Below, in pieces: positions 1 through 64,000 of a DNA stretch of 64,000 nt. Position 1 is the first letter of the stretch; every line of letters begins with the position of its first letter. The DNA comes from Paeniglutamicibacter sp. Y32M11 (GTDB lineage: Bacteria; Actinomycetota; Actinomycetes; Actinomycetales; Micrococcaceae). The notes beneath the pieces were generated by a model that did no database searches, was not told the origin of the DNA, and saw nothing but the letters and a program-made list of their open reading frames with translations. The translations under genes and the position numbers were made by a program. The stretch spans positions 558,001 to 622,000 of the forward strand of contig NZ_CP079107.1 in NCBI RefSeq assembly GCF_019285735.1, written 5' to 3'.

Positions 1-804
1 GTTGCTGTTGAGCCACTGCACCTGAGCGTTAAGCGACACCAGGGTGGAGAGTGCTGGAGTGTTGTAGGTCTGGTTCAGGCGCGAGTTGTCGATCGCCGTT
101 TTCAGGTTCAGGAAGTCCGGAATCCACCGGTCGGAGGCTGCGATCTCCTCGGCGCGCGCAATGGCGGCGGGGGAGAAGAGCGCAATCCACAAACCGCCAT
201 CGGACGCGAAGTTCTTCTGTGGCGCGAAGTAGTAGACGTCGGCCTGCGAGACATCAACATCCAAACCGCCTGCGGCGGAGGTGGCGTCGATGATGACCAA
301 CGAACCTTCGTCTGCGCCTTCAACACGGTGCACGGGAGCCGCGACGCCGGTGGAGGTCTCGTTTTGAGGCCAAGCGTATACGTCGACGCCAGCTTCGGCC
401 ACGGGAGTCGGTCGGGTGCCGGGCTTGGAAACGATGATGGAAGACGGTGCCAGGAACGGTGCCTTGTTGGTGGCTGCGGCGAATTTTGAACCGAATTCGC
501 CGAATGAGAGGTGCTGAGCCTTGTTGCGGACCAAGCCGAAGGATGCGATGTCCCAGAACGCGGTGGAACCGCCCACACCGAGAACCACTTCATAGTCAGC
601 CGGGGCATTGAAGAACGTCTTCAACCCCTCTTGGATGTCGCGAACTAGGTTTTTCACCGGGGCCTGGCGGTGCGAGGTGCCCAGGAGCTTTGTACCGGCA
701 TCCAGCAATGCCTGAACCTGCTCGGGGCGCACCTTCGACGGTCCTGCGCCGAAACGTCCGTCGACGGGCAAGAGTTCTTGGGGAATAGTCACGGCAGTGC
801 TCAT
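1..804 (-). CDS. serC: Phosphoserine aminotransferase (partial, C-terminus beyond window)
   Basis: PLP enzyme converting 3-phosphohydroxypyruvate and glutamate to phosphoserine in serine synthesis. The reading frame opens with ATG at 804 (MSTAVTIPQELLPVDGRFG) and runs off position 1 without a stop, giving 268 residues of an expected 370-380. Visible marks are the N-terminal GRFGAGPSKV and GTSHRQAPV segments typical of the actinobacterial SerC type, and FAPQKNFASDGGLW, whose lysine should bind PLP. An AGGAGCAAC ribosome site precedes the start. It diverges from the DtxR-family gene across about 200 bases. Only the missing C-terminus is uncertain. Confidence 0.93.
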   Translation of the reverse strand, partial: MSTAVTIPQELLPVDGRFGAGPSKVRPEQVQALLDAGTKLLGTSHRQAPVKNLVRDIQEGLKTFFNAPADYEVVLGVGGSTAFWDIASFGLVRNKAQHLSFGEFGSKFAAATNKAPFLAPSSIIVSKPGTRPTPVAEAGVDVYAWPQNETSTGVAAPVHRVEGADEGSLVIIDATSAAGGLDVDVSQADVYYFAPQKNFASDGGLWIALFSPAAIARAEEIAASDRWIPDFLNLKTAIDNSRLNQTYNTPALSTLVSLNAQVQWLNSN

Positions 805-1007
805 GTTGCTCCTCATAAAGGTGTTTTTTGCTTGAACACCCTCGCTGCGCCATTCTCCTCACGCGCGCTGCGGGTGCCAGTACATCAATAATCGCGCACG
901 CTGGCTCCCAATGTGTAATAAGGCGTCCGAAATGTGAACGCGTGACGCGGGTAGAGTGGAAAGTGTAGTGAACTGTTGAAAAATCGACCCATGCGGGAGC
1001 TGCACAC

Positions 1008-1727
1008 GTGTCTGACCTGATCGATACCACCGAAATGTATTTGCGTACCATTCTTGAACTCCAAGAAGAGGGCGTTGTTGCCTTGCGCGCACGTATTGCT
1101 GAGCGGCTTGGGCATTCCGGGCCAACGGTCTCGCAAACGGTGGCCAGGATGGAACGCGACGGGCTGGTCATTGTGAATACCGATCGCCACCTGGAACTCA
1201 CCGAACAGGGCGCTGCCCTCGCCACCGGCGTTATGCGCAAGCATCGCCTTGCCGAGCGCCTTTTGGCCGATGTGATCGGACTTGAGTGGGAATTCGTCCA
1301 CGAGGAAGCCTGCCGCTGGGAGCACGTGATGAGCGAACGCGTTGAGCAGCGACTCTTCGCCCTGCTCGGCCGACCAGATGTCTCCCCCTATGGAAACCCG
1401 ATCCCGGGGCTCGAAGCCCTCGGTGGTCCCGGTTTCGCCGAAATCTCCGTACGTGTTCAGAATCTCGATTCCGCGCTGTTGGATGGCAACGTGGGACCCG
1501 TTCGAGTCGAGCGACTTGCCGAGACCATTCAGGTGGAACCCGAACTGCTCGTACAGCTTGATGAGGGCGGAATTCGCCCCGGTGCCCTAGTCACGCTGGA
1601 ACGGGCCGGAGAATACGTGGTGGTCCGCGTTGAAGGAATTGACGGCGCGTTGGAACTTCCCACCGAAGTTAGTGCCCATGTATTTGTCCGTCGCTTGGAT
1701 GATAACGGAATTGTAACTTTGGTATAA
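1008..1727 (+). CDS. DtxR/IdeR-family iron-dependent transcriptional regulator
   Basis: A 239-residue metal-dependent repressor that should bind DNA when loaded with Fe(II). An N-terminal winged helix (residues 5-65) is followed by the dimerisation/metal domain (66-140) and a C-terminal SH3-like domain (about 165-239). The ligands known from DtxR/IdeR are all present at the same numbers: Met10, Cys102, Glu105, His106 for the primary site and His79, Glu83, His98 for the ancillary site, with SPYGNPIPG after them. Met10 and Cys102 favour iron over the manganese-type MntR. It starts with GTG and diverges from serC. I saw no clear iron box in its own promoter. Confidence 0.9.
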   Translation: MSDLIDTTEMYLRTILELQEEGVVALRARIAERLGHSGPTVSQTVARMERDGLVIVNTDRHLELTEQGAALATGVMRKHRLAERLLADVIGLEWEFVHEEACRWEHVMSERVEQRLFALLGRPDVSPYGNPIPGLEALGGPGFAEISVRVQNLDSALLDGNVGPVRVERLAETIQVEPELLVQLDEGGIRPGALVTLERAGEYVVVRVEGIDGALELPTEVSAHVFVRRLDDNGIVTLV

Positions 1728-1739
1728 ATCCCGGTAGTG

Positions 1740-1965
1740 TTGCACCTTGGATTGCACTAGGCAATCTCTCTTGATCCGGTTCGCATAACCCTACCGGCGG
1801 ATCTGGGAGCATGGATTTCCGGTAGGGGCGGAGGACCCATTCAACCGTTGCATGGCTTTTGGCCATGGATCTTGGGGTGAAGTCGAGTCCGCTTTGGTGG
1901 GCACGGCCGAGTTGATCTCATGACTCGAATCCGACAGCTAACTTCGCAGGCGATACATGAGAGGT
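1740..1965 (+). ncRNA. ydaO/yuaA-type c-di-AMP riboswitch (first copy)
   Basis: The leader of the M23 gene carries the conserved ydaO elements in order: a 9-bp hairpin CCCTACCGG/CCGGTAGGG (1789-1797 and 1819-1827), GCGGAGGACCCA (1827-1838), GGGGTGAAG near 1875, and CGAATCCGACAGCTAACTTC from 1925, ending in GAGAGG at 1959-1964. Family knowledge: this aptamer senses cyclic di-AMP, and in actinobacteria it often sits before cell-wall hydrolase genes, normally lowering expression when the ligand binds. The outer boundary is approximate. The final GAGAGG also serves as ribosome-binding site for the TTG start at 1972. Confidence 0.88.
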
Positions 1966-1971
1966 TGTCAT

Positions 1972-2979
1972 TTGACACAGCAGCACACTTCCGGACGTCG
2001 CCGTGCGCCCGGGGCAGTTGATGCTTCACCTGTTGAAGAATCGCTAGACCAGATTGTTGAATCCGCACTCAGCGGCGAAAGTTCTTCCCGTTCATCCGGC
2101 CGACGCGCATTGAGCGTAGTCCCTGAAGCCGTCGATGCATCGGACGCAGCACAGTACATTGGCCGCCGCTTTAATGCGGCGCTGCGCTACGGTGCCCTGC
2201 CCGATCAGGCAGAGATTGCCGCCTCCGAAATCGTCGTACTGCCCTCGGCTGTTATCGAGCCGGCCCCGTTGCCTACCGGCTCAGATGAGATGGACAATGT
2301 TCTGGCGCTCGCGCCGGTCAAGAAGCATTCTCGCCTTGGTTTCGCGCACAAGCTCGCTGCTGTTGCTGCGGTTTCGGGTCTGGCGTTTGCTGCGGCGACT
2401 CCCGGTCAGGAAACCGAAGAGCTTGCCGCCGACACGCAGCGCGTGGCCGAGTCCGTCGTTGTTGACGTCAAGGCCCCGGCCAGTGAAGAAGTTTCCATTG
2501 TTCGGGCATCGGTGACCAGCAAGTTCACCAAGGAAGACAAGCTGGCGACGGTCATGACCGCAGCCGGTGGGGACGTTACCAAGATTGCCACCTCTGGTGT
2601 TCTGGCCCAGCCGGTTGACAATGTTCGATTGACCTCGCGATTCGGATACCGCAAGAATCCGACGGCAGCCGGCTACATGAACCACAATGGTCTGGACTAC
2701 GGAGTTCCCCTGGGCACGCCGGTCAAGGCCGCTGCCGCAGGCATCGTCGTTCAATCGGAACTCGCCGGTCACTCCGGTTACCGCGTGGAGATCGACCACG
2801 GCAATGGTTTGCACACCAGCTACAACCACAACTCGGTCTTGAAGGTAAAGGTCGGACAAAAAGTTGAGCGTGGCGACGTAGTTTCTTTGAGCGGTAGCAC
2901 GGGCAACTCAACCGGCCCTCACCTGCACCTTGAGGTCATCGTCAACGGCCAATGGGTCAACCCCGAAGCCTGGTTATAA
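1972..2979 (+). CDS. M23-family peptidoglycan endopeptidase (LytM-like)
   Basis: A 335-residue wall hydrolase that should cut peptide cross-links outside the membrane. A basic, disordered N-terminus is followed by one hydrophobic anchor (LAAVAAVSGLAFAAA, about residue 125), a linker, then the M23 domain (about 210-335). The domain has NHNGLDYG (HxxxD) and GPHLHLEV (HxH), the zinc-site motifs of active M23 enzymes. I prefer the TTG at 1972 over the ATG at 1957: GAGAGG lies 7 bases before the TTG, the ATG has no ribosome site, and the downstream NlpC/P60 gene starts at the equivalent place. Controlled by the riboswitch just upstream. Confidence 0.88.
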   Translation: MTQQHTSGRRRAPGAVDASPVEESLDQIVESALSGESSSRSSGRRALSVVPEAVDASDAAQYIGRRFNAALRYGALPDQAEIAASEIVVLPSAVIEPAPLPTGSDEMDNVLALAPVKKHSRLGFAHKLAAVAAVSGLAFAAATPGQETEELAADTQRVAESVVVDVKAPASEEVSIVRASVTSKFTKEDKLATVMTAAGGDVTKIATSGVLAQPVDNVRLTSRFGYRKNPTAAGYMNHNGLDYGVPLGTPVKAAAAGIVVQSELAGHSGYRVEIDHGNGLHTSYNHNSVLKVKVGQKVERGDVVSLSGSTGNSTGPHLHLEVIVNGQWVNPEAWL

Positions 2980-2987
2980 CGACAATT

Positions 2988-3018
2988 GTCACCGTTCCGT
3001 GATCAGAACGTGACTTTT
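2988..3018 (+). terminator. Rho-independent terminator after the M23 gene
   Basis: GTCACCGTTC and GAACGTGAC pair with one bulge around an 8-base loop and are followed by TTTT. It lies 8 bases after the M23 stop, so the second riboswitch unit has its own transcript. Confidence 0.65.
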
Positions 3019-3049
3019 GGATTCGCTTCATATATTCTAGATACGTGAC

Positions 3050-3254
3050 CAGGGATCAACCCTGTTCACCGCCGCGGGAAGTGCCGAGCACTGCCAGCCC
3101 ACGGTGTCCGTTCAAAACTCGTTTGGCAGTGGCGGGGGACCCACTTTCGGTTTCCACACAGGAAGCCTTGGGGTTAAGTAGTTCGGTCTAGGGACCGGAT
3201 TGCCGAGTGACTCCCACTCGAACCCGACAGCTCACCTCGTAGGCATCAGGAGAG
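3050..3254 (+). ncRNA. ydaO/yuaA-type c-di-AMP riboswitch (second copy)
   Basis: A second complete aptamer precedes the NlpC/P60 gene. It shows a hairpin CACTGCCA/TGGCAGTG, then GCGGGGGACCCAC (about 3134-3146), TTGGGGTTAAG (about 3169-3179) and CGAACCCGACAGCTCACCTC from 3219, closing with AGGAGAGG. It matches the ydaO consensus more closely than the first copy (CGGGGGACCCA rather than CGGAGGACCCA). Its promoter probably lies near the TATATT around 3032. The end merges with the ribosome site of the next gene. Confidence 0.92.
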
Positions 3255-3264
3255 GCAATACCAC

Positions 3265-4194
3265 GTGACTACACGTCAAGCACTAGGCCGCCACCGCGCG
3301 ACCGCAGTTCGGACCAACCCACTAGAGTCCATCTCGAAGGCAGTCGCCTCGAACGCTGGATCGGTTGGCCGTCAGGCAGCAGTAATTGCAGCCGCATCAG
3401 GTCTCGTACTGACCCTCGGTGTTCCGGCAGCTCAGGGAAATGTTTCCCGCGAAGCAACCGCCGTTCCCGTTGAAGGCCTCTCCGCAGAGCGCGTCGCCGT
3501 CAAGGCAGTTTCTGTCTCGGCAAAGCAGAGCAAGGATCTGACGATCGAGCGCGCAGCGTTCACCTCTAAGCCGGCACCGGCTCCCGTAGTTGTCGCCGTG
3601 GCCAATGAGGTCACTGCCCAGACTTCCTCCAGCTCGAACTCCACCGCACCGGTGACGCGTTCCAGCTCGAATGCAACCTCAAACTCGAACTCGACGTCAA
3701 ACTCGACCTCGAACACGAGCTCACGCTCCACTTCGAACAGCGATTCGGATGCCTCCGCACCGGTCACCCGCTCGAACCGCGAATCCTCCAGCGAATCGTC
3801 TTCAGCTGCTGAAGCACCGGCCGCCAAGAGCGACTCGGTCAACACCGCAAACCTTTCCGGTATCGCGGCAACCGCAGTCAAGTACGTTGGCGTTCCCTAC
3901 GTATGGGGCGGCGGCTCACCGTCGGGTTGGGATTGCTCGGGCTTCGTAGCTTACGTCTACGCCCAGAACGGCATCAACATCTCACGCGGCACCTCTGCCA
4001 TCCGCGCATCGGGCCAGTTCGTTCGCACCAGCAGCCCCAAGCCGGGCGACCTGGTCTTCCAGAACGGTGGCGGTCACGTTGGCATCTACCTCGGTGGCGG
4101 CAAGATGATCGGCGCTCAGAACCCGACCGTTGACACCATCATCCACGATGTATCGCGCAACCCGCTCTACGGTTACTACACCCTCAAGGGCTAA
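3265..4194 (+). CDS. NlpC/P60-family cell-wall hydrolase
   Basis: A 309-residue secreted or anchored D-Glu-dipeptide endopeptidase. A basic N-terminus leads into a hydrophobic segment (about residues 32-56), then a long low-complexity stretch rich in Ser, Asn and Thr (about 115-170) that looks like a flexible wall-spanning linker. The NlpC/P60 domain (about 195-309) has the catalytic Cys224 in WDCSGFV and His271 in GGHVGIYL. The GTG start at 3265 follows AGGAGAGG. Its first residues resemble those of the M23 protein, which suggests the two units share an origin at least in their leader regions. It is controlled by its own riboswitch. Confidence 0.9.
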   Translation: MTTRQALGRHRATAVRTNPLESISKAVASNAGSVGRQAAVIAAASGLVLTLGVPAAQGNVSREATAVPVEGLSAERVAVKAVSVSAKQSKDLTIERAAFTSKPAPAPVVVAVANEVTAQTSSSSNSTAPVTRSSSNATSNSNSTSNSTSNTSSRSTSNSDSDASAPVTRSNRESSSESSSAAEAPAAKSDSVNTANLSGIAATAVKYVGVPYVWGGGSPSGWDCSGFVAYVYAQNGINISRGTSAIRASGQFVRTSSPKPGDLVFQNGGGHVGIYLGGGKMIGAQNPTVDTIIHDVSRNPLYGYYTLKG

Positions 4195-4207
4195 TCGAAA
4201 ACTTCAC

Positions 4208-4251
4208 AAATCCCCGGTTGATCTCATTGGATCAACCGGGGATTTGCGTTT
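4208..4251 (+). terminator. Strong hairpin terminator after the NlpC/P60 gene
   Basis: A perfect 15-bp stem AAATCCCCGGTTGAT / ATCAACCGGGGATTT with an 8-base loop, followed by GCGTTT. Its symmetry and position right after the stop at 4194 support termination. Confidence 0.8.
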
Positions 4252-4494
4252 AACCCGAGAATCGTCGACTTGACGAACTGTCGCTCGCTGAGCTTTGCTC
4301 GCCGCCTCGATGTACACCAGGGGAAATTTTGGTGGCTTTTTAACCAGATGCCCCCAAATGTGCGCAAAAACCTGCTTTCTTGTTTTAGGCTAGGGCACAG
4401 GAGCCAAAGCCGAGTGCCGCGTGCGCCGACGTGAGGGATTTCCGTTGTGAACGGGTCCCTTAGTTGCGCCGGGTCAGGATCTAAGGATGCGCCC

Positions 4495-4992
4495 ATGCGA
4501 ACCCTAGTACTGAATGCAGGATTTGAACCACTGGCGGTTGTTACTTTTCGCCGGGCGCTGCTCCTTGTCCTCACGGGGAAGGCCACCGTCCTGGCAGATG
4601 ACGACCGCGACCCCATCATGGGGGTCAACCAGGTCATGCCACGACCGACGGTGATTCTCCTGAACCGCTACATCCGCACACCGTATCGAAATGTCGCCCA
4701 CGTTTCGCGACGCGGAGTGCTCCGCCGTGACGGTCACAGCTGCGGCTACTGCGGACGCAGCGCCAACACGATTGACCACATCACCCCGCGTTGCCGCGGG
4801 GGAGAAGATTCATGGGAGAATTTAGTGGCAGCCTGCCAGAGCTGCAATAGCGTCAAAGCAGACCGGACGCTTGCGCAACTCGGCTGGAAACTACGGTTCG
4901 CCCCCAGCAGACCGCGTGGTGCGCAGTGGTTCATCACCGAACTCGAGCGCCCCGCAGAAGCATGGAGTCCCTTCTTACGGAGTGCAGCATGA
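4495..4992 (+). CDS. HNH endonuclease family protein
   Basis: A 165-residue protein with a C-terminal HNH domain: CGYCG, then NTIDHITPRCRGG, NLVAAC and SCN. These form the paired CxxC zinc site and the Asp-His/Asn nuclease core (about residues 88-133). The N-terminal MRTLVLNAGFEPLAVVTFRRA half is the one usual for stand-alone actinobacterial HNH proteins of unknown biological role. The ATG at 4495 is preceded by AAGGA; an upstream in-frame start at 4447 lacks such a site. Its stop overlaps the next start as ATGA (4989-4992), so it is translationally coupled to a molybdenum cofactor gene. Biological substrate unknown. Confidence 0.85.
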   Translation: MRTLVLNAGFEPLAVVTFRRALLLVLTGKATVLADDDRDPIMGVNQVMPRPTVILLNRYIRTPYRNVAHVSRRGVLRRDGHSCGYCGRSANTIDHITPRCRGGEDSWENLVAACQSCNSVKADRTLAQLGWKLRFAPSRPRGAQWFITELERPAEAWSPFLRSAA

Positions 4993-5657
4993 AATATGAT
5001 GCGATCATCGTGGCCGGCGGCCGCGGATCACGCTTGGGCGGCGTCAGCAAACCCCTCCTTGAACACCATGGCGAAACGCTACTCGAGCATTCGTTAAATG
5101 CGGTACGTGAAGCCCAAAGCATTGCCGTGGTGGGTGCTCACGCATTGGCCGAAGCGGTCACCCGGTACATGGATTCTGCACCAGATTACCAACGCGTGGT
5201 CATCACCCGCGAGTACCCCAGCTTTGCTGGACCTGCCGCAGCAGTGGCTGCAGGACGTGCCGCGTTGGACGATGGCCCAGATGACGAGGACGCGCAGCAA
5301 GCGAATCAGCCCTCGGCACTCACCGTTGTTTTGGCGTCTGACCTCTTAGACCCGGGACCGGTAGTCCAAGCCCTGCTGAAGGCAACGCTGAATCCAGCCC
5401 CGGGCACCGAAGCGTGGGTCCCGCAGGATGCTGCCGGAGTTTTGCAGACGCTCTCCTGCGCAATCCTTACCGATTCTTTGCGTCGCGCCATCACGGTGGC
5501 TTCGGAACCGCGGGGAAGTCTTGAAAATGCATCAATGATGCGTCTGCTTGCTACAGTGCAGATGGAGCGACTGAAGCTTCCCGACGCGGACTTCAGTGAC
5601 ATCGATACGCCCGGGGACGCCGGGCGGCACGGCATAGCGGTGGCCAACGGCCACTGA
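4989..5657 (+). CDS. mobA: Molybdenum cofactor guanylyltransferase-like protein
   Basis: A 222-residue nucleotidyltransferase-fold protein expected to attach GMP to molybdopterin in making the bis-MGD cofactor. The N-terminus reads DAIIVAGGRGSRLGG, the GTP-binding signature of MobA, followed by the SKPLLE segment; ASDLLDPG fits the metal-binding Asp region. It starts inside the stop of the HNH gene (ATGA) and is followed after 15 bases by the small DUF6457-like gene and then moeA. The downstream bis-MGD enzyme gives it an obvious client. It is shorter and more divergent than E. coli MobA, so the call rests partly on context. Confidence 0.8.
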   Translation: MKYDAIIVAGGRGSRLGGVSKPLLEHHGETLLEHSLNAVREAQSIAVVGAHALAEAVTRYMDSAPDYQRVVITREYPSFAGPAAAVAAGRAALDDGPDDEDAQQANQPSALTVVLASDLLDPGPVVQALLKATLNPAPGTEAWVPQDAAGVLQTLSCAILTDSLRRAITVASEPRGSLENASMMRLLATVQMERLKLPDADFSDIDTPGDAGRHGIAVANGH

Positions 5658-5672
5658 CAAGGAGAACACAGC

Positions 5673-5951
5673 ATGCAGGAAGCCCAACTTGAACAATGGG
5701 TTAGTGAACTCTTGGCCGCCTTTGAACTCACCGATACCCAGGTTGACATCGATCAGGTGCTCTCTCTGGCAGGGGTTGCCGCGCACACCATCGTAAGGCC
5801 TGCCGCCCCGCTGACTACCTACCTCGCGGGGTACGCGGCAGGAATGGCCGTGGGTAGCGGCAAGGCCAGCGAAAAGCCAGCCATGGATTCGGCCGACACC
5901 TTGGTTCGCGCTGTACTTGCGGCTCGCACCGCCGACGCCGACAACGCCTAG
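5673..5951 (+). CDS. Small DUF6457-like protein of the molybdenum cofactor cluster
   Basis: A 92-residue, mostly helical acidic protein (MQEAQLEQWVSELLAAF...). It resembles the DUF6457 family, whose members I know as neighbours of mobA or moeA in actinobacteria. There is no signal peptide or membrane segment, although the segment around TTYLAGYAAGMAVGSG is mildly hydrophobic. AAGGAGAACACAGC precedes the ATG. It sits 15 bases after mobA and 5 bases before moeA, so it is surely cotranscribed. Its function is unknown; a helper role in cofactor assembly is inferred only from position. Confidence 0.75.
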   Translation: MQEAQLEQWVSELLAAFELTDTQVDIDQVLSLAGVAAHTIVRPAAPLTTYLAGYAAGMAVGSGKASEKPAMDSADTLVRAVLAARTADADNA

Positions 5952-5956
5952 TCTCC

Positions 5957-7156
5957 ATGGAAGAACACGGTTGGGAAGCCGCCCGCGCACGTGCCCATCA
6001 GCTTGGCTTAGGCATCGCAGGTACCTCCGAAGTTTTACCCCTGGATCGAGCTGCAGGTCGAATTCTCGCGGTTGACCTGCGCACCAAGTATCCGATGCCG
6101 CACTGCGCCACGTCCGCCATGGACGGATACGCGGTAAACGGTACCGGTCCGTGGCTGCTGCTCAAGGCCCACGCCACCAACCCCGGAAGCGGCCGCGAAC
6201 CGGTACTGGGCGCGGGTGAGGCCAGCGCAGTGGTTACCGGATCCCTGATTCCGAGTAACACTACCGCCATCCTGCGTTCGGAACACTCCACTCTGGTTGG
6301 CAGCGTGCTGAGCGCAACTCGCGAGCTTCCCTACGGCGCGGACATTCGAGATGCTGGCAGGGAGGCGAACACCGGTGAGCTTCTGGCTCCTGCCGGCACA
6401 CTACTGCGTGCCGGAGTCATCGCCACCGCTGCTGTGGCCGGGCACGACGAGCTGGAGCTGAGTTCGCCGCCCGTTGTGCATCTGGTCTTCACCGGGGATG
6501 AGGTCATCACCTCCGGATTCCCCGCCCCGGGACAAGTCCGCGATGGGTTTTCCCCGGTGCTCCCACAAATCATCACTGCATTGGGCGGAACAACCGGCAG
6601 TAGCGTCCGGATCGGAGACACGCTGGAGCAAACTATCGAGGCGATTGACGGTGAGCAGGCTCGTGCCTCATCCCTGATTATCACCACCGGAGGTACCGGA
6701 TTCTCGGAGCGAGACTTCGTGCGGGCAGCAGTACGTGAGGTCGGCGGGGCTGAAGTAATTTCCTCCATAGCCATGCGCCCGGGACATCCCTCGATGCTCG
6801 CCACGCTGCCGGGTGATCGCCTCCTGGTGGCGCTTCCCGGGAACCCGCTGGCCGCCTTGATGGCTGTGGCCACGTTGGTCGACCCCATTCTCCGCGCGGG
6901 GTGTGGACGCCCGCTCGCAACGCTACGCAGCGCACAAAGCGCCGTAGAATTTGCACCATTACCGGGGCGGCACCGGCTCATCCCGGCACGCTGGGTCCCG
7001 GATGCCACCGGCACCGGGCCCGACGCGCTGGCACCGGCCGAACACATCGGATCGGCGATGCTCCGTGGCTTGGCATCAGCAGATGCCATCATGGTGCTGA
7101 GCCCGGAAGGTGCCAAAGCGGGCGAACCTATCAACTACCTTCGGTTACCTTGGTAA
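5957..7156 (+). CDS. moeA: Molybdopterin molybdenumtransferase MoeA
   Basis: A 399-residue protein that inserts molybdate into adenylylated molybdopterin. Domain order fits MoeA: N-terminal domain with MDGYAV (about residue 55), the MPT-binding domain with VFTGDEV and TGGTGFSERDF (about 235-250), MRPGHPS, the LPGNPLAA motif (about 295), and a C-terminal beta-barrel domain. The ATG follows the previous stop by 5 bases with no obvious Shine-Dalgarno sequence, so translation probably depends on the upstream gene. The length is usual for the family. Confidence 0.92.
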   Translation: MEEHGWEAARARAHQLGLGIAGTSEVLPLDRAAGRILAVDLRTKYPMPHCATSAMDGYAVNGTGPWLLLKAHATNPGSGREPVLGAGEASAVVTGSLIPSNTTAILRSEHSTLVGSVLSATRELPYGADIRDAGREANTGELLAPAGTLLRAGVIATAAVAGHDELELSSPPVVHLVFTGDEVITSGFPAPGQVRDGFSPVLPQIITALGGTTGSSVRIGDTLEQTIEAIDGEQARASSLIITTGGTGFSERDFVRAAVREVGGAEVISSIAMRPGHPSMLATLPGDRLLVALPGNPLAALMAVATLVDPILRAGCGRPLATLRSAQSAVEFAPLPGRHRLIPARWVPDATGTGPDALAPAEHIGSAMLRGLASADAIMVLSPEGAKAGEPINYLRLPW

Positions 7157-7222
7157 TGGTGGGGAACCACAAAAACTCCGTGAGCCGGCAAAAACCGTAA
7201 CCACGGGAAGGGACTAGAAATC

Positions 7223-8122
7223 ATGGGACGAAGAATTGCTCGAAGGCGCATCATCCGGGCCACGATCGATGGCGCTCGTATCCCGCGCGAGGAAAAGATT
7301 GCCGTCGAAGAACCCCTGGAGATTCGATTTAACGGCACCTCCTTCACTACCTCCATGCGCACTCCCGGTGATGATTTCGACATGGTCGCAGGTTTTCTGT
7401 TGGCCGAAGGCATCATCAGTCGCACCGAACATCTGGTCTCCATGCGCTATTGCGCCGGGACCGATGAGGATGGCAATCAGACCTTCAACGTCATCGACGT
7501 GCAGGTTGGCTTCGGTGCCACCGCACCGGATCTCTCCGCGGCCCGTCACGTCGTGACGTCCTCTGCCTGCGGAATTTGTGGCACCAACTCCATTGATGAG
7601 GTCTCCAAGAAGTCGTCGTACGCGCTTGACCCCGCATCCGGTCATCTCTCGGTCCAGACTCTCTTGGGTCTTCCTGACACCCTGCGCGATGCACAATCAT
7701 TGTTTTCCGCCACCGGGGGAGTGCACGCCGCGGGCCTGTTTACTACCACCGGCGAATTGCTGGTGCTACGCGAAGACGTGGGACGCCACAATGCCGTGGA
7801 CAAGGTGATTGGGGCGGCGCTGCGCGAGCGCAGACTGCCGCTGCATGACACGGTGTTGCAGGTATCGGGCAGGGCATCGTTCGAACTCGTCCAGAAGGCA
7901 GCGATGGCAGGGATTCCGGTGCTCAGTGCCGTCAGCGCGCCGTCGTCACTTGCCGTTGAATTAGCCGAAGAAACCGGGTTGACGCTTGCCGGATTCTCCC
8001 GGGGTAGTACGGTGAACTTGTATACGCATCCTGATCGAGTGATTTCCGGCACTAACGTGTCTACCATCGCTCCGAGGAAGCACCCGAAGTCAGCACTCAC
8101 GCACGCCCTTGTGGAGGAATAA
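7223..8122 (+). CDS. fdhD: Formate dehydrogenase accessory sulfurtransferase FdhD
   Basis: A 299-residue protein that passes sulfur from a cysteine desulfurase to the bis-MGD cofactor, which formate dehydrogenases need for activity. The hallmark SSACGICGTNS (CxxC, about residues 115-120) and the later GGVHAAGLF and EDVGRHNAVDKV segments are present. AAGGGAC precedes the ATG. Its stop overlaps the next start as TAATG (8120-8124), tying it directly to the oxidoreductase it should mature. Confidence 0.93.
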   Translation: MGRRIARRRIIRATIDGARIPREEKIAVEEPLEIRFNGTSFTTSMRTPGDDFDMVAGFLLAEGIISRTEHLVSMRYCAGTDEDGNQTFNVIDVQVGFGATAPDLSAARHVVTSSACGICGTNSIDEVSKKSSYALDPASGHLSVQTLLGLPDTLRDAQSLFSATGGVHAAGLFTTTGELLVLREDVGRHNAVDKVIGAALRERRLPLHDTVLQVSGRASFELVQKAAMAGIPVLSAVSAPSSLAVELAEETGLTLAGFSRGSTVNLYTHPDRVISGTNVSTIAPRKHPKSALTHALVEE

Positions 8123-10443
8123 TGCACCGCCCAGCCCCAACTCAGGACATCAATGAAGATGATCTGAAAGTCACGGAACCCAAACGTAGCGCCGCCGGCG
8201 TGAAAGCGGTCATGGTGTCCTTAGAACGAGGATTCGCCGCAGCGGGTGTTAGCCGAACCGTGCGTTCAATGCTGCGTATTAACCAGCGCGGTGGCTTCGA
8301 TTGCCCCGGTTGCGCCTGGCCCGAATCCATCACCGGCGCGCGCAAGCCCGCGGAGTTCTGCGAGAACGGTGCCAAGGCCATCGCCGAGGAAGCCAGTGCG
8401 CGTACCGTGACCCCCGAATGGTGGGCCAAACACCCGATCAGCGTGCTGCGTGAAAAGACCGAGTATTGGCTTGGTTCCCAGGGGCGGATCACCGAGCCCA
8501 TGATCATCCGCGAGGGTGAGAGTCACTACACGCCCATCACCTGGGCTCAGGCCTTTGCCACCATTGCCGAACACACCAATGCCACCACCCCGGATAAGTG
8601 CGTGTTCTATACCTCTGGCCGCACGGCAAACGAAACAGCCTTTATGTACCAGCTGTTGGCTCGCTCGGTGGGCACCAACAACCTGCCGGACTGCTCAAAT
8701 ATGTGCCACGAATCTTCTGGCTCTGCGTTGAACCCCACCATTGGTATCGGTAAGGGCACCGTTTCCCTTGAGGACTTCGAGCACGCCGAACTGATCTTTG
8801 TTATTGGTCAGAACCCCGGAACCAACCACCCGCGGATGCTCTCGGCGTTAGCCGACGCGCGCAAGCGCGGAGCCCACATCGTCGCGGTTAACCCGTTGCC
8901 GGAGGCCGGATTCTTCGGATTCAAGGATCCCCAGACCGTCGGTGGCATGCTTGGGCACCACGACGACATTAGTGATCACTTCCTGCAGATCAAGGTCGGT
9001 GGGGACCTGGCACTCTTCCAAGCCTTTGGACACCTGATCTTCGAGGCCGAGAACAACAACCCCGGCACGGTGATTGACGTGGCGTTCATCGATTCGATGA
9101 CCGACGGTTACGCGGCCTACAAGGAGGCACGCTCCACACTCGATTGGGAAGCCACCGAGGAAGCCACCGGATTGACTCGCGCCGAGATCACCACCGTGGC
9201 CAACCTGCTGATCAAGTCCAAGGCGTCCATCTTCTGCTGGGCGCTGGGACTGACCCAGCAGCCGCACTCGGTGCCGACGCTGAAGGAAATTATCAACCTG
9301 CTGCTCGTGCAGGGAAACTTCGGCAAGCCGGGCGCCGGTGCCTGCCCGGTCCGTGGCCACTCCAATGTCCAGGGGGATCGGACCATGGGGATCTGGGAGA
9401 AGCCAGGGGAAGCATTGTTGGCTTCCCTCGATGCGGAGTTCAACATCACCTCCCCACGCGCTCACGGGTATGACTCCACCGATGCGCTTGATGCCTTCGA
9501 ACAGGACACCGTTGACGTATTTGTCTCCATGGGCGGAAACTTTGCTCTGGCTAACTCGGAGACCGAGATCCTGGAAGCCGGTATGCAGCGTGCCAAGCTG
9601 ACGGTACACATTTCCACCAAGCCCAACCGTTCCCACGTGGTTCACGGTCGTACCTCGCTCATCCTGCCTACTCTGGGACGAACCGACCGAGACGATAAGC
9701 ACCCCGGTGGTGCCCAGTTCCTCTCGGTGGAGGACTCCATGTCGGTGGTCCACTCCACCCAGGGGCGGCTCACGCCGGTGTCCGAACATCTCTTGGCCGA
9801 ACCGGTGATCGTTGGCCGCATGGCACAGGCGATCCTCGGTGACGAGCACCCGGTGGATTGGAAATCCATGACCGAGGACTACGACGTCATCCGTGATCAC
9901 ATCTCTCGGGTACTACCGGGCTTTGAGGACTTCAACAAGCGGGTACGCGGACGCAACGGTTTTGTTCTGCCCAACCCGCCACGCGACACCCGTTCCTTCG
10001 CCACCGACATCGGCAAGGGGCGATTTACCGTCTCGCCCTTCGAGGCGCTCTCGGCTCCCGCCGGTCACTTGATCTTGCAGACCATGCGGTCCCATGACCA
10101 GTACAACACCACGTTCTACGGACTGGATGATCGGTACCGCGGCATCAAGAACGGGCGACGGGTCATCCTGATCAACCCAGATGACCTAAATGAACTGGGA
10201 CTCGAAGACAAGGCTCTGGTCGATGTGATCTCCACCTTTGGCGGTACCGAACGCCGCGCGAACCGTTTCCGGTTGGTCTCATACCCGACGGCCAAGGGTT
10301 GCGCCGCGGCGTACTACCCCGAGGCCAATGCGCTGGTGCACCGGGATCTGGTGGCCCGAGAGTCCAACACCCCCGGGTTCAAGGCCATGACGGTGCGCTT
10401 TGTACCGCACGAATTGGCTCCGGGTCCGACGCTGGACAGTTAG
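8122..10443 (+). CDS. FdhF/YdeP-family molybdopterin oxidoreductase (formate dehydrogenase-like alpha subunit)
   Basis: A 773-residue bis-MGD enzyme. The N-terminus has DCPGCAWPES and FCENGAKA, as in the YdeP branch, in place of the full CxxCxxxC...C ferredoxin-like motif of classical FdhF. SNMCHESSG carries a cysteine where FdhF has selenocysteine. FVIGQNPGTNHPRM and GACPVRGHSNVQGDRTMG are cofactor-binding stretches. It is translationally coupled to fdhD, which supports formate as substrate, but this family is often biochemically undefined. No separate beta or gamma subunit genes follow, so its electron acceptor is unclear. Confidence 0.85.
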   Translation: MHRPAPTQDINEDDLKVTEPKRSAAGVKAVMVSLERGFAAAGVSRTVRSMLRINQRGGFDCPGCAWPESITGARKPAEFCENGAKAIAEEASARTVTPEWWAKHPISVLREKTEYWLGSQGRITEPMIIREGESHYTPITWAQAFATIAEHTNATTPDKCVFYTSGRTANETAFMYQLLARSVGTNNLPDCSNMCHESSGSALNPTIGIGKGTVSLEDFEHAELIFVIGQNPGTNHPRMLSALADARKRGAHIVAVNPLPEAGFFGFKDPQTVGGMLGHHDDISDHFLQIKVGGDLALFQAFGHLIFEAENNNPGTVIDVAFIDSMTDGYAAYKEARSTLDWEATEEATGLTRAEITTVANLLIKSKASIFCWALGLTQQPHSVPTLKEIINLLLVQGNFGKPGAGACPVRGHSNVQGDRTMGIWEKPGEALLASLDAEFNITSPRAHGYDSTDALDAFEQDTVDVFVSMGGNFALANSETEILEAGMQRAKLTVHISTKPNRSHVVHGRTSLILPTLGRTDRDDKHPGGAQFLSVEDSMSVVHSTQGRLTPVSEHLLAEPVIVGRMAQAILGDEHPVDWKSMTEDYDVIRDHISRVLPGFEDFNKRVRGRNGFVLPNPPRDTRSFATDIGKGRFTVSPFEALSAPAGHLILQTMRSHDQYNTTFYGLDDRYRGIKNGRRVILINPDDLNELGLEDKALVDVISTFGGTERRANRFRLVSYPTAKGCAAAYYPEANALVHRDLVARESNTPGFKAMTVRFVPHELAPGPTLDS

Positions 10444-10599
10444 GGATTCATGACACGGCGGTCGCCGCCGCCCCAAAACCGGTGGCGGTGACCGTAGCGA
10501 GCGCATCTTATGACACTCGCGCGGCGTCGCGATGGCCGGCTAAGGACCGCGGCGTTAGGGTGCAGACCCACCAGATCTCGGGAGCATCGCAGTTCGGGT

Positions 10600-10661
10600 G
10601 GGCCCTGCTGCAGAGCTCGGACTCCTGTCCTGCGGCCTCTGCAGCAGGGCCCGGCGCCTTT
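10600..10661. terminator. Long inverted repeat, probable terminator after the fdh operon
   Basis: GGGCCCTGCTGCAGA (10600-10614) and TCTGCAGCAGGGCCC (10638-10652) are perfect 15-bp inverted arms with a 23-base spacer, followed by GGCGCCTTTT. It lies between the oxidoreductase stop and the next gene. The large loop is unusual for a simple terminator. Confidence 0.55.
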
Positions 10662-10703
10662 TGGTGATGCCAACACAAGGTTCTACCGGCGTAGGCTGGC
10701 CGC

Positions 10704-11219
10704 ATGATCCTTCCCGCGGTTCGTGACCCTCGGCTGGTGAGCGTCCGCCGTGGTGGGACGCTCACCGAAACAGACCACCGTCTTCTAGCCATCTGGGCGG
10801 CCAGGTGTGCCGAACACGTGCTACCGCTATTCGAGCAATCAAATGGCGAGGACAAACGACCTCGTATTGCGATTGAAGCGGCACGGACGTGGGCACGCGG
10901 CCAAGCGAAGACGATGGACACCCGTGCGAGAGGCGGGCACGCAATGGGTGCAGCGCGACCTCTTCGCGGAGCAGCTCGTTTCGCCGCGTACGCAGCCGGT
11001 CAGGCTGCCTGTGTCGCTCACGTAGCTGAACACGATCTTGGTGCCGCTGCCTACGCGATCAAGGCGGTTCAGGCAGCAGCACCCCGGGGCAAAGAAAAGG
11101 AGGCGGGCCAGACTGAGCGCGATTGGCAGCGCAGACACATTCCGGGTGGTCTTTATCGTCTCGTCCTCGAGGACCAAGCCCGCCGCAACGACATCTGTTG
11201 GTCTGTGTTCAGCGACTGA
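10704..11219 (+). CDS. Imm-5-like putative immunity protein
   Basis: A 171-residue helical protein with RIAIEAARTWARGQ, AARFAAYAAGQAACVAHVAEHDLGAAAYAIKAV and a Trp-rich end, the pattern of the Imm-5-like family predicted as antidotes to polymorphic or contact-dependent toxins. No signal peptide or membrane segment is seen. It is monocistronic, after the inverted repeat at 10600-10652 and before a 600-base gap; no toxin gene lies nearby in the window. The name therefore rests on family resemblance only, and the protein may have been recruited for another purpose. Confidence 0.65.
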   Translation: MILPAVRDPRLVSVRRGGTLTETDHRLLAIWAARCAEHVLPLFEQSNGEDKRPRIAIEAARTWARGQAKTMDTRARGGHAMGAARPLRGAARFAAYAAGQAACVAHVAEHDLGAAAYAIKAVQAAAPRGKEKEAGQTERDWQRRHIPGGLYRLVLEDQARRNDICWSVFSD

Positions 11220-11825
11220 AACTTCGCCCAATCACTTTGCCCGGTATCGGGTTGCCTTCCCTATGCGGACGTCACGGCGAAGTACGGAAGGGTGTGGACA
11301 CCGCTGCTGTCGAGTATTGCATTTGATCCGTGCGCGGAAACCGCCTTTTGCCGGTCGCTTTGTCCCGACCTCGCAAGGGCCAACGAAAGGCCGCGGGACA
11401 TGAAGAGAAGTATCTCCTCAGACATCCCGGACCCAGAAAACGATTTTGCCTAACTGGACCGTCGTAGCGTGCGCCCGACCGCCTCACCTCGGATTGCTGA
11501 CTGAACCACGCCCATGGCAGGCGGCATGGTCGTTTCGAGGAAAGTCACAACCTCTGGTTTAGACGACGAGGCCAGATACGGCTACTCGGCCACTTGGCGT
11601 TTGGGATATCGCGGAAAATATGCGGCCAAGCACCCGGCTGTCGCCCAAAAAAGTCATTGCTGGATAGCCGACGTGACTAACTCCGGCTGAGAAAAACCAC
11701 CAACATCACAGTGCTCCTGCGCGAGGGACGGGAAGAATTTATCGCCGCAATCCGTTATGAGGTTGGCGGGGTAGAACTGACCGCAAGACTATGATCATTA
11801 CTTCCGGTGCCGGAGGATTCACTTC
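11220..11825. other. Gene-poor gap with a MoeA-like peptide echo
   Basis: No convincing gene is seen in about 600 bases. Reading frames here lack ribosome sites and recognisable domains. Near the end (about 11739-11793) the + strand reads EEFIAAIRYEVGGVEL before a stop, and just after it IITSGAGGF. Both resemble the MoeA stretch IITTGGTGFSERDFVRAAVR-EVGGAEV encoded at about 6679-6756, but in swapped order. This may be a relic of a broken cofactor gene or coincidence. The last bases hold GGAGG (11812-11816) for the ABC gene. Confidence 0.4.
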
Positions 11826-13724
11826 GTGGCGCTGCACAACAAGTTAGCTGGATGGCGAGTACACCTCATGAGTATGGAAAACGTAGCCTGGCATTCGTTA
11901 TGGCGAATGACCGGCGACAATAAGGGCAAGGCATATGCCGAGACGACCCCGCGGCGAGTTCTCGCCTTCGCCTCCAGTTATAAGAACCGCCTGTTGGTTT
12001 TTGTGCTTTTCTCGGTATTCTCCGCAGTTCTTGCCGTGATCACCCCGGTGCTCGCTGGCCGCGTGGTAGATGCCATCGTCGCCAACAGTGGTGTGCGGGC
12101 GGTGGTAAATCTGGCGGTCATCATTGCCATCGTTGCCGTTCTGGACGTTGGGGTTTCCCTGGTGGTGCGCTGGTATTCATCGCGGTTGGGTGAAGGAATT
12201 ATCTTTGATTTGCGCACGGCAGTCTTCGACCACGTGCAGAAAATGCCCGTAGCATTTTTCACTCGCACCCGGACCGGTGCGCTGGTTAGTCGGCTGAACA
12301 ACGATGTCATCGGTGCCCAAGCAGCATTCGCCGGAACGCTTTCTGGCTTGGTATCCAATACGGTGGCGCTGGTGCTCACCGCCGGCGTCATGTTCTCCAC
12401 CTCGTGGCAGGTCACAGTGCTGGCGCTGATTTTATTGCCCGTTTTCCTCTTTCCGGCACGCAGGTTTGGCAAGTCGCTTGCCATGCTTCGCAAGGAATCC
12501 GCTGACCTTAACGCCTCGATGGGCACCCAAATGACCGAGCGATTTTCCGCGCCCGGTGCCACCCTGATCAAGCTCTTTGGGCGCCCCGCAGACGAATCGA
12601 TGCAATTCGGGCTCCGTGCAGGACGAGTCCGAGACATTGGGGTGAAGATGGCGATGCGGCAGTTCTTCTTCGTCTCAATGCTCACGTTAGTTGCCGCGTT
12701 GGCCCTAGCCTTGGTCTACGGACTCGGTGGGGTATTTGCGATGCGTGGGGAATTGGCGGCCGGTGACGTCGTGGTATTGGCCATGCTGCTGACCCGGCTC
12801 TACGCCCCGCTAACCGCTCTGGCCAACGCTCGAGTGGAAATCACCAGTGCGTTGGTCAGCTTTGACCGCGTCTTTGAGATCCTCGATCTGAAACCGCTGA
12901 TCACCGACGCTCCTGATGCCCGAGTATTAGACGCGGGACCGGTGGCCGTGAAGTTCAATAACGTCTCCTTCGCCTACCCCAGTGCGGAAAAGGTGTCACT
13001 TGCCTCGCTTGAAGATGTCTCCGTACTCGACACTCGTGGTGGGGAAACGGTGCTTCACGGTATCGACTTTGAGATTCCTGCCGGCTCGACGGTGGCGCTG
13101 GTCGGATCATCCGGAGCCGGTAAGTCAACCATCGCCTCGCTGCTGGCGCGACTATACGACGTTGATTCTGGAAGCGTGGAGCTCGCCGGCGAGGACATTC
13201 GTCATCTCAAACTTGATTCGCTGCGCTCAACTGTTTCCATGGTCACTCAGGATGGGCACCTATTCCACGAGACCATCGGTGCCAACTTACGCCTCGCCCG
13301 GCCCGAGGCCAGCGATGAAGAAATCTGGCAGGCGCTACGTAGGGCCCGACTCGAGCCAACCATTGCCTCGCTGCCAGATGGACTAGACACCGTGGTGGGG
13401 GAGCGGGGCTACCGACTTTCCGGTGGTGAACGCCAGCGCATGACGATCGCTCGGTTGCTGTTGGCCGCTCCTCAAGTGGTGATCCTCGACGAGGCCACCG
13501 CCGCGTTGGATTCGGCTAACGAAGCTGCCGTACAGGCGGCACTCGCCGAGGCTCTGGCCGACCGGACCGCTTTGGTGATTGCCCACCGGCTCTCCACCAT
13601 CCGCTCGGCCGACCTGATCCTGGTGATCGAGGACGGACGCGTTGCCGAACGTGGAACCCACTCCGAGTTGATGGCGGTCCGTGGGCGCTACGCAGAACTG
13701 CACGATACGCAGTTCGCCCAGTAG
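11826..13724 (+). CDS. ABC transporter, fused permease and ATPase (exporter type)
   Basis: A 632-residue half-transporter. Six membrane helices lie roughly in residues 55-330, followed by the ATPase domain with Walker A GSSGAGKST (about 426-434), Q-loop SMVTQDGHLF, signature LSGGERQRM, Walker B VVILDEATA and the H-loop IAHRLST. It should work as a dimer exporting lipids, drugs or peptides; the substrate cannot be read from sequence. The GTG at 11826 has GGAGG 9 bases upstream. An internal ATG at 11868 (MSMENVAW) is an alternative start and resembles how I remember related proteins beginning. Convergent with the NUDIX gene. Confidence 0.9.
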   Translation: MALHNKLAGWRVHLMSMENVAWHSLWRMTGDNKGKAYAETTPRRVLAFASSYKNRLLVFVLFSVFSAVLAVITPVLAGRVVDAIVANSGVRAVVNLAVIIAIVAVLDVGVSLVVRWYSSRLGEGIIFDLRTAVFDHVQKMPVAFFTRTRTGALVSRLNNDVIGAQAAFAGTLSGLVSNTVALVLTAGVMFSTSWQVTVLALILLPVFLFPARRFGKSLAMLRKESADLNASMGTQMTERFSAPGATLIKLFGRPADESMQFGLRAGRVRDIGVKMAMRQFFFVSMLTLVAALALALVYGLGGVFAMRGELAAGDVVVLAMLLTRLYAPLTALANARVEITSALVSFDRVFEILDLKPLITDAPDARVLDAGPVAVKFNNVSFAYPSAEKVSLASLEDVSVLDTRGGETVLHGIDFEIPAGSTVALVGSSGAGKSTIASLLARLYDVDSGSVELAGEDIRHLKLDSLRSTVSMVTQDGHLFHETIGANLRLARPEASDEEIWQALRRARLEPTIASLPDGLDTVVGERGYRLSGGERQRMTIARLLLAAPQVVILDEATAALDSANEAAVQAALAEALADRTALVIAHRLSTIRSADLILVIEDGRVAERGTHSELMAVRGRYAELHDTQFAQ

Positions 13725-13741
13725 CAAGGCTAACGCTGGGC

Positions 13742-14143
13742 CTATAAGCCGAGTAGGCCCGGCAGCACCTTGAACCGCAGAAGCGGGGCAATGTCCTCCC
13801 GTTCCATAGCCTCGGCGGGGTCTAGCCACATCATGGCTTCGATTTCGGCCTGGATATTTGGTGCAGCCTCGGTGCGCGCAGCAAAGAGGTGGGCATGGAT
13901 GTCGGTGTCCGCCTCATTGGCCGCGGCACCCTTCCAAAGGCCCATCGAAATGACTTCGTCAGGCGCAAAAATTAGGCCAGTTTCTTCCTGAACTTCACGC
14001 AGCACTGCGGACAGCGGGGCTTCTCCGGGCTCCAATTTTCCGCCGGGTTGCATGAACACGCTTGTGCCGCGTTTACGGACAAGGAGGATGCGTCCAGCAG
14101 CGTCTAGAAGTTGTAGGGCAGCGATGGTGAGAATCTTTGGCAC
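13742..14143 (-). CDS. NUDIX hydrolase
   Basis: A 133-residue protein with a complete Nudix box, GGKLEPGEAPLSAVLREVQEETGL in two overlapping parts: GGKLEPGE (about 34-41) and REVQEETG (49-56). These supply the glutamates that bind Mg2+ for cleaving nucleoside diphosphate derivatives. The N-terminal ILLVRKRGTSVFMQPGG resembles the small 8-oxo-dGTP/ADP-ribose type group, but the substrate is not predictable. It ends 17 bases from the ABC gene's stop (convergent) and diverges from the ROK regulator. Confidence 0.9.
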   Translation of the reverse strand: MPKILTIAALQLLDAAGRILLVRKRGTSVFMQPGGKLEPGEAPLSAVLREVQEETGLIFAPDEVISMGLWKGAAANEADTDIHAHLFAARTEAAPNIQAEIEAMMWLDPAEAMEREDIAPLLRFKVLPGLLGL

Positions 14144-14208
14144 AACTTGAGCTTAACAACCGTCATTGCACGGGTGCGAATGATAGCGTGCTGTGTGAAC
14201 AGGCTTTC

Positions 14209-14222
14209 ATAAACGCGTTTAT
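14209..14222. promoter_or_regulatory. Palindromic operator candidate before the ROK regulator
   Basis: ATAAACGCGTTTAT is a perfect 14-bp palindrome in the region between the divergent NUDIX and ROK genes, 134 bases before the ROK start. Its shape suits a ROK- or LacI-type repressor; autoregulation is inferred. Confidence 0.5.
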
Positions 14223-14355
14223 CCAAATAAGAGTTGGATACTGGTAGGTAACTAAACCAGTACGTGATGTGAGATGAACCGCAGTGGTCATTGGGGACAC
14301 TGCGGCTCGGATAAGGCCGTGGGGGATCAAATGTGGATCTACAAATGGAGAATTG

Positions 14356-15585
14356 ATGCAGCGGGGCACCAACTTAGGTCGACTCGGGGATTTTAATCAG
14401 GCGGTCATCTTTGAATCGATCCGTAGGGCAGTAGACGGGGTGAGCCGTGTCGAATTGGCTGGCTCCACCGGTCTCTCCCCACAGACGATCTCAAATGTTG
14501 TTCGACGCCTTCTTGACGAGGGGCTCGTCAGGGAAGACCGTACGATCGTATCCGGCCCAGGCAAGCCGAGAACCGTTCTGGAACTCGAAGCCAGCCGCAT
14601 GGTTGCCGTTGGCATCCATCTGGACCCGGGGGTCATCACCGTGGTGATGCTGAACCTCCGAGGGGAAATCATGCACTCGCGTCGCCTTGATATCCCCGCT
14701 GTGGAAGTTCCGGAAAAGACTATCGAAACCATGGCTCGCACCGTGGACGAGATCATTTCCATGGCCGGTGTGCCGCGCTCCAACGTGTTGGGTGTCGGTG
14801 TTGTCGTTCCTGGTCCGCTGGATCCAGTCCGCGGTGTCATGACCAATCCGCCGCTGCTTGATGGCTGGAAAGACGTTGACATGGTTGAGCCACTGCACCG
14901 CATGCTCAAGCTCGATGTTCTCATTGAGAAGGACACCATTGCCGCCTCCATTGCCGAGCAGTGGAAAAGCAATGAAGCCGAGCGCGACAATTTTGTCACC
15001 ATGTACATCGGTGCCGGAATCGGTGCGGGAATGGTCCTCAATGGTGAAATCCACCGTGGCATTAGCGGCAATGCCGGCGAAGTAGGACACTACTCCACTG
15101 GGGTTGTCGCTCACGACTGCGATATTTGTGGTCGAAATGACTGCCTCCATGCGGCACTTGCTTTCAGCAAGTTCGCACAATTAGCACGCGAGCGTGGACT
15201 GGACCTGACGGTGCCGGATGATGGCTCCGTGGCAGAACGCGCCGCGGGCATCGCAGAGCTTGTCAGGCTGGCGAAGTCCGGCAATGAGGCAGCGGTGGAG
15301 ATCCTCCGCGATCGCATGGGACTTGTCGGCCAGGTGGCCGGTCAGCTCGCCAATACCTTGGACATCGGCCTCATCATTTTCGGTGGACCGTTGTGGGCCG
15401 AGGTAGGAGAACTGTGCCTTGAGGATGTGAGTTCAATCATCAACGAGAGATTCATTTCCAAGAATGTTCATGCCGTAGAGGTCAGGTCGTCGAGCTTGGG
15501 TCACGAAGTCGGCGCCATTGGTGGCGCATGCGTGGTTATGGATGCGAATTTGTCCCCGAAGGCTGCTGCCTTGTTGCTGCGCTAA
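14356..15585 (+). CDS. ROK-family transcriptional regulator
   Basis: A 409-residue sugar-responsive regulator. An N-terminal winged helix (about 15-70, with SRVELAGSTGLSPQTISNVV) is joined to a ROK kinase-fold domain. The second half has IGAGIGAGMVLNGEI and the ROK zinc motif region HDCDICGRNDCLHA (about 252-265). The ATG at 14356 has GGAG 5 bases upstream; in-frame starts at 14284 and 14332 have no ribosome site. No sugar gene is adjacent, so its target is probably elsewhere. A terminator follows directly. Confidence 0.88.
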   Translation: MQRGTNLGRLGDFNQAVIFESIRRAVDGVSRVELAGSTGLSPQTISNVVRRLLDEGLVREDRTIVSGPGKPRTVLELEASRMVAVGIHLDPGVITVVMLNLRGEIMHSRRLDIPAVEVPEKTIETMARTVDEIISMAGVPRSNVLGVGVVVPGPLDPVRGVMTNPPLLDGWKDVDMVEPLHRMLKLDVLIEKDTIAASIAEQWKSNEAERDNFVTMYIGAGIGAGMVLNGEIHRGISGNAGEVGHYSTGVVAHDCDICGRNDCLHAALAFSKFAQLARERGLDLTVPDDGSVAERAAGIAELVRLAKSGNEAAVEILRDRMGLVGQVAGQLANTLDIGLIIFGGPLWAEVGELCLEDVSSIINERFISKNVHAVEVRSSSLGHEVGAIGGACVVMDANLSPKAAALLLR

Positions 15586-15600
15586 TCGGCGCATATTTGC

Positions 15601-15642
15601 GACAATGGGCCGTTCGATGACGCTATCGAACGGCCCATTGTC
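15601..15642. terminator. Strong hairpin terminator after the ROK regulator
   Basis: An 18-bp perfect stem GACAATGGGCCGTTCGAT / ATCGAACGGCCCATTGTC with a 6-base loop, 15 bases after the ROK stop. No long U tract follows, but the stem is long and exact. Confidence 0.75.
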
Positions 15643-16062
15643 ATACCTACTCATGAGTCAGTTGACAAACTTTCTCTAATGGATTTAGATGACCGTTAAG
15701 AGTTGGTAGTAATTAAGCTGCCCACCGTGGTTTGCGTGAAGTCTTGTCTTGACCGCATATGTAGCGCGTGGGGGAACGGCAGGTTGATTGCTGGGGAGCT
15801 AGCTCTTATCGCCGTCGACCGGTGCCGTAGGATGTAATGGGAGTTATCCCACGGTTTCACCGGTCGACGGCACCTTTATTTTAAGGTCGTTTCAGCGCTC
15901 TAAACCCGCCATCGCCGCGGATTTAGCGACGCTTGCGTAGTGGGACAGCAGACGCTTACCTGGGCCAGCCATTTTACTTGCGGCATAGGCCTTATATAGA
16001 TCGGAAAAGTCGATCTAAACAACGAATGACCTGCACGTATGCGCAGGTCATTCTTTTTATTT
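15643..16062. other. Gene-free stretch with two hairpins; candidate small RNA
   Basis: No protein gene is visible in 420 bases. It holds a large stem GCCGTCGACCGGTG / CACCGGTCGACGGC (15811-15824 and 15858-15871) followed by ACCTTTATTTT. A second stretch (15877-16020) can fold locally, for example CGCT..CCGC with GCGG..AGCG near 15896-15929, and ends in a canonical terminator at 16024-16061. This layout fits a small noncoding RNA on the + strand, but I recognise no family. Confidence 0.4.
16024..16061 (+). terminator. Canonical Rho-independent terminator
   Basis: GAATGACCTG / CAGGTCATTC form a 10-bp stem with a 10-base loop, followed by TTTTATTTG. On the + strand no protein gene precedes it. 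On the - strand it lies just after the tRNA and could also end the tRNA transcript. Confidence 0.8.
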
Positions 16063-16063
16063 G

Positions 16064-16137
16064 TGCCCCTGACCGGAATTGAACCGATGGCCTACTCTTT
16101 AGGAGAGAGTCGCTCTATCCAACTGAGCTACAGGGGC
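16064..16137 (-). tRNA. tRNA-Arg (anticodon CCT)
   Basis: The - strand gives a 74-base cloverleaf: acceptor GCCCCTG pairing with CAGGGGC, a D-arm with AGCTCAGTTGGATAGAGC, the anticodon stem ACTCT/AGAGT around loop CTCCTAA (anticodon CCT, reading AGG), and a T-arm with GGTTCAATTCC. No CCA is encoded after the discriminator base A. It reads the rare AGG arginine codon. Confidence 0.95.
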
Positions 16138-16231
16138 TGGCTTCGTCAAAACGATCCGTGTCAATCCTAACGGCATTTTGATGAAGCTTGGTAAATCTCG
16201 AGCAGCGTGCCGCGCGTTATCTGCTTCGCTG

Positions 16232-16876
16232 CTACAGGAGTCCCTTTTTGGAAAGTTCCCACTTTTCACGGAAGGTACGGACGAACGACGCAATGATTAC
16301 GCCGACGAGTATCGCTGCGGTGGCAAAGAATAGAATCCATCGAGTCGTTGTCAGCGTTGAAGCCAAGGACACAGCGGCAGGATCCAATGCGCCGGTGAAC
16401 AGAACATCAATGGCACGGTTCTCCCACAGGTCAACGATGGCGAAGATTACGGGGAAGGCCCAGAGGAACCAGCGAGCGGGACCTCGGTGGGTATTGATGT
16501 TCACGGCCAACATGGTTACGAGGGCAAAAAAGAGCGGAAAGAGCATGCCTGCGGTCTTATGGACGTAGTTCAATTGGCCAATAGCATCGGAATCCATGGC
16601 TTGGCGCAACGCCTCGATATGTTCCACCGTGTAGCCGCCGATCATTTGATCGGGCATGACCAAGCTGTTGGACAGATCGGTCATCTGGGTCAATACCAGC
16701 AGGTGGTAGTACCAAAAGAGGAAGAACACCACGACAACACCTGCCACCAGGATCAAGTTGCCGTTGCCGGCAGCCTTTTCTGGTGAACGTTGCGTCGAGG
16801 CGTTGACCAGCGGAGCGGCCTCGGCTGCGGGGGTGGGACGGTAATACTGCTTCGTTTTCTTCTTTGACTTGGCCAT
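16232..16876 (-). CDS. Hypothetical four-helix membrane protein
   Basis: A 214-residue protein of unrecognised family. A lysine-rich cytoplasmic N-terminus (MAKSKKKTKQYYRP) is followed by about four membrane helices near residues 41-64, 108-127, 136-150 and 179-200, and a basic tail (REKWELSKKGLL). The segment between the first and second helices (65-107) is polar. It lies between tRNA-Arg and pcrA, divergent from pcrA with a 73-base shared promoter region. No catalytic motif was seen. Confidence 0.75.
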   Translation of the reverse strand: MAKSKKKTKQYYRPTPAAEAAPLVNASTQRSPEKAAGNGNLILVAGVVVVFFLFWYYHLLVLTQMTDLSNSLVMPDQMIGGYTVEHIEALRQAMDSDAIGQLNYVHKTAGMLFPLFFALVTMLAVNINTHRGPARWFLWAFPVIFAIVDLWENRAIDVLFTGALDPAAVSLASTLTTTRWILFFATAAILVGVIIASFVRTFREKWELSKKGLL

Positions 16877-16949
16877 GACCCCAATTATGCCGCTTTAGAC
16901 CGGCTGTTCGGCCAACCCGTGGTTCAGCCACCGTAGACTAGGGCCCATC

Positions 16950-19358
16950 ATGGATTTTCTTTTCGATGACTTCGCTGCACCTGCTGAAGCCCCACACCTG
17001 CCCGACGCCCAAGAGCTGCTTGCCGGGCTGAACCCCCAACAAGAACAGGCCGTCAAGCATGCCGGTTCCCCGCTGCTGATCGTTGCCGGCGCCGGATCTG
17101 GCAAGACTCGGGTCCTGTCGCACCGTATCGCCTATCTTTTGGCAACGGGGCGGGCTCGCCCGCATGAGATCCTCGCCATTACGTTCACCAACAAGGCTGC
17201 AGCGGAAATGCGTGAGCGAATCTCGGCATTGGTGGGTGAAGATGTGGCCAAGAAGATGTGGATTTCAACCTTCCACTCTTCGTGTGTGCGCATTCTGCGC
17301 CGCGAAGCGGCTTCCGTCGGACTGAAATCAAGCTTCTCCATTTACGACTCGGCCGATTCCCTGCGCCTGATCACGATGGTTGCCAAGGGGCTGGAACTGG
17401 ATCCCAAAAGATTCGCGCCCAAGGCGATGTCCCACAAGATCTCCGCGCTGAAGAACGAACTCATCGACGATGAGCAATACGCTTCAACCGTTGCCAGCAA
17501 TGATCCGTTCGCGTCGGCCGTTTCGCAGGTATATCGCGGATACACCGAACGCCTGCGCGCCGCGAACGCGCTAGATTTTGATGACCTGATTGCCCATGTG
17601 GTCAACGTCTTCCGGGCATACCCCGCGCTGGCCGATAACTACCGGCGCCGCTTCCGACACGTGATGGTCGACGAGTATCAGGACACCAACCACGCCCAAT
17701 ACTCTCTGGTCCGTGAATTGACCGGGCCCGACGGACCGACACCCGGTGGCGAACTGACCGTGGTGGGCGATTCAGACCAGTCCATTTATGCGTTTCGTGG
17801 CGCCGACATCCGCAATATCGTGGAGTTCGCCAAGGACTACCCGGACGCTGAAACCATCAAGCTGGAACAGAACTACCGCTCAACACAAACCATTCTCTCG
17901 GCCGCCAACGAGGTCATCAAACGCAACCCGGGCCGACAAGAAAAACGCCTTTGGACGGCCGAAGGCGACGGAGAGCAGATCATCGGCTACGTGGGTGAAT
18001 CCGAATCCGATGAGGCTCGTTGGATTGCCGATGAAATCCTGCGGCTGAATGATGAGGACGACATCCGCCCCGGCGATGTCGCCATTTTCTACCGCACCAA
18101 CGCACAGTCGCGTTCCCTCGAGGAACAGCTGATGCGTGTGGATCTGAAGTACAAGGTCATCGGTGGCACCAGGTTCTATGACCGCAAGGAGATCAAGGAC
18201 GCCTTGGCCTACCTGCGGGCGCTAGTTAATCCGGACGACGACATCAACGTGCGCCGAATCCTCAACGAACCCAAGCGGGGGATCGGAGACCGTGCGGAAT
18301 ACGCCGTTGCCGCCCTAGCCGAACGTGAACGCATCTCCTTTATGGCTGCCCTGCGGCGTGCCGATGATGCTCCGGGTCTTGGCACCCGCGGGCTGAACAT
18401 GGTTGGCGCGTTCGTGAAAATCATCGATGACCTAGCCGTCGTGGCAGATGGCTCGGGGCCCGCGGAGGCTCTTGAAGCGGTGCTGGAGCAGACCGGATAC
18501 CTGGAAATGCTGCGCTCCTCCTCGGACCTGCAAGACGAGTCGCGCGTGGAAAACTTGGCCGAGCTGGTGGCAGTGGTGCGGGACTTCGTGAAGGAGAATC
18601 CGGAGGGTACGCTGATCGACTTCCTGGAGCGCGTAGCTCTGGTGGCCGATGCCGACTCCATCCCGGAAGCACCCAACGACGCCGAGGGTGTGGATATGGC
18701 GAGGCGCGAAGGAATGGTGACTCTCATGACACTGCACACGGCCAAGGGACTCGAATTTCCCGTGGTATTTCTCACGGGTATGGAACACGGAATTTTCCCT
18801 CATCAACGTTCCTTGACCGATGAAAAGGAACTTGCAGAGGAGCGCCGGCTGGCCTATGTGGGATTGACCCGCGCCCGGCAACGCCTCTACCTCACGCGTG
18901 CCGAGTACCGCAGCCTCTGGGGTCAATCCCAGGCTAATCCGGCGAGCCAGTTCCTGGAGGAAATCCCCTCCAACCTCGTTGATTGGAAGCGGGAGGGGAT
19001 GAAACGGTCCAGCCTAGATTCCTTCGGTGGGCGCAATAGCTTTGCTACCAGCCGCTATGAGTCGGGCTCCTATTGGGGTGCGGGTTCTGGCTCGAGCACC
19101 AGTACCGGCAGATTGTCGGGTGCGCCGGAGATTCATCAGCTCAAAACCTCACCGACGGCTCGGGCCCAGGGACGGGTCCAGCCGAACAAGGAGATCATTG
19201 CCCTGAATGTCGGGGACAAGGTCGATCATGGAACCTTCGGGCAGGGTGTTGTACTGGCGATTGAGGGTGCGGGGGACAAAACTGTGGCCAAGGTTAAATT
19301 CGCCGAGGCGGAAAAGCGATTGCTGCTTCGTTATGCCCCACTTACGAAGCTTGACTAG
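16950..19358 (+). CDS. pcrA: ATP-dependent DNA helicase PcrA/UvrD
   Basis: An 802-residue superfamily 1A helicase unwinding DNA 3' to 5' in repair and replication restart. Motifs in order: LNPQQEQAV (Q motif), Walker A GAGSGKT (47-53), ITFTNKAAAEMRERI, DEYQDTN (Walker B), GDSDQSIYAFRGAD, QNYRS, TLHTAKGLEF and VGLTRARQRLYL. The C-terminal part (about 690-802) has a Ser/Gly-rich linker and a compact end with DKVDHGTFGQGVV, the Tudor-like domain of PcrA that binds RNA polymerase. The length is typical of actinobacteria. Confidence 0.96.
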   Translation: MDFLFDDFAAPAEAPHLPDAQELLAGLNPQQEQAVKHAGSPLLIVAGAGSGKTRVLSHRIAYLLATGRARPHEILAITFTNKAAAEMRERISALVGEDVAKKMWISTFHSSCVRILRREAASVGLKSSFSIYDSADSLRLITMVAKGLELDPKRFAPKAMSHKISALKNELIDDEQYASTVASNDPFASAVSQVYRGYTERLRAANALDFDDLIAHVVNVFRAYPALADNYRRRFRHVMVDEYQDTNHAQYSLVRELTGPDGPTPGGELTVVGDSDQSIYAFRGADIRNIVEFAKDYPDAETIKLEQNYRSTQTILSAANEVIKRNPGRQEKRLWTAEGDGEQIIGYVGESESDEARWIADEILRLNDEDDIRPGDVAIFYRTNAQSRSLEEQLMRVDLKYKVIGGTRFYDRKEIKDALAYLRALVNPDDDINVRRILNEPKRGIGDRAEYAVAALAERERISFMAALRRADDAPGLGTRGLNMVGAFVKIIDDLAVVADGSGPAEALEAVLEQTGYLEMLRSSSDLQDESRVENLAELVAVVRDFVKENPEGTLIDFLERVALVADADSIPEAPNDAEGVDMARREGMVTLMTLHTAKGLEFPVVFLTGMEHGIFPHQRSLTDEKELAEERRLAYVGLTRARQRLYLTRAEYRSLWGQSQANPASQFLEEIPSNLVDWKREGMKRSSLDSFGGRNSFATSRYESGSYWGAGSGSSTSTGRLSGAPEIHQLKTSPTARAQGRVQPNKEIIALNVGDKVDHGTFGQGVVLAIEGAGDKTVAKVKFAEAEKRLLLRYAPLTKLD

Positions 19359-19605
19359 CACGTTCTTTGCCAAGTGGTGGACGGTGCCCGGTGCTTGTGA
19401 GGCGCCCGCATCAACACCGGCGTGATGGGGGTCACCCACCCTTATTCTCTACGGTGCGTAGAACTGTGTCATTGGCTCCGAAAGCGTTAGGCTGAGGAAG
19501 GAGCCCGACCTTTCGGGTGGGGCTCTTCCCCCTCAACGCATGGAACCGTGCTTACGGAGCCGTGTCTTGAGTCAGCATAGACTTCGACAAGAAGGACACA
19601 AGCCC

Positions 19606-20775
19606 GTGGACCTGTATGAATACCAGGCGCGCGATATGTTCGAGTCCCACGGTGTACCCGTGCTGGCCGGCATCGTTGCCTACACACCTGAAGAAGCCAA
19701 GGCCGCTGCCGAGAAAATCGGTGGCGTCGTGGTTGTTAAAGCCCAGGTAAAGGTCGGAGGCCGCGGCAAGGCCGGTGGCGTCAAGGTCGCAAAGACCGCC
19801 GACGAAGCTTTCGCCTACGCAACTGACATTCTCGGTATGGACATCAAGGGCCACACCGTGAACAAGGTCATGATCGCCCAGGGCGCCGACATCGCCGAGG
19901 AGTTCTACTTCTCCGTGCTGCTGGACCGCGCAAACCGCAACTACCTGGCCATGTGCTCGGTTGAAGGCGGCATGGAAATCGAGGAACTCGCCGTCGAGCG
20001 TCCCGAGGCCCTGGCCCGCATTGCCGTTGACCCGGCCGTTGGCATCGATCAGGCCAAGGCCGACGAAATCGTTGCCGCTGCAGGATTTGCACCGGAACTG
20101 ACCGCTAAGGTTGCCTCGGCAATCCTGAAGCTGTGGGACGTCTTCACGAAGGAAGACGCAACCCTGGTTGAGGTCAACCCGTTGGTTCTCACCGGCGCCG
20201 GCGAGATCGTTGCCCTCGATGGCAAGGTCTCCATCGACGAGAACGCCGAGTTCCGCCACGCGGATCACGCTGCTCTTGAAGACAAGGATGCCGCCGATCC
20301 GCTCGAGGCCAAGGCTAAGGCCATGGACCTGAACTACGTCAAGCTTGACGGCGAAGTTGGCATCATCGGTAACGGTGCCGGCCTGGTCATGTCGACCTTG
20401 GACGTTGTTGCCTACGCTGGCGAAAACCACGGCAACGTGAAACCCGCCAACTTCTTGGACATCGGCGGTGGAGCTTCCGCCGAGGTCATGGCCGCAGGCC
20501 TCGACGTCATCCTGAACGACGAGCAGGTCAAGTCGGTGTTCGTCAACGTCTTCGGTGGCATCACCGCTTGTGACGCCGTCGCCAACGGCATCGTCGGCGC
20601 ACTGAACACCTTGGGTGCAGCGGCCAACAAGCCGCTCGTTGTTCGCCTTGATGGCAACAACGTGGAGGAAGGCCGACGCATTCTTGCCGACGCCAACCAC
20701 CCGCTGGTCACCCTGGCCGCAACCATGGACGAGGGCGCCGACAAGGCTGCCGAGCTCGCCAACGCAGCGAAGTAA
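19606..20775 (+). CDS. sucC: Succinate-CoA ligase (ADP-forming) beta subunit
   Basis: A 389-residue ATP-grasp subunit which, with SucD, makes succinyl-CoA or ATP in the TCA cycle. It begins [19 protein letters not shown] and has [18 protein letters not shown] (nucleotide site), EVNPLVLT and NFLDIGGGA near the C-terminal domain. The GTG at 19606 with GAAGGAC upstream gives the family N-terminus; an in-frame ATG at 19540 would add unrelated residues. The leader contains a hairpin with arms around GGAAGGAGCCC and GGGCTCTTCC (about 19496-19528), possibly regulatory. sucD follows after 16 bases. Confidence 0.95.
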
Positions 20776-20791
20776 GTAGGGATACGCGAAC

Positions 20792-21694
20792 ATGAGCATT
20801 TACCTTAACAAGGACTCCAAGGTCATCGTTCAGGGCATCACCGGTGGCGAGGGTACCAAGCACACCGCACTGATGCTCAAGGCCGGCACCAACATTGTCG
20901 GTGGCGTGAACGCCCGCAAGGCCGGCACCACCGTGACCCACGGCGAAAAGAACATCAAGGTTTTCGGTGCAGTTGCCGAAGCCATGACCGAGACCGGTGC
21001 GGATGTTTCCATCGTTTTCGTTCCGCCGGCATTCACCAAGGATGCAGTTGTTGAAGCCATCGAGGCAGGCATCGGCCTGGTCGTTGTCATCACCGAAGGC
21101 GTTCCGGTACAGGATGCAGCCGAGTTCTGGGCCCTGGCCCAGTCCAAGGTTGACGCCGAAGGCAACCAGGTCACTCGCATCATCGGCCCGAACTGCCCCG
21201 GCATCATCACCCCGGGTGAGTCACTGGTTGGCATCACGCCGAACAACATCACCCAGAAGGGCCCGATCGGCTTGGTCTCCAAGTCCGGTACCTTGACCTA
21301 CCAGATGATGTTCGAACTGCGCGACCTGGGCTTCTCCACCGCCATCGGCATCGGCGGCGACCCGGTCATCGGAACCACCCACATCGACGCCCTGGCTGCG
21401 TTCGAAGCGGACCCGGAGACCAAGGCCATCGTGATGATCGGTGAAATCGGCGGCGACGCCGAAGAGCGTGCAGCCGAGTACATCAAGGCCAACGTCACCA
21501 AGCCGGTTGTTGGCTACGTGGCTGGCTTCACCGCTCCCGAGGGCAAGACCATGGGCCACGCTGGCGCCATCGTCTCCGGCTCGGCCGGTACGGCTCAGGC
21601 CAAGAAGGAAGCACTTGAGGCTGCCGGCGTGAAGGTCGGTAAGACCCCGTCGGAAACCGCAACGCTGCTGCGCGAAGTTTTCGCCGCACTCTAA
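20792..21694 (+). CDS. sucD: Succinate-CoA ligase (ADP-forming) alpha subunit
   Basis: A 300-residue CoA-binding subunit carrying the phospho-histidine. The N-terminal Rossmann domain has [15 protein letters not shown] and [28 protein letters not shown] lies mid-protein, and [18 protein letters not shown] contains the catalytic histidine (about residue 252). It forms an operon with sucC. A possible terminator stem GTGGCGG-CACC / GGTG-CCGCCAC (21716-21758) follows the stop. Confidence 0.96.
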
Positions 21695-21715
21695 ATCTCT
21701 AGAGCGCACCATTGG

Positions 21716-21758
21716 GTGGCGGTCACCGGGTTGATTATTCAACGTTGGTGGCCGCCAC
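21716..21758. terminator. Hairpin after sucCD
   Basis: GTGGCGGTCACC pairs with GGTGGCCGCCAC with one mismatch, and inner TTGA/TCAA extends the stem. It lacks a U tract, so termination is plausible but not certain. Confidence 0.5.
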
Positions 21759-21806
21759 TAGTGCGTTGTGAGGCGTTTGGCCTGGTCTAGGGCCAAGAAT
21801 TGGCGC

Positions 21807-22100
21807 TTAGGGGTGCAGCCGAAAGAAGGAGCTGCCGACCAGTTGGTGCGCACCGGGCAGCAGAACGACAAACAGCTCGGGATTAAACTGAACCTCCACC
21901 GGTCCGCGACCGGCCAACGCGTCGGTGAGTTTATGTGGGGCATAGGCCTCGAGTACCCATTCGGTGGGACCCGCACCAATGTGTAGCAGGCCGGTATCTC
22001 GGTCGAGATCAAGCCATGCGGTGATCCAGTCACCGGCAAAACGCGGCAAGAGATTGTTTGGTGAAGCGGTGGTCAGGGTCGGGCTGTACATGATGCGCAC
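21807..22100 (-). CDS. Hypothetical protein, 97 residues
   Basis: A small soluble protein with balanced composition (WITAWLDLDRDTGLLHIG, PVEVQFNPELFVVLLPGAH) that reads like a true coding sequence, although I recognise no family. It is convergent with sucD. The start at 22100 has no strong ribosome site. Another - strand frame ends 12 bases upstream at 22113 with the protein-like sequence GGSDDEAALARISAHRGKNN but has no usable start, so the gene's upstream neighbour may be broken. Function unknown. Confidence 0.5.
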   Translation of the reverse strand: MRIMYSPTLTTASPNNLLPRFAGDWITAWLDLDRDTGLLHIGAGPTEWVLEAYAPHKLTDALAGRGPVEVQFNPELFVVLLPGAHQLVGSSFFRLHP

Positions 22101-22494
22101 GCGTCCTCAGGGTCAGTTGTTCTTGCCCCGGTGTGCGGAAATGCGCGCCAAGGCCGCTTCGTCATCCGAACCACCCGCCGTGCAACTATGGGGTTGGTAA
22201 CTGACTGGTCGGAGCCTTGCCTATGCGGCAGTCAGTATTCGTGAAGCTATAACCAGCCTACGGTGAAGCGCGGATATTTCGCCACCCCGGCGGTCCGGGC
22301 GCAACAAACGGTCATTTTTCTTCGGGCCCCGCACTCACCTATGGGGCAGAAGTTCTTGACTCATGCGAACCGCCGCTTCACCCGCGGACGCGGCGATCCC
22401 ACCGGCCGCGAGCGCGGGAGAATCACGAGCCCCCAGGATCGGGCATAGGCTGGAAGGCAACAGTCATTCCCCCTTTTCGCAAAGGACAGCTCTC
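22101..22494. other. Intergenic stretch with a possible broken - strand gene end
   Basis: About 390 bases without a clear gene. On the - strand, 22220-22113 reads 35 codons ending GGSDDEAALARISAHRGKNN and a stop, bounded upstream by a TAG and without ATG or GTG. It looks like the C-terminus of a soluble actinobacterial protein but I cannot name it. The right end carries AAAGGAC (22481-22487), the ribosome site for the dehydrogenase at 22495. Confidence 0.35.
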
Positions 22495-23550
22495 ATGCGC
22501 GCCACCATGATCCATGGACAGCGGGATATCCGCGTTGATAACCGCCCCGAACCGACCCTGCTCACCGACACCGACGCCATCGTGCGCGTCACCGCGGCCT
22601 GTGTCTGTGGATCGGATCTGTGGCCGTACCGAGGGTTCCGTGAGATCACCGCGCCCCGGCCGATCGGCCACGAGTTCATCGGTATGGTTCAGGCGATTGG
22701 CGCCAGGGTCACCTCCCTAGCCGTCGGTGACCTCGTGGTGGCCCCGTGGGCCAATAGTTGCGGGACCTGCCCACCGTGCCGTGATGGGGTCCAGGTGGCG
22801 TGCGAACATCGCGCCGTCTGGGGTGGTGAGGATGAAAACGGTTTGCCGGTTGATGGTGGCCAGGGAGAGAGCGTTCGTGTACCGAACGCCGACGGCACGC
22901 TGGTAGCGGTTCCCGGAGTCACCGAGCCCGATGAGGCCCTGACCAAATCCCTGCTGACGCTCTCTGACGTCATGGGCACCGGGCACCATGCGGCTCTTGG
23001 CGCACGGGTGGCCCCGGGGCGCACGGTTGTGGTGGTGGGTGACGGCGCGGTGGGACTCTGTGCCGTGCTCGCGGCCAAGCGACTCGGCGCCACGCGCATC
23101 ATAGCGATGTCGAGGCACGCTGATCGTGCGGCTCTGGCCAAAAAATTTGGCGCCACCGATGTGGTGGCCGAGCGCGGGGACGCCGCGGCGGCCAAGGTCC
23201 GCGAACTGCTCGGCGGGGTACTGGCCGACTCGGTACTCGAATGCGTGGGCACTGCCGAATCCATGGGTCAAGCCCTCGCCTGTACCCGACCCGGTGGGGC
23301 GCTGGGCTTTGTTGGTGTGCCCCACGGCGAGAATCCGCTGCCCGTTTCCGTGCTCTTCGCCAAAAACATCTCCGTGGCCGGAGGCGCGGCAAGCACCCGG
23401 GAATACCTGCCCGAACTTCTTACCGACGTACTGTCCGGCGCCATCAACCCCGGGCTCGTCTTTGATGCTGTCATGAACCTCGAGCAAGCCCCCGAAGCCT
23501 ATGCCGCGATGGATGAGCGCCGGGCGATTAAGGTGATGCTGCGCCCCTAG
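22495..23550 (+). CDS. Zinc-dependent alcohol dehydrogenase (MDR family)
   Basis: A 351-residue NAD(P)-dependent dehydrogenase. The GroES-like domain has CVCGSDLWPYRG (catalytic zinc Cys), GHEFIG (His-Glu) and SCGTCPPCRDGVQVAC (four structural zinc cysteines). The Rossmann domain has VVVVGDGAVGLCAVLAAKRLGA (in two parts around residue 180). The start at 22495 has AAAGGAC upstream and gives the family N-terminus MRATMIHGQRDIRV; a frame start at 22363 would add an unrelated extension. The substrate is not predictable; the nearest relatives I know act on alcohols or threonine-like polyols. Confidence 0.9.
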   Translation: MRATMIHGQRDIRVDNRPEPTLLTDTDAIVRVTAACVCGSDLWPYRGFREITAPRPIGHEFIGMVQAIGARVTSLAVGDLVVAPWANSCGTCPPCRDGVQVACEHRAVWGGEDENGLPVDGGQGESVRVPNADGTLVAVPGVTEPDEALTKSLLTLSDVMGTGHHAALGARVAPGRTVVVVGDGAVGLCAVLAAKRLGATRIIAMSRHADRAALAKKFGATDVVAERGDAAAAKVRELLGGVLADSVLECVGTAESMGQALACTRPGGALGFVGVPHGENPLPVSVLFAKNISVAGGAASTREYLPELLTDVLSGAINPGLVFDAVMNLEQAPEAYAAMDERRAIKVMLRP

Positions 23551-23586
23551 TTCTCCCGACGACCCACCGCGGGGCTGCCGCGCTAC

Positions 23587-26500
23587 TTAGCGCAGCAGCT
23601 CGCGGATGTCGTCCGCGTTGAGCACCTTGCCGAAGCCGGCGCCCTCGTCCATGACCGAGGAGATGAGCTGACGTTTGGAATCCTGCAGCGCCACCACCTT
23701 CTCCTCGATGGTGTTCTTGGCAACCATCCGGTAGACCATCACATTGCGGGTCTGCCCGATGCGGTGCGCCCGGTCAACCGCCTGCGATTCGGCGGCGGGG
23801 TTCCACCACGGATCCAACAGGAAGCAGTAGTCTGCCTCGGTGAGGTTCAGCCCGAAGCCGCCGGCCTTCAGCGAGATCAGGAACACCGGTGCCTCGCCGG
23901 ACTTGAACGAGTTGATGACCTCGGCACGCTTACGCGTTGAGCCATCGAGGTAGGCGTAGGGAACACCCGCTGCATCCAACCTGTCGGCCGCCTTCTTCAG
24001 GAAGGAGGTGAACTGGGAGAAGATCAGCGCGCGGTGGCCCTCGGCCAAAACATCCTCAAGTTGCTCGAAGAGCACATCAAGTTTGGCGCTGGAGACATGT
24101 GCGTACTCGGGATCCACCAAGGAGGCGTCCAGGGCCAACATGCGCAGCAGGGTCAGCGACTGGAAGATCGTGAACCGGTTCTTATCCATGTCATCAACCA
24201 GGCGCAACACCTTCTGGCGTTCGCGCTGCAGGTGCGTGTCGTACACCTTGCGGTGCTCCGGACCCAGCTCAACCTGCAATACCTGTTCCTGCTTCGGCGG
24301 CAGATCTGTCACCACCGCATCCTTGGTACGTCGCAACATAAACGGTCGGACGCGGCGGCGCAGGCGCGTGAGCGGTTCGGGCAGCCCCTGACGCTCGATG
24401 GGCCGCTGGTAGTTCTCCGCGAAGCGTACCGATGAGGGGAAGAGTCCGGGGGAGACGATGGCGAAGATCGACCAGAGCTCCATCAGGTTGTTTTCCATCG
24501 GGGTACCGGTGATGGCCAGCTTAAAGCGGGCGGGCATATCCCGGGCCACGTGGTGGGCCTTGGTGGCCTTGTTTTTCACAAACTGGGCCTCATCCAAGAT
24601 CAGACCGGCCCAGGGGATATCGGCGTAGGCGTCGTCATCCAGGCGCAGCAGCGTGTAGGAGGTCACCACGATGTCGTAATCCTTGGCCAGCGTCGCCAGC
24701 GAGGACGTCGCCCGCGACTCGGTATCGGTGACGGCGATGACCCGCAGCGAGGGGGCAAAGCGTGCCGCTTCTTCCTTCCAGTTGGAGACCACCGAGGTGG
24801 GGGCCACTACCAAGAAGGGAGCACGCTTTCCGATGTGCGGGTTGGGCGCACCGAAGGCCTCGGGGTCGGCCCACACCTGGTGGGCGTGCAGGATCAAGGC
24901 CAAGGCTTGGAGGGTCTTACCCAGACCCATATCATCGGCCAGCACCCCGCCCAGACCGTTGCGCCACAGCGTGGCCAGCCAGCCGAAGCCCTCCACCTGG
25001 TACGGGCGCAGCGTGGCATTAAGCGTTGGTGGAAGATCGGCAACCTCGGTGGTCTTCAGGTTCACCAGCGAATTCAGGGCACTGATCCATGCGTCGGGCC
25101 CCTCAACATGCGAGGCCAAATCCTCCAGCTCTTCCCACAGGGAGAACTGGTACTGCGTCAGGGAAATGTCCGCTTCCTTGTCCTTCATGTCCCGCAGCCC
25201 GCCGGCTTCGCTCACCAGCTCACGCAATTTGTCGAAGAGCGGGTCGGAGAGGGAGAAGTAGCTGCGGTCCGGCATCAGCAGCTTGGTTTCGCCCTTGGAG
25301 AGGGCGCGCAGGATGTCGGCGAAGGGGATCTGGCGATCTCCGATGGAGATCAGTAGGCCCAGATCAAACCAGTCACGGCGGTCAGATTCCACGGTGGTGA
25401 TGATCAGTTCCGGCGCTTCGGTGAGCTCGTGGAATTCCGGGCGGATTCCGGACTCGGAGATGACCAGTCCCTCGATTTCCATGAGCTCGGGCAGCACCCG
25501 GCGCACGAAGTCGATGACTTCCAATCCCTGGAGGTGACGCGGGCCCAGGACTGCTGCCTCAAATCCGGGGAAGACATTCAGGACGTCAAGCGCGGCATGT
25601 TCCAGGGCCGATTCGGTCTCCCGATCCCGGTCAATCGCGTCCACGGCCAGGCCGTGATAGTCATAGGTCCAGTCCATGTCCACGGAATCACGCGCACCGT
25701 AGCGGATCTTAGCCACCAGCTTCGGCGGCAGTACCGCAGGCAGCTCAACGGAGGCATCGGGGCTGGTCACGCGCAGCTTGCGGGCCAGTCGCGGGTAAAC
25801 GCGGGAGAAGAATTCGTCGCGTTCGGCCAGCGGAACGTTAAGTTCTTCGGGGTGCTGCAGCAAGGTGAGCTCGGTGTGGCTCAGCCCGGCGGGCACCTGA
25901 CCCAGGAAAATCTGGGTGTGTTCCTCGTTGGCCGCATACACACCGTGGTTACCGATGGAACCAGCGGCGCTGTGTGAATCAAGGACAAAGTCGTGTCCCG
26001 CGAGCGACAGCGTTGGCGCAAGCGCCAAACCGGACTCGGAGATTTGGGCGCCGAGGGCCACCTGAGCGGGGGAACCGATCAGAATTTGGGTGTTAGGTCG
26101 CACGCCGATGAGCTTGATGCCCAGGCGCTTGGCCTCGGTAAAGAGGTCCCAGAGCAGCGAGGAGGAATACTCGTCGAGGTAAAGCCAGTCGTTGTCCTCG
26201 CCGAAGTAGAGCTCACCCTTGGCCCGGTAGAGCGGGACAAACTGGCAGAACCAGCGGTGCTGCTCGTTATCGAGGTTCAGCCCGTAGGTTTTGAAGCTGA
26301 TGTTGTTCCAGCGCAGATTTCCGCGCACCCAGCGGTCTCCGCCCGAATGCACCATCGGGCGCACGGCCAGGCGCCAACGTCGGGAAGCGACCTTCAGCTG
26401 GCCGACTCCGGAACCCGGTGCCCATTGCTGGTGTGCCGAAAGCGTGGTGTCCTGCAGCTCGAATTGCAGTCCCATCGGCAATACCGGGTGCTTAGAGTTG

Positions 26501-26919
26501 GGTCCACCCAAGGACTTTGCGGCGGCCGGTGCCGGGGCCAACAGCTCCTGCAGAGTCTGCTGCCAAACGGGCACCGCCGCGGCGGTGTCGCGGTAGAGAA
26601 CGTCCTTGGCCCGCAAGTACATGGAGTTGGAATAGATCAGCACCGCAGCCACGTGCTTGCACTTGGGGGCGTCACCACATGAGCATTCGCCCTCGGCGAT
26701 GATCCGCTCTTCCTTTTTCATGCCCAGTGTGATGCGCACGGGACGGTTCTCTTCTCCGTCTTCGGCCACCGTTCCGGAGAGGATCTGGTCCACTGGGTCC
26801 CACTGGAAATCGCTCATTGCAGCGTCGGTGGCCAGCACCTTGCCGCGTGTGAAGGAGGCACCGCCGACGACGCTAAGAATTTCGCGTGCGTCAACCATGG
26901 GAAAAGCTGATTCGGTCAT
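23587..26919 (-). CDS. SWIM zinc-finger SNF2-family helicase
   Basis: A 1110-residue Swi2/Snf2 ATPase. A SWIM zinc finger lies near the N-terminus (CSC-x6-CKH, about 79-89), and a long middle region (100-620) has the bacterial SNF2-associated fold. The ATPase then has VLADDMGLGKTLQ (Walker A), LILDEAQFVKN (DEAQ box), ITGTPMENNLMELWS, SQFTSFLKK, LKAGGFGLNLTEAD and DRAHRIGQTRNV. This is the RapA/HepA-like type expected to remodel protein-nucleic acid complexes; the partner is unknown. Convergent with the alcohol dehydrogenase and divergent from the LOG-family gene. Not part of any visible defence locus. Confidence 0.93.
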   Translation of the reverse strand: MTESAFPMVDAREILSVVGGASFTRGKVLATDAAMSDFQWDPVDQILSGTVAEDGEENRPVRITLGMKKEERIIAEGECSCGDAPKCKHVAAVLIYSNSMYLRAKDVLYRDTAAAVPVWQQTLQELLAPAPAAAKSLGGPNSKHPVLPMGLQFELQDTTLSAHQQWAPGSGVGQLKVASRRWRLAVRPMVHSGGDRWVRGNLRWNNISFKTYGLNLDNEQHRWFCQFVPLYRAKGELYFGEDNDWLYLDEYSSSLLWDLFTEAKRLGIKLIGVRPNTQILIGSPAQVALGAQISESGLALAPTLSLAGHDFVLDSHSAAGSIGNHGVYAANEEHTQIFLGQVPAGLSHTELTLLQHPEELNVPLAERDEFFSRVYPRLARKLRVTSPDASVELPAVLPPKLVAKIRYGARDSVDMDWTYDYHGLAVDAIDRDRETESALEHAALDVLNVFPGFEAAVLGPRHLQGLEVIDFVRRVLPELMEIEGLVISESGIRPEFHELTEAPELIITTVESDRRDWFDLGLLISIGDRQIPFADILRALSKGETKLLMPDRSYFSLSDPLFDKLRELVSEAGGLRDMKDKEADISLTQYQFSLWEELEDLASHVEGPDAWISALNSLVNLKTTEVADLPPTLNATLRPYQVEGFGWLATLWRNGLGGVLADDMGLGKTLQALALILHAHQVWADPEAFGAPNPHIGKRAPFLVVAPTSVVSNWKEEAARFAPSLRVIAVTDTESRATSSLATLAKDYDIVVTSYTLLRLDDDAYADIPWAGLILDEAQFVKNKATKAHHVARDMPARFKLAITGTPMENNLMELWSIFAIVSPGLFPSSVRFAENYQRPIERQGLPEPLTRLRRRVRPFMLRRTKDAVVTDLPPKQEQVLQVELGPEHRKVYDTHLQRERQKVLRLVDDMDKNRFTIFQSLTLLRMLALDASLVDPEYAHVSSAKLDVLFEQLEDVLAEGHRALIFSQFTSFLKKAADRLDAAGVPYAYLDGSTRKRAEVINSFKSGEAPVFLISLKAGGFGLNLTEADYCFLLDPWWNPAAESQAVDRAHRIGQTRNVMVYRMVAKNTIEEKVVALQDSKRQLISSVMDEGAGFGKVLNADDIRELLR

Positions 26920-27021
26920 CCTCCTATCGTTTCACGTTAGCCAGCCCAGCACGAACCGCGCGGGTACGTGAAGGCGAGAAATACAGCACGTGTCCGCCTT
27001 CGTGGCCTAGTCTTTGAACTC

Positions 27022-28227
27022 ATGAACAGCACTCCAGCTTTCCAACCGCTCCCACGCGTCATCGAGATTGCCTCGCTGGCCGACTTTGACAAGCATGTGG
27101 CCACGGTCTTGGCGCTGAGTGATAAGCGATTTGCCGCCTCGATGCATGGCTGGCATGTTCAGTCGGTTGACCTGCGTGCCCGCAGCGCGGTGTTGGAGAA
27201 ATTACGTTCGTCGGGCTCGGTGTTCATGGGGTGTGAAATCGAGGCGAAAATTGAGCGCCGGCTACGTGGCGGCGGGGCGCTGGTTTTTCCCGAAATCCCC
27301 GGGCTGCCCTTTGATCCCTACCGTGGTGAGTTGTACACCGGCGCCGAACTTTATGCGGGCCTGGCTGCCGGGTCCTATGAGGGTGTTGTTGACGCGAGAA
27401 TTTATGCGTGGGCGGCGCACCGGTTGGGCGCAGGAGCTCACGATTCACTGAACGCGGCACTGTCCTCCACGCTGCACGATCACGCCATTGGGCTGCGGCT
27501 TGATTCGCAAATCCGCGATGGTGAACTCTCCCATGCCCCGCTGGTCGGGGTCATGGGAGGGCACGCGGCGGCGCGCGGCAGCACCGGATATGCGCTGGCG
27601 GCCAGGCTGGGACAGGCGCTCTCGGGGGCGGGCTTCATCGTGGCCACCGGTGGTGGCCCCGGTGCCATGGAGGCGGCGAACCTCGGGGCGTATCTGGGCG
27701 CGGGCAACCAGCAGATACTCGATGAGGCACTGGCGATACTCGCGGAGGAACCCGGTTTTGCTCCCTCTGTCACCCGTTGGGCGCGAGCAGCGGCAATGGT
27801 CTGTGAACGGTGGCCAGATGGCTTGGCCAATCTGGGGATCCCGACCTGGTTCTATGGGCACGAGCCACCAAATATGTTTGCCACCCATATCGCTAAGTAC
27901 TTTGCCAATGCCACCCGCGAAGCGGTCTTGCTGCAAAAATGTTCCGGCGGCATCATTTTCCTGCCCGGAGCCGCCGGGACCGTACAGGAAATTTTCCAGG
28001 ACGCCTGTGAGAACTTCTATGGATCTGCCGAGAGCATCAGCCCAATGGTGCTGGTCGGAGTCGAGTATTGGACCAAGACGTTGCCTGCCTACCCACTGCT
28101 TCTGGAACTAGCTCGGGGCAGGGCGATGGAGGAGAAAGTCTTCCTCGTGGATCACCCCGACGAGGCGGTGCGCATCTTGGTGGAGCTAAATAATGGCACG
28201 ATCTTCGGTGTCCGGGGGCTGGCCTAA
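27022..28227 (+). CDS. LOG-family protein (lysine decarboxylase-like Rossmann fold)
   Basis: A 401-residue protein whose second half holds the LOG/TIGR00730 signature: ATGGGPGAMEAANLGAYLGAG (about 208-228) and FLPGAAGTVQEIFQ (about 312-325), the PGGxGTxxE motif with Ala for the second Gly. Known members hydrolyse cytokinin or purine nucleotide monophosphates. This one has an extra N-terminal domain of about 160 residues (VIEIASLADFDKHV...), so its substrate may differ. The ATG at 27022 is preferred; an earlier frame start at 26968 gives a basic tail with no ribosome site. Confidence 0.8.
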   Translation: MNSTPAFQPLPRVIEIASLADFDKHVATVLALSDKRFAASMHGWHVQSVDLRARSAVLEKLRSSGSVFMGCEIEAKIERRLRGGGALVFPEIPGLPFDPYRGELYTGAELYAGLAAGSYEGVVDARIYAWAAHRLGAGAHDSLNAALSSTLHDHAIGLRLDSQIRDGELSHAPLVGVMGGHAAARGSTGYALAARLGQALSGAGFIVATGGGPGAMEAANLGAYLGAGNQQILDEALAILAEEPGFAPSVTRWARAAAMVCERWPDGLANLGIPTWFYGHEPPNMFATHIAKYFANATREAVLLQKCSGGIIFLPGAAGTVQEIFQDACENFYGSAESISPMVLVGVEYWTKTLPAYPLLLELARGRAMEEKVFLVDHPDEAVRILVELNNGTIFGVRGLA

Positions 28228-28362
28228 CTGCGCACACCGGCAGCAGACGACTAAGCTAGAAAGATCATTTCCGGAACTCCGCGCCGCTTTGCTCGACCAT
28301 TCTCCGCGTTGCTTCCGACCCGTTGGTGCGTTCCTCGCACCTTTAAAGACCGAAGAGAATTC

Positions 28363-29322
28363 ATGCCCGCGCAAAAACTCGCCATCGGCGTAGACATCGG
28401 TGGAACGAAAATTGCCGCGGGATTAGTGACTCCCGAAGGGAAAGTGGTGGATCGGCTCCGCCGCCCCACCCCCGGCCACGATGCGCGCGCCGTTGAGGCC
28501 ACGGTGGTAGAACTGGTGACGCTACTCGGCGAGCAGGCACCTTCCGCGGTAGTTGGCGTGGGTGCGGCCGGTTGGATGGACTCCAGCGGAAGCACCGTAC
28601 TTTTCAGCCCGCATCTGGCTTGGCGCAACGAACCGTTGCGCCAGCGCCTTGAATTGGCCTTGGGCCGCAGCGTGATGTTGAGCAACGACGCTGATGCGGC
28701 GGGCTGGGCTGAACACCGCTTCGGAGCGGCTCGCGGTGAAAACGAGATGTTGTGTCTAACTCTCGGCACGGGAATCGGTGGTGCCATCGTGCTCGGTGGA
28801 AAGCTGCAGCGCGGGCGATTTGGCGTCGCCGGAGAATTTGGGCATCAAACACTGGTTCCCGGTGGACACCGGTGTGCCTGCGGAAACCGTGGATGCTGGG
28901 AACAATATGCTTCCGGCAATGCGCTGGGGCGCGAAGGACGTAGCCTCGCCGGCTCCAACTCTCCGGTGGCGCATGCGTTGCGCGCCGAGACTCATGGGGA
29001 CGCCTCGGCGGTCACCGGTGAAATGGTCACGCGCTTGGCCGAGGCCGGGGATCCGGCCTGCTCCGATCTGGTGGCCGAGGCAGGTGAGTGGCTGGGGTTG
29101 GGATTGGCGAATCTGGCCGCGGTGTTGGATCCAGGAATCATGGTTATTGGCGGGGGACTAGGCTCGGCTTCGCCTTCCCTGATTGAGGCGGCCACCGTCG
29201 CCTACAAAAAGGCCCTGAGCGGGCGTGGCTACCGGCCGTACGCAAAAATTGCCCAAGCAGAATTGGGGCCCGACGCGGGCCTCGTTGGGGCCGCTGATCT
29301 GGCCCGCCTGCCCCGCGGTTAA
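28363..29322 (+). CDS. ROK-family sugar kinase (glucokinase-like)
   Basis: A 319-residue ATP-dependent kinase, probably for glucose or a related hexose. It begins QKLAIGVDIGGTKIAAG (ATP-binding), has LSNDADAAGWAEH with the catalytic Asp, LGTGIGGAIVLGGKL, and the ROK zinc motif HRCACGNRGCWEQYAS (about 168-183, Cys-x-Cys-x4-Cys). The presence of the ExGH-type GEFGHQTL supports sugar kinase activity. The ATG at 28363 follows GAAGAG. No transport gene is adjacent. Confidence 0.88.
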   Translation: MPAQKLAIGVDIGGTKIAAGLVTPEGKVVDRLRRPTPGHDARAVEATVVELVTLLGEQAPSAVVGVGAAGWMDSSGSTVLFSPHLAWRNEPLRQRLELALGRSVMLSNDADAAGWAEHRFGAARGENEMLCLTLGTGIGGAIVLGGKLQRGRFGVAGEFGHQTLVPGGHRCACGNRGCWEQYASGNALGREGRSLAGSNSPVAHALRAETHGDASAVTGEMVTRLAEAGDPACSDLVAEAGEWLGLGLANLAAVLDPGIMVIGGGLGSASPSLIEAATVAYKKALSGRGYRPYAKIAQAELGPDAGLVGAADLARLPRG

Positions 29323-29324
29323 CC

Positions 29325-29371
29325 AACGGCACCCGATACGCGGTGGAGTCCACCGGGTATCGGGCGCCGTT
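29325..29371. terminator. Bidirectional hairpin between convergent genes
   Basis: AACGGCACCCGATAC and GTATCGGGCGCCGTT pair with one mismatch, with an inner GGTGG/CCACC helix. It sits between the ROK kinase stop and the SDR gene stop and can serve both strands. Confidence 0.75.
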
Positions 29372-29375
29372 CGAT

Positions 29376-30155
29376 TTATATCGGGCGAGGCGTTCCCGAG
29401 GAGGCGGTGGTTCCGCCGTCTACGGGAATAATGGCCCCGGTGATGTATCCGGCATCTGGACTCGCCAAGAACAACACGGCACGGGCAATATCTTCCGGCG
29501 TTGCTGGCCGATCCAGGGCGAGCCGGTCCAACAGCCGTGCGGCGAACACCGGATCCTCCAACCGCTGTCGGGTCAGTTGCGTATCGGTGAAGGCCGGGGC
29601 CACGGCATTGACCCGCACCCCGTGGTCACCTAGGTCCAGGGCCAAGCTCTGGACCATGGCGTTCAGGGCTCCTTTGGTGGCGTTGTAGGCGAACTGGTTC
29701 CAATCTCCGCGGATTCCCGAAACCGAGGAAATGGCCACGATATTGCCGCGGCTTGTCTTTAACGCCGGCAGAACAGCCCTGGCCAGAATGATGAACGCGT
29801 CAACGTTGACCGCATGCATCCGGTGCCACGCGTCATCGTCAAAAGTCTCAAGATCACTGGGCTCGCACCAGCCGGCATTACTGATGACGATATCCAGTCG
29901 GCCGAAACGTGCCAGCAGATCGGCAACTGACCGTCCGACCTCGGCACGATCGGTCACATCGCAGACCAATACCAGGGACCGGTCTTCCGGATGGTCTTGG
30001 ACCGTGGTGCGCAACGAACTCGCGGTGCGACCCAGAACCACCACCGTGGCGCCCTGCTCCAAGAATCCCCGGGCGATGCTGCGACCGATGCCGGAGCCGG
30101 CTCCGGTGACGAGCACTACGCGGCCCTCGTAGGGGTAGCGGGCCCAAGCAATCAC
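29376..30155 (-). CDS. SDR-family oxidoreductase
   Basis: A 259-residue classical short-chain dehydrogenase. It shows the cofactor motif TGAGSGIG (17-24), DVTD, ISNAGW (NAG), the catalytic Ser in AISSVSGIRG and YNATK (YxxxK), and the C-terminal PVDGG typical of 3-ketoacyl reductase-like members. It overlaps the upstream sugar isomerase gene by 4 bases (30152-30155), so the pair is cotranscribed and translationally coupled. Context makes a sugar or polyol substrate likely. The pair is probably repressed through the perfect palindrome at 31278-31297. Confidence 0.88.
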   Translation of the reverse strand: MIAWARYPYEGRVVLVTGAGSGIGRSIARGFLEQGATVVVLGRTASSLRTTVQDHPEDRSLVLVCDVTDRAEVGRSVADLLARFGRLDIVISNAGWCEPSDLETFDDDAWHRMHAVNVDAFIILARAVLPALKTSRGNIVAISSVSGIRGDWNQFAYNATKGALNAMVQSLALDLGDHGVRVNAVAPAFTDTQLTRQRLEDPVFAARLLDRLALDRPATPEDIARAVLFLASPDAGYITGAIIPVDGGTTASSGTPRPI

Positions 30156-31159
30156 CGCGTTGTACCGGCCAGTGCCTCATTGGCGGCGCGCAGCACCGTC
30201 GAGGCGACCTCGAGGCCTTCGATGCGGCCCAAGGAAACGTCTTCGTGCTCAATGTTGACCCACATGTCGGGATCGATTTCGTGCAGGGCACGTAAGAATT
30301 CCGTCCAATACGCAGCGTCGTGCCCCTTGCCGAGGGCCACGAAGTCCCAGGCGGCGTCCTTGGGCCATTCATTGGCCCATTCGTCCCCGCCAAGGTTGGT
30401 GCGCGGCTCAGAAATATCGAGTTTGCGGAAGCGGTTATCCAGCACGCCATAGATGGCGGCCGCCGGATTAATCCGAACGTCCTTGGCTGCAGCATGGAAG
30501 ACCAGCGGGCCGAGATCTCGGATGACAGCCACCGGGTCCATCTGCTGCCAGAAAAGGTGGGAGGCATCAAGCTCGACACCGACGTGTGTTGCGCCGGTGC
30601 GCTCGATCAGTTCGCGAATTCCCGCGGGATTAAAGACAACATTCTGCGGGTGGAGTTCGAGTGCCACCTTCACACCGTGATCGGAGGCAAGTTTGTCGGT
30701 TTCCATCCAGAAATCGGCGGCAACACCCATTTGGTAGTCGAGGACATCCAGCGAGGCGGAGTTCCAGGCGTTGACGATCCAGTTCGGTGTGGTGGCCCCG
30801 GGCTCTCCGCCCGGTAGACCTGACATGGTGACCACTCGGTCCTGACCCAGACGTTCGGCCAGTCGGATGGAACGACGGATGTCTTCGGCATGGGCGTCAC
30901 CGATAATTGGGTTCGGATGCAGGGGGTTGCCATTGCAATTTAGCCCTGCGATCGAAACACCCGTTCCCTCGAAGGTTCCCAGATATTCGTCACGGGCGGC
31001 ATCGCTGGAGAGGATCTCGTCAAAATTTGGGATGTGCACCGGAGGAAGGAAGCCGCCGGAATTAATCTCGATCCCGGTCAAACCAGCCTTGCCGACGGCT
31101 TTAAGTGCCTCCGGTAGCGAGCGGTCGTGCAGGACGGCGTTGTAGACACCGAGTTTCAT
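30152..31159 (-). CDS. Sugar phosphate isomerase/epimerase-like TIM-barrel protein
   Basis: A 335-residue AP-endonuclease-2-like (xylose isomerase-like) barrel. It shares LNCNGNPLHPNP, MSGLPGG, TPNWIVNAW, HAAAKDVRIN and NIEHEDVSLG with the protein encoded at 40670, so the two are paralogues. ALELHPQNVVFNP and VELDASHLFWQQMD supply Glu, His and Asp metal ligands of the fold. It heads a two-gene operon with the SDR gene. The pair resembles modules that oxidise and then isomerise or dehydrate polyols; the exact reaction is unknown. Confidence 0.85.
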   Translation of the reverse strand: MKLGVYNAVLHDRSLPEALKAVGKAGLTGIEINSGGFLPPVHIPNFDEILSSDAARDEYLGTFEGTGVSIAGLNCNGNPLHPNPIIGDAHAEDIRRSIRLAERLGQDRVVTMSGLPGGEPGATTPNWIVNAWNSASLDVLDYQMGVAADFWMETDKLASDHGVKVALELHPQNVVFNPAGIRELIERTGATHVGVELDASHLFWQQMDPVAVIRDLGPLVFHAAAKDVRINPAAAIYGVLDNRFRKLDISEPRTNLGGDEWANEWPKDAAWDFVALGKGHDAAYWTEFLRALHEIDPDMWVNIEHEDVSLGRIEGLEVASTVLRAANEALAGTTR

Positions 31160-31277
31160 GGCTTTCCTTACTTTCTGGAGATGGTGAGGGCGGGAGCTTC
31201 CGGCGATTCAACGCTGGATCTGTCGAAATCGGTCAACATGTTGGACCAGGGCACCCAGGCGCGGCGGCCCTAGGGAT

Positions 31278-31297
31278 ATTTTGGAGCGCTCCAAAAT
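31278..31297. promoter_or_regulatory. Perfect 20-bp palindrome, LacI-type operator
   Basis: ATTTTGGAGCGCTCCAAAAT is an exact palindrome with the central CG step flanked by GAG/CTC typical of LacI-family operators. It lies about 120 bases before the isomerase-SDR operon. Which LacI protein binds it is not evident; it differs from the CTAGAACG sites at 44899-44969. Confidence 0.75.
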
Positions 31298-31426
31298 GTG
31301 GCCTACCTAAAATATATCCACACTAGGTCAAGTTGTCCATACAAAGTTTTGGCCGTATCCATTTCCGCAGAGAGTGACGAGGGTGAGTTGTTAGTGGCGG
31401 TGCGTCATTTCGCCTATTGACTTTGT

Positions 31427-31446
31427 CAGTATGTCAGGACAAACTG
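31427..31446 (+). promoter_or_regulatory. GntR/IolR-type operator candidate (tautomerase promoter)
   Basis: CAGTATGTCAGGACAAACTG shares CAGTATGT-AGGACA with the site before iolT (42142-42157) and GTATGTC...CAAACT with the site before the GntR gene. An inverted TTTGTC-N10-GACAAA (31422-31443) overlaps it. It lies 63-82 bases before the tautomerase start. Confidence 0.65.
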
Positions 31447-31508
31447 TTTTAGTGTCCACCGAATTGAGATGGGTTGCCCCGGCTAAATGGGAAGGGAGTG
31501 TGGGAATC

Positions 31509-31922
31509 ATGCCGATGATTCGCATTGATGTTACCGAGGGGCGCGCGCCCGAGGAGCTGGAGAAGCTCAGTAGGGCCATTCATATCGCAGTGGTGGAGGA
31601 GTATCGCATCCCGGAGGGCGATTACTTCCATGTCATCACCGAACATCCGCGCGGCCAGGTTGTTGCTCTTGATGCCGGGCTTGGGTTTGAGCGCAGCGAT
31701 GCAGTGGTGATGATCCAGATCTTCACCCAGCGCGGGCGCTCCGGGGAAGCCAAGAGCGCCCTGTTTGCCGCGATCGCACGCGAGCTGCAGGGGGTTGGTG
31801 TGGCCGGGGAGGATGTCTTTATCGGCTATCTGGAAAACGGTGCCGAAGATTGGTCGTTCGGATTTGGCCGCGCCCAATATTCCACCGGCGAGCTGGCCAT
31901 CCCGAGCTCCCGTGAGGCTTGA
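31509..31922 (+). CDS. Tautomerase-superfamily protein
   Basis: A 137-residue 4-oxalocrotonate tautomerase-like protein. It begins Met-Pro-Met-Ile, so Pro1 after Met removal would be the catalytic base, and continues with VTEGRAPEELEKLSRAIH, a double-length (MSAD/cis-CaaD-like) size. GRSGEAKSALFAAIARELQ and GVAGEDVFIGYLENGAEDWSFG follow the family pattern. The ATG at 31509 is chosen because it exposes the proline and has GGGAGTG upstream; the frame start at 31431 lies inside the operator. Shared regulation suggests a keto-enol or isomerisation step in cyclitol breakdown, not yet assigned. Confidence 0.85.
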   Translation: MPMIRIDVTEGRAPEELEKLSRAIHIAVVEEYRIPEGDYFHVITEHPRGQVVALDAGLGFERSDAVVMIQIFTQRGRSGEAKSALFAAIARELQGVGVAGEDVFIGYLENGAEDWSFGFGRAQYSTGELAIPSSREA

Positions 31923-31973
31923 GTGAATGATGAGACTTGTGACCGAGCGTCGCTTCATTACTCTCGTTGTAAA

Positions 31974-32004
31974 TATGACAGTACAAACCTTTGACAGGAC
32001 AAAG
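31974..32004 (+). promoter_or_regulatory. Tandem GntR/IolR-type operator candidates before iolC
   Basis: Two direct copies, TATGACAGTACAAACC and TTTGACAGGACAAAGT, are spaced exactly 16 bases apart (TGACAG at 31976 and 31992). The second differs by one base from the TGTCAGGACAAA of the tautomerase site. They lie about 110 bases before the iolC start. Confidence 0.65.
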
Positions 32005-32111
32005 TTTATGGTGCAGAGTATTTCCTGTGGCTTGACTCACAATCATGAACCCCTCAAAGCTGATGCGAAACCGCACAGCCAGGAACCAGCGAAGAAAGGA
32101 CGTCGATCCGC

Positions 32112-33110
32112 GTGACTCACGACGTACTCACCATCGGACGCATCAGCGTCGACGTCTACCCGAACGACATCGGAGTCCCACTCGGCGAGGTGAACAGCTT
32201 CGGCAAGTACCTGGGCGGATCGCCCACAAACGTGGCTGTTGCCGCGGCCCGACACGGGCGCCGTACCGCGGTCATCACCCGCATCGGCGACGACGAGTTC
32301 GGCAGCTACCTTGAGCGCGAACTAGACAAGTTCAACGTCGACCGCCGGCATGTCAGCCGCGTGCCTGGACTGCAGACTCCCGTCACCTTCTGCGCCATCA
32401 TGCCGCCGGAAGATTTCCCGCTCTACTTCTACGGCCGTTTCCCTACCGCGCCCGACTGGAAGATCGCCACCGAAGAACTCGATGTAGACGCCATCCGCAG
32501 TACACGGATTTTCTGGTCCACCGTCACCGGACTGAGTCAAGAACCCAGCGCCAGCGCCCACATCGCCGCCCACGAAATGCGTAGCCGTGACACGTTACGA
32601 TCCGACCAATTCACTGTCTTGGATCTGGATTACCGTCCCATGTTCTGGGAGTCGGAAGAGGCCGCCCGGCTACAGGTCGCCAAGATCCTTCCCCACGTCA
32701 CCGTGGCCATCGGCAACGACAAGGAATGTGCCGTGGCCGTCGGTGAAGGCACTCCCGACGAGCAGGCTGATCGACTGTTGGCAGCAGGAGTCGAAATTGC
32801 CGTGGTCAAGCTGGGCGCCGAGGGCGTCATGGCTAAGACCCGCACCGAACGCGTGGTCTCCGCCCCGGTGCCGGTGCAGACCGTCAACGGGCTCGGGGCC
32901 GGAGATTCCTTCGGTGGAGCCTTCTGCCACGGGCTGCTCTCCGGCTGGCCCTTGGAACAAGTCCTTGACTATGCCAACGCGTCGGGCGCCATCGTCGCGT
33001 CCCGGCTGGCCTGCTCCGACGACATGCCTACTCCATCCGAGGTCAACGCATTGTTGGCCGAACGTGGCCGCACCGTACCCGGGCCAGCAACCATCGAGGT
33101 CTCCCCATGA
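32112..33110 (+). CDS. iolC: 5-dehydro-2-deoxygluconokinase
   Basis: A 332-residue PfkB-family kinase phosphorylating 5-dehydro-2-deoxygluconate in inositol breakdown. N-terminal LTIGRISVDVYPNDIGVPL and SFGKYLGGSPTNVAVAAARHG fit IolC, and NGLGAGDSFGGAFCHG has the catalytic Asp (about residue 262). A GTG start follows AAGAAAGGA. The stop overlaps the next start as ATGA (33107-33110). It is the first gene of the main inositol operon. Confidence 0.93.
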   Translation: MTHDVLTIGRISVDVYPNDIGVPLGEVNSFGKYLGGSPTNVAVAAARHGRRTAVITRIGDDEFGSYLERELDKFNVDRRHVSRVPGLQTPVTFCAIMPPEDFPLYFYGRFPTAPDWKIATEELDVDAIRSTRIFWSTVTGLSQEPSASAHIAAHEMRSRDTLRSDQFTVLDLDYRPMFWESEEAARLQVAKILPHVTVAIGNDKECAVAVGEGTPDEQADRLLAAGVEIAVVKLGAEGVMAKTRTERVVSAPVPVQTVNGLGAGDSFGGAFCHGLLSGWPLEQVLDYANASGAIVASRLACSDDMPTPSEVNALLAERGRTVPGPATIEVSP

Positions 33111-34030
33111 GCGCCAACCCGTCCGCCGATCGCGAAGATCCGCGCCGCTACGAACATTTGACCACCCTTCGTCTGGAAGATCCGAGCGCTGTGGCCCGTG
33201 CTGCGACCACTCGAATCCGCCACGAGGGCGCGCGCGCCGGGAAACAGAACTTCATCATCGCTGCGGACCACCCCGCACGCGGCGCGCTATCGGTTGGCAA
33301 TCGCACCATGGTCATGGCAGATCGCCGCGAACTGCTGGACCGACTCCAGATTGCCTTGCAAAACCCCGCCGTTGACGGCATCTTGGCCAGCCCTGACATC
33401 CTTGATGACCTGTTGCTGCTCGGCGCACTCGAGCACAAATTGGTCTTTGGTTCAATGAACCGCGGGGGGCTATCCGGCTATGTCAACGAATTTGATGATC
33501 GCTTCACCGGGCACACCGCCCAGGCACTGGCGGACATCGGCGCAGACGGTGGCAAGATGCTCACCCGCATCGCCTTGGGCGACCCCGCAACGGCCGTAAC
33601 CCTGGAAGCCACCGCCCATGCCATCGACGAACTGGCGCAGCGCAAGCTCATCGCCATGGTCGAGCCGTTCCTTTCCGAATGGCACCAAGGCAAGGTCCGA
33701 AACGATCTGAGCCCCGATGCGGTGATCAAGTCGATCGGTATCGCTTCCGGACTCGGCGGCACCAGCGCCTACACCTGGATGAAACTTCCGGTGGTGCCCG
33801 AGATGGAACGAGTCATGGCCGCCACCACGTTGCCCACCGTATTGCTCGGTGGAGACCCAGCAGGATCCCCGGATGAAGTCTTCGCATCCTGGCAAGCGGC
33901 GTTGGCCCTACCCGGGGTCCAAGGACTCACCGTCGGTCGCACCCTGCTTTATCCGCAGGACGGCGACGTCGCCGCAGCGGTAGCCACCGCAGCCTCCCTG
34001 CTTAACCCCGCCAACATCCCCGCCGAATAG
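33107..34030 (+). CDS. Cgl0159-like (beta/alpha)8 protein, probable aldolase of the iol operon
   Basis: A 307-residue protein resembling the Cgl0159 family that accompanies inositol genes in Corynebacterium and Arthrobacter. NFIIAADHPARGALSVG and GGDPAGSPDEVFASWQAAL are characteristic. No IolJ-type class II aldolase gene is seen, so this protein may cleave 2-deoxy-5-keto-gluconate 6-phosphate; that assignment is inferred from position between iolC and iolD. It is translationally coupled to iolC. Confidence 0.85.
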   Translation: MSANPSADREDPRRYEHLTTLRLEDPSAVARAATTRIRHEGARAGKQNFIIAADHPARGALSVGNRTMVMADRRELLDRLQIALQNPAVDGILASPDILDDLLLLGALEHKLVFGSMNRGGLSGYVNEFDDRFTGHTAQALADIGADGGKMLTRIALGDPATAVTLEATAHAIDELAQRKLIAMVEPFLSEWHQGKVRNDLSPDAVIKSIGIASGLGGTSAYTWMKLPVVPEMERVMAATTLPTVLLGGDPAGSPDEVFASWQAALALPGVQGLTVGRTLLYPQDGDVAAAVATAASLLNPANIPAE

Positions 34031-34045
34031 GAGCACCGCAGAGTA

Positions 34046-35992
34046 ATGGCTACACGCAGAATGACTGTCGCCCAGGCCGTCGTGGAATTCCTGGGCAAGC
34101 AATACACCGTTGATAACATCGGTGCCGAGTCCTATCGCGAACGACTCATCCCGGGCATGTTCGGTATCTTCGGGCATGGGAACGTGGCAGGAGTGGGCCA
34201 GGCACTGAAGCAGTGGCAGGTGCGCGATCCCGCCCTCATGCCCTACTACCAGGGCCGAAACGAGCAGGCCCAGTCGCACCAGGCCGTCGGCTATGCCCGG
34301 CACACTCGTCGCCGAGCTACCTACGCGGTTTCCACCTCCATTGGACCGGGCTCCTCCAATCTGCTCACCGGCGCGGCGCTGGCCACGGCCAACCGTCTCC
34401 CGGTGCTCTTGTTGCCCTCCGATACCTTCGCCACCCGGGCCGCGGATCCGGTGCTGCAGCAGTTGGAACATTCACACGGTTACGACATCACCGTCAACGA
34501 CGCCTTCCGACCGCTGTCCAAGTACTTCGACCGAGTCAACCGCCCCGAGCAGCTTTTCTCGGCGATGCTGCACGGACTGCGGGTGCTCACCGATCCGGCC
34601 GAGACCGGGGCGGTGACCATCTCCCTGCCCCAAGACGTGCAGGCAGAGGTCTTTGATGTGCCAGAGGAATTCCTGGCAGAACGAGACTGGAAAATTCGTC
34701 GACCCGAACCCGAATCTGACGACATCGCCCGTGCCGCGGCAATGATTAAGGCTGCAAAGAGCCCGCTGATTATTGCCGGTGGAGGCGTTTTGTATTCCTT
34801 CGCCCAAGAGGCGCTGCTGGAACTGGCCCAAAAAACTGGCATCCCTGTCGCCTACACTCAGGCCGGTGTCGGAACCATCGCTTGGGACTCGCCACATTCG
34901 CTCGGTGCCATTGGTTCCACCGGTACCACCGCGGCCAACGCGCTGGCCGCCGAGGCCGATCTGGTCATTGGTGTCGGGACCCGCTACGAGGATTTCACCA
35001 CCGCCTCACGCACTGCTTTCCAGAACCCCGATTTGCGCTTCATCAACATCAACGTCGCACCGCTGGACGCCTACAAGCACGGCACCGCGCTGCCTATCGT
35101 CGCCGATGCGCGCAAGGCGTTGAACGCACTGAACACCGCACTGGGTGGGTACCGCGTTGGCGCCGATCTTCAATCCATGATCGCCGCCGAAAAGAAGCGC
35201 TGGGATGCCACGGTGGATGCTGCCTTCTCCACCCGGCACAACCCGTTGCCGGCGCAAAATGAGATCATCGGCGCCGTTCACGGCGCCATGGACGAACGCG
35301 ACGTGGTCATCTGTGCTGCCGGGTCATTGCCCGGTGACCTGCACAAGATGTGGCGCATCAAGGACGCCTACGGTTACCACGTGGAATACGCGTTCTCCTG
35401 CATGGGATATGAGATCGCCGGCGGCCTGGGCGTTAAGCGCGCGGTCATCGACGAGGCGACCCGCGGTGCGGCAGATAACCGCGACGTGGTGGTCATGGTC
35501 GGGGACGGCTCCTACCTGATGATGCACACCGAATTAGTCACCGCGGTGGCCGAGGGCATCAAACTGATCACCGTGCTGATCCAGAACCACGGTTACGCCT
35601 CCATCGGTTCGCTCTCCGAATCCTTGGGTTCCCAACGCTTTGGCACTCAATACCGTGAGTTGGACGCAAAAACGCATTCCTTCGATGCCGGGGAAAAACT
35701 GCCGATCGATCTGGCCACCAACGCCGAGTCCTTGGGCGTGCGGGTCATCAGGATCGAACCGGGCACCGACGCGATCAGCAAACTCGCCGAGGCCGTGACC
35801 GCGGCCAAGGCCGCACCGGAAGGCAGCGGCCCGATCCTGATCCACGTTGAATCCGATCCGCTACTGGACGCCCCGGACTCCGAATCCTGGTGGGACGTGC
35901 CGGTCTCCGGGGAATCGGACCTCGAGAGCACCCAAGCCGCCTTCGATACCTACACCGGGCACAAAGCGCGCCAACGCCCGTTCCTGGGCTAA
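34046..35992 (+). CDS. iolD: 3D-(3,5/4)-trihydroxycyclohexane-1,2-dione acylhydrolase
   Basis: A 648-residue thiamin-diphosphate enzyme opening the cyclohexane-dione ring to 5-deoxy-glucuronate. The N-terminal pyrimidine-binding domain has GMFGIFGHGNVAGVGQAL and YAVSTSIGPGSSNLLTGAAL. The central domain has IIAGGGVLYS, and the C-terminal domain has VMVGDGSYLMMHTEL, the GDG...N cofactor motif with the later NHGYASIG. Size and motif order match IolD. AGGAG lies before the start. Confidence 0.95.
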   Translation: MATRRMTVAQAVVEFLGKQYTVDNIGAESYRERLIPGMFGIFGHGNVAGVGQALKQWQVRDPALMPYYQGRNEQAQSHQAVGYARHTRRRATYAVSTSIGPGSSNLLTGAALATANRLPVLLLPSDTFATRAADPVLQQLEHSHGYDITVNDAFRPLSKYFDRVNRPEQLFSAMLHGLRVLTDPAETGAVTISLPQDVQAEVFDVPEEFLAERDWKIRRPEPESDDIARAAAMIKAAKSPLIIAGGGVLYSFAQEALLELAQKTGIPVAYTQAGVGTIAWDSPHSLGAIGSTGTTAANALAAEADLVIGVGTRYEDFTTASRTAFQNPDLRFININVAPLDAYKHGTALPIVADARKALNALNTALGGYRVGADLQSMIAAEKKRWDATVDAAFSTRHNPLPAQNEIIGAVHGAMDERDVVICAAGSLPGDLHKMWRIKDAYGYHVEYAFSCMGYEIAGGLGVKRAVIDEATRGAADNRDVVVMVGDGSYLMMHTELVTAVAEGIKLITVLIQNHGYASIGSLSESLGSQRFGTQYRELDAKTHSFDAGEKLPIDLATNAESLGVRVIRIEPGTDAISKLAEAVTAAKAAPEGSGPILIHVESDPLLDAPDSESWWDVPVSGESDLESTQAAFDTYTGHKARQRPFLG

Positions 35993-36036
35993 CCCCTCAC
36001 CCCAACGAACTCACACCACAGAAGGACTGTCTTTTC

Positions 36037-37557
36037 ATGAGCACCACTACTCAGGCCACCTCGGTGACCACCATCCAGCACGTCATCAATGGTCTTGAGA
36101 CCTCCGGCGAGGGGACCACCACCCAGCCGGTCTACAACCCGGCCACCGGTGAAATCACCGCCAACTTGGCGCTGGCTTCCGCAGCCGACGTGGAAGCAAC
36201 CGTTGCTGCCGCCCGCACCGCAGCCGATTCCTGGGGGGACACCTCCATCGCCAAGCGCACCGCGGTGCTCTTCAAGTTCCGCGAATTGCTGGCAGCCAAC
36301 ACCGACGCCCTGGCCCACATTGTCACTGCCGAACATGGCAAGGTCCTCTCCGACGCCGCCGGTGAAATTGGTCGCGGATTAGAAGTTGTCGAGTACGCCT
36401 GCGGCATCTCGCAGTCGCTCAAGGGTGAATACTCCGACCAGGTCTCCACCGGCATCGATGTCTTCTCCTTCCGCCAGCCCCTTGGCGTGGTCGCCGGCAT
36501 CACACCCTTCAACTTCCCTGTGATGGTCCCGCTCTGGATGGCACCCGTCGCAATTGCCGCTGGCAACGCGTTTATCCTCAAGCCCTCCGAGCGTGACCCC
36601 TCCGCGGCAGTGTTCATGGCTCGCCTTTTCAAGGAAGCCGGACTTCCCGACGGCGTCTTCCAGGTCCTGCACGGTGGCAAGGAAACGGTTGACGGTTTGT
36701 TGCACCATCCGCTCATCGACGGAATCTCCTTCGTCGGATCCACCCCCATCGCCAAGTACGTCCATGAGACGGCTACCGCCAACGGCAAGCGTGTTCAGGC
36801 GCTGGGTGGGGCAAAAAACCACGCGGTGATCATGCCCGACGCCGACATGGAACTTGCCGCCGACCACCTCACGGCCGCGGCCTTCGGCTCCGCCGGACAG
36901 CGCTGCATGGCCATCTCCGTGGCAGTTGCCGTCGGGACCGCCGCCGACGTTTTGGTGGATAAACTGGTGGCCCGCGCCAAGGACATCAAGGTCTCTCACG
37001 GATTGGATGCCGAGGCCGACATGGGCCCGGTCATCACCCCGGTCTCCAGGACCCGCGTCGAAAAGATCGTGGGTGAGGCAGCTGAGGCCGGTGCCGCGAT
37101 CATCGTTGACGGCCGCGACCTGGTGGTCAAGGACCACGAAAACGGTTTCTTTGTTGGCCCGACCATTATCGACAAGGTCAACACCGAAATGAGCGCCTAC
37201 ACCGAGGAAATCTTTGGACCGGTTCTGGCCATCGTGCGCGTGGCAACCCTGGCCGAAGCCATCGAGGTTGTGAACGCCAACCCGTACGGCAATGGCACCG
37301 CGATCTTCACCTCCAACGGTGCCGATGCACGCACCTACACGCGTCGTGTCCACGTCGGTATGGTCGGGGTCAACATCCCGCTGCCGGTTCCGGTGGCCTG
37401 GCACTCCTTCGGTGGCTGGAAGAACTCACTCTTTGGTGAGCACCACATCTACGGTGCAGATGGTGTGCGCTTCTACACCCGTGGCAAGGCCGTGACCCAG
37501 CGCTGGCCAGAACACAAGGAAGAATCCAATGCTTCCTTCGCGTTCCCCTCGAACTAG
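36037..37557 (+). CDS. iolA: CoA-acylating methylmalonate-semialdehyde dehydrogenase
   Basis: A 506-residue aldehyde dehydrogenase converting malonate semialdehyde to acetyl-CoA and CO2 at the end of the inositol route (iolA, also mmsA). FNFPVMVPLWM, GSTPIAKYVHE and FGSAGQRCMAIS, with the catalytic Cys near residue 289, are typical of this CoA-dependent branch. The ATG at 36037 follows GAAGGACTG; a longer frame from 35890 overlaps iolD and lacks a ribosome site. A hairpin GGTGGCGGGC/GCCCGCCACC (37608-37634) separates it from the next gene. Confidence 0.94.
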   Translation: MSTTTQATSVTTIQHVINGLETSGEGTTTQPVYNPATGEITANLALASAADVEATVAAARTAADSWGDTSIAKRTAVLFKFRELLAANTDALAHIVTAEHGKVLSDAAGEIGRGLEVVEYACGISQSLKGEYSDQVSTGIDVFSFRQPLGVVAGITPFNFPVMVPLWMAPVAIAAGNAFILKPSERDPSAAVFMARLFKEAGLPDGVFQVLHGGKETVDGLLHHPLIDGISFVGSTPIAKYVHETATANGKRVQALGGAKNHAVIMPDADMELAADHLTAAAFGSAGQRCMAISVAVAVGTAADVLVDKLVARAKDIKVSHGLDAEADMGPVITPVSRTRVEKIVGEAAEAGAAIIVDGRDLVVKDHENGFFVGPTIIDKVNTEMSAYTEEIFGPVLAIVRVATLAEAIEVVNANPYGNGTAIFTSNGADARTYTRRVHVGMVGVNIPLPVPVAWHSFGGWKNSLFGEHHIYGADGVRFYTRGKAVTQRWPEHKEESNASFAFPSN

Positions 37558-37607
37558 GGCGCTAGCCCACTAAATGCCCTCGGGAACCCAACAACGCCCA
37601 AGGCACC

Positions 37608-37634
37608 GGTGGCGGGCCCCAACCGCCCGCCACC
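37608..37634. repeat. Intercistronic hairpin between iolA and the iolE-like gene
   Basis: GGTGGCGGGC and GCCCGCCACC form a 10-bp perfect stem with a 7-base loop and no U tract. It may stabilise or separate mRNA segments of the operon rather than terminate it. Confidence 0.5.
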
Positions 37635-37683
37635 ACGGCAGCACACACTTCACTTCACGACTCCTGAGAGAAAGGTCCGCGAG

Positions 37684-38616
37684 ATGCCGGACATCGAGAA
37701 CAAGCTCATCATTGGCACTGCTCCGGATTCGTGGGGTGTCTGGTTTCCGAATGATGACAAACAGACCCCTTGGGAACGATTCCTCGATGAGGTCGTCGAA
37801 TCCGGATATAAGACCATCGAGCTGGGTCCCTATGGTTACCTGCCGACCGATCCGGTGCGGTTGGCCGAGGAGCTGACGGCTCGTGACCTGAAGGTGTGTG
37901 CGGGTACGGTATTCACCGCCTTCCACCGCGGACTCGACGGCAGTGCCGCGGCGTGGGACGAAGCCTGGGAACCGGCTCGCCAGGTAGCCGAACTCACCGC
38001 CGCCATGGGAGGAGAACACATCGTGGTCATCCCCGCCATGTGGCGCGATGACGTCACGGGTGAAGCCGTGGAAAGTGAGCAGCTCAGTGCCTCTGGCTGG
38101 GACGCACTCTTCACCGGACATGACCGACTGGGCAAGATCCTGCTGGAGGACTTCGGGCTAAAGCAGCAATTCCATTCGCACGCCGACTCACACGTCTGCG
38201 CCCAGGTGGACATCGAAACCTTCCTGCAGAACACCGACCCCGCCTACACCAACCTCTGTCTAGACACCGGTCATGCCGAATATGGGGGAGCCTCCTCGTT
38301 GGAATTGATCCGCAAGCACCCCGAGCGCATCGGCTACCTGCACTTAAAGCAGATCGACCCGAGCGTGCTGGCCACGGTTAGGGAACAGAATATGACCTGG
38401 GCAGCTGCCAACAAGGCGGGGGTCATGGTGGAACCACCCAACGGGTTGCCCGACCTGCGCGCGGTGATCGAGGCCGTGGAGGCCCTGAACAAACCCGTCT
38501 ACGGGATCGTTGAACAGGATATGTACCCGGTCTTAGACTTCTCGGTTCCCATGCCCATTGCCAAGCGCACCGCCACACACCTGCTCTCCTGCGGTTCACG
38601 CACGCGCGTCCGCTAG
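37684..38616 (+). CDS. iolE: Inosose dehydratase-like TIM-barrel protein
   Basis: A 310-residue xylose-isomerase-like barrel. GTAPDSWGVWFPND, QTPWERFLDEV and KTIELGPYGYLP are hallmarks of IolE-type proteins, which remove water from scyllo-inosose. CLDTGHAEYGG and HLKQIDPSV carry metal-site residues. The ATG at 37684 follows GAGAAAGG. The gene sits between iolA and iolG as expected for inosose metabolism. The IolE name is a family assignment; a sister isomerase role is possible because several such barrels occur here. Confidence 0.82.
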   Translation: MPDIENKLIIGTAPDSWGVWFPNDDKQTPWERFLDEVVESGYKTIELGPYGYLPTDPVRLAEELTARDLKVCAGTVFTAFHRGLDGSAAAWDEAWEPARQVAELTAAMGGEHIVVIPAMWRDDVTGEAVESEQLSASGWDALFTGHDRLGKILLEDFGLKQQFHSHADSHVCAQVDIETFLQNTDPAYTNLCLDTGHAEYGGASSLELIRKHPERIGYLHLKQIDPSVLATVREQNMTWAAANKAGVMVEPPNGLPDLRAVIEAVEALNKPVYGIVEQDMYPVLDFSVPMPIAKRTATHLLSCGSRTRVR

Positions 38617-38641
38617 CACCACCCTCACCCCAACGCTGCTG

Positions 38642-38657
38642 GCCCCTTAAAAGGGGC
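38642..38657 (+). repeat. Small hairpin before the iolG-like gene
   Basis: GCCCCTT-AA-AAGGGGC lies 26 bases before the ATG of the next gene, followed by TCTTAAAG. The loop is too tight for the full stem; a shorter helix could act as a processing or attenuation signal. Confidence 0.35.
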
Positions 38658-38682
38658 TCTTAAAGACAAGGAAACACCCCAG

Positions 38683-39696
38683 ATGAGTTCACCATTGCGC
38701 GTAGCGGTCATTGGAGCCGGACGTATGGGCGCCGATCACATCCAGCGCCTGCACCACAGGATCTCCGGTGCCGTTGTTGCCGCCGTCGTCGACATCGATG
38801 AGGCCAGGGCCAATGCCGCCATCGCCGGGATTGAAGGCGCAGTGGCGCTCACCGACGCCCAGTTGGCTCTGGACTCCGCTGACATCGATGCGATCCTGAT
38901 CGCCACCCCGGGTTTCTTGCACCAGGACATCTTGTTCAAGGCCCTAGAGCGGGACATCCCTATCCTCTGCGAAAAGCCGCTGACCCCGGATGCCGAGTCG
39001 TCCTGGGCCGTGGTGCAGGCCGAGGCCAAGCTGGGCCGCAAGCGCATTCAGGTTGGCTTCATGCGCCGCTACGACGCCGAATACGCCCAGTTGCGCGAGC
39101 TGATTGCCGGTGGTGACTTGGGCGAGCTGCTGATGCTCCACCACCAGCACCGCAACCCCGACACCCCGGCCGGCTTCACCAACGAGATGCTGATCAACGA
39201 CTCGGTCGTCCACGAGTTTGATGCCATCCGTTTCTTTACCGGCGAGGAAATCACCTCGGTGCAGGTGCGCCTGGGCAAGGCCACCAAAAACGCCCCGGAA
39301 GGCCAACACGATCCGCAGCACGTGCTCCTTGAGACCGAGTCCGGTGTTCTGGCCGACGTGGAAATCTACGTCAATGCACTCTTTGGTTACGAGGTCGCTA
39401 CCCAGGCGTCCTTCGAAACCGGCATCGTATCCATCGGCAACGATTCGGGACCGTATGTACGCACCTCTGGTAAATGGGGCGGCAACGTCACCCCCGGTTT
39501 TGAGGAACGTTTTGGCGCCGCCTACGATACCGAGATTCAGGCCTGGGTTGACGCCGCGGCCGTCGGGGAATTGGGTGGGCCGAGCGCCTGGGATGGCTAC
39601 GCCACCGCGGCCTGCTGTGAGGCGGGCGTCGAGGCACAGCGCACCGGCGAAAAGGTCGCAGTGAAGCTCAACGAAAAGCCAGCCCTGTACAGCTAG
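38683..39696 (+). CDS. iolG: Inositol 2-dehydrogenase-like Gfo/Idh/MocA oxidoreductase
   Basis: A 337-residue NAD(P)-dependent dehydrogenase. The Rossmann motif is RVAVIGAGRMGADHIQRL (7-24), CEKPLTPD holds the conserved catalytic-site Lys, and GFMRRYDAEY and NDSVVHEFDAIRFF are typical of inositol dehydrogenases. AAGGAAAC precedes the ATG. Its place between the iolE-like and iolH-like genes supports oxidation of myo- or scyllo-inositol. It is one of five Gfo/Idh genes in 26 kb, so exact isomer specificity cannot be assigned. Confidence 0.85.
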   Translation: MSSPLRVAVIGAGRMGADHIQRLHHRISGAVVAAVVDIDEARANAAIAGIEGAVALTDAQLALDSADIDAILIATPGFLHQDILFKALERDIPILCEKPLTPDAESSWAVVQAEAKLGRKRIQVGFMRRYDAEYAQLRELIAGGDLGELLMLHHQHRNPDTPAGFTNEMLINDSVVHEFDAIRFFTGEEITSVQVRLGKATKNAPEGQHDPQHVLLETESGVLADVEIYVNALFGYEVATQASFETGIVSIGNDSGPYVRTSGKWGGNVTPGFEERFGAAYDTEIQAWVDAAAVGELGGPSAWDGYATAACCEAGVEAQRTGEKVAVKLNEKPALYS

Positions 39697-39718
39697 CCAC
39701 GAGATTTAGGATCCATCG

Positions 39719-40603
39719 ATGAAGATTGCTCTTGACCCCACTCCGTTCCATCACACCCATTCGCTGCTGGAATTTCCCGAGCTGGCCGCAGAACTTGGTT
39801 ACAAGTATCTGCAGCTCACCCCGCACCAGGACCTGCTGCCCTTCTTCACCCACCCGAAGGCGGATGACCAGCTGGTCGCCGATCTGAAGTCCGCATGCAC
39901 AAAGGCCGGCATTGAAATCGCCTCGGTACTGCCGGTGCACCGCTGGTCATCCCCGGATCCGGTGCTGCGCGAGGCCGCCGTTCGCTATTGGAAGCGCGCC
40001 ATCCAGATCACCGTGGATTTGGGTGTGAACCAAATGAACACCGAGTTCTCTGGCCGCCCCGAGCTGCCGGAGGAATCCGAGGCGGCGTTCTACCGCTCCA
40101 TGGAGGAACTTGTTCCGCTCTTCGAATCCGAAGGCATCAATGTTGCCTTCGACCCGCATCCGGATGACTTTGTGGAGGAAGGGCTGGCGGGCTGGCGGGT
40201 CATTCGAGGAGTTAATTCTCCCAACCTGTCCTTTGCCTACGTCGCGGCGCATACCTTCCACATGAAGGATGAACCGTTGGAGATCATGGCCGCGGTTGGC
40301 CAGAAGCTACGCGTGGTGCACGTTGCCGACACCATGAACCATCACGCCTCGCACGGGTTGCGTTACATCACCAATCCGCCGGGCAATGCGGTGCGTGTGC
40401 ATCAGCACCTGAAAATCGGTGATGGTGATGTGAACTGGGACGAATTCTTTGGGGGACTGGCCGAGAACGGTTTCACCTCTCGCGAGGAATCCGTCATGGT
40501 GTCGTGTGTTTTTGCGGAAAATGAAAACGCCAAGAAAGTCGCAAAGTACCAGCTGCAAACCATGCGCAGCAGTGTGGCCGCGGCCGAGGCCGCACGAGTC
40601 TAG
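39719..40603 (+). CDS. iolH: IolH-like TIM-barrel protein
   Basis: A 294-residue barrel starting MKIALDPTPFHHTHSLLEFPE, with AVRYWKRAIQITVDLGV, NTEFSGRPELPEESEA and FDPHPDDFVEEGLAGWRVI. This is the pattern I know for IolH of actinobacterial inositol clusters. The HVADTMNHHASHGLRY stretch carries metal or substrate residues. Its reaction is not firmly known in the family; a sugar-acid or inosose isomerase step is usual annotation. It follows the iolG-like gene by 22 bases and ends before a strong hairpin. Confidence 0.82.
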   Translation: MKIALDPTPFHHTHSLLEFPELAAELGYKYLQLTPHQDLLPFFTHPKADDQLVADLKSACTKAGIEIASVLPVHRWSSPDPVLREAAVRYWKRAIQITVDLGVNQMNTEFSGRPELPEESEAAFYRSMEELVPLFESEGINVAFDPHPDDFVEEGLAGWRVIRGVNSPNLSFAYVAAHTFHMKDEPLEIMAAVGQKLRVVHVADTMNHHASHGLRYITNPPGNAVRVHQHLKIGDGDVNWDEFFGGLAENGFTSREESVMVSCVFAENENAKKVAKYQLQTMRSSVAAAEAARV

Positions 40604-40611
40604 TCATCACC

Positions 40612-40645
40612 GTTTGCGTCCGGCCCCGAGGGGCCGGACGCAAAC
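40612..40645. terminator. Long hairpin after the iolH-like gene
   Basis: GTTTGCGTCCGGCCC and GGGCCGGACGCAAAC form a perfect 15-bp stem with a CGAG loop. It has no U tract and lies 25 bases before the next gene, so it may reduce rather than stop transcription. Confidence 0.6.
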
Positions 40646-40669
40646 ACGTTAACCGGAAGGTGCACCGCC

Positions 40670-41635
40670 ATGGAGATAGGAATGATCACGGACTCGCTGT
40701 CCTCACGCAGCTTCGAGGATGTCGTGGACATCGCCGCTGACCTGGGGCTCAGCTCGATCGAGTTGCCCACGGGCAACTGGTCCGAGGCGCCCCACTTGGA
40801 CCTGGACCGTTTGCTGGATTCCGAGACGGCGCGTGCGGAGTATCTGCGCAAGGTCGCCGCGCACGGATTGGGCATTAGCGCACTGAACGCGAATGGGAAC
40901 CAACTGCATCCGGTGTCGGGTCCGGCGCAGGACACCGTATTGCGCAAAACGGTCCGCCTAGCGCGACTTATGGAAGTGCCCACAGTCGTGTGCATGTCCG
41001 GGTTGCCCGCGGCGGCGGGGGATAGTTCACCGAATTGGGTGACCAGCTCGTGGCCGCCGGAGAACGTGGCAATCTTGGAACATCAGTGGGAGCAGGTCGC
41101 GATTCCTTACTGGAGGGATCTTGCGTTCTTCGCCGCGGAGCAGTCCGTCCAATTGGCCATCGAGCCGTGCTTCGCTCAGCTGGTCTACAACGCGTCGACC
41201 GCCCGGCGGCTGATCGATTCCGTGGGCAGCCGGTCAATCGGGGTCAACCTAGATCCCTCGCACCTGATGGCCATGGGCGCCGATATCACGAGCGTGATTC
41301 GTGAGCTGGCCGGATCGATCGTCCATGTCCATGCCAAGGACGTGCGACTGAACGCGCCGATTGTGGCAACCAACGGTCTGTACGACGGAACGGCCATGAC
41401 GCTGCCGCAGGAACGAGCGTGGAACTACGTGACGCTGGGCCTGGGGCATCTAGCCGGTGAGGCCTTCTGGGCCGATTTCGTGTACCAGCTGCGCGCCGCC
41501 GGGTATGACGGCACGCTGAACATCGAGCATGAGGACGTGCTGGTCAACTCCGAGGAAGGGGTGCGTCGGGCTGCCTCATTACTGGGCAAAGTGGCGCTGC
41601 GTGCGGCACCGGACTGGCAGCCGGCCGACGTCTAG
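40670..41635 (+). CDS. Sugar phosphate isomerase/epimerase-like TIM-barrel protein
   Basis: A 321-residue xylose-isomerase-like barrel, paralogous to the protein encoded at 30152-31159: both share LNxNGNxLHP, a CMSGLP or MSGLP turn, SPNWV or TPNWI, HAKDVRLN-type residues and NIEHEDV. EPCFAQLVYN and NLDPSHLMAMG provide the metal-site Glu, Asp and His. CCGGAAGG precedes the ATG. Placed at the 3' end of the iol operon behind a hairpin; the step is unknown. Confidence 0.82.
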   Translation: MEIGMITDSLSSRSFEDVVDIAADLGLSSIELPTGNWSEAPHLDLDRLLDSETARAEYLRKVAAHGLGISALNANGNQLHPVSGPAQDTVLRKTVRLARLMEVPTVVCMSGLPAAAGDSSPNWVTSSWPPENVAILEHQWEQVAIPYWRDLAFFAAEQSVQLAIEPCFAQLVYNASTARRLIDSVGSRSIGVNLDPSHLMAMGADITSVIRELAGSIVHVHAKDVRLNAPIVATNGLYDGTAMTLPQERAWNYVTLGLGHLAGEAFWADFVYQLRAAGYDGTLNIEHEDVLVNSEEGVRRAASLLGKVALRAAPDWQPADV

Positions 41636-41880
41636 ATCGGTTTGCGACTAGCAGGGCAAGACGTTTGAACTGGTGGTCCGGTAGCGCTTGTTATGCGCGT
41701 GCCCGGAGGCTAGGCATCTGACGTAGATACCGGGAACCCCGCTCCTCGTCTGCCGGTTCCCCCTCGCGGGGCGCCGTTCCATGAAATCCGTGATCGCCGG
41801 CACTGGAAATCCAGCGTGGAGCGGTTGCAACATGCCAAGTCCAAAGCCGGATCGCTCTCCTGCCTGCGGGACACACCTCA

Positions 41881-42043
41881 AGATCAACCCATCATCCACG
41901 AGATTTCCTCAGCGATTCCATCGGTCTCGCAGTCATCGGTGTAGGCATGGCTGGCACTGTTCGTGCCGCGACGTATCGCGCGCCGAATCCGCAGGGATGC
42001 CGGATCGTGTTGCGAGATGCTCTTCCACGAGGAATTGTACGTA
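41881..42043 (+). pseudogene. Remnant of a Gfo/Idh/MocA dehydrogenase N-terminus
   Basis: One frame reads SIGLAVIGVGMAGTVRAATY, the Rossmann GxGxxG start of a Gfo/Idh dehydrogenase (IGLAVIGVGMAGxxHAAxY is usual), then PNPQGCRIVLRDALPRGIV and a TGA at 42041-42043. No continuation with the EKP motif was found in any frame. It is a truncated gene left between the iol operon and iolT, probably from a deletion. A functional short peptide is unlikely. Confidence 0.55.
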
Positions 42044-42141
42044 TGTGAACGTCGAGGCCGAGGTCATCTCGGGGGCCCTCAGAGGGGCTTTCTGCCTGCG
42101 AATTTCTTGTGTTCCATTGCATCGGACAATCAAATGACGTA

Positions 42142-42157
42142 ATGTCCTTACATACTG
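42142..42157 (-). promoter_or_regulatory. GntR/IolR-type operator candidate before iolT
   Basis: Read on the - strand this is CAGTATGTAAGGACAT, identical to the tautomerase site in 14 of its first 15 bases (CAGTATGTCAGGACA). It lies 137-152 bases before the iolT start. Confidence 0.65.
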
Positions 42158-42293
42158 ATTTCGTGAAGTGTGTCACTCTCTTCGGTGGTAAAGCACAATG
42201 CTCCGGTCGCCCGGATCGCATACCTGATCTCCTCGAATCCTCGAGCTTCCACCGACCCCATGCGCTTCAACCGGTCACAACAAAGGAGTTTCC

Positions 42294-43793
42294 ATGTCCG
42301 AAAAGCATCAGGTCTTGGCTGGGGCAAAGCTGCCCCCATTGACGCCGGGACCTCATCAGAAGCGAATCGGACTGATCTCGATCGTCGCCTGTTTCGGTGG
42401 CCTCCTGTTCGGATACGACACCGGCGTGGCTAACGGCGCTGAGGGGCCGATGGCCGAGGAGCTGGGACTGAGCCTGATCCAGATCGGCGTGGTCATCAGT
42501 TCGCTGGTGTTTGCCGCCGCCTTCGGCGCGTTGGTCTGCGGTCAGATTTCCGACCTGTGGGGGCGCCGCAAGACCATCATCCTGCTTGCGGTGCTGTTCT
42601 TCGTGGGCACATTGCTGGTGATCTTCTCCCCGGGCGGCCCGGAACACGGTACGTTCTCACCGGCAGGTTTCGCCATTCTGGTGGCAGGGCGGATCATGCT
42701 GGGCATTGCCGTGGGCGGAGCCTCCACCGTCGTCCCGATCTACCTGGCCGAGATCGCCCCTTACGAGATCCGCGGCTCGATCACCGGACGCAACGAGCTG
42801 GCCATCGTCGTGGGTCAGTTGTCCGCGTTCGTCATCAATGCGATTATCGCCGCGACCCTTGGCGGCACCGTCGATGGCATCTGGCGCTTCATGTTCGCCG
42901 TCTGTGCGATTCCGGCGGTCGCATTGTTCATTGGCATGCTGCGGATGCCCGAATCCCCGCGCTGGCTTGTCGAGAAGCGCCGCTACGCCGAGGCGCTGCG
43001 GGTGCTGAAAACCGTGCGCCCCGCCGAACGCGCCCTGGCCGAACTGCACGATGTACAGCGCACCGCCGCCGCGGAGACAAAAGGCAACAAGTCAATTGGC
43101 ATCAAGGCCATCGTGACCAACAAGTGGCTCATGCGCATCATTCTCGTCGGCATCGGCGTATCCATGGCCCAGCAGCTCACCGGCATTAACTCGATCATGT
43201 ACTACGGCACCCGCGTGTTGGAAGAATCCGGCATGTCCGCTCAGCAGGCGGTGCTCGCGAATATCGCCTTCGGTGTGGTCGCCGTGGTCGGCGGTTTCAT
43301 TGCCCTGCGAAACATGGACCGCATGGACCGCCGGAAGACGTTCCTGATCGGCCTGTCGCTGACTACTCTTTGTCACGTGCTGGTCGGTGTTGCCGGCGTG
43401 CTGCTGCCCGAGGGCAACGCCGCCCGTCCCATCGTGATCCTCGTTCTCGTCGTTGCGTTCGTCTTCTCGATGCAGACCTTCCTGAACGTCGCAGTGTGGG
43501 TGTGGCTGGCCGAAATCTTCCCGCTGCACATGCGCGGCCTGGGCATCGGCATCTCCGTGTTCTTCGGCTGGACCACCAACGGCTTCCTCGCGTTGTTATT
43601 CCCGTCGATGGTCTCGGGGATCGGGATCACCGGTTCCTTCTTCCTCTTCGCCGGAATCGGTGTGCTCGCCCTGATCTTCGTGGCCACCCAGGTCCCGGAG
43701 ACTCGCGGCCGTACCCTCGAGGACCTCGAGGACGATGTCTCCACCGGTGCGATCTACCTCATTCGCGCGGAAGATGCCGAGGCCAACTCGTAG
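42294..43793 (+). CDS. iolT: MFS sugar/inositol:proton symporter
   Basis: A 499-residue transporter of the sugar porter family with 12 predicted helices. Visible signatures are LLFGYDTGVANGAEG in the first helix, the loop DLWGRRKTI, GRIMLGIAVGGASTVVPIYLAEIAP, QQLTGINSIMYYG in helix 7 and PETRGRTLEDLED after helix 12. These match the IolT group. AAAGGAG precedes the ATG. The GntR-type motif upstream ties it to the inositol regulon. A hairpin separates it from the convergent lacI gene. Confidence 0.9.
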   Translation: MSEKHQVLAGAKLPPLTPGPHQKRIGLISIVACFGGLLFGYDTGVANGAEGPMAEELGLSLIQIGVVISSLVFAAAFGALVCGQISDLWGRRKTIILLAVLFFVGTLLVIFSPGGPEHGTFSPAGFAILVAGRIMLGIAVGGASTVVPIYLAEIAPYEIRGSITGRNELAIVVGQLSAFVINAIIAATLGGTVDGIWRFMFAVCAIPAVALFIGMLRMPESPRWLVEKRRYAEALRVLKTVRPAERALAELHDVQRTAAAETKGNKSIGIKAIVTNKWLMRIILVGIGVSMAQQLTGINSIMYYGTRVLEESGMSAQQAVLANIAFGVVAVVGGFIALRNMDRMDRRKTFLIGLSLTTLCHVLVGVAGVLLPEGNAARPIVILVLVVAFVFSMQTFLNVAVWVWLAEIFPLHMRGLGIGISVFFGWTTNGFLALLFPSMVSGIGITGSFFLFAGIGVLALIFVATQVPETRGRTLEDLEDDVSTGAIYLIRAEDAEANS

Positions 43794-43828
43794 GTCACGG
43801 TGAAGCTCCCGGACTGGGGACCGGGAAG

Positions 43829-43860
43829 GGGGGCGAACCGAGCTCGATCGGTTCGCCCCC
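43829..43860. terminator. Bidirectional terminator between iolT and lacI
   Basis: GGGGGCGAACC and GGTTCGCCCCC form a perfect 11-bp stem with a 10-base loop between two converging genes. Confidence 0.75.
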
Positions 43861-43873
43861 TATCGGTGGTCCG

Positions 43874-44875
43874 TCAGCGTTTTGAGGTGGCGCTACTGCC
43901 TCGCACCACCAGATGTGGAGCATGCCGGCTGGAGGCCGCGCCCGGTGACGTGGCCGCGGCCATTGCGGCCGAGGCCAGCGCGGCGACATCCTGGCGCACG
44001 CTGGTCAGGTCGGCATGGGACAGTCGGGCGAATTCGCTGTCGTCGAACCCGGTCAGTGCGATCTGGCCCGGCACCTGGAGGCCGGCCAGATCGATCGCCC
44101 TGCGGGCGCCCAGTGCGGCCCTGTCGTTGAACGCCAGCACCGCGGTGGCCCGCTTCTCGGCCGCTGTCTCCCGTAGGTATGCGTCCAACACGTCGAAGGT
44201 GGTGCTCTCGTCTGCTCCGGCGCCGAGCACGGTTCCGACGACGTTGCCCGCCGAGCGGGCCACGGCCCGCTCGAAGGCGGTGCGCCGCTGGGTGGCCGCC
44301 ACGGCGTGTCCGCCGTCCAAATGCAACAGCCGGCGGTGCCCGAGATGCAACAGGTGCGCCACTAGTTCGTCGATTCCCGCGGCCTCGTCGGTGAGCACCG
44401 AGGGTAGCTGGCGGTAGCCGCGCAACAGGCTGACCACCGGCACTTGGCTGGCCACCTGCGCCATTTGTGCCGCCGTGAGGGTGGGGGAGATGCCGATGAT
44501 GGCCTCCGCCCCCGCATCGATGAGGGTATTCAGAACGCGGCGCTCGTCGCGATTGCCTCCGATCGCGCCCAGGATGATCTCATAACCCCGTGTCTCGGCC
44601 TCGGCGTACAGGGCATCGGCTAGCTCGGCATGCACGGGCTCACCCAGCAGCAGTGCCACGCCGACGGTCCGGTTGTGGTGGCTGCGCAGTGAACGCGCGC
44701 GCGAATCCGGCCGATATCCAAGCTCCAGCGCGGCGGCCTTGACCTTGGTGCGGGATGCCTCGCTGGCGCCCTCGGTACCGCGCATCACGATCGAGGCCAG
44801 GGCCACGGAGACGCCGGATGCCCGGGCCACATCCGCAAGGGTGGGGCGTCGGGTCGGGGGAGTGCTCGGGGCCAT
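43874..44875 (-). CDS. LacI-family transcriptional regulator
   Basis: A 333-residue repressor. The N-terminal helix-turn-helix reads PTLADVARASGVSVALASIVM (residues 11-31), followed by the hinge PDSRARSLRSHHNRTVGV and a sugar-binding domain (about 65-320) with AFNDRAALGARRAIDLAG and VPGQIALTGFDDSEFARL. It is divergent from a Gfo/Idh gene, and the shared region holds two CTAGAACG-type palindromes, one of them 24 bases before its own start. It should repress itself and the dehydrogenase-isomerase operon until an inducing sugar or cyclitol binds. Confidence 0.9.
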   Translation of the reverse strand: MAPSTPPTRRPTLADVARASGVSVALASIVMRGTEGASEASRTKVKAAALELGYRPDSRARSLRSHHNRTVGVALLLGEPVHAELADALYAEAETRGYEIILGAIGGNRDERRVLNTLIDAGAEAIIGISPTLTAAQMAQVASQVPVVSLLRGYRQLPSVLTDEAAGIDELVAHLLHLGHRRLLHLDGGHAVAATQRRTAFERAVARSAGNVVGTVLGAGADESTTFDVLDAYLRETAAEKRATAVLAFNDRAALGARRAIDLAGLQVPGQIALTGFDDSEFARLSHADLTSVRQDVAALASAAMAAATSPGAASSRHAPHLVVRGSSATSKR

Positions 44876-44898
44876 GGGGGTGCCTTTCGTAAATTCAC

Positions 44899-44912
44899 CT
44901 AGAACGATCTAG
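44899..44912. promoter_or_regulatory. LacI operator, copy 1
   Basis: CTAGAACGATCTAG is a palindrome with one imperfect pair, 24 bases upstream of the lacI start. It matches copy 2 (CTAGAACGTTCTAG) in 13 of 14 bases. Confidence 0.75.
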
Positions 44913-44955
44913 ACGATTGTTTCACAGTGTGGCATAGTTGCCGGGAAAGCAGATA

Positions 44956-44969
44956 CTAGAACGTTCTAG
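44956..44969. promoter_or_regulatory. LacI operator, copy 2
   Basis: CTAGAACGTTCTAG is a perfect 14-bp palindrome, 22 bases before the Gfo/Idh start and 57 bases (centre to centre) from copy 1, a spacing that would allow looping by a tetrameric LacI protein. Confidence 0.8.
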
Positions 44970-44991
44970 AGAAGAAGGGTGATACCCCGTA

Positions 44992-46080
44992 ATGTCATAC
45001 TCACTTGAAGTGCCCCCGGCCAAGGAAACGATCCGCATTGCCGTCATCGGCTGCGGATGGATCGGTGCCTTCCATGCCCGCACACTGGCAGGCAACCTGC
45101 CCGGGGTGAGGCTCGAGGCTCTAGCCGATCCGGCTCCCGGAGCCGCGGCTGCACTGGCCGCCGAGCTGGGCATTTCCAAGCACACCACCGACCCCGCCGA
45201 TCTCTTCGCGGATCCCGACATCGACGGCGTGCTCATCGCGGCACCCTCGGCCGTCCATTCGGCACTGATAATCCAGGCAGCGGTCGCGGGAAAACACATT
45301 TTCTGTGAGAAGCCGGCCGGCCACGGGCTCGAAGAACTGCGCACGGCCCTGGACGCCGTCGAACGTGCTGGCGTCGAATTCCAGATCGGCTTCAACCGGC
45401 GTTTCGCCTCCGACTTCGCCGAGGCTAAGAAGCGTATCCAGGCAGGGGACCTTGGCGAGGTGCAGCTGATGCGCTCGCTGACCCGCGACCCGGGAGTCGC
45501 CGAAGGCATCGCAAATGCAGGGCGCATCAAGCCCAACACCATCTTCACCGAAACCCTCATCCACGATTTCGACGCGCTGAACTGGTACAACGAGGGTGCC
45601 AGGGTGACCGAGGTGCGCGCCATCGCCGATGCCCTGGTTGAACCCGGTTACCGCGAGGCGGGTCTGCTGGACACCGCAGTGGTGACGCTGCGCTACGACA
45701 ATGGGGCGATCGCGGTGGCCGAGGCCAGCTTCAGCGCCCTCTACGGCTACGATGTGCGCGGGGAAATCTTCGGTTCCGCAGGAATGGCCGTGGCCGGCAA
45801 CCCGGTGCAGCTCCACAGTGGCAGCTACACCGCGGCCGGGGCACTGGCGCCAACCTCGCGCGTGAACACCGAGCTCTTCGCCCAGGCTTACCGCGACGAA
45901 CTAGCGCACTTCGCCCGGCTCATCGCCGCGCGCAAGGGCCTTGGTGAGGCCCCGACGGTGCCCACTCCCGGGGCGCAGGCAGCCATCGACGCACTGGAAA
46001 TCGCCCTAGCCTGTGTCGAATCCGTCCGCACCGGTGCGCCCGTTGTGCTCGAGCGCGCAACCACGGGCGGTGTCCTGTGA
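44992..46080 (+). CDS. Gfo/Idh/MocA-family oxidoreductase
   Basis: A 362-residue NAD(P)-dependent dehydrogenase. RIAVIGCGWIGAFHARTLAG (about 11-30) is the Rossmann motif, FCEKPAGHG holds the catalytic Lys, QIGFNRRFASDFAEAKKRI and TETLIHDFDALNW follow the inositol dehydrogenase-like pattern. The gene is controlled by the divergent LacI protein and overlaps the next gene (GTGA, 46077-46080). The pair oxidises an unknown polyol or sugar and passes it to a TIM-barrel isomerase. Confidence 0.88.
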   Translation: MSYSLEVPPAKETIRIAVIGCGWIGAFHARTLAGNLPGVRLEALADPAPGAAAALAAELGISKHTTDPADLFADPDIDGVLIAAPSAVHSALIIQAAVAGKHIFCEKPAGHGLEELRTALDAVERAGVEFQIGFNRRFASDFAEAKKRIQAGDLGEVQLMRSLTRDPGVAEGIANAGRIKPNTIFTETLIHDFDALNWYNEGARVTEVRAIADALVEPGYREAGLLDTAVVTLRYDNGAIAVAEASFSALYGYDVRGEIFGSAGMAVAGNPVQLHSGSYTAAGALAPTSRVNTELFAQAYRDELAHFARLIAARKGLGEAPTVPTPGAQAAIDALEIALACVESVRTGAPVVLERATTGGVL

Positions 46081-46847
46081 GCCTTGAACTAGCGGTCTGT
46101 GCGGAAATGGTGTTCCTCGATCTTCCCTTCGTCGAACGCGTGAAGAAGCTCCACGCGTTAGGTTTCGGGATCGAGATGTGGGATTCGCGCACCAAGGACC
46201 TCGCTGCACTGAAGGCGACGGGCGCGAACTTCGGCTCGATGACCGGTTACTCCGCCGGAAGCCTCGTGGACCCGGAGGGAAGCGCGGAGGTTCTGCGCAC
46301 CGCGGCGGAGCTGATCCCCACGGCTCTGGAACTGGGCATCAAACGCCTGGTCATCCACCCCGCGGAACTTATCGACGGACAGGCGGCGAACCCGCGCCAT
46401 CGCGCCACCGGGCAAATGTGGCTGACCGCTTCGCGCACCTTGGAGAAGCTCGGCGCCCTCGGCATGGAACACGGGGTGGTGTTCGTGCTCGAGAACCTCA
46501 ACACGATCCTGGACCACCCCGGAATTCCACTGGGGCGGGCCAAGGACACCCTGGCGCTGGTGGCTGGCGTGGGGCACCCCAACGTGAAGATGATGCTTGA
46601 CCTCTACCACGCGCAGATCGGGGAGGGGAACCTCATCCAGCTACTACGCGATTCCCTGTCCCATCTCGGCGAGGTCCAGGTGGCCGACGTACCTGGACGT
46701 TGCGAACCCGGCACGGGGGAGATCAACTATCCGGCCATCGCGGCCGAGCTGCGCTCGCTGGGCTACTCGGGTCCCGTGGGGCTCGAGGGCTGGGCCTCCG
46801 GAGATCCGGAGGAAGCCCTTGCCAGCTTCAGGAACGCTTTCTCCTGA
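46077..46847 (+). CDS. Hydroxypyruvate isomerase-like TIM-barrel protein
   Basis: A 256-residue barrel of the Hyi family. LAVCAEMVFLDLPFVERV, MTGYSAGSLVDPEG, FVLENLNTILDHPGIPL with its metal-site Glu, MMLDLYHAQIGEGN with the Asp and His, and QVADVPGRCEPGTGEINY are all family marks. GTG start coupled to the dehydrogenase stop. True hydroxypyruvate isomerase or a tetronate/ketose isomerase (OtnI-like) cannot be distinguished here. Confidence 0.85.
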   Translation: MSLELAVCAEMVFLDLPFVERVKKLHALGFGIEMWDSRTKDLAALKATGANFGSMTGYSAGSLVDPEGSAEVLRTAAELIPTALELGIKRLVIHPAELIDGQAANPRHRATGQMWLTASRTLEKLGALGMEHGVVFVLENLNTILDHPGIPLGRAKDTLALVAGVGHPNVKMMLDLYHAQIGEGNLIQLLRDSLSHLGEVQVADVPGRCEPGTGEINYPAIAAELRSLGYSGPVGLEGWASGDPEEALASFRNAFS

Positions 46848-46863
46848 AGCTGGCAATCCCAGG

Positions 46864-48066
46864 CTAGGCCGTAGGGAGCCCGGTGCTCAGGCGCCGGGCT
46901 CCCTGTGCGTCCAACGCCTCGTTGAGCTCGGCGGGGGATCCGGAGCGCGCGAGGTGCTCGGCCACCAGCTCGGCCTGTGACTGTGGGGCGAGCCCTCCGA
47001 TTGGCTGGTCCAGATCCAGATTGGTGGGGAAGGCATAGCCCTCCGCCGAGGCGGCAATGATGTTGTGCAGGGCGGCCTCCGAGGACCCCGCGGATTTGAG
47101 TTCCAGCAGCACCGGGTACAGGGCCTTGCTCATGGCCGTGCGGTCCACCGTTTCCATGGCCCGTCCGAAGGCGGAGGAGACCTGGAGCAGGTTTGCCATG
47201 CGCTTGATGTCGGCTGAAACGTTGGTGCCGGCTCCATGGAACAACGCCGGGTTGAAGAACGCCGCATCTCCCTTGGACAAAGGCAGCTGGGCATAATTGG
47301 CCTGAAAGTATTCGGTGAAGTCCTCCCGGTGGAAGGCCAGGAAGCCCGGGGCGTACTTGTGGGAGTGCGGTAGGTAGAGGGTGGGACCCGATTCCAGGGG
47401 CATGTCGCAATGCGCGACGGCCCCCTGCAGGGTCAGCGCCGGGGTGAGCAGATGGGCGTGGGCAGGGTAGGCAGCGGCCTGCTCGGCGGACATGAATCCC
47501 AGGTGGTAGTCGCGGTGCGCGCGTTGGGCGCTGCCGCCGGGATTCACCACATTGACCTGGCTGGTCACCTGGTAGTTGGGTCCTAGCCAGGCCTCCGACA
47601 CCAGGGCGAGAATATCCGAGGCATAGTAGGCGGCGAAGACCTCCGGATCGGCGAGAGCCAGCTTGTCCAGGGCACCCCAGACCCTGTCGTTGGCACCGGG
47701 CTTGGCAAAGTGGTCCCCGCCGGTGACCCCTGCGGCCTTCTGGGCCGCGATCAGGCGGTTGAAGGCGTCGGTGGCACGGTCCACGACGCCCAGATCGGGG
47801 AAGGCGCCCTTGAAGACCACGATGCCCGGGCCCTCGATGAGCGCCTTGGCCAATTCGGCCTGGACATCGGTGCGCTCGGCCGGGTCGTCCAAGTAGGAAT
47901 GCAGTCGCGGGCCGTAAATGAGCACGTTCTGCTCCACGGCATCGGCATACGGGTAGTCTTCCAACCGCGTGGTCGCGGACACGACCTGCTTAAAGTCCTC
48001 CAGATTGCAGGCTTCGGTGCGGAACCAACGGCTGGCGGCGGCGGTGGAGGTTGGGGTGATGGTCAC
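46864..48066 (-). CDS. Phytanoyl-CoA dioxygenase-family (PhyH) protein
   Basis: A 400-residue Fe(II)/2-oxoglutarate dioxygenase-like protein. AHRDYHLGFM supplies the HxD ligands, and FNPALFHGAGTNVSADIKRMANLLQVS supplies the distal His and a 2-oxoglutarate-binding Arg in two neighbouring segments. The GTG start has AAAGGAC upstream. It is divergent from a LacI-type regulator at 48266, with a palindrome between them, so that regulator probably controls it. It may hydroxylate a sugar, cyclitol or phosphonate; the substrate is unknown. It converges on the Hyi-like gene with only 16 bases between. Confidence 0.85.
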   Translation of the reverse strand: MTITPTSTAAASRWFRTEACNLEDFKQVVSATTRLEDYPYADAVEQNVLIYGPRLHSYLDDPAERTDVQAELAKALIEGPGIVVFKGAFPDLGVVDRATDAFNRLIAAQKAAGVTGGDHFAKPGANDRVWGALDKLALADPEVFAAYYASDILALVSEAWLGPNYQVTSQVNVVNPGGSAQRAHRDYHLGFMSAEQAAAYPAHAHLLTPALTLQGAVAHCDMPLESGPTLYLPHSHKYAPGFLAFHREDFTEYFQANYAQLPLSKGDAAFFNPALFHGAGTNVSADIKRMANLLQVSSAFGRAMETVDRTAMSKALYPVLLELKSAGSSEAALHNIIAASAEGYAFPTNLDLDQPIGGLAPQSQAELVAEHLARSGSPAELNEALDAQGARRLSTGLPTA

Positions 48067-48201
48067 GGAAATTGTCCTTTCGGAAGACCGGTGCGTAGAA
48101 CTGTCCGGTGGGAATTGGGTGCCTCAGGAAACCCTCAGCAGTGCCACAACGTCTTCGTGCGGTGGTCGGGGCTGATTCTGCTTTCGGCTACGTACCATTC
48201 T

Positions 48202-48213
48202 CCGAATATTCGG
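48202..48213. promoter_or_regulatory. Operator candidate between the PhyH and LacI-type genes
   Basis: CCGAATATTCGG is a perfect 12-bp palindrome, extended imperfectly by CTC/GAG. It lies 53 bases before the regulator start and about 136 bases before the PhyH start. Confidence 0.6.
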
Positions 48214-48265
48214 GAGTGGGATACTAGGGTGGAGTCCATCAAAAACACCTCAGGAAGGCATCATC

Positions 48266-49297
48266 GTGGCGCACAGGTTTTCCATCCGGGAAATTGCCCG
48301 GCAGGCGGGGGTCAGCGACGCCACGGTGGACCGGGTCATCCACGCCAGAGCCGGCGTCCGTGCCGGAACCATCGGGCAGGTGAAGCAGGCCATTGTCGAT
48401 CTGGAAGCACAAAGCACGCAGCTTGAGCTCTCCGGCCGTCAGTTCATGATCGACGTGGTGGTGGATGCCCCGGCACGCTTCCACATGGCGGCCCGTCGTG
48501 CACTTGAAGCCGAATTGCCGTTGCTGCGTCCGGCGGCATTCCGTGCCCGTTTCCACATGCGCGAACGTTGGGCAGCAGGTTCGCTAGTGCTCGAGCTTGA
48601 TGCCATCATTCGGCGCGGCTCGCACGGGGTCCTGCTCAAGGCTCCGGACACCCCGGAGATTGCCGCGGCTGTCCAACGCCTGTTCCAGGCCGGGATCCCC
48701 GTGGTCACCTTCGTCACCGACCTTCCTCGCAGCCCCCGTCTGGCCTATGTCGGCATGGACAACCGGGCCGCCGGTGCGACCGCGGCCTACCTGATGCACT
48801 CATGGCTGGTCGGACGCCACGGATCGGTGGCCGTGACACTGAGCAGCGGGATCTTCCAGGGCGAGGAAGAGCGGGAGATGGGGTTCCGCGCCACGATGCG
48901 TTCCCTGGGCGGGCGGAGGGACGTTCACTTCCTGCCTGCCTCTGATGGCTTGGACAGTACCGCCTTTGAGCTGATGCGTGCGGCGCTCGCCGAATACCCT
49001 GACCTGTCAGGCGTATATTCACCGGGCGGGGGAAACCCCGGCCTGGCCCGGGCCTGGCGGGAAGCCGGGCACATGCCCAAGGTGTTCATCGGCCATGACC
49101 TCAACCCGGAAAATGCCCTGCTGCTCGCCGACGGGACCCTCAGCGTGGTCCTTCACCACAAGCTGCAGGGCGATATGCATTCGGCCTGCCGGGCGCTGAT
49201 GCATTTCCACGGGGCACTACCCGGAGGGTGGACGCCGCCGCCCACGCCCATTGACGTGATCACCCCGTACAACATGCCACCAGGGCCACATCGGTAG
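48266..49297 (+). CDS. LacI-type transcriptional regulator with sugar-binding domain
   Basis: A 343-residue protein. The helix-turn-helix FSIREIARQAGVSDATVDRV begins at residue 5, followed by a LacI hinge and a periplasmic-binding-protein-like domain (about 62-320) with GSHGVLLKAPDTPEIAAAV, FVTDLPRSPRLAYVGMDNRA and GVYSPGGGNPGLARAW. GTG start with GGAAGG upstream. It probably represses the divergent PhyH gene through CCGAATATTCGG; the ligand is unknown. Confidence 0.85.
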   Translation: MAHRFSIREIARQAGVSDATVDRVIHARAGVRAGTIGQVKQAIVDLEAQSTQLELSGRQFMIDVVVDAPARFHMAARRALEAELPLLRPAAFRARFHMRERWAAGSLVLELDAIIRRGSHGVLLKAPDTPEIAAAVQRLFQAGIPVVTFVTDLPRSPRLAYVGMDNRAAGATAAYLMHSWLVGRHGSVAVTLSSGIFQGEEEREMGFRATMRSLGGRRDVHFLPASDGLDSTAFELMRAALAEYPDLSGVYSPGGGNPGLARAWREAGHMPKVFIGHDLNPENALLLADGTLSVVLHHKLQGDMHSACRALMHFHGALPGGWTPPPTPIDVITPYNMPPGPHR

Positions 49298-49613
49298 GCC
49301 TGCGATACTGCGCGGAAGAGCACTCGCCGTGCTGCTCGGAACCATTCGGTGACAAGCACGCGATTGTGCGTCGATAGGTCCCCGAACCGCCGCGTGGTTT
49401 CCGCAGTAGCCCCGTGGAGTGCCGACAGCGCGCGACCCTGGCCAAAACATCTCGGCGCTCAGCGGTGAGCCTCCGTCGTGTCATTGTCCACTTGGCTCGT
49501 CCCGGCACCATGGAAGGCAAAAAACGGGGGTGGTTTTCTCCCAGCGGATTGCTGGGAGAAAACCACCCCCTATCGAGGTCAAGGACGTCGGGATAATTCT
49601 CCGCCGCCGGTTG
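49298..49613. other. Intergenic region with a convergent terminator
   Basis: About 316 bases between convergent genes. Only the terminator at 49526-49570 is recognised; I see no gene or operator in 49298-49525. Confidence 0.6.
49526..49570. terminator. Very strong bidirectional terminator
   Basis: GGGGGTGGTTTTCTCCCAGC and its exact complement form a 20-bp stem around GGATT, with AAAAAC on the left and CTATC on the right. It separates the LacI-type gene from the converging iolG-like gene. Confidence 0.85.
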
Positions 49614-50630
49614 TTACGAAAGCTTGGTGACCTTCACCGTCTTGCCCGTTTTCGCGGACTCGAGTGCCGCATCGGCCAGTACCAGGGCCGCAACCCCGTC
49701 GTCGAAACTAGGCGAGCAGGGGCCGCCATTGCGGATGGCTTGCGCAAAGGCATCCAACTCACGCTGGTAGGCCTGTGTGTAGCGTTCCAGGAAGAAGGGC
49801 ATGTAAGCCTCGCCCTCGGCAGTACCGGCCGCTCCGTACTTGCGGACCGTGGTCGGTGTGATGTTCTTGGCTTCCAACATTCCCTCGGAGCCGAAAGCTT
49901 CCAGCCGCTGATCGTACCCGTAGGCGCAATGGCGGGAATTGGTGATCGTGATGAGCTCGCCACGGCTGCCACGCAACGTGACAACGACGGAATCATAGTC
50001 GCCCAGCTCCTCAATGTCGCTGCTGAACTGGTTGGAGCCCACTGCTGTGACCTCCACAATGTTCTCCACGAAGAAACGGGCCATGTCCAGGTCGTGGATC
50101 GTCATGTCACGGAAAATTCCGCCAGAGGTTTCGATGTAATCGCGGGGAGCCGGAGCCGGGTCGCGGCTGATGATGGTGACCTGTTCCAACGATCCGATTT
50201 CGCCGGCGGCAACGCGCGCGTTGATGGATGCGAAGCTTGGGTCAAACCTCCGGTTGAAGCCGAGCATGATGGGCACGTTCGTGTCCTTCAACTTATCGCG
50301 GCACTCCATGACAGTGGCCAGATCCAGATCGATGGGCTTTTCGCACAGGACGGCGAGTCCATGGGCTGCGGCGCGGGTGATGAGATCGACGTGGGTGTTG
50401 GTCGGTGATCCAATGATCACTCCGTCCAAGTCGGGCTCGGCAAACACTTCTTCCGGATCCTGTACCGCACGGGCCCCGGTCAGTTCCGCAAGTTTGCGGG
50501 CGCCATCAATAAACGGGTCGGCAATGAGAACGAGCTCGATGTCCGGGTGAGCGGCAAGATTGCGGGCGTGTACTTGACCAATCCGGCCAGAGCCGAAAAG
50601 CGCCATGCGCAACGGGCGAGGTGAAGTCAT
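49614..50630 (-). CDS. iolG: Inositol 2-dehydrogenase (second IolG-type Gfo/Idh enzyme)
   Basis: A 338-residue NAD-dependent dehydrogenase oxidising myo-inositol or a close cyclitol to the inosose. It has LRMALFGSGRIGQVHARNLA, VLCEKPIDLD with the catalytic Lys, LGFNRRFDPSFASINARV and SGGIFRDMTIHDLDMARFF, the most canonical IolG set in the window. The ATG at 50630 follows AAAGGACT; a frame start at 50669 has no such site. It is the last gene of a leftward operon with a TIM barrel and another Gfo/Idh gene. Its distance from the main iol operon suggests a role in the hydroxyquinol-linked module. Confidence 0.88.
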   Translation of the reverse strand: MTSPRPLRMALFGSGRIGQVHARNLAAHPDIELVLIADPFIDGARKLAELTGARAVQDPEEVFAEPDLDGVIIGSPTNTHVDLITRAAAHGLAVLCEKPIDLDLATVMECRDKLKDTNVPIMLGFNRRFDPSFASINARVAAGEIGSLEQVTIISRDPAPAPRDYIETSGGIFRDMTIHDLDMARFFVENIVEVTAVGSNQFSSDIEELGDYDSVVVTLRGSRGELITITNSRHCAYGYDQRLEAFGSEGMLEAKNITPTTVRKYGAAGTAEGEAYMPFFLERYTQAYQRELDAFAQAIRNGGPCSPSFDDGVAALVLADAALESAKTGKTVKVTKLS

Positions 50631-50741
50631 GGGGTGTAGTCCTTTCAAGAATGGGGAATCCGTAGTCACGGCTGTCTAGGGCGGCAAGTGTGCTGCACCT
50701 TGACGGTTTTTGTGCCTGGGGCACGGGGTGGTTGCTGGGGC

Positions 50742-51617
50742 CTAGCCGGGGAAAGAAGCGATGGCGGTGTCGAAGGCCCGCCGGAGTCCTTCATGCAGGG
50801 GTGTTGCCCGGTGTTCGCGGGAAATGATCTCCACTCCCCACGGTCCCTGGTACCCGGCCTCAATGGCCAGCCTGACGAATGTTGAGGTGGCGAATTCGCC
50901 GTGGCCGCAGTAAGCACGGTTGTTGATGGTGTCCTCGAACAAGGTCCCGTCGGTCTTGTGGAACCCGTCGTCGATTTCCACGGCGAACACGCGGTCCATC
51001 GGGGTGATCTGCCAGAGTTCCTCGTGTGAAAGCCCCGATTTGGCGGTGTGCCAGATGTCGATCATCAGCCCGGCCGAGGGGCTGTCCGACGCGGTCACCA
51101 CCTGGATCGCCTCGGCGGTGGTGCGCAGGTTGGAGAAAGGGGTGGCCTCCAGGGCTAATCGGATGCCGGCATCGGCAGCTTCGTCAGCGAGATCGGAGAA
51201 GGCACTGGTCATTAATGCGTTGGGCAGTGGCTCATCGGCGTTGCCTGCTCCCACCTTGATGTGCCTGGCGCCCAGCAGGGTGGCTGCCTCGAAAAGCTCG
51301 GCCTGGACCTTATCTGCGGTCTTGCGCTCTGCCCCGGTGGACCACCAGCCGTTGATGAACTCGACTTCGATGATGTTGATTCCGGCGCCGCGGATCTGCC
51401 GCCCCAGCTCTTCGTAGCCGATCGTGTCACGGGCTGCCAGCAGATCGTCATGGACCAGGCCGATGCCAGCCCATCCGGTGTCGGCGACTGCGGCGATGCG
51501 TTCCGCAATCGGTAGTGGGCTGCGCTCCGTGGCACCCAGCGGCGCGGCATTCCCGGCGCTGGTCCAGCACGTGGCAATCAGTTCCGGAGTTGGTTTGCCG
51601 GAGTCAGTGGTCTGCAT
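50742..51617 (-). CDS. Sugar phosphate isomerase/epimerase-like TIM-barrel protein
   Basis: A 291-residue xylose-isomerase-like barrel. VADTGWAGIGLVHDDLLAA, EVEFINGWW, KVGAGNADEPLPN, LALEATPFSNLRTT (metal Glu) and LMIDIWHTAKSGLSHEE (metal Asp, His) are visible. Only 2 bases separate it from the upstream Gfo/Idh stop. Together they form an oxidise-then-isomerise or dehydrate pair; loss of water from an oxidised cyclitol by a barrel of this type has precedent in IolE. The reaction itself is inferred. Confidence 0.82.
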   Translation of the reverse strand: MQTTDSGKPTPELIATCWTSAGNAAPLGATERSPLPIAERIAAVADTGWAGIGLVHDDLLAARDTIGYEELGRQIRGAGINIIEVEFINGWWSTGAERKTADKVQAELFEAATLLGARHIKVGAGNADEPLPNALMTSAFSDLADEAADAGIRLALEATPFSNLRTTAEAIQVVTASDSPSAGLMIDIWHTAKSGLSHEELWQITPMDRVFAVEIDDGFHKTDGTLFEDTINNRAYCGHGEFATSTFVRLAIEAGYQGPWGVEIISREHRATPLHEGLRRAFDTAIASFPG

Positions 51618-51619
51618 GT

Positions 51620-52720
51620 TCAGGGCACCTCAATGAGTGTTGGTTCGACGATGTTGGCCATGCCTCCGGCGTTGTTGCTCGAACGGTAGCAGGCATCAAC
51701 AATGCGGGCCACGGTCAGGGCATCGGACACCGGGGCCACGTTGGGTGCACCGGTGCGAATGCTGTCGACCCAGCCACGCATTTCGGTGCGGAAGTTACTG
51801 ATGTTCTCCAGCTCGGGAAGTTCGGAAAACTTGTTGCCTTCGGTCCGCGCGAAGGGTGGGGTGAAGTAGCTTTCGGTCCATTCGGTCCAACCCGCCGGCA
51901 GCACTGCGGCGGCCTCGTCCAAGTAAACGCGCAAGCGTTGGGGAAGAATGCCGATCTCGATCATTCCCCGTGTGCCGTAGACGAAGATGCGGGAGCTTTC
52001 GAACCATTCGAGTTTGTCGTGGCCATCGAAGCTGAAGGTGGCGGACATATCGGGGTAGTTCAGCAACACCGATGCGGAATCTTCCCGGCTTTTTTCGTCT
52101 GAGAGCCGCGTGGACTTGTGCACGCGGGCGTTGACGGACTCCGGTGTGCCAAACATGTGGACCAGCGAATCAAGCATGTGGCAGCCGAGGATCCACAGGA
52201 CTCCGCCCATGTCGGCCGGCTGGTTCAGATGGTCGGTGACATGTTCGCCAACCATCGCGGCGCCTCGGGCCGAAACGGTGACGACCTCGCCGATGGCTCC
52301 ATCGTCGATGAGATTCTTGGCCCGCGTGATCGACTCTGCGAGTCGTACGTTGTAGCCCACCTGGACAACCTGCGTCGAGGGGACCCCATGCTCGGCCTCG
52401 GCAAGCTGCATAAGGTCCAGAACCGTTCCGCCTCCGGGCTTTTCCACGACCACTGACTTGCCGGCAGCCAAGGCGCGCAGTGCGTGGGGGACCATGTCCT
52501 TGCTCTTGGAGTGGATCATGACGGCGTTGATCCGCTCGTCGTTGAGCACCCCGTCGATGTCGCGAAGCTCGACATCGTATTTCTCGGCGAAGTATCCCAA
52601 GCGCGGGTCTTCATCGGCGGCAGCAACTACTTCCACGTTCTCAATTTCACGCAGCGCCCTGACGCGGGCGGATGCATGCGGGTGGGTGATTCCAAGCAGT
52701 CCCACAACGATAGGTTTCAT
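51620..52720 (-). CDS. Gfo/Idh/MocA-family oxidoreductase
   Basis: A 366-residue NAD(P)-dependent dehydrogenase of a divergent branch. KPIVVGLLGITHPHASARVRAL replaces the usual GxGxxG with GITHPH. VVEKPGGGT holds the catalytic Lys, VGYNVRLAESITRAKNLI and WILGCHMLDSLVHMFG follow. The ATG at 52720 has AGGAGAT upstream; a longer frame to 52834 runs across the promoter. It is the first gene of the leftward operon, preceded by the TGGACA-N3-TGTCCA operator. The substrate is unknown. Confidence 0.85.
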   Translation of the reverse strand: MKPIVVGLLGITHPHASARVRALREIENVEVVAAADEDPRLGYFAEKYDVELRDIDGVLNDERINAVMIHSKSKDMVPHALRALAAGKSVVVEKPGGGTVLDLMQLAEAEHGVPSTQVVQVGYNVRLAESITRAKNLIDDGAIGEVVTVSARGAAMVGEHVTDHLNQPADMGGVLWILGCHMLDSLVHMFGTPESVNARVHKSTRLSDEKSREDSASVLLNYPDMSATFSFDGHDKLEWFESSRIFVYGTRGMIEIGILPQRLRVYLDEAAAVLPAGWTEWTESYFTPPFARTEGNKFSELPELENISNFRTEMRGWVDSIRTGAPNVAPVSDALTVARIVDACYRSSNNAGGMANIVEPTLIEVP

Positions 52721-52837
52721 CGAGTTATCTCCTGTAGCTGTTTCCCGAGCGCTTTCGTTTGGTACGAGGGCACGTGGATCCGGATCGGTCATGGCCATGC
52801 GGATTCCAGGTTGTCTATTTCGACCTAGTCGCATCTA

Positions 52838-52854
52838 TTGGACAGTGTGTCCAA
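52838..52854. promoter_or_regulatory. IclR-type operator candidate, leftward arm
   Basis: TTGGACA-GTG-TGTCCAA is a palindrome with perfect 7-base arms, 118 bases before the Gfo/Idh start. Its core TGGACA-N3-TGTCCA recurs with one change at 54639-54653, on the other side of the iclR gene. Confidence 0.7.
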
Positions 52855-52922
52855 AGTATTGCATGTCACATCATGAGGGGTCAAGTCACAGAGTGGACGG
52901 GTCGATCAGCTGATGAAAGTGG

Positions 52923-54491
52923 TTAGGGTTGCGCTGGGGTCGGAGCGCCGAGGTACTCCGAGAGGTGGCGGGCTCCCTCACGGGCCAGTTCAATCACGGT
53001 GCGACCATCTTCCGGTTCCGCAAGAATGCCTTCGCGCAGGCCGCTGACGCAAAGGGAGGCGACAACGTGCCCCTTGTGGTCAAAAATCGGGGCGCCGATT
53101 GCCGCGATGCCCGGTGTTAGCTCGTCATCACTCAAGGAGTATCCCGCGGAGCGGATGGCCTCGAGTTCCGAGTAGAACTTCGTCCGAGCGCGCACGTCGA
53201 ATTGGATGTCGGCATTCTGCGAAACGATGCTCGCGTAGTCTTCCCAAGTCTGCCGGTCCTCAAAGGCCAAAAGTGCGCGTGGGGCTGCGCCGGTATGCAG
53301 TGGCAGCGAACCGCCCAGTGCCAGCAAGCGGCTGTTCACGCGCTTCCCGTCGACCCGTTCGATGCAGACGGCCCTGGTGTTTCGCCGGATGCACATGAAG
53401 GCCGATTCGCCCGTTGCTTCATGAATTGAACGAAGGACGGGAACCGCTGCGCGGCGCAAGTCCAGGTCATTGAGTAGTTTGCCGGACAGCGAGATGAGTT
53501 TGCTACCGATCCGGAAGGCGCCGCGAGGTCCCAGTTGCTCAACCCAGCCTGCCTCGGCGAGGGTGGCGAGCATGCGATAGACCGAACTGACCGGCTCGTC
53601 AAGAAGCTCGGTCAGTCGAGCGGAGGTTGAGATGCGCTCGTTGGCAAGGGCCTCCATGAGCGCGTTGGCCTTGGCGACGATCGATGGGCTGTTGTCCGTA
53701 CTCGTGCTGAGCACACGCGCGGTTGGCTTTGGAATAAAATGCAGCATGGCTTCGGTCAGGGTCCGCGCGGCCTCGCCGATCACGTCCCTAGCTTCGTCCT
53801 GCTGGAGGAGGACTTGGTCCACGAGGCCAGCGGCCGTGAGTGAACCGAATATCGTGCCATCGGGATTTAGCACCGGGAAGCTGATGGCTGCGATCCCGTC
53901 TACGACTTCATTGACCTCCAATCGCCAGCCCTGGCGCCTGGTTTCCTCGATGTGATTCCGCAAAGTGTCAGCGTCAATCGGGGTCTTGGAGGACAGCCTG
54001 TCGTACGGCGCTGCGCCCAGCACGCTTTCCCGGACTTCCTCGGGTTGGAAGGCCAGAAGTACGTGGGATGCTGCGCCTGCGTGCATGGGCAGAATGCGCC
54101 CGGAAGAGAGTTCGAATAGGTCGACATCGGTGGCGTCTACCTGTTCCAGACACACCGCGGTCTCGTTGCGGGGGATCCAGAAGGATGCCGTGAGCCCCAG
54201 CTGCCGCTGGACGGCATCCAGCTGCTCGGCCAGAACTTTTCGGTCAATGATTGCATCGGCCGCGGCCTCCCCGAGGTGCAGGATCTGTGTCCCGAGTTCA
54301 ATGCGGCCGTCTTCGGAGCGCCGCACCAGGCCAGGCTGTTCTAATGCGGAAACGATCCGATACACCGAGGGGCGTGGCTCCTCCACGGCCTTGGCCAGTT
54401 CCGCCGACGTCGATGGCCCGAGGTTAGATATTTCATCGATCACCTGGGTTGCCTTCGCGACCAGCTGGATTACATTCGCTGCGGGTTTCAT
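52923..54491 (-). CDS. Double-length IclR-family regulator (two complete IclR units in tandem)
   Basis: A 522-residue protein containing two full IclR regulators in one chain. Unit 1 has a winged helix (about 5-65, STSAELAKAVEEPRPSVYRI) and an effector domain (about 75-250, with LPMHAGAASHVLLAF and ISFPVLNPDGTIFGSL). Unit 2 repeats this (winged helix about 275-335, STSARLTELLDEPVSSVYRM; effector about 345-515, LPLHTGAAPRALLAF and IGAPIFDHKGHVVASL). The ATG at 54491 has AAGGAG 7 bases upstream. No frameshift or stop lies between the units. It sits between the two operons that carry the shared palindrome, so it likely senses a pathway intermediate and controls both. Confidence 0.88.
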   Translation of the reverse strand: MKPAANVIQLVAKATQVIDEISNLGPSTSAELAKAVEEPRPSVYRIVSALEQPGLVRRSEDGRIELGTQILHLGEAAADAIIDRKVLAEQLDAVQRQLGLTASFWIPRNETAVCLEQVDATDVDLFELSSGRILPMHAGAASHVLLAFQPEEVRESVLGAAPYDRLSSKTPIDADTLRNHIEETRRQGWRLEVNEVVDGIAAISFPVLNPDGTIFGSLTAAGLVDQVLLQQDEARDVIGEAARTLTEAMLHFIPKPTARVLSTSTDNSPSIVAKANALMEALANERISTSARLTELLDEPVSSVYRMLATLAEAGWVEQLGPRGAFRIGSKLISLSGKLLNDLDLRRAAVPVLRSIHEATGESAFMCIRRNTRAVCIERVDGKRVNSRLLALGGSLPLHTGAAPRALLAFEDRQTWEDYASIVSQNADIQFDVRARTKFYSELEAIRSAGYSLSDDELTPGIAAIGAPIFDHKGHVVASLCVSGLREGILAEPEDGRTVIELAREGARHLSEYLGAPTPAQP

Positions 54492-54638
54492 TTTATGCTC
54501 CTTGACTTGTCCATTCACGGCTTACCCATTCCTGCGGCGGCGATTAGTCCAGTTTTGCCTGTTCCCGACGAAAGGGAAAATCTTGGCTCTGGGTCCAGTT
54601 AACCAGTCTCGCAGTGATTTAGATCATGTGATACTGTC

Positions 54639-54653
54639 TGAACACGTTGTCCA
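54639..54653. promoter_or_regulatory. IclR-type operator candidate, rightward arm
   Basis: TGAACA-CGT-TGTCCA matches the leftward-arm site TGGACA-N3-TGTCCA except for one base in an arm. It lies in the divergent region between iclR (start 54491) and the ABC binding protein (start 54746). Confidence 0.65.
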
Positions 54654-54745
54654 TTCTATGACACTAGGCGTCGGTAGCTCGCACCAGAGGAAACCGAAGA
54701 CAGCGCACACACGACAAGCAGCTCGTTTCAACTTCGGGAGAAGAC

Positions 54746-55897
54746 ATGCAAAGACGAATCTTTCTGGCTGGTGCCGCAATGGCCGCAACCTTGCTGGTTT
54801 CAAGTTGTGGCGGTCCGGGTGCCACGGGCGGATCGACGAATGGGCAGAGCCAGGAACCCACTGACATCAGAATTGGGGTGTCGCTGACCAGCCAGGATGA
54901 GGAGCGCTGGATCACCGATGGGAAGGCCATCCAGAAGGGACTGGAGGACCTCGGTTATCAGGTGGACCTGCAGTACGCGAACAACGACATTCCCACGCAG
55001 CAGCAGCAGGTGGACCAGATGATTACGCGCGGGGCCGATCTGCTGATCCTTGCCCCTCTTGACGGCACGGCCCTGGCACCGCAGCTACAGGCGGCGGTTA
55101 ATGCCGAGATCCCCATCATTTCCTACGACCGGTTGATCCGGAACAGCCCGGATGTTGACCTGTACGTCACCTTTGACAACTACAAGGTAGGGGCGGAACA
55201 AGGCAAGGCGTTGTTGACCGGCCTGGACATCCTGAACGAGGACGGGTCGGAAGGCAAGGCCAAGGGCCCGTTTAACGTCGAGCTCTTCGGCGGATCGCTC
55301 GACGACAACAACGCAACCTTCGTCTACGACGGGGGCATGTCCGTGTTGCAGAAATACATTGACGACGGCACGATCGTGGTCGCGTCGGGCCAGACGAAGC
55401 TCTCGCAGATTGCCACCAAGGATTGGTCGCAGCAGGAAGCCCAGTCCCGCATGGACAATTTGATCACGTCCAGCTATTCCGACGGAACCTCCCTTGATGC
55501 GGTTCTGACCCCCAACGACAGCGTCGCCCGCGGCGCAATCACAGCTCTGGGCAACTCCGGCTACGGACCGAAGCACGGAACTGGCGCACATCCCATGCCG
55601 ATCACCACCGGCCAGGACGCGGAGATCGCGTCGATCAAGCTGATCAACGACGATGTCCAGTACGCAACGGTTTTCAAGAACACCAAGCTGCTCGCGGCCC
55701 AGGCCGTTAATGCGACCGAGGATCTGCTCAACGGGCAGGAACCGGAGGTCAACGACTCGACGTCGTATGACAACGGTGCCGAAGTGGTCCCCTCCTTCCT
55801 CATGCCGATCGAAGTGGTCTTCAAGGACAACATCAAGAAGCTCCTGGTGGACTCGGACTACTACACCGCCGAGCAGATCAAGACGGGCAGACTCTGA
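54746..55897 (+). CDS. Sugar ABC transporter substrate-binding lipoprotein (ChvE/XylF type)
   Basis: A 383-residue extracellular binding protein. The signal MQRRIFLAGAAMAATLLVSS ends in a lipobox with Cys21 (LVSSC), so it is lipid-anchored. The two-lobed periplasmic binding fold begins IRIGVSLTSQDEERWITDG and contains LILAPLDGTALAPQLQAAV, IISYDRLIRNSPDVDLYVTFDN and AVLTPNDSVARGAITAL, typical of the multiple-monosaccharide ChvE group. GGGAGAAG precedes the ATG. It leads the importer operon under the divergent IclR region. The ligand could be a sugar or a cyclitol. Confidence 0.9.
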   Translation: MQRRIFLAGAAMAATLLVSSCGGPGATGGSTNGQSQEPTDIRIGVSLTSQDEERWITDGKAIQKGLEDLGYQVDLQYANNDIPTQQQQVDQMITRGADLLILAPLDGTALAPQLQAAVNAEIPIISYDRLIRNSPDVDLYVTFDNYKVGAEQGKALLTGLDILNEDGSEGKAKGPFNVELFGGSLDDNNATFVYDGGMSVLQKYIDDGTIVVASGQTKLSQIATKDWSQQEAQSRMDNLITSSYSDGTSLDAVLTPNDSVARGAITALGNSGYGPKHGTGAHPMPITTGQDAEIASIKLINDDVQYATVFKNTKLLAAQAVNATEDLLNGQEPEVNDSTSYDNGAEVVPSFLMPIEVVFKDNIKKLLVDSDYYTAEQIKTGRL

Positions 55898-55957
55898 CAG
55901 CTTCCCGCTTTCAGCCTCAGGACCACACAATTACTAGAGAATCGATAGGACTGCACG

Positions 55958-57496
55958 ATGCCTGATTACATTCTGGAAATGCGTTCCATCACCAAGAGTT
56001 TCCCCGGTGTGAAGGCGCTGGCGGATGTCACCTTCTCCGCGGAGCGTGGGGAAGTGCACGCCATCTGCGGTGAAAACGGCGCGGGCAAGTCCACGCTGAT
56101 GAAGGTGCTCTCGGGTGTCTACCCCCATGGCAGCTACGGGGGTGAAATCCTCTTTGAGGGCAAGACCTGCGAATTCTCCGGAATTCGAGATTCCGAGCGC
56201 GCCGGCATCGTGATCATCCACCAGGAACTGGCGCTGGTTCCGCACTTGTCCATCGCCGAGAACATCTTCCTGGGCAATGAACGCCGGGGCCGCGGAGGGC
56301 TGATTGACTGGCACAAAACCCAGGCCGAAGCCGCGGAGTTGCTGAATACGGTGGGCCTGGGCGAGGAACCCACGACGCCGGTCGGACTACTTGGTGTGGG
56401 AAAGCAGCAGCTGGTGGAGATTGCCAAAGCTCTGGCCAAGGACGTAAAACTCCTCATTCTTGATGAGCCGACCGCTGCCCTGAACGACAACGACTCCGCC
56501 CACCTGCTCGACCTGGTGCGCTCACTGCAGGAACGGGGAATCACCTCCATTATCATTTCGCACAAGCTCAATGAGATCGAGGCGACAGCCAACCGCACGA
56601 CCGTGATCCGTGACGGGCAGACCGTTGAAACTCTGGACATGATGGCACCCGATGTAAACGTTGACCGCATCGTGCGCAGCATGGTGGGCCGGGATCTCGA
56701 GTCCTTTTACCCGGAACGGACCCCAACGCCCGGGGAAGTGGTCTTGGAAGTTCGGGACTGGACTGTGCGCCACTCCCAACAGGATCGGTTGGTGGTTGAC
56801 GGTGCCTCGTTCGAGGTTCGCTCGGGTGAAGTCGTGGGCATCGCTGGTCTCATGGGAGCCGGCCGCACCGAACTGGCCATGAGCCTCTTCGGGCGGTCCT
56901 ACGGCCGATTCGTCTCGGGGCAGACGCTGATACACGGCAAACCGGTTGCTCCCCGCACGGTGGCCGAGGCGATCGGGCTCGGACTGGCATATGTGACCGA
57001 GGACCGGAAACAACTGGGCTTGAACCTGCTCGATACGATCACGCGCAACGTCTCCGGGGCGGCGCTGCCGAAGCTGGCCAAATGGGGGTTCGTGGATGCC
57101 AACCTGGAAGCGAAGCTGGCCAGGCACTCGATGGATTCTATGCGGATCAAGGCCCCGAGCGTCCAATCGGTGGTGGGCAAGCTCTCCGGCGGCAACCAAC
57201 AGAAGGTCGTCCTGTCCAAGTGGTTGTTGACTGGCCCCGATGTGCTGATCATCGATGAACCCACCCGAGGGATCGATGTCGGTGCAAAGTTCGAGATCTA
57301 TACCCTGATCAACGAGTTCGTGGAATCGGGCAAGGCCGTCGTGGTGATTTCCTCGGACCTGTTGGAGCTGCTGGGCACCTGTGACCGGATCTACGCGCTC
57401 TCCGGTGGGCGGATCACCGGTGAACTTCCGGTGGCGGAAGCGAATGAAGAAAAACTCATGACTCTCATGACCAAAGAAAAGGAAGCAATAGGATGA
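55958..57496 (+). CDS. gguA: Multiple-monosaccharide ABC transporter ATP-binding protein (GguA/MmsA type)
   Basis: A 512-residue protein with two ATPase domains in tandem. Domain 1 has [19 protein letters not shown] (about 32-50) and [13 protein letters not shown]. Domain 2 has the degenerate Walker [26 protein letters not shown] and [16 protein letters not shown], the arrangement known for monosaccharide importers. It energises uptake together with the binding protein and permease on either side. Its stop overlaps the permease start as ATGA (57493-57496). Confidence 0.93.
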
Positions 57497-58725
57497 CTGT
57501 CACAGCCTCCCGCGGACCCAAGGGCGCCCTCGCCCAGCCTCCCGAAAAAAATGGCTTGGGCGAACTGCGCCTTGCCCTGACGCGAAACCTGCGCACCAGT
57601 GGAATATACGTCGCCCTCGTGGCACTGGTTGCCTTGTTCGCCCTCATCACCGGCGGGGCTTCGTTGTCGGCCGGAAACGTTACCAACATCGTCTTGCAGT
57701 ACTCCTACATCCTGGTTCTGGCCATCGGTATGGTCATCGTGATCATCGCCGGGCACATCGACCTGTCGGTCGGGTCCGTGGTGGCCCTGACGGGCGCGAT
57801 ATCGGCGATCACGGTCATCAAATACGACCTGCCCTGGTGGGTCGGCGTTCTGGCGGCGCTGGCCACCGGACTGTTGATCGGTGCCTGGCATGGTTTCTGG
57901 GTTGCCTACGTCGGCATTCCGGCCTTCATTGTGACCCTTGCCGGCATGCTTCTATTCAGGGGACTGACCCTCTTCGTCCTGGACAATGTCTCGCTTTCGC
58001 CGTTCCCTGACGAATACGGGGTCATCGCCTCGGGATTCATCAACGGATGGCTCGGCGGATACGGCTATGACGTATTCACCTTGGTTGTCTTCGCGCTCGG
58101 TGTCGTCGGGTTTGCCGTGAGCCAGTACCGCTCGCGCAAGGCCCGCATGGGGTACCACCAGCCGGTCCCGCCACTTTCGCTGTTTGCCCTCAAAATCCTG
58201 GCCGTGGGCGTGCTCGTGATGGCATTCGCCTGGAAGCTGGCCTCGGCCCGCGGGTTGCCGGTCGTGTTGATCATGCTGGCCGTATTGATCATGGCCTACA
58301 CCGTGATGATGCAGCACACCGTGTTCGGCCGCCAGGTCTACGCCATTGGCGGCAACTTGGCCGCCGCTTCGCTCTCGGGCGTCAAGGTCCGTGCAGTGAA
58401 CTTTTGGATCTTCGTCAACATGGGCTTGCTCTCGGCCGTGGCTGGAATCGTCTTTTCCTCACGCACCAATGGCGCCCAGCCGGGTGCCGGGAACATGTTT
58501 GAACTCGATGCCATCGCGGCGGCCTTCATTGGTGGCGCGGCGGTCACCGGAGGCGTTGGCAAGGTCGTAGGGGCCATGGCCGGTGGCCTGATCATGGCGG
58601 TCATGAGCAACGGCATGCAGCTGATGGGCATCGACCAGTCCCTGCAGTCCGTGGTCAAGGGCCTAGTGCTCCTGCTCGCCGTAGCCTTCGACATCTGGAA
58701 CAAGCGCCGCGCGGGTGCCCACTAG
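57493..58725 (+). CDS. gguB: Multiple-monosaccharide ABC transporter permease (GguB type)
   Basis: A 410-residue membrane protein with about ten helices. [56 protein letters not shown] and [20 protein letters not shown] are the conserved segments of the BPD_transp_2 family. It is longer than RbsC, as is usual for GguB. It completes a three-gene importer. The next gene, maleylacetate reductase, follows after 87 bases with no clear terminator, so the importer and the ring-cleavage genes may be cotranscribed. Confidence 0.92.
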
Positions 58726-58812
58726 GCCCGCGAACAACAATTCCGGAATACCACCGACGGTGGAACGAAAAACCATCTTGCACACGAAACATCCCACGGA
58801 GGAGTCCATTCA

Positions 58813-59892
58813 ATGACCACGCAATTCACCTACGACGCACTTCCCATGCGAGTCCGGTTCGGAGCGGGTGCCCTGGCAGAGCTGCCCGCCGAGCTTGACC
58901 ACCTTGGACTGAATCGGGTCCTGGTCCTGTGCTCACCGGAACAGAAAGACACCGGCGACCAAATTGCCGGAATCCTTGGTGCACGTGCGGTCGGAGTCCT
59001 GGCCGAAGCGGTGATGCACGTGCCCGCCGAAGCTGCGCAACGCGCCAGCGACGAGGCGGCACGGGTAGGGGCCGACGGGTGCGTCACCGTTGGCGGCGGG
59101 TCGGCCATCGGCTTGGGCAAGGCTATCGCCCTGAACCACAATCTGCCGATTGTTGCCGTACCCACGACGTATGCGGGTTCGGAAATGACCCCTGTCTGGG
59201 GCCTGACGACCAACGGACGGAAGGAGACCGGCAGGGATCCCCGGGTGCTTCCCCGCAGCGTCGTCTACGACCCGGAACTGAGTGCGACATTACCGGCAGC
59301 GATGTCGGTGACCAGCGGCATCAATGCCATTGCGCACGCGGTCGAAGCCCTGTATGCGCCGGATGCGACGCCCATCATTTCCCTGATGGCCGAGGACGGG
59401 GTCCGCGCCCTAGTCGCGGCGCTGCCGTCCATTGTGGAGAACCCCACCGACTTGGAAGCCCGGAGCAACGCGCTGTACGGGGCATGGCTCTGCGGCGCTT
59501 GCCTCGGGGCGACGACGATGTCGCTTCACCACAAGCTCTGCCACGCACTGGGCGGAACCCTGAACCTTCCCCATGCCCAGACTCACACGGTTGTCCTTCC
59601 CTACGCGTTGGCATTCAACCAGCCAGCCGCCCCGGCGGCAAAGTCGGCACTGTCCCGAGCCCTGGGGGACGTGGACGATCCGGCATTAAAACTGTGGGAG
59701 CTGGCCGAAGAACTCGGAGCCCCGCGCTCGCTGGCCGAGCTGGGAATGCTGGAGGAAGACATCGAGCGGATTGCCGAACAAGTCACCAGCTACTCCTATG
59801 GCAACCCCCGACCCATCGATCTGGCCGCGGTTCGAGGGATCCTTCGTGATGCCTGGGCAGGAGACAAACCACGTGAAAATCCTTCAGCCTAA
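58813..59892 (+). CDS. Maleylacetate reductase
   Basis: A 359-residue member of the iron-containing alcohol dehydrogenase fold that reduces maleylacetate to 3-oxoadipate with NADH. RVRFGAGALAELPAEL, VTVGGGSAIGLGKAIAL, AVPTTYAGSEMTPVWG and the GRDPRVLPRSVVYDPEL segment are hallmarks of maleylacetate reductases; HKLCHALGGTLNLPHAQTHT is the matching metal-site region. GGAGGA precedes the ATG. It directly serves the product of the hydroxyquinol dioxygenase encoded two genes later, which makes the pathway assignment firm. Confidence 0.92.
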   Translation: MTTQFTYDALPMRVRFGAGALAELPAELDHLGLNRVLVLCSPEQKDTGDQIAGILGARAVGVLAEAVMHVPAEAAQRASDEAARVGADGCVTVGGGSAIGLGKAIALNHNLPIVAVPTTYAGSEMTPVWGLTTNGRKETGRDPRVLPRSVVYDPELSATLPAAMSVTSGINAIAHAVEALYAPDATPIISLMAEDGVRALVAALPSIVENPTDLEARSNALYGAWLCGACLGATTMSLHHKLCHALGGTLNLPHAQTHTVVLPYALAFNQPAAPAAKSALSRALGDVDDPALKLWELAEELGAPRSLAELGMLEEDIERIAEQVTSYSYGNPRPIDLAAVRGILRDAWAGDKPRENPSA

Positions 59893-59988
59893 CCACCACA
59901 TGCCCGCGTGGCGTTCAGATCTGGACGCTGGAGCTCTCGCATCCCCGGTGCGCACCTGGCGCGCACCCGTACGTTCTGGAGTTTGACC

Positions 59989-60927
59989 ATGCCTTCACAG
60001 CTAGCAGTTTCACAACAAATCAAGGTAGCGCCGATGGTGCTCGGGACCAATGTCTTCGGCTGGACCGCCGATGTTGAGGTTTCCCACAGGATCCTCGATG
60101 GGTACGTGGCGGCGGGTGGAAACTTCATTGACACCGCGGACTCGTACTCCTACTGGGCCGAGGGCAACTCCGGAGGCGAAGCCGAAACAATCATTGGGTC
60201 GTGGCTTGCGCGGCGCGATGACCGGGACAAGCTTCTGGTGGCCTCGAAAGTGAGCCACCATCCGCAGCTCTCGGGGATGGCTCCGGCGACAATCAACGCA
60301 GCCGTGGACGGTTCGTTGACCAGACTGGGGCTCGATTACCTCGACATCTACTACGCGCATTTTGATGATCCTTCCACGCCGCTGGTGGAGAGCATTGAGG
60401 CAATGTCGGGGCTGGTGGACCAGGGTAAGATCCGCTCGATCGGCATCTCCAACTATTCACCGGAGCGGATCACCCAGTGGCTTGAGATCAGCGAACGCGA
60501 AGGCTTCCATCTACCGGTAGCCCTCGAACCCCAATATAACCTCATGGAACGCGACGTCGAGGCGTCGCTCCTGCCACTGGCGCAAAAACACTCCCTTGAC
60601 GTCTATCCCTACTATTCGCTCGCCCACGGATTCCTGACCGGGAAGTACCGGAGCGCCCACGATGTCGACAGCGTTCGGGCGGCCGATGCTAAACGGTACC
60701 TGACGGCTCGCGGCGAAAAGGTGCTGGGTGCCCTCGCGCAGGTTTCGACCGGCCGCGCGTGCCCCTTCGCGCCGATTGCCTTGGCGTGGCTGAGGGCGAA
60801 AACCGGGGTCACGGCTCCGATTGTCAGTGCGCGCACCGTGGCACAACTCGAGCCACTAGTGGCCAACATGCATCTGGCCCTAACCGAAGGCGAAGTGCAG
60901 CTTTTGGACGAAGCTTCACAACCGTAA
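59989..60927 (+). CDS. Aldo/keto reductase
   Basis: A 312-residue NADPH-dependent (beta/alpha)8 oxidoreductase. MVLGTNVFGWTADVE, FIDTADSYSYW (catalytic Asp and Tyr), LVASKVSHHP (Lys), DLGLD-like LGLDYLDIYYAHFDDP (His), GKIRSIGISNYSP and the C-terminal GVTAPIVSARTVAQLEPLVANM cofactor loop are present. The ATG at 59989 follows TGGAG; the earlier frame start at 59908 lacks a site. It is embedded between maleylacetate reductase and the dioxygenase, so it probably acts on the same compound, perhaps reducing a keto-cyclitol or dehydrating intermediate. That is inference. Confidence 0.87.
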   Translation: MPSQLAVSQQIKVAPMVLGTNVFGWTADVEVSHRILDGYVAAGGNFIDTADSYSYWAEGNSGGEAETIIGSWLARRDDRDKLLVASKVSHHPQLSGMAPATINAAVDGSLTRLGLDYLDIYYAHFDDPSTPLVESIEAMSGLVDQGKIRSIGISNYSPERITQWLEISEREGFHLPVALEPQYNLMERDVEASLLPLAQKHSLDVYPYYSLAHGFLTGKYRSAHDVDSVRAADAKRYLTARGEKVLGALAQVSTGRACPFAPIALAWLRAKTGVTAPIVSARTVAQLEPLVANMHLALTEGEVQLLDEASQP

Positions 60928-60969
60928 ACATCTTTGGTGCCTGGCCACCAACCACGAGGAGGAAACAGC

Positions 60970-61902
60970 ATGAGCAGTTTAACTGAAGAAACACGCACAG
61001 CGGACGATGCCAACCGGGCGGCAATTTCCCCGGCGCAGTCCGACGTTGAAGCACGACTGATCGAAAACGTTCTTCGGTCCTTCGAGCAATGCACCGAGCC
61101 GCGGACCAAGCGATTGATGCAGTCGCTGGTGCGCCACCTGCACGCCTTCATCCGCGAGGTCCGGCTCACGGAAGCCGAGTGGGAAAGGTCCATTGAATTT
61201 CTCACGGCCGTCGGCCACATCACCGACGACCGGCGCCAGGAGTTCATCTTGCTCTCGGATGTTCTGGGCGCTTCGATGCAGACGATCAACGTCAACAACG
61301 AAGCCGTGGGTAACGCCACCGAAGCCACCGTCTTCGGGCCGTTCTTTGTTGACGATGCCCCCCTCATCGCCAATGGCGGCGACATTGCCGGTGCCGGTGT
61401 CGGACAGCCCTGCTGGGTGGAAGGCAGCGTCAAGGATGTGGACGGAAACGCCATTCCCAACGCGCGCATTGAGGTGTGGGAAGCCGATGAAGACGGATTC
61501 TACGATGTCCAGTACACCGACGATCGGGTATCGGGCCGGGCACACCTCTTTAGCAATGACGCAGGAAGCTACAACTTCTGGGGCCTGACGCCAACCCCGT
61601 ACCCAATTCCACACGATGGCCCGGTCGGCAAGATGTTGGAAGCCACCGGTCGGTCGCCCATGAGGGCATCACACCTTCACTTCATGGTGACTGCCCCAGG
61701 TTTCCGCACCTTGGTGACGCATATTTTCGTGCGAGGCGACGAACTGATCAAGTCCGACACTGTTTTTGGCGTCAAGGACAGCCTTGTCAAGGACTTCGAG
61801 CACCAACTCCCGGGAACGCCGGCGCCCGACGGACGCGAACTCGTGGAGAGTGACTGGTCAAGGGTGCGATTCGACATCGTTTTGGCCCCCGAAGTGGCTT
61901 GA
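60970..61902 (+). CDS. Hydroxyquinol 1,2-dioxygenase (intradiol ring cleavage)
   Basis: A 310-residue Fe(III) intradiol dioxygenase. The N-terminal helical dimer domain (about 20-110) is followed by the catalytic beta sandwich. The four iron ligands are Tyr178 (GFYDVQY), Tyr211 ([10 protein letters not shown]), His235 and His237 (ASHLHF). Their spacing (33, 24 and 2) equals that of the characterised Nocardioides enzyme (Tyr164, Tyr197, His221, His223, from memory). The neighbouring maleylacetate reductase favours hydroxyquinol over catechol. The ATG at 60970 follows GAGGAGGAA. It ends in front of a convergent terminator and iolB. Confidence 0.92.
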
Positions 61903-61996
61903 GGAACGACGTCCCGCTTGTGAATCGGCCACTTCTCATGGCCTGAATTGGCCGAGGAAGCTCCCGACGGGTTGTGTATGGGGCGGGCCCTACTAC

Positions 61997-62035
61997 AAGG
62001 AGCCGGTTTCCCCGAGATGGGGGAACCGGCTCCTT
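61997..62035. terminator. Bidirectional terminator between the dioxygenase and iolB
   Basis: AAGGAGCCGGTTTCCCC and GGGGGAACCGGCTCCTT form a long near-perfect stem with a short GAGAT loop between converging genes. Confidence 0.8.
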
Positions 62036-62048
62036 GGAGGACATGTGC

Positions 62049-62942
62049 CTAAGGGGTGAAGGGCAACCGTGGGTCGATCGTAGCCTTGTCCCACGTCTCA
62101 CGAACCCAGCCGTGGTGCGGGTCATCGCTGATCAGCCACTCTCGTACGCGACCCGGTCCGGCCATGACGTTGAGGTAATACAAGTCGTAGCCCGGTGCAG
62201 CCATGGCGGGTCCATGCCAACCGTAGGGAACCAAGACGACGTCACCGGTGCGCACCTCGGCGGTCACATCGATGGGACGCTGGTCCGACGCATAAACCCG
62301 GGCATAACCGATCGGATCGGAGGACTCCGGGGCCCGCGAATCTTGCGCGACCCGGGTCTCGAAGTAGTAGATCTCCTCGAGGTTGGTTTCCCCGTCTTTT
62401 TCTTCGTCATGCTTGTGCGGCGGGTAAGAGGACCAATTGCCCGACGGGGTGATGACCTCACAGACAATAAAGCGGTCAGCTTCCAGCGCCGCGGGAGTGC
62501 CAAAGTTGTGGACTTGCCGAGAGCAGTTGCCCGCTCCCCGAAGCTCAACCGGCGTCTGAGCCGCTGTAATCAGTCGAGTCGGGTAGGACGCTTTGGCCGG
62601 TGCCAGGGCCACGGCAAAGCGACCTCCTGCGGGTGAAGCAACGCTCACCGCCGTGTTAATACCGGTATAGAGCACGTCCGATGGTCCCTCGAAGACCGAC
62701 CGCCGCCCTGCCAACGCATAATGCTCACCGTTGACCATCGCGGTGAAAGCTCCTTGAAGCGGGATGATGATGCGTTCTTCCGCCGCTGCCTGCAGAGATA
62801 ATTCTTCACCGGCTTTAAGCTCGGCAATCTTGATGCCGGTGTGTGCCCAGCCGGGGACTACCAGCGTTGAATCCGCAGCACCGATGGAGGTAGTCCATGG
62901 TCCGTCAATGGCTGTTCCTGCCGGATAAACCCAATCTGTCAA
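62049..62942 (-). CDS. iolB: 5-deoxy-glucuronate isomerase
   Basis: A 297-residue cupin-fold isomerase turning 5-deoxy-glucuronate into 5-dehydro-2-deoxygluconate, the substrate of IolC. SSYPPHKHDEEKDGETNLEE holds the metal-binding His and Glu, followed by IYYFE. VPYGWHGPAMAAPGYDLYYLNVMAGPG is a second signature. It begins with TTG (62940-62942) after AAAGGA. It is separated from iolC by about 30 kb and lies directly downstream of the GntR gene, with which it is probably cotranscribed (gap 37 bases). Confidence 0.94.
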   Translation of the reverse strand: MTDWVYPAGTAIDGPWTTSIGAADSTLVVPGWAHTGIKIAELKAGEELSLQAAAEERIIIPLQGAFTAMVNGEHYALAGRRSVFEGPSDVLYTGINTAVSVASPAGGRFAVALAPAKASYPTRLITAAQTPVELRGAGNCSRQVHNFGTPAALEADRFIVCEVITPSGNWSSYPPHKHDEEKDGETNLEEIYYFETRVAQDSRAPESSDPIGYARVYASDQRPIDVTAEVRTGDVVLVPYGWHGPAMAAPGYDLYYLNVMAGPGRVREWLISDDPHHGWVRETWDKATIDPRLPFTP

Positions 62943-62979
62943 GGTATTTTCCTTTCGAGGTAGCTGGCGTCCGGCGCCG

Positions 62980-63720
62980 CTAGCGCTGGACGAGAGTCAT
63001 TTCAAAACTGTAGGAATCGGCGCGGTAGACATGGCTACCGGTTTCCACATTGCGCCCCGCATCATCCACCGCGGTACGTTCCATGGTGACCAATGCCGAT
63101 CCCTCGCCGACCTTCAGCAATGGAGCCTGATAGTCGTTGGCGACCATGGCGCCGATGCGCTGATTGGCCAGACGGAAGTTCACGCCTGCGTCACGCAGGA
63201 TCTGATACAGGCCACGCTCGTTAAGGGCCTGTTCGTCAATGCTGACAATGTCGTCGCGCACCCAGTTTTCCATCAGGGCCAACGGCTTGCCGTCCACGCT
63301 GCGCAGCCTGGTGAAGTGGTAAACATTCACGCCCGCTGGCAATTGCAACAGATCGGCCACGCGTTTGTCGGCCGGACCGTGGCTGAAGCTCAGTGATTCG
63401 GTGGTGGGCGTCTTTCCGGAGCGCTCAAGGTCGTCATTGAGGCTGGAGAGTTCCAAATGACGGCGCACCTGGCTTGATACCACCTGGGTGCCCACGCCGC
63501 GCTTGCGCACGAGCAGTCCCGAGCGGACCAACTCGTCCATGGCCTTGCGCATCGTGGGCCGGGAGAGGTTCAGGCGTTGCGCGAGATCAATTTCGTTTTC
63601 CAGCCGGCTACCCGATTCCAAGGTGCCGTCGTGGATGGCGGCCTCGATGCCCTGGACAATCTGATGATAAAGGGGAACCGGTGACGAGCGGTCGATCTGG
63701 ATATTCAAGTCCGTGCTCAA
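62980..63720 (-). CDS. GntR-family regulator with UTRA domain, probable inositol regulator (IolR-like)
   Basis: A 246-residue repressor. The winged helix (about 10-75) contains LAQRLNLSRPTMRKAMDELV and RKRGVGTQV; the UTRA ligand domain (about 90-240) has NVYHFTRLRSVDGKPLALMENWV and ALVTMERTAVDDAGRNVE. I prefer the TTG at 63720, which has GGAGGA 5 bases upstream, over the ATG at 63750, which has no ribosome site. It is cotranscribed with iolB. The motif just upstream (63761-63777) resembles those before iolC, iolT and the tautomerase gene, so it likely represses the inositol regulon and itself. Confidence 0.87.
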   Translation of the reverse strand: MSTDLNIQIDRSSPVPLYHQIVQGIEAAIHDGTLESGSRLENEIDLAQRLNLSRPTMRKAMDELVRSGLLVRKRGVGTQVVSSQVRRHLELSSLNDDLERSGKTPTTESLSFSHGPADKRVADLLQLPAGVNVYHFTRLRSVDGKPLALMENWVRDDIVSIDEQALNERGLYQILRDAGVNFRLANQRIGAMVANDYQAPLLKVGEGSALVTMERTAVDDAGRNVETGSHVYRADSYSFEMTLVQR

Positions 63721-63760
63721 GGGGTTCCTCCGTGTGATTGCCAGTGCCATGTGGGAAAAG

Positions 63761-63777
63761 TTTGATAAGACATACTA
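63761..63777 (-). promoter_or_regulatory. GntR operator candidate before its own gene
   Basis: On the - strand this reads GTATGTCTTATCAAA, sharing GTATGTC and CAAA(CT) with the tautomerase-site GTATGTCAGGACAAACT, with a changed centre. It lies about 41 bases before the TTG start. Confidence 0.55.
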
Positions 63778-63844
63778 ACTTTAGATGAGCATAGCAGTCT
63801 AGATGTTGGTGTTTGGTTGAAGCTTTCCTGCCTTCAAGACACGA

Positions 63845-64000
63845 TCAACACCGTCGACAGCTGCCACTGTCGGCTTCGAAGCCGGATATCTCGAGCCCAT
63901 CTTGTGCTGCACTCAGACGTGCGGCATCCAACACCTGCATGGTCGCCACCGCTCGGCAGGCGCACACCGGCAGCGGTTTTTCGTGGCGAACGGCGTCCGC
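63845..64000 (-). CDS. Gfo/Idh/MocA-family oxidoreductase (C-terminal end only)
   Basis: An open frame enters from the window edge and ends with TGA at 63845-63847, giving 51 residues. PLPVCACRAVATMQVLDAARLSAAQDG is the usual C-terminal helix of Gfo/Idh dehydrogenases (PLPV-x-DAV-x-TM-x-VLDAARLSA). The following SGFEADSGSCRRC tail is longer and Cys-rich compared with common relatives. It lies upstream of and in the same direction as the GntR gene. The N-terminal cofactor domain is outside the window. Confidence 0.7.
   Translation of the reverse strand, partial: ADAVRHEKPLPVCACRAVATMQVLDAARLSAAQDGLEISGFEADSGSCRRC

Follow-up and report, generated by a model that had tools for sequence, protein, structure and literature searches.

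A possible route from cyclitols to hydroxyquinol encoded within an actinobacterial inositol locus

A 64 kb stretch of the Paeniglutamicibacter sp. Y32M11 genome (the window; all coordinates are positions within it) carries a gene cluster that, on balance, probably encodes a general cyclitol-aromatising route: oxidation of a cyclitol, double dehydration to hydroxyquinol and cleavage of the ring. The cluster consists of two divergent arms with a tandem IclR regulator common to both. The left arm contains an OxiC-type Gfo/Idh protein, a TIM barrel and IolG; the right arm contains a ChvE-GguA-GguB importer, maleylacetate reductase (MAR), an aldo/keto reductase and hydroxyquinol 1,2-dioxygenase (HQD). 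All of the open reading frames named in the original prediction were present, and their domain and family matches agreed with the families proposed. The features are listed below.

48266..49297, + strand: LacI-type regulator with a sugar-binding domain; a neighbour, cluster membership uncertain
49526..49570: terminator-like inverted repeat, past the end of iolG
49614..50669, - strand: IolG-type inositol 2-dehydrogenase (TIGR04380, 397 bits against a cut-off of 355)
50742..51617, - strand: AP_endonuc_2 TIM barrel (Pfam), proposed dehydratase/aromatase
51620..52834, - strand: OxiC-type Gfo/Idh/MocA protein, classical dehydrogenase site missing
52839..52853: palindrome TGGACAGTGTGTCCA, candidate operator for the dehydrogenase/TIM arm
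52923..54518, - strand: tandem IclR regulator, HTH and effector domains both in duplicate
54639..54653: palindrome TGAACACGTTGTCCA, candidate operator for the transporter/MAR/HQD arm
54746..55897, + strand: ChvE-type sugar-binding protein (453 bits, slightly below the cut-off of 460)
55958..57496, + strand: GguA-type sugar ABC transporter ATPase (803 bits, slightly below the cut-off of 810)
57493..58725, + strand: GguB-type sugar ABC transporter permease (512 bits, above the cut-off of 450)
58813..59892, + strand: MAR, Fe-ADH family (3w5s, 2.4e-102)
59908..60927, + strand: aldo/keto reductase; start taken as the first in-frame codon
60934..61902, + strand: HQD (1tmx, 3e-141); start taken as the first in-frame codon
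61997..62035: terminator-like inverted repeat, between HQD and iolB

Two Gfo/Idh polyol dehydrogenases had been predicted in the left arm, and this description fits one of them. The IolG protein looks like a working enzyme and is 47% identical to an Aureimonas IolG. The protein encoded at 51620 scored 71 bits against TIGR04380 and is thus not an inositol 2-dehydrogenase; it has the changes of OxiC, with GITHPH replacing GxGxxG and Ile replacing the catalytic Asp. It is possibly a second dehydratase or a tautomerase. Two long open frames from other loci (L077 and L085) did show a GxGxxG pattern, probably 5' of the true start.

The TIM barrel had been linked to IolE-type barrels, a link that its sequence does not bear out. 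There was no match to IolE (TIGR04379) at 1e-3, and the top NCBIfam match was QuiC, the aromatising enzyme 3-dehydroshikimate dehydratase, at 60 bits, the model cut-off of 1200 not being reached. Residues E157, D187, H190, E214, R234 and E263 were invariant across 16 homologues; E157, D187, E263, H190 and R234 align with identical residues of 5hmq, and E214 aligns with Gln. We take 5hmq, deposited as a 4-hydroxyphenylpyruvate dioxygenase, to be a QuiC protein, and the aligned residues are candidates for the metal site of QuiC-like barrels.

In the right arm, the families matched the predicted run of importer, MAR, aldo/keto reductase and HQD. The MAR matched the solved maleylacetate reductases 3w5s and 3hl0 (E about 1e-102, about 345 bits), and HQD matched the solved hydroxyquinol 1,2-dioxygenase 1tmx at 473 bits over residues 31-319. 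The aldo/keto reductase was dropped as a core part, as it is missing from the Rhodococcus aetherivorans locus. The cluster is embedded in a large inositol locus, with iolC/D/A/E/G-type genes (32-46 kb) on one side and iolB (62049-62942) on the other. The LacI-type regulator gene holds the same position in loci L023-L026 and is missing from L043. Just beyond the range of the original prediction is a gene for a PhyH-family oxygenase (46864-48066). When proteins encoded between 48266 and 62942 were scanned by domain and family, none was identified as an aromatic hydroxylase, a decarboxylase or a transporter of aromatics, as had been proposed, and no hydroxylase or decarboxylase marker fell within 5 kb of the window's MAR/HQD genes. 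The largest intergenic gap in the cluster, 316 bases, is too small for an extra gene.

The regulator between the arms was recovered as a double IclR protein, with two HTH and two IclR effector stretches. The prediction that both arms carry the same palindrome was likewise upheld. The pattern TGRACA-N3-TGTYCA matched exactly twice in the 64 kb (52839 and 54639); when one mismatch was allowed there were four sites as against 0.5 expected, and none of 100 shuffles reached four. A counterpart of the 52839 palindrome was present in 9/9 relatives examined, and that of the 54639 palindrome in seven of the eight examined relatives with chvE. By analogy with IhtR in Corynebacterium glutamicum, the tandem IclR protein would keep both arms repressed until hydroxyquinol appears.

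The published relative of the cluster is the C. glutamicum iol2/ihtR locus, judged from gene order and from the two oddities of OxiC. According to the publication on that locus, it comprises ihtR (cg3388), oxiC-cg3390-oxiD-oxiE and iolT2-rhcM2-rhcD2; OxiD and OxiE have inositol dehydrogenase activity, cg3390 is a putative sugar phosphate isomerase, and OxiC, described by its authors as a protein of unknown function, has an incomplete GxGxxG motif and Ile instead of the catalytic Asp. The published descriptions thus share with the window an IclR regulator, an OxiC-type Gfo protein with both odd sites, an adjoining TIM gene, an inositol dehydrogenase and a divergent transporter-MAR-dioxygenase operon. 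In the window, by contrast, a ChvE-GguAB ABC importer stands where C. glutamicum has the MFS transporter IolT2, an aldo/keto reductase is added, and a single IolG replaces OxiD and OxiE. Among the compounds tried in that work, 1,2,4-trihydroxybenzene released IhtR at the lowest concentration, while 5 mM inositol barely changed its binding. The publication, as far as accessible, does not connect the formation of hydroxyquinol with the inositol genes.

In the proposed pathway, ChvE-GguAB would import the cyclitol and the IolG-type dehydrogenase (49614..50669) would carry out the first cyclitol oxidation, at one carbon. The TIM barrel, possibly together with the OxiC-type Gfo/Idh protein, would then remove two waters beta to the ketone to give hydroxyquinol (1,2,4-trihydroxybenzene). 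HQD would open the ring, and MAR would form 3-oxoadipate for the CoA-transferase/thiolase route. The reactions of HQD and MAR are established for their families; we infer both dehydrations, the protein that performs each and the substrate. Worked through on paper, a pair of beta-eliminations yields the 1,2,4 pattern only with the ketone adjacent to a CH2, as in a 2-deoxyinosose derived from quercitol, and double beta-elimination from a plain inosose yields a 1,2,3,5-tetrol. A deoxyinositol as the substrate is a possible but doubtful choice.

The scheme has parallels in three known routes. In quinate/shikimate catabolism, the QuiC route to protocatechuate, a metal-dependent TIM barrel aromatises an oxidised cyclic polyol and an intradiol dioxygenase cleaves the product. 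The window would follow the same logic of oxidised cyclic polyol, TIM-barrel dehydration and intradiol cleavage, and QuiC is the best NCBIfam match of its barrel (60 bits). That match is, however, far below 1200, the substrate would be a cyclitol lacking a carboxylate, and the product would be hydroxyquinol, handled by HQD and MAR. The resorcinol/gamma-resorcylate pathway shares the HQD and MAR lower pathway, whereas the window has dehydrogenases, a TIM barrel and a sugar importer in place of a linked hydroxylase or decarboxylase. Inositol catabolism through IolG, IolE and IolD shares the IolG-type first step and the cyclitol setting; here, opening by a dioxygenase after aromatisation would replace hydrolysis by IolD.

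A search for the same gene set in other actinobacteria, suggested in the original prediction, showed that the gene order is kept in four further genomes of this genus, and also in Arthrobacter and Rhodococcus. More widely, assemblies that combine the TIM barrel with MAR and an intradiol dioxygenase occur repeatedly in Micrococcaceae, Rhodococcus and alphaproteobacteria, with varying dehydrogenases and transporters. A single gene run in Aureimonas comprises sugar importer, TIM, IolG, OxiC-type Gfo, Dabb, MAR, dioxygenase, CoA-transferase and thiolase. Markers for a hydroxylase or decarboxylase lay within 5 kb of MAR/HQD in 0/20 TIM-linked loci and in 19/33 others (22/36 when the marker-source loci L222, L224 and L225 are included); the former number is 20 rather than 21 because the stretch of L029 contains no MAR/HQD, and the FAD3_L150 marker was left out as its extracted frame looked wrong. 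HQD was present in 10 of the 12 family genomes with the TIM barrel, as compared with 16/185 without it. Fisher values on these counts ignore kinship.

The TIM barrel alone was discarded as a marker of hydroxyquinol pathways. Many TIM neighbourhoods have no MAR/HQD, which were present in only 4/20 of one set and 0/20 of a second, and were missing from 7/16 of a third; many TIM relatives are located in inositol clusters without HQD. HQD or iolD labels were absent from 39 of 67 TIM rows, four weaker second-barrel rows and one short row having been left out. Rows with MAR present and HQD cut off or more than 9 kb away were set as HQD-linked by hand, as were the L029 rows and the second TIM copy in L042. 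In one genome (G704), Gfo-MAR-HQD occurs with a sugar importer and without the TIM barrel, and loci L085 and L236 have OxiC-type Gfo genes without MAR/HQD. An order-wide search for OxiC gave 6/397 genomes, a contig search with one protein gave five close loci, and no relative was found in the viral contigs searched. A TIM relative was present in 137 plasmid records; among six examined, chosen from 30 listed, L044, L046 and L049 had both MAR and dioxygenase, L045 had only the dioxygenase, and L047 and L048 had neither. Among eight examined of 60 listed from the 347 plasmid records with a MAR relative, TIM was present in L220 and L221.

In a first MAR tree, from which L028 and L039-L041 were left out as duplicates, as in all trees, 17 TIM-linked MARs were separated from 29 others, all 29 from one family. 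When plasmid loci were added, the 15 actinobacterial TIM-linked MARs stayed together (96/94), and proteobacterial TIM-linked MARs, those of alphaproteobacteria, mixed with gamma-resorcylate MARs. On account of this mixing, the division seen in the first tree was rejected as proof that the pathway is a separate one.

The idea that a cyclitol, the presumed substrate, is turned into hydroxyquinol gains support from the repeated TIM, MAR and dioxygenase assemblies without a linked hydroxylase, from the complete Aureimonas run, from the inositol setting and from the response of the C. glutamicum repressor, best to 1,2,4-trihydroxybenzene. Also on its side are an IolG above the inositol 2-dehydrogenase cut-off, a conserved palindrome for each arm and a barrel whose best curated match is an aromatising dehydratase. 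Against it stand the TIM relatives without MAR/HQD, the TIM-less G704, an unlinked hydroxylase, the slight effect of inositol on IhtR and the alphaproteobacterial MAR mixing. That hydroxylase bears on an unlikely alternative, in which one regulator controls two functions: oxidation of inositol isomers feeding IolE/IolD, and salvage of hydroxyquinol made elsewhere, for example by this enzyme, or taken from soil. The genome encodes ten FAD_binding_3 monooxygenases, and its hydroxylase at G000:C1:1952110 stands alone here and has relatives (65-80% identical) that adjoin HQD/MAR elsewhere in the family. A search of the genome gave only two PF04444 dioxygenases, and the C. glutamicum publication reports conversion of resorcinol to 1,2,4-trihydroxybenzene. 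Salvage leaves unexplained why dehydrogenases, TIM barrel, importer, MAR and dioxygenase stay linked while their families change, in alphaproteobacteria also, as well as the single Aureimonas run and the marker counts of 0/20 and 19/33.

We consider it improbable that plain inositol yields a tetrahydroxybenzene that is then cleaved, or is dehydrated and reduced by the aldo/keto reductase to hydroxyquinol. In its favour are the tetrol expected from an inosose and the formula of inositol minus three waters (C6H6O3), and the IolG is of inositol type; acid turns inosose into 1,2,3,4-tetrahydroxybenzene, according to PMC11467972. This fits poorly with an HQD near a true hydroxyquinol dioxygenase, with the R. 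aetherivorans locus lacking this aldo/keto reductase, and with the preference of IhtR for 1,2,4-trihydroxybenzene, although the compounds listed include no tetrol. Gfo/Idh and TIM-barrel pairs also serve 3-keto-glycoside pathways; here, the former would oxidise an aromatic glycoside at its sugar, and the latter would free hydroxyquinol by beta-elimination. The importer is of sugar type, and a levoglucosan-dehydrogenase-like gene lies within the next 3 kb past the window (L002 1043-2224). In C-deglycosylase and 3-keto-glycoside lyase systems, a DUF6379 small subunit or a DUF1080 protein is expected beside the pair. Neither domain was found among the proteins scanned (1e-3), gaps of at most 316 bases leave no room for one, the IolG and its inositol surroundings point elsewhere, and SDR-type assemblies poorly fit Gfo-based glycoside oxidation. 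The aromatic-glycoside alternative of the original prediction is weakened to the point of being very improbable.

Ring-cleavage genes are commonly read as the mark of an aromatic diet. The cyclitol reading can be extended to a widespread, unrecognised route from deoxyinositols (quercitols) or other cyclitols to hydroxyquinol, with a QuiC-like TIM aromatase, no oxygenase before ring cleavage and, in one branch, an OxiC-family Gfo/Idh protein as dehydratase or tautomerase; we put this forward tentatively, as tenable but short of probable. If cyclitols are aromatised first, some MAR/HQD sets in bacteria of soils and roots (Arthrobacter relatives, Rhodococcus, Rhizobium, Agrobacterium) would serve the breakdown of sugar alcohols. 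If true, this would provide a degradation route for plant quercitols, give the C. glutamicum iol2 proteins OxiC and cg3390 testable functions and account for the sensing of 1,2,4-trihydroxybenzene by IhtR beside inositol genes. A cyclitol aromatase would also be a useful biocatalyst, yielding benzenetriol from renewable polyols.

All open reading frames of the original prediction were recovered by ORF check and domain scans, with the families as stated. They form two divergent arms, and between these lies a tandem IclR regulator gene whose start is 227 bases from chvE. Measured from the first start in frame, the barrel and Gfo genes are separated by 2 bases, the maleylacetate reductase (MAR) and aldo/keto reductase genes by 15, and the latter and the hydroxyquinol 1,2-dioxygenase (HQD) gene by 6, with gguA and gguB overlapping by 4. 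This tight spacing in both arms supports two operons. The cluster, in a genome of 4.17 Mb, is embedded in a large inositol locus, a fact of which the original prediction made no use.

Features of the cluster and its inositol setting in the window (palindromes from a pattern search of the 64 kb)
32112, iolC
34046, iolD
35890, iolA-type gene
37609, iolE-like gene
38683 and 44992, iolG types
49614-50669 (-), inositol 2-dehydrogenase type (IolG)
50742-51617 (-), AP_endonuc_2 TIM barrel
51620-52834 (-), OxiC-type Gfo/Idh protein (Gfo)
52839, palindrome TGRACA-N3-TGTYCA, before the Gfo/barrel/IolG arm
52923-54518 (-), tandem IclR regulator
54639, palindrome TGRACA-N3-TGTYCA, before the transporter/MAR/HQD arm
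58813-59892 (+), MAR
59908-60927 (+), aldo/keto reductase
60934-61902 (+), HQD
62049, iolB

The inositol locus extends over 32112-46847, where it encodes several dehydrogenases of the IolG type as well as TIM barrels (37609, 39719, 40670 and 46077). It continues in the stretch beyond the window (L002, 11 kb), where more genes of the IolG type, IolE-like genes and rhizopine-type transporter genes follow. A PhyH-family oxygenase (46864-48066) and a LacI-type regulator (48266-49297) adjoin the cluster. Relatives of this pair lie beside barrel or IolG relatives without HQD in L137-L141, and beside a barrel in L131 and L077. One guess is that O-methyl cyclitols are substrates of the oxygenase.

The palindrome predicted to be common to both arms has exactly two exact copies in the 64 kb. 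Among nine related loci, four of them from the same genus as the window and Rhodococcus included, the first site is present in 9/9 and the second in 7/8 with chvE. One locus (L042 15862-16731 and 16937) carries a second barrel copy, 68% identical to that of the window, with its own palindrome; a second copy is also present in L029.

As the original prediction had suggested, the gene set was sought in other actinobacteria, and mapped neighbourhoods revealed it in further loci. The barrel occurs in 12/197 genomes of the family (Micrococcaceae; E up to 1e-20), in 6/396 of the phylum and, with alignment A1 (E up to 1e-40), in 19/298 of the Rhodococcus order and 29/396 of the window's own order. 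HQD was found in 10 of the 12 family genomes with the barrel versus 16 of the 185 without. In a first set of 16 neighbourhoods, MAR and/or HQD lay beside the barrel in seven (L023-L027, L030, L032) and was absent from seven, the mapped stretch ending short of MAR/HQD in L028 and L029; the corresponding counts were four of 20 new neighbourhoods (L077, L080, L092, L094) and 0/20 in a third set. Several barrel relatives reside in inositol clusters with IolD (L082, L127-L130, L135). The many neighbourhoods devoid of MAR/HQD indicate that the barrel family is wider than the proposed pathway. In a tree of 67 barrels, with linkage labels partly set by hand, the window's clade comprises 12 rows, all linked (support 100/100); linked barrels also turn up at other points of the tree (L032 with L077, L080, L045, three rhizobial rows, L092 and L094). 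Upstream of an intact cluster in G037, fragments resembling barrel, dioxygenase and MAR (L219 6438-8548) are perhaps the remains of a second one.

The 15 actinobacterial MARs from barrel-linked loci form one clade (96/94), apart from 29 MARs of barrel-free loci in the window's family; in alphaproteobacteria, linked MARs intermingle with gamma-resorcylate MARs. In a quick tree that carried long-branch warnings, HQDs of linked clusters occupy at least two places, suggesting exchange of the dioxygenase. The HQD of the window's lineage is a classical hydroxyquinol enzyme (473 bits with 1tmx), as would be expected if the cleaved compound is hydroxyquinol.

Linked hydroxylases and decarboxylases were sought with marker sequences of four kinds: FAD monooxygenase, two-component flavin monooxygenase, flavin reductase and gamma-resorcylate decarboxylase. 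None lay within 5 kb of MAR/HQD in 20 barrel-linked loci, versus 22/36 barrel-free loci, or 19/33 after removal of three loci that had supplied markers (Fisher test, 1e-5, kinship ignored); the markers are blind to unknown hydroxylase types, 14 of the 33 barrel-free loci also being markerless. Ten FAD_binding_3 monooxygenases are encoded in the genome, none of them within the window. One, at 1952110 (L217 8921-10756), is of a type that adjoins HQD/MAR in relatives and stands alone here. As the genome yielded no more than two PF04444 dioxygenases, the window HQD could also serve this unlinked hydroxylase. The unlinked hydroxylase counts against the cyclitol route, as do two further observations: G704 has Gfo, MAR, HQD and a sugar importer, no barrel being found beside them (L234 7496-10522), and MAR/HQD are missing where an OxiC-type Gfo occurs in L085 and L236. 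Gfo immediately adjoins MAR and HQD in L234 and in L235 (G1283, 9492-13593); OxiC may thus be no further removed from hydroxyquinol formation than the barrel is.

Across the assemblies partners vary, while barrel, MAR and intradiol dioxygenase are constant. SDRs occur in G713, G716 and G729; they are accompanied by a zinc dehydrogenase and sugar ABC importer in G085, a butanediol-type dehydrogenase on an Agrobacterium plasmid, a sugar ABC importer on Rhizobium leguminosarum pRL11 and importer homologues on Rhodococcus jostii RHA1 pRHL1. The clearest case is plasmid pAU20b of Aureimonas sp. AU20, where a run of consecutive genes, all on the same strand, encodes sugar-binding protein, ATPase, permease, barrel, IolG, OxiC-type Gfo, Dabb protein, MAR, intradiol dioxygenase, 3-oxoacid CoA-transferase A and B and 3-oxoadipyl-CoA thiolase. 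These proteins share 32% (barrel), 38% (Gfo), 47% (IolG) and 55% (MAR) identity with those of the window, and no hydroxylase is annotated in the 17 kb. From its gene content the run looks like an unbroken route that starts with polyol import and ends in central metabolism. In L044, L046, L220, L223, L225 and L227, MAR/dioxygenase have annotated neighbours of the small YciI or Dabb families, which occur in barrel-linked and resorcylate-type clusters alike. In L227 (Rhizobium tumorigenes, 3474-15827), MAR and dioxygenase accompany a Gfo/Idh protein, two zinc-type dehydrogenases and sugar ABC transporter genes, with neither barrel nor hydroxylase marker found; this is perhaps another polyol-fed version.

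Among curated families, the barrel scores best with the aromatising dehydratase QuiC, though at 60 bits it stays far under the family cut-off. Against 5hmq, deposited as 4-hydroxyphenylpyruvate dioxygenase and which we take to be a QuiC protein, residues E157, D187, E263, H190 and R234 align with identical residues and E214 with Gln; all six are invariant in 16/16 aligned homologues. Among solved structures the closest match is Lmo2234 (2g0w), deposited under a name that points to no function. On paper, loss of two hydroxyls beta to the ketone yields the 1,2,4 pattern only with a CH2 next to the ketone, and the 1,2,3,5 pattern from plain inosose. Oxidation of a quercitol at the carbon beside its CH2, followed by dehydration, would therefore lead to hydroxyquinol (C6H12O5 to C6H10O5 to C6H6O3). 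Deoxyinosose gives hydroxyquinol in acid, and vibo-quercitol dehydrogenases make 2-deoxy-scyllo-inosose. As published chemical precedent, inosose is reported to yield 1,2,3,4-tetrahydroxybenzene in acid (PMC11467972) and deoxyinosose to yield catechol with hydrogen iodide (PMC6170601).

Judged by gene order and OxiC residues, the cluster appears akin to iol2/ihtR of C. glutamicum. There, iol2 is described as oxiC-cg3390-oxiD-oxiE, with the IclR repressor cg3388 (IhtR) and a divergent operon iolT2-rhcM2-rhcD2 (PMC9603128, PMC7764795). OxiC, a protein whose function is called unknown there, is reported to have an incomplete GxGxxG and Ile for a catalytic Asp (PMC9603128). The window Gfo shares both oddities: GITHPH replaces the complete GxGxxG, and the Ile site reads GGVLWILGCHMLD versus GGIFRDMTIHDLD in the window IolG. 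G[IV]THPH with Ile/Val at the Asp position is kept in 13/13 homologues, the window protein included, and in three further ones. The cg3388 and rhcM2 RNA on inositol or resorcinol is described, ambiguously, as 'comparable to indole addition' (PMC9603128, PMC7764795). Of the compounds tried, 1,2,4-trihydroxybenzene is reported to release IhtR at the lowest concentration, and inositol not to release it (PMC7764795). The failure of inositol also counts against the proposed route; by analogy, plain inositol is probably not the inducing signal.

The original reading, in which an imported cyclitol is oxidised and dehydrated to hydroxyquinol before ring cleavage, is supported in outline, given the barrel-linked assemblies and their lack of markers, but needs correction in detail: the barrel, taken to be of the IolE type, has no IolE match at 1e-3. 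No proposal of such a route was found in open-licence literature, a weak sign of novelty as subscription papers fell mostly outside the search. The proposed route would resemble quinate catabolism, in which a cyclic polyol is likewise dehydrated to an aromatic compound before the ring is cleaved.
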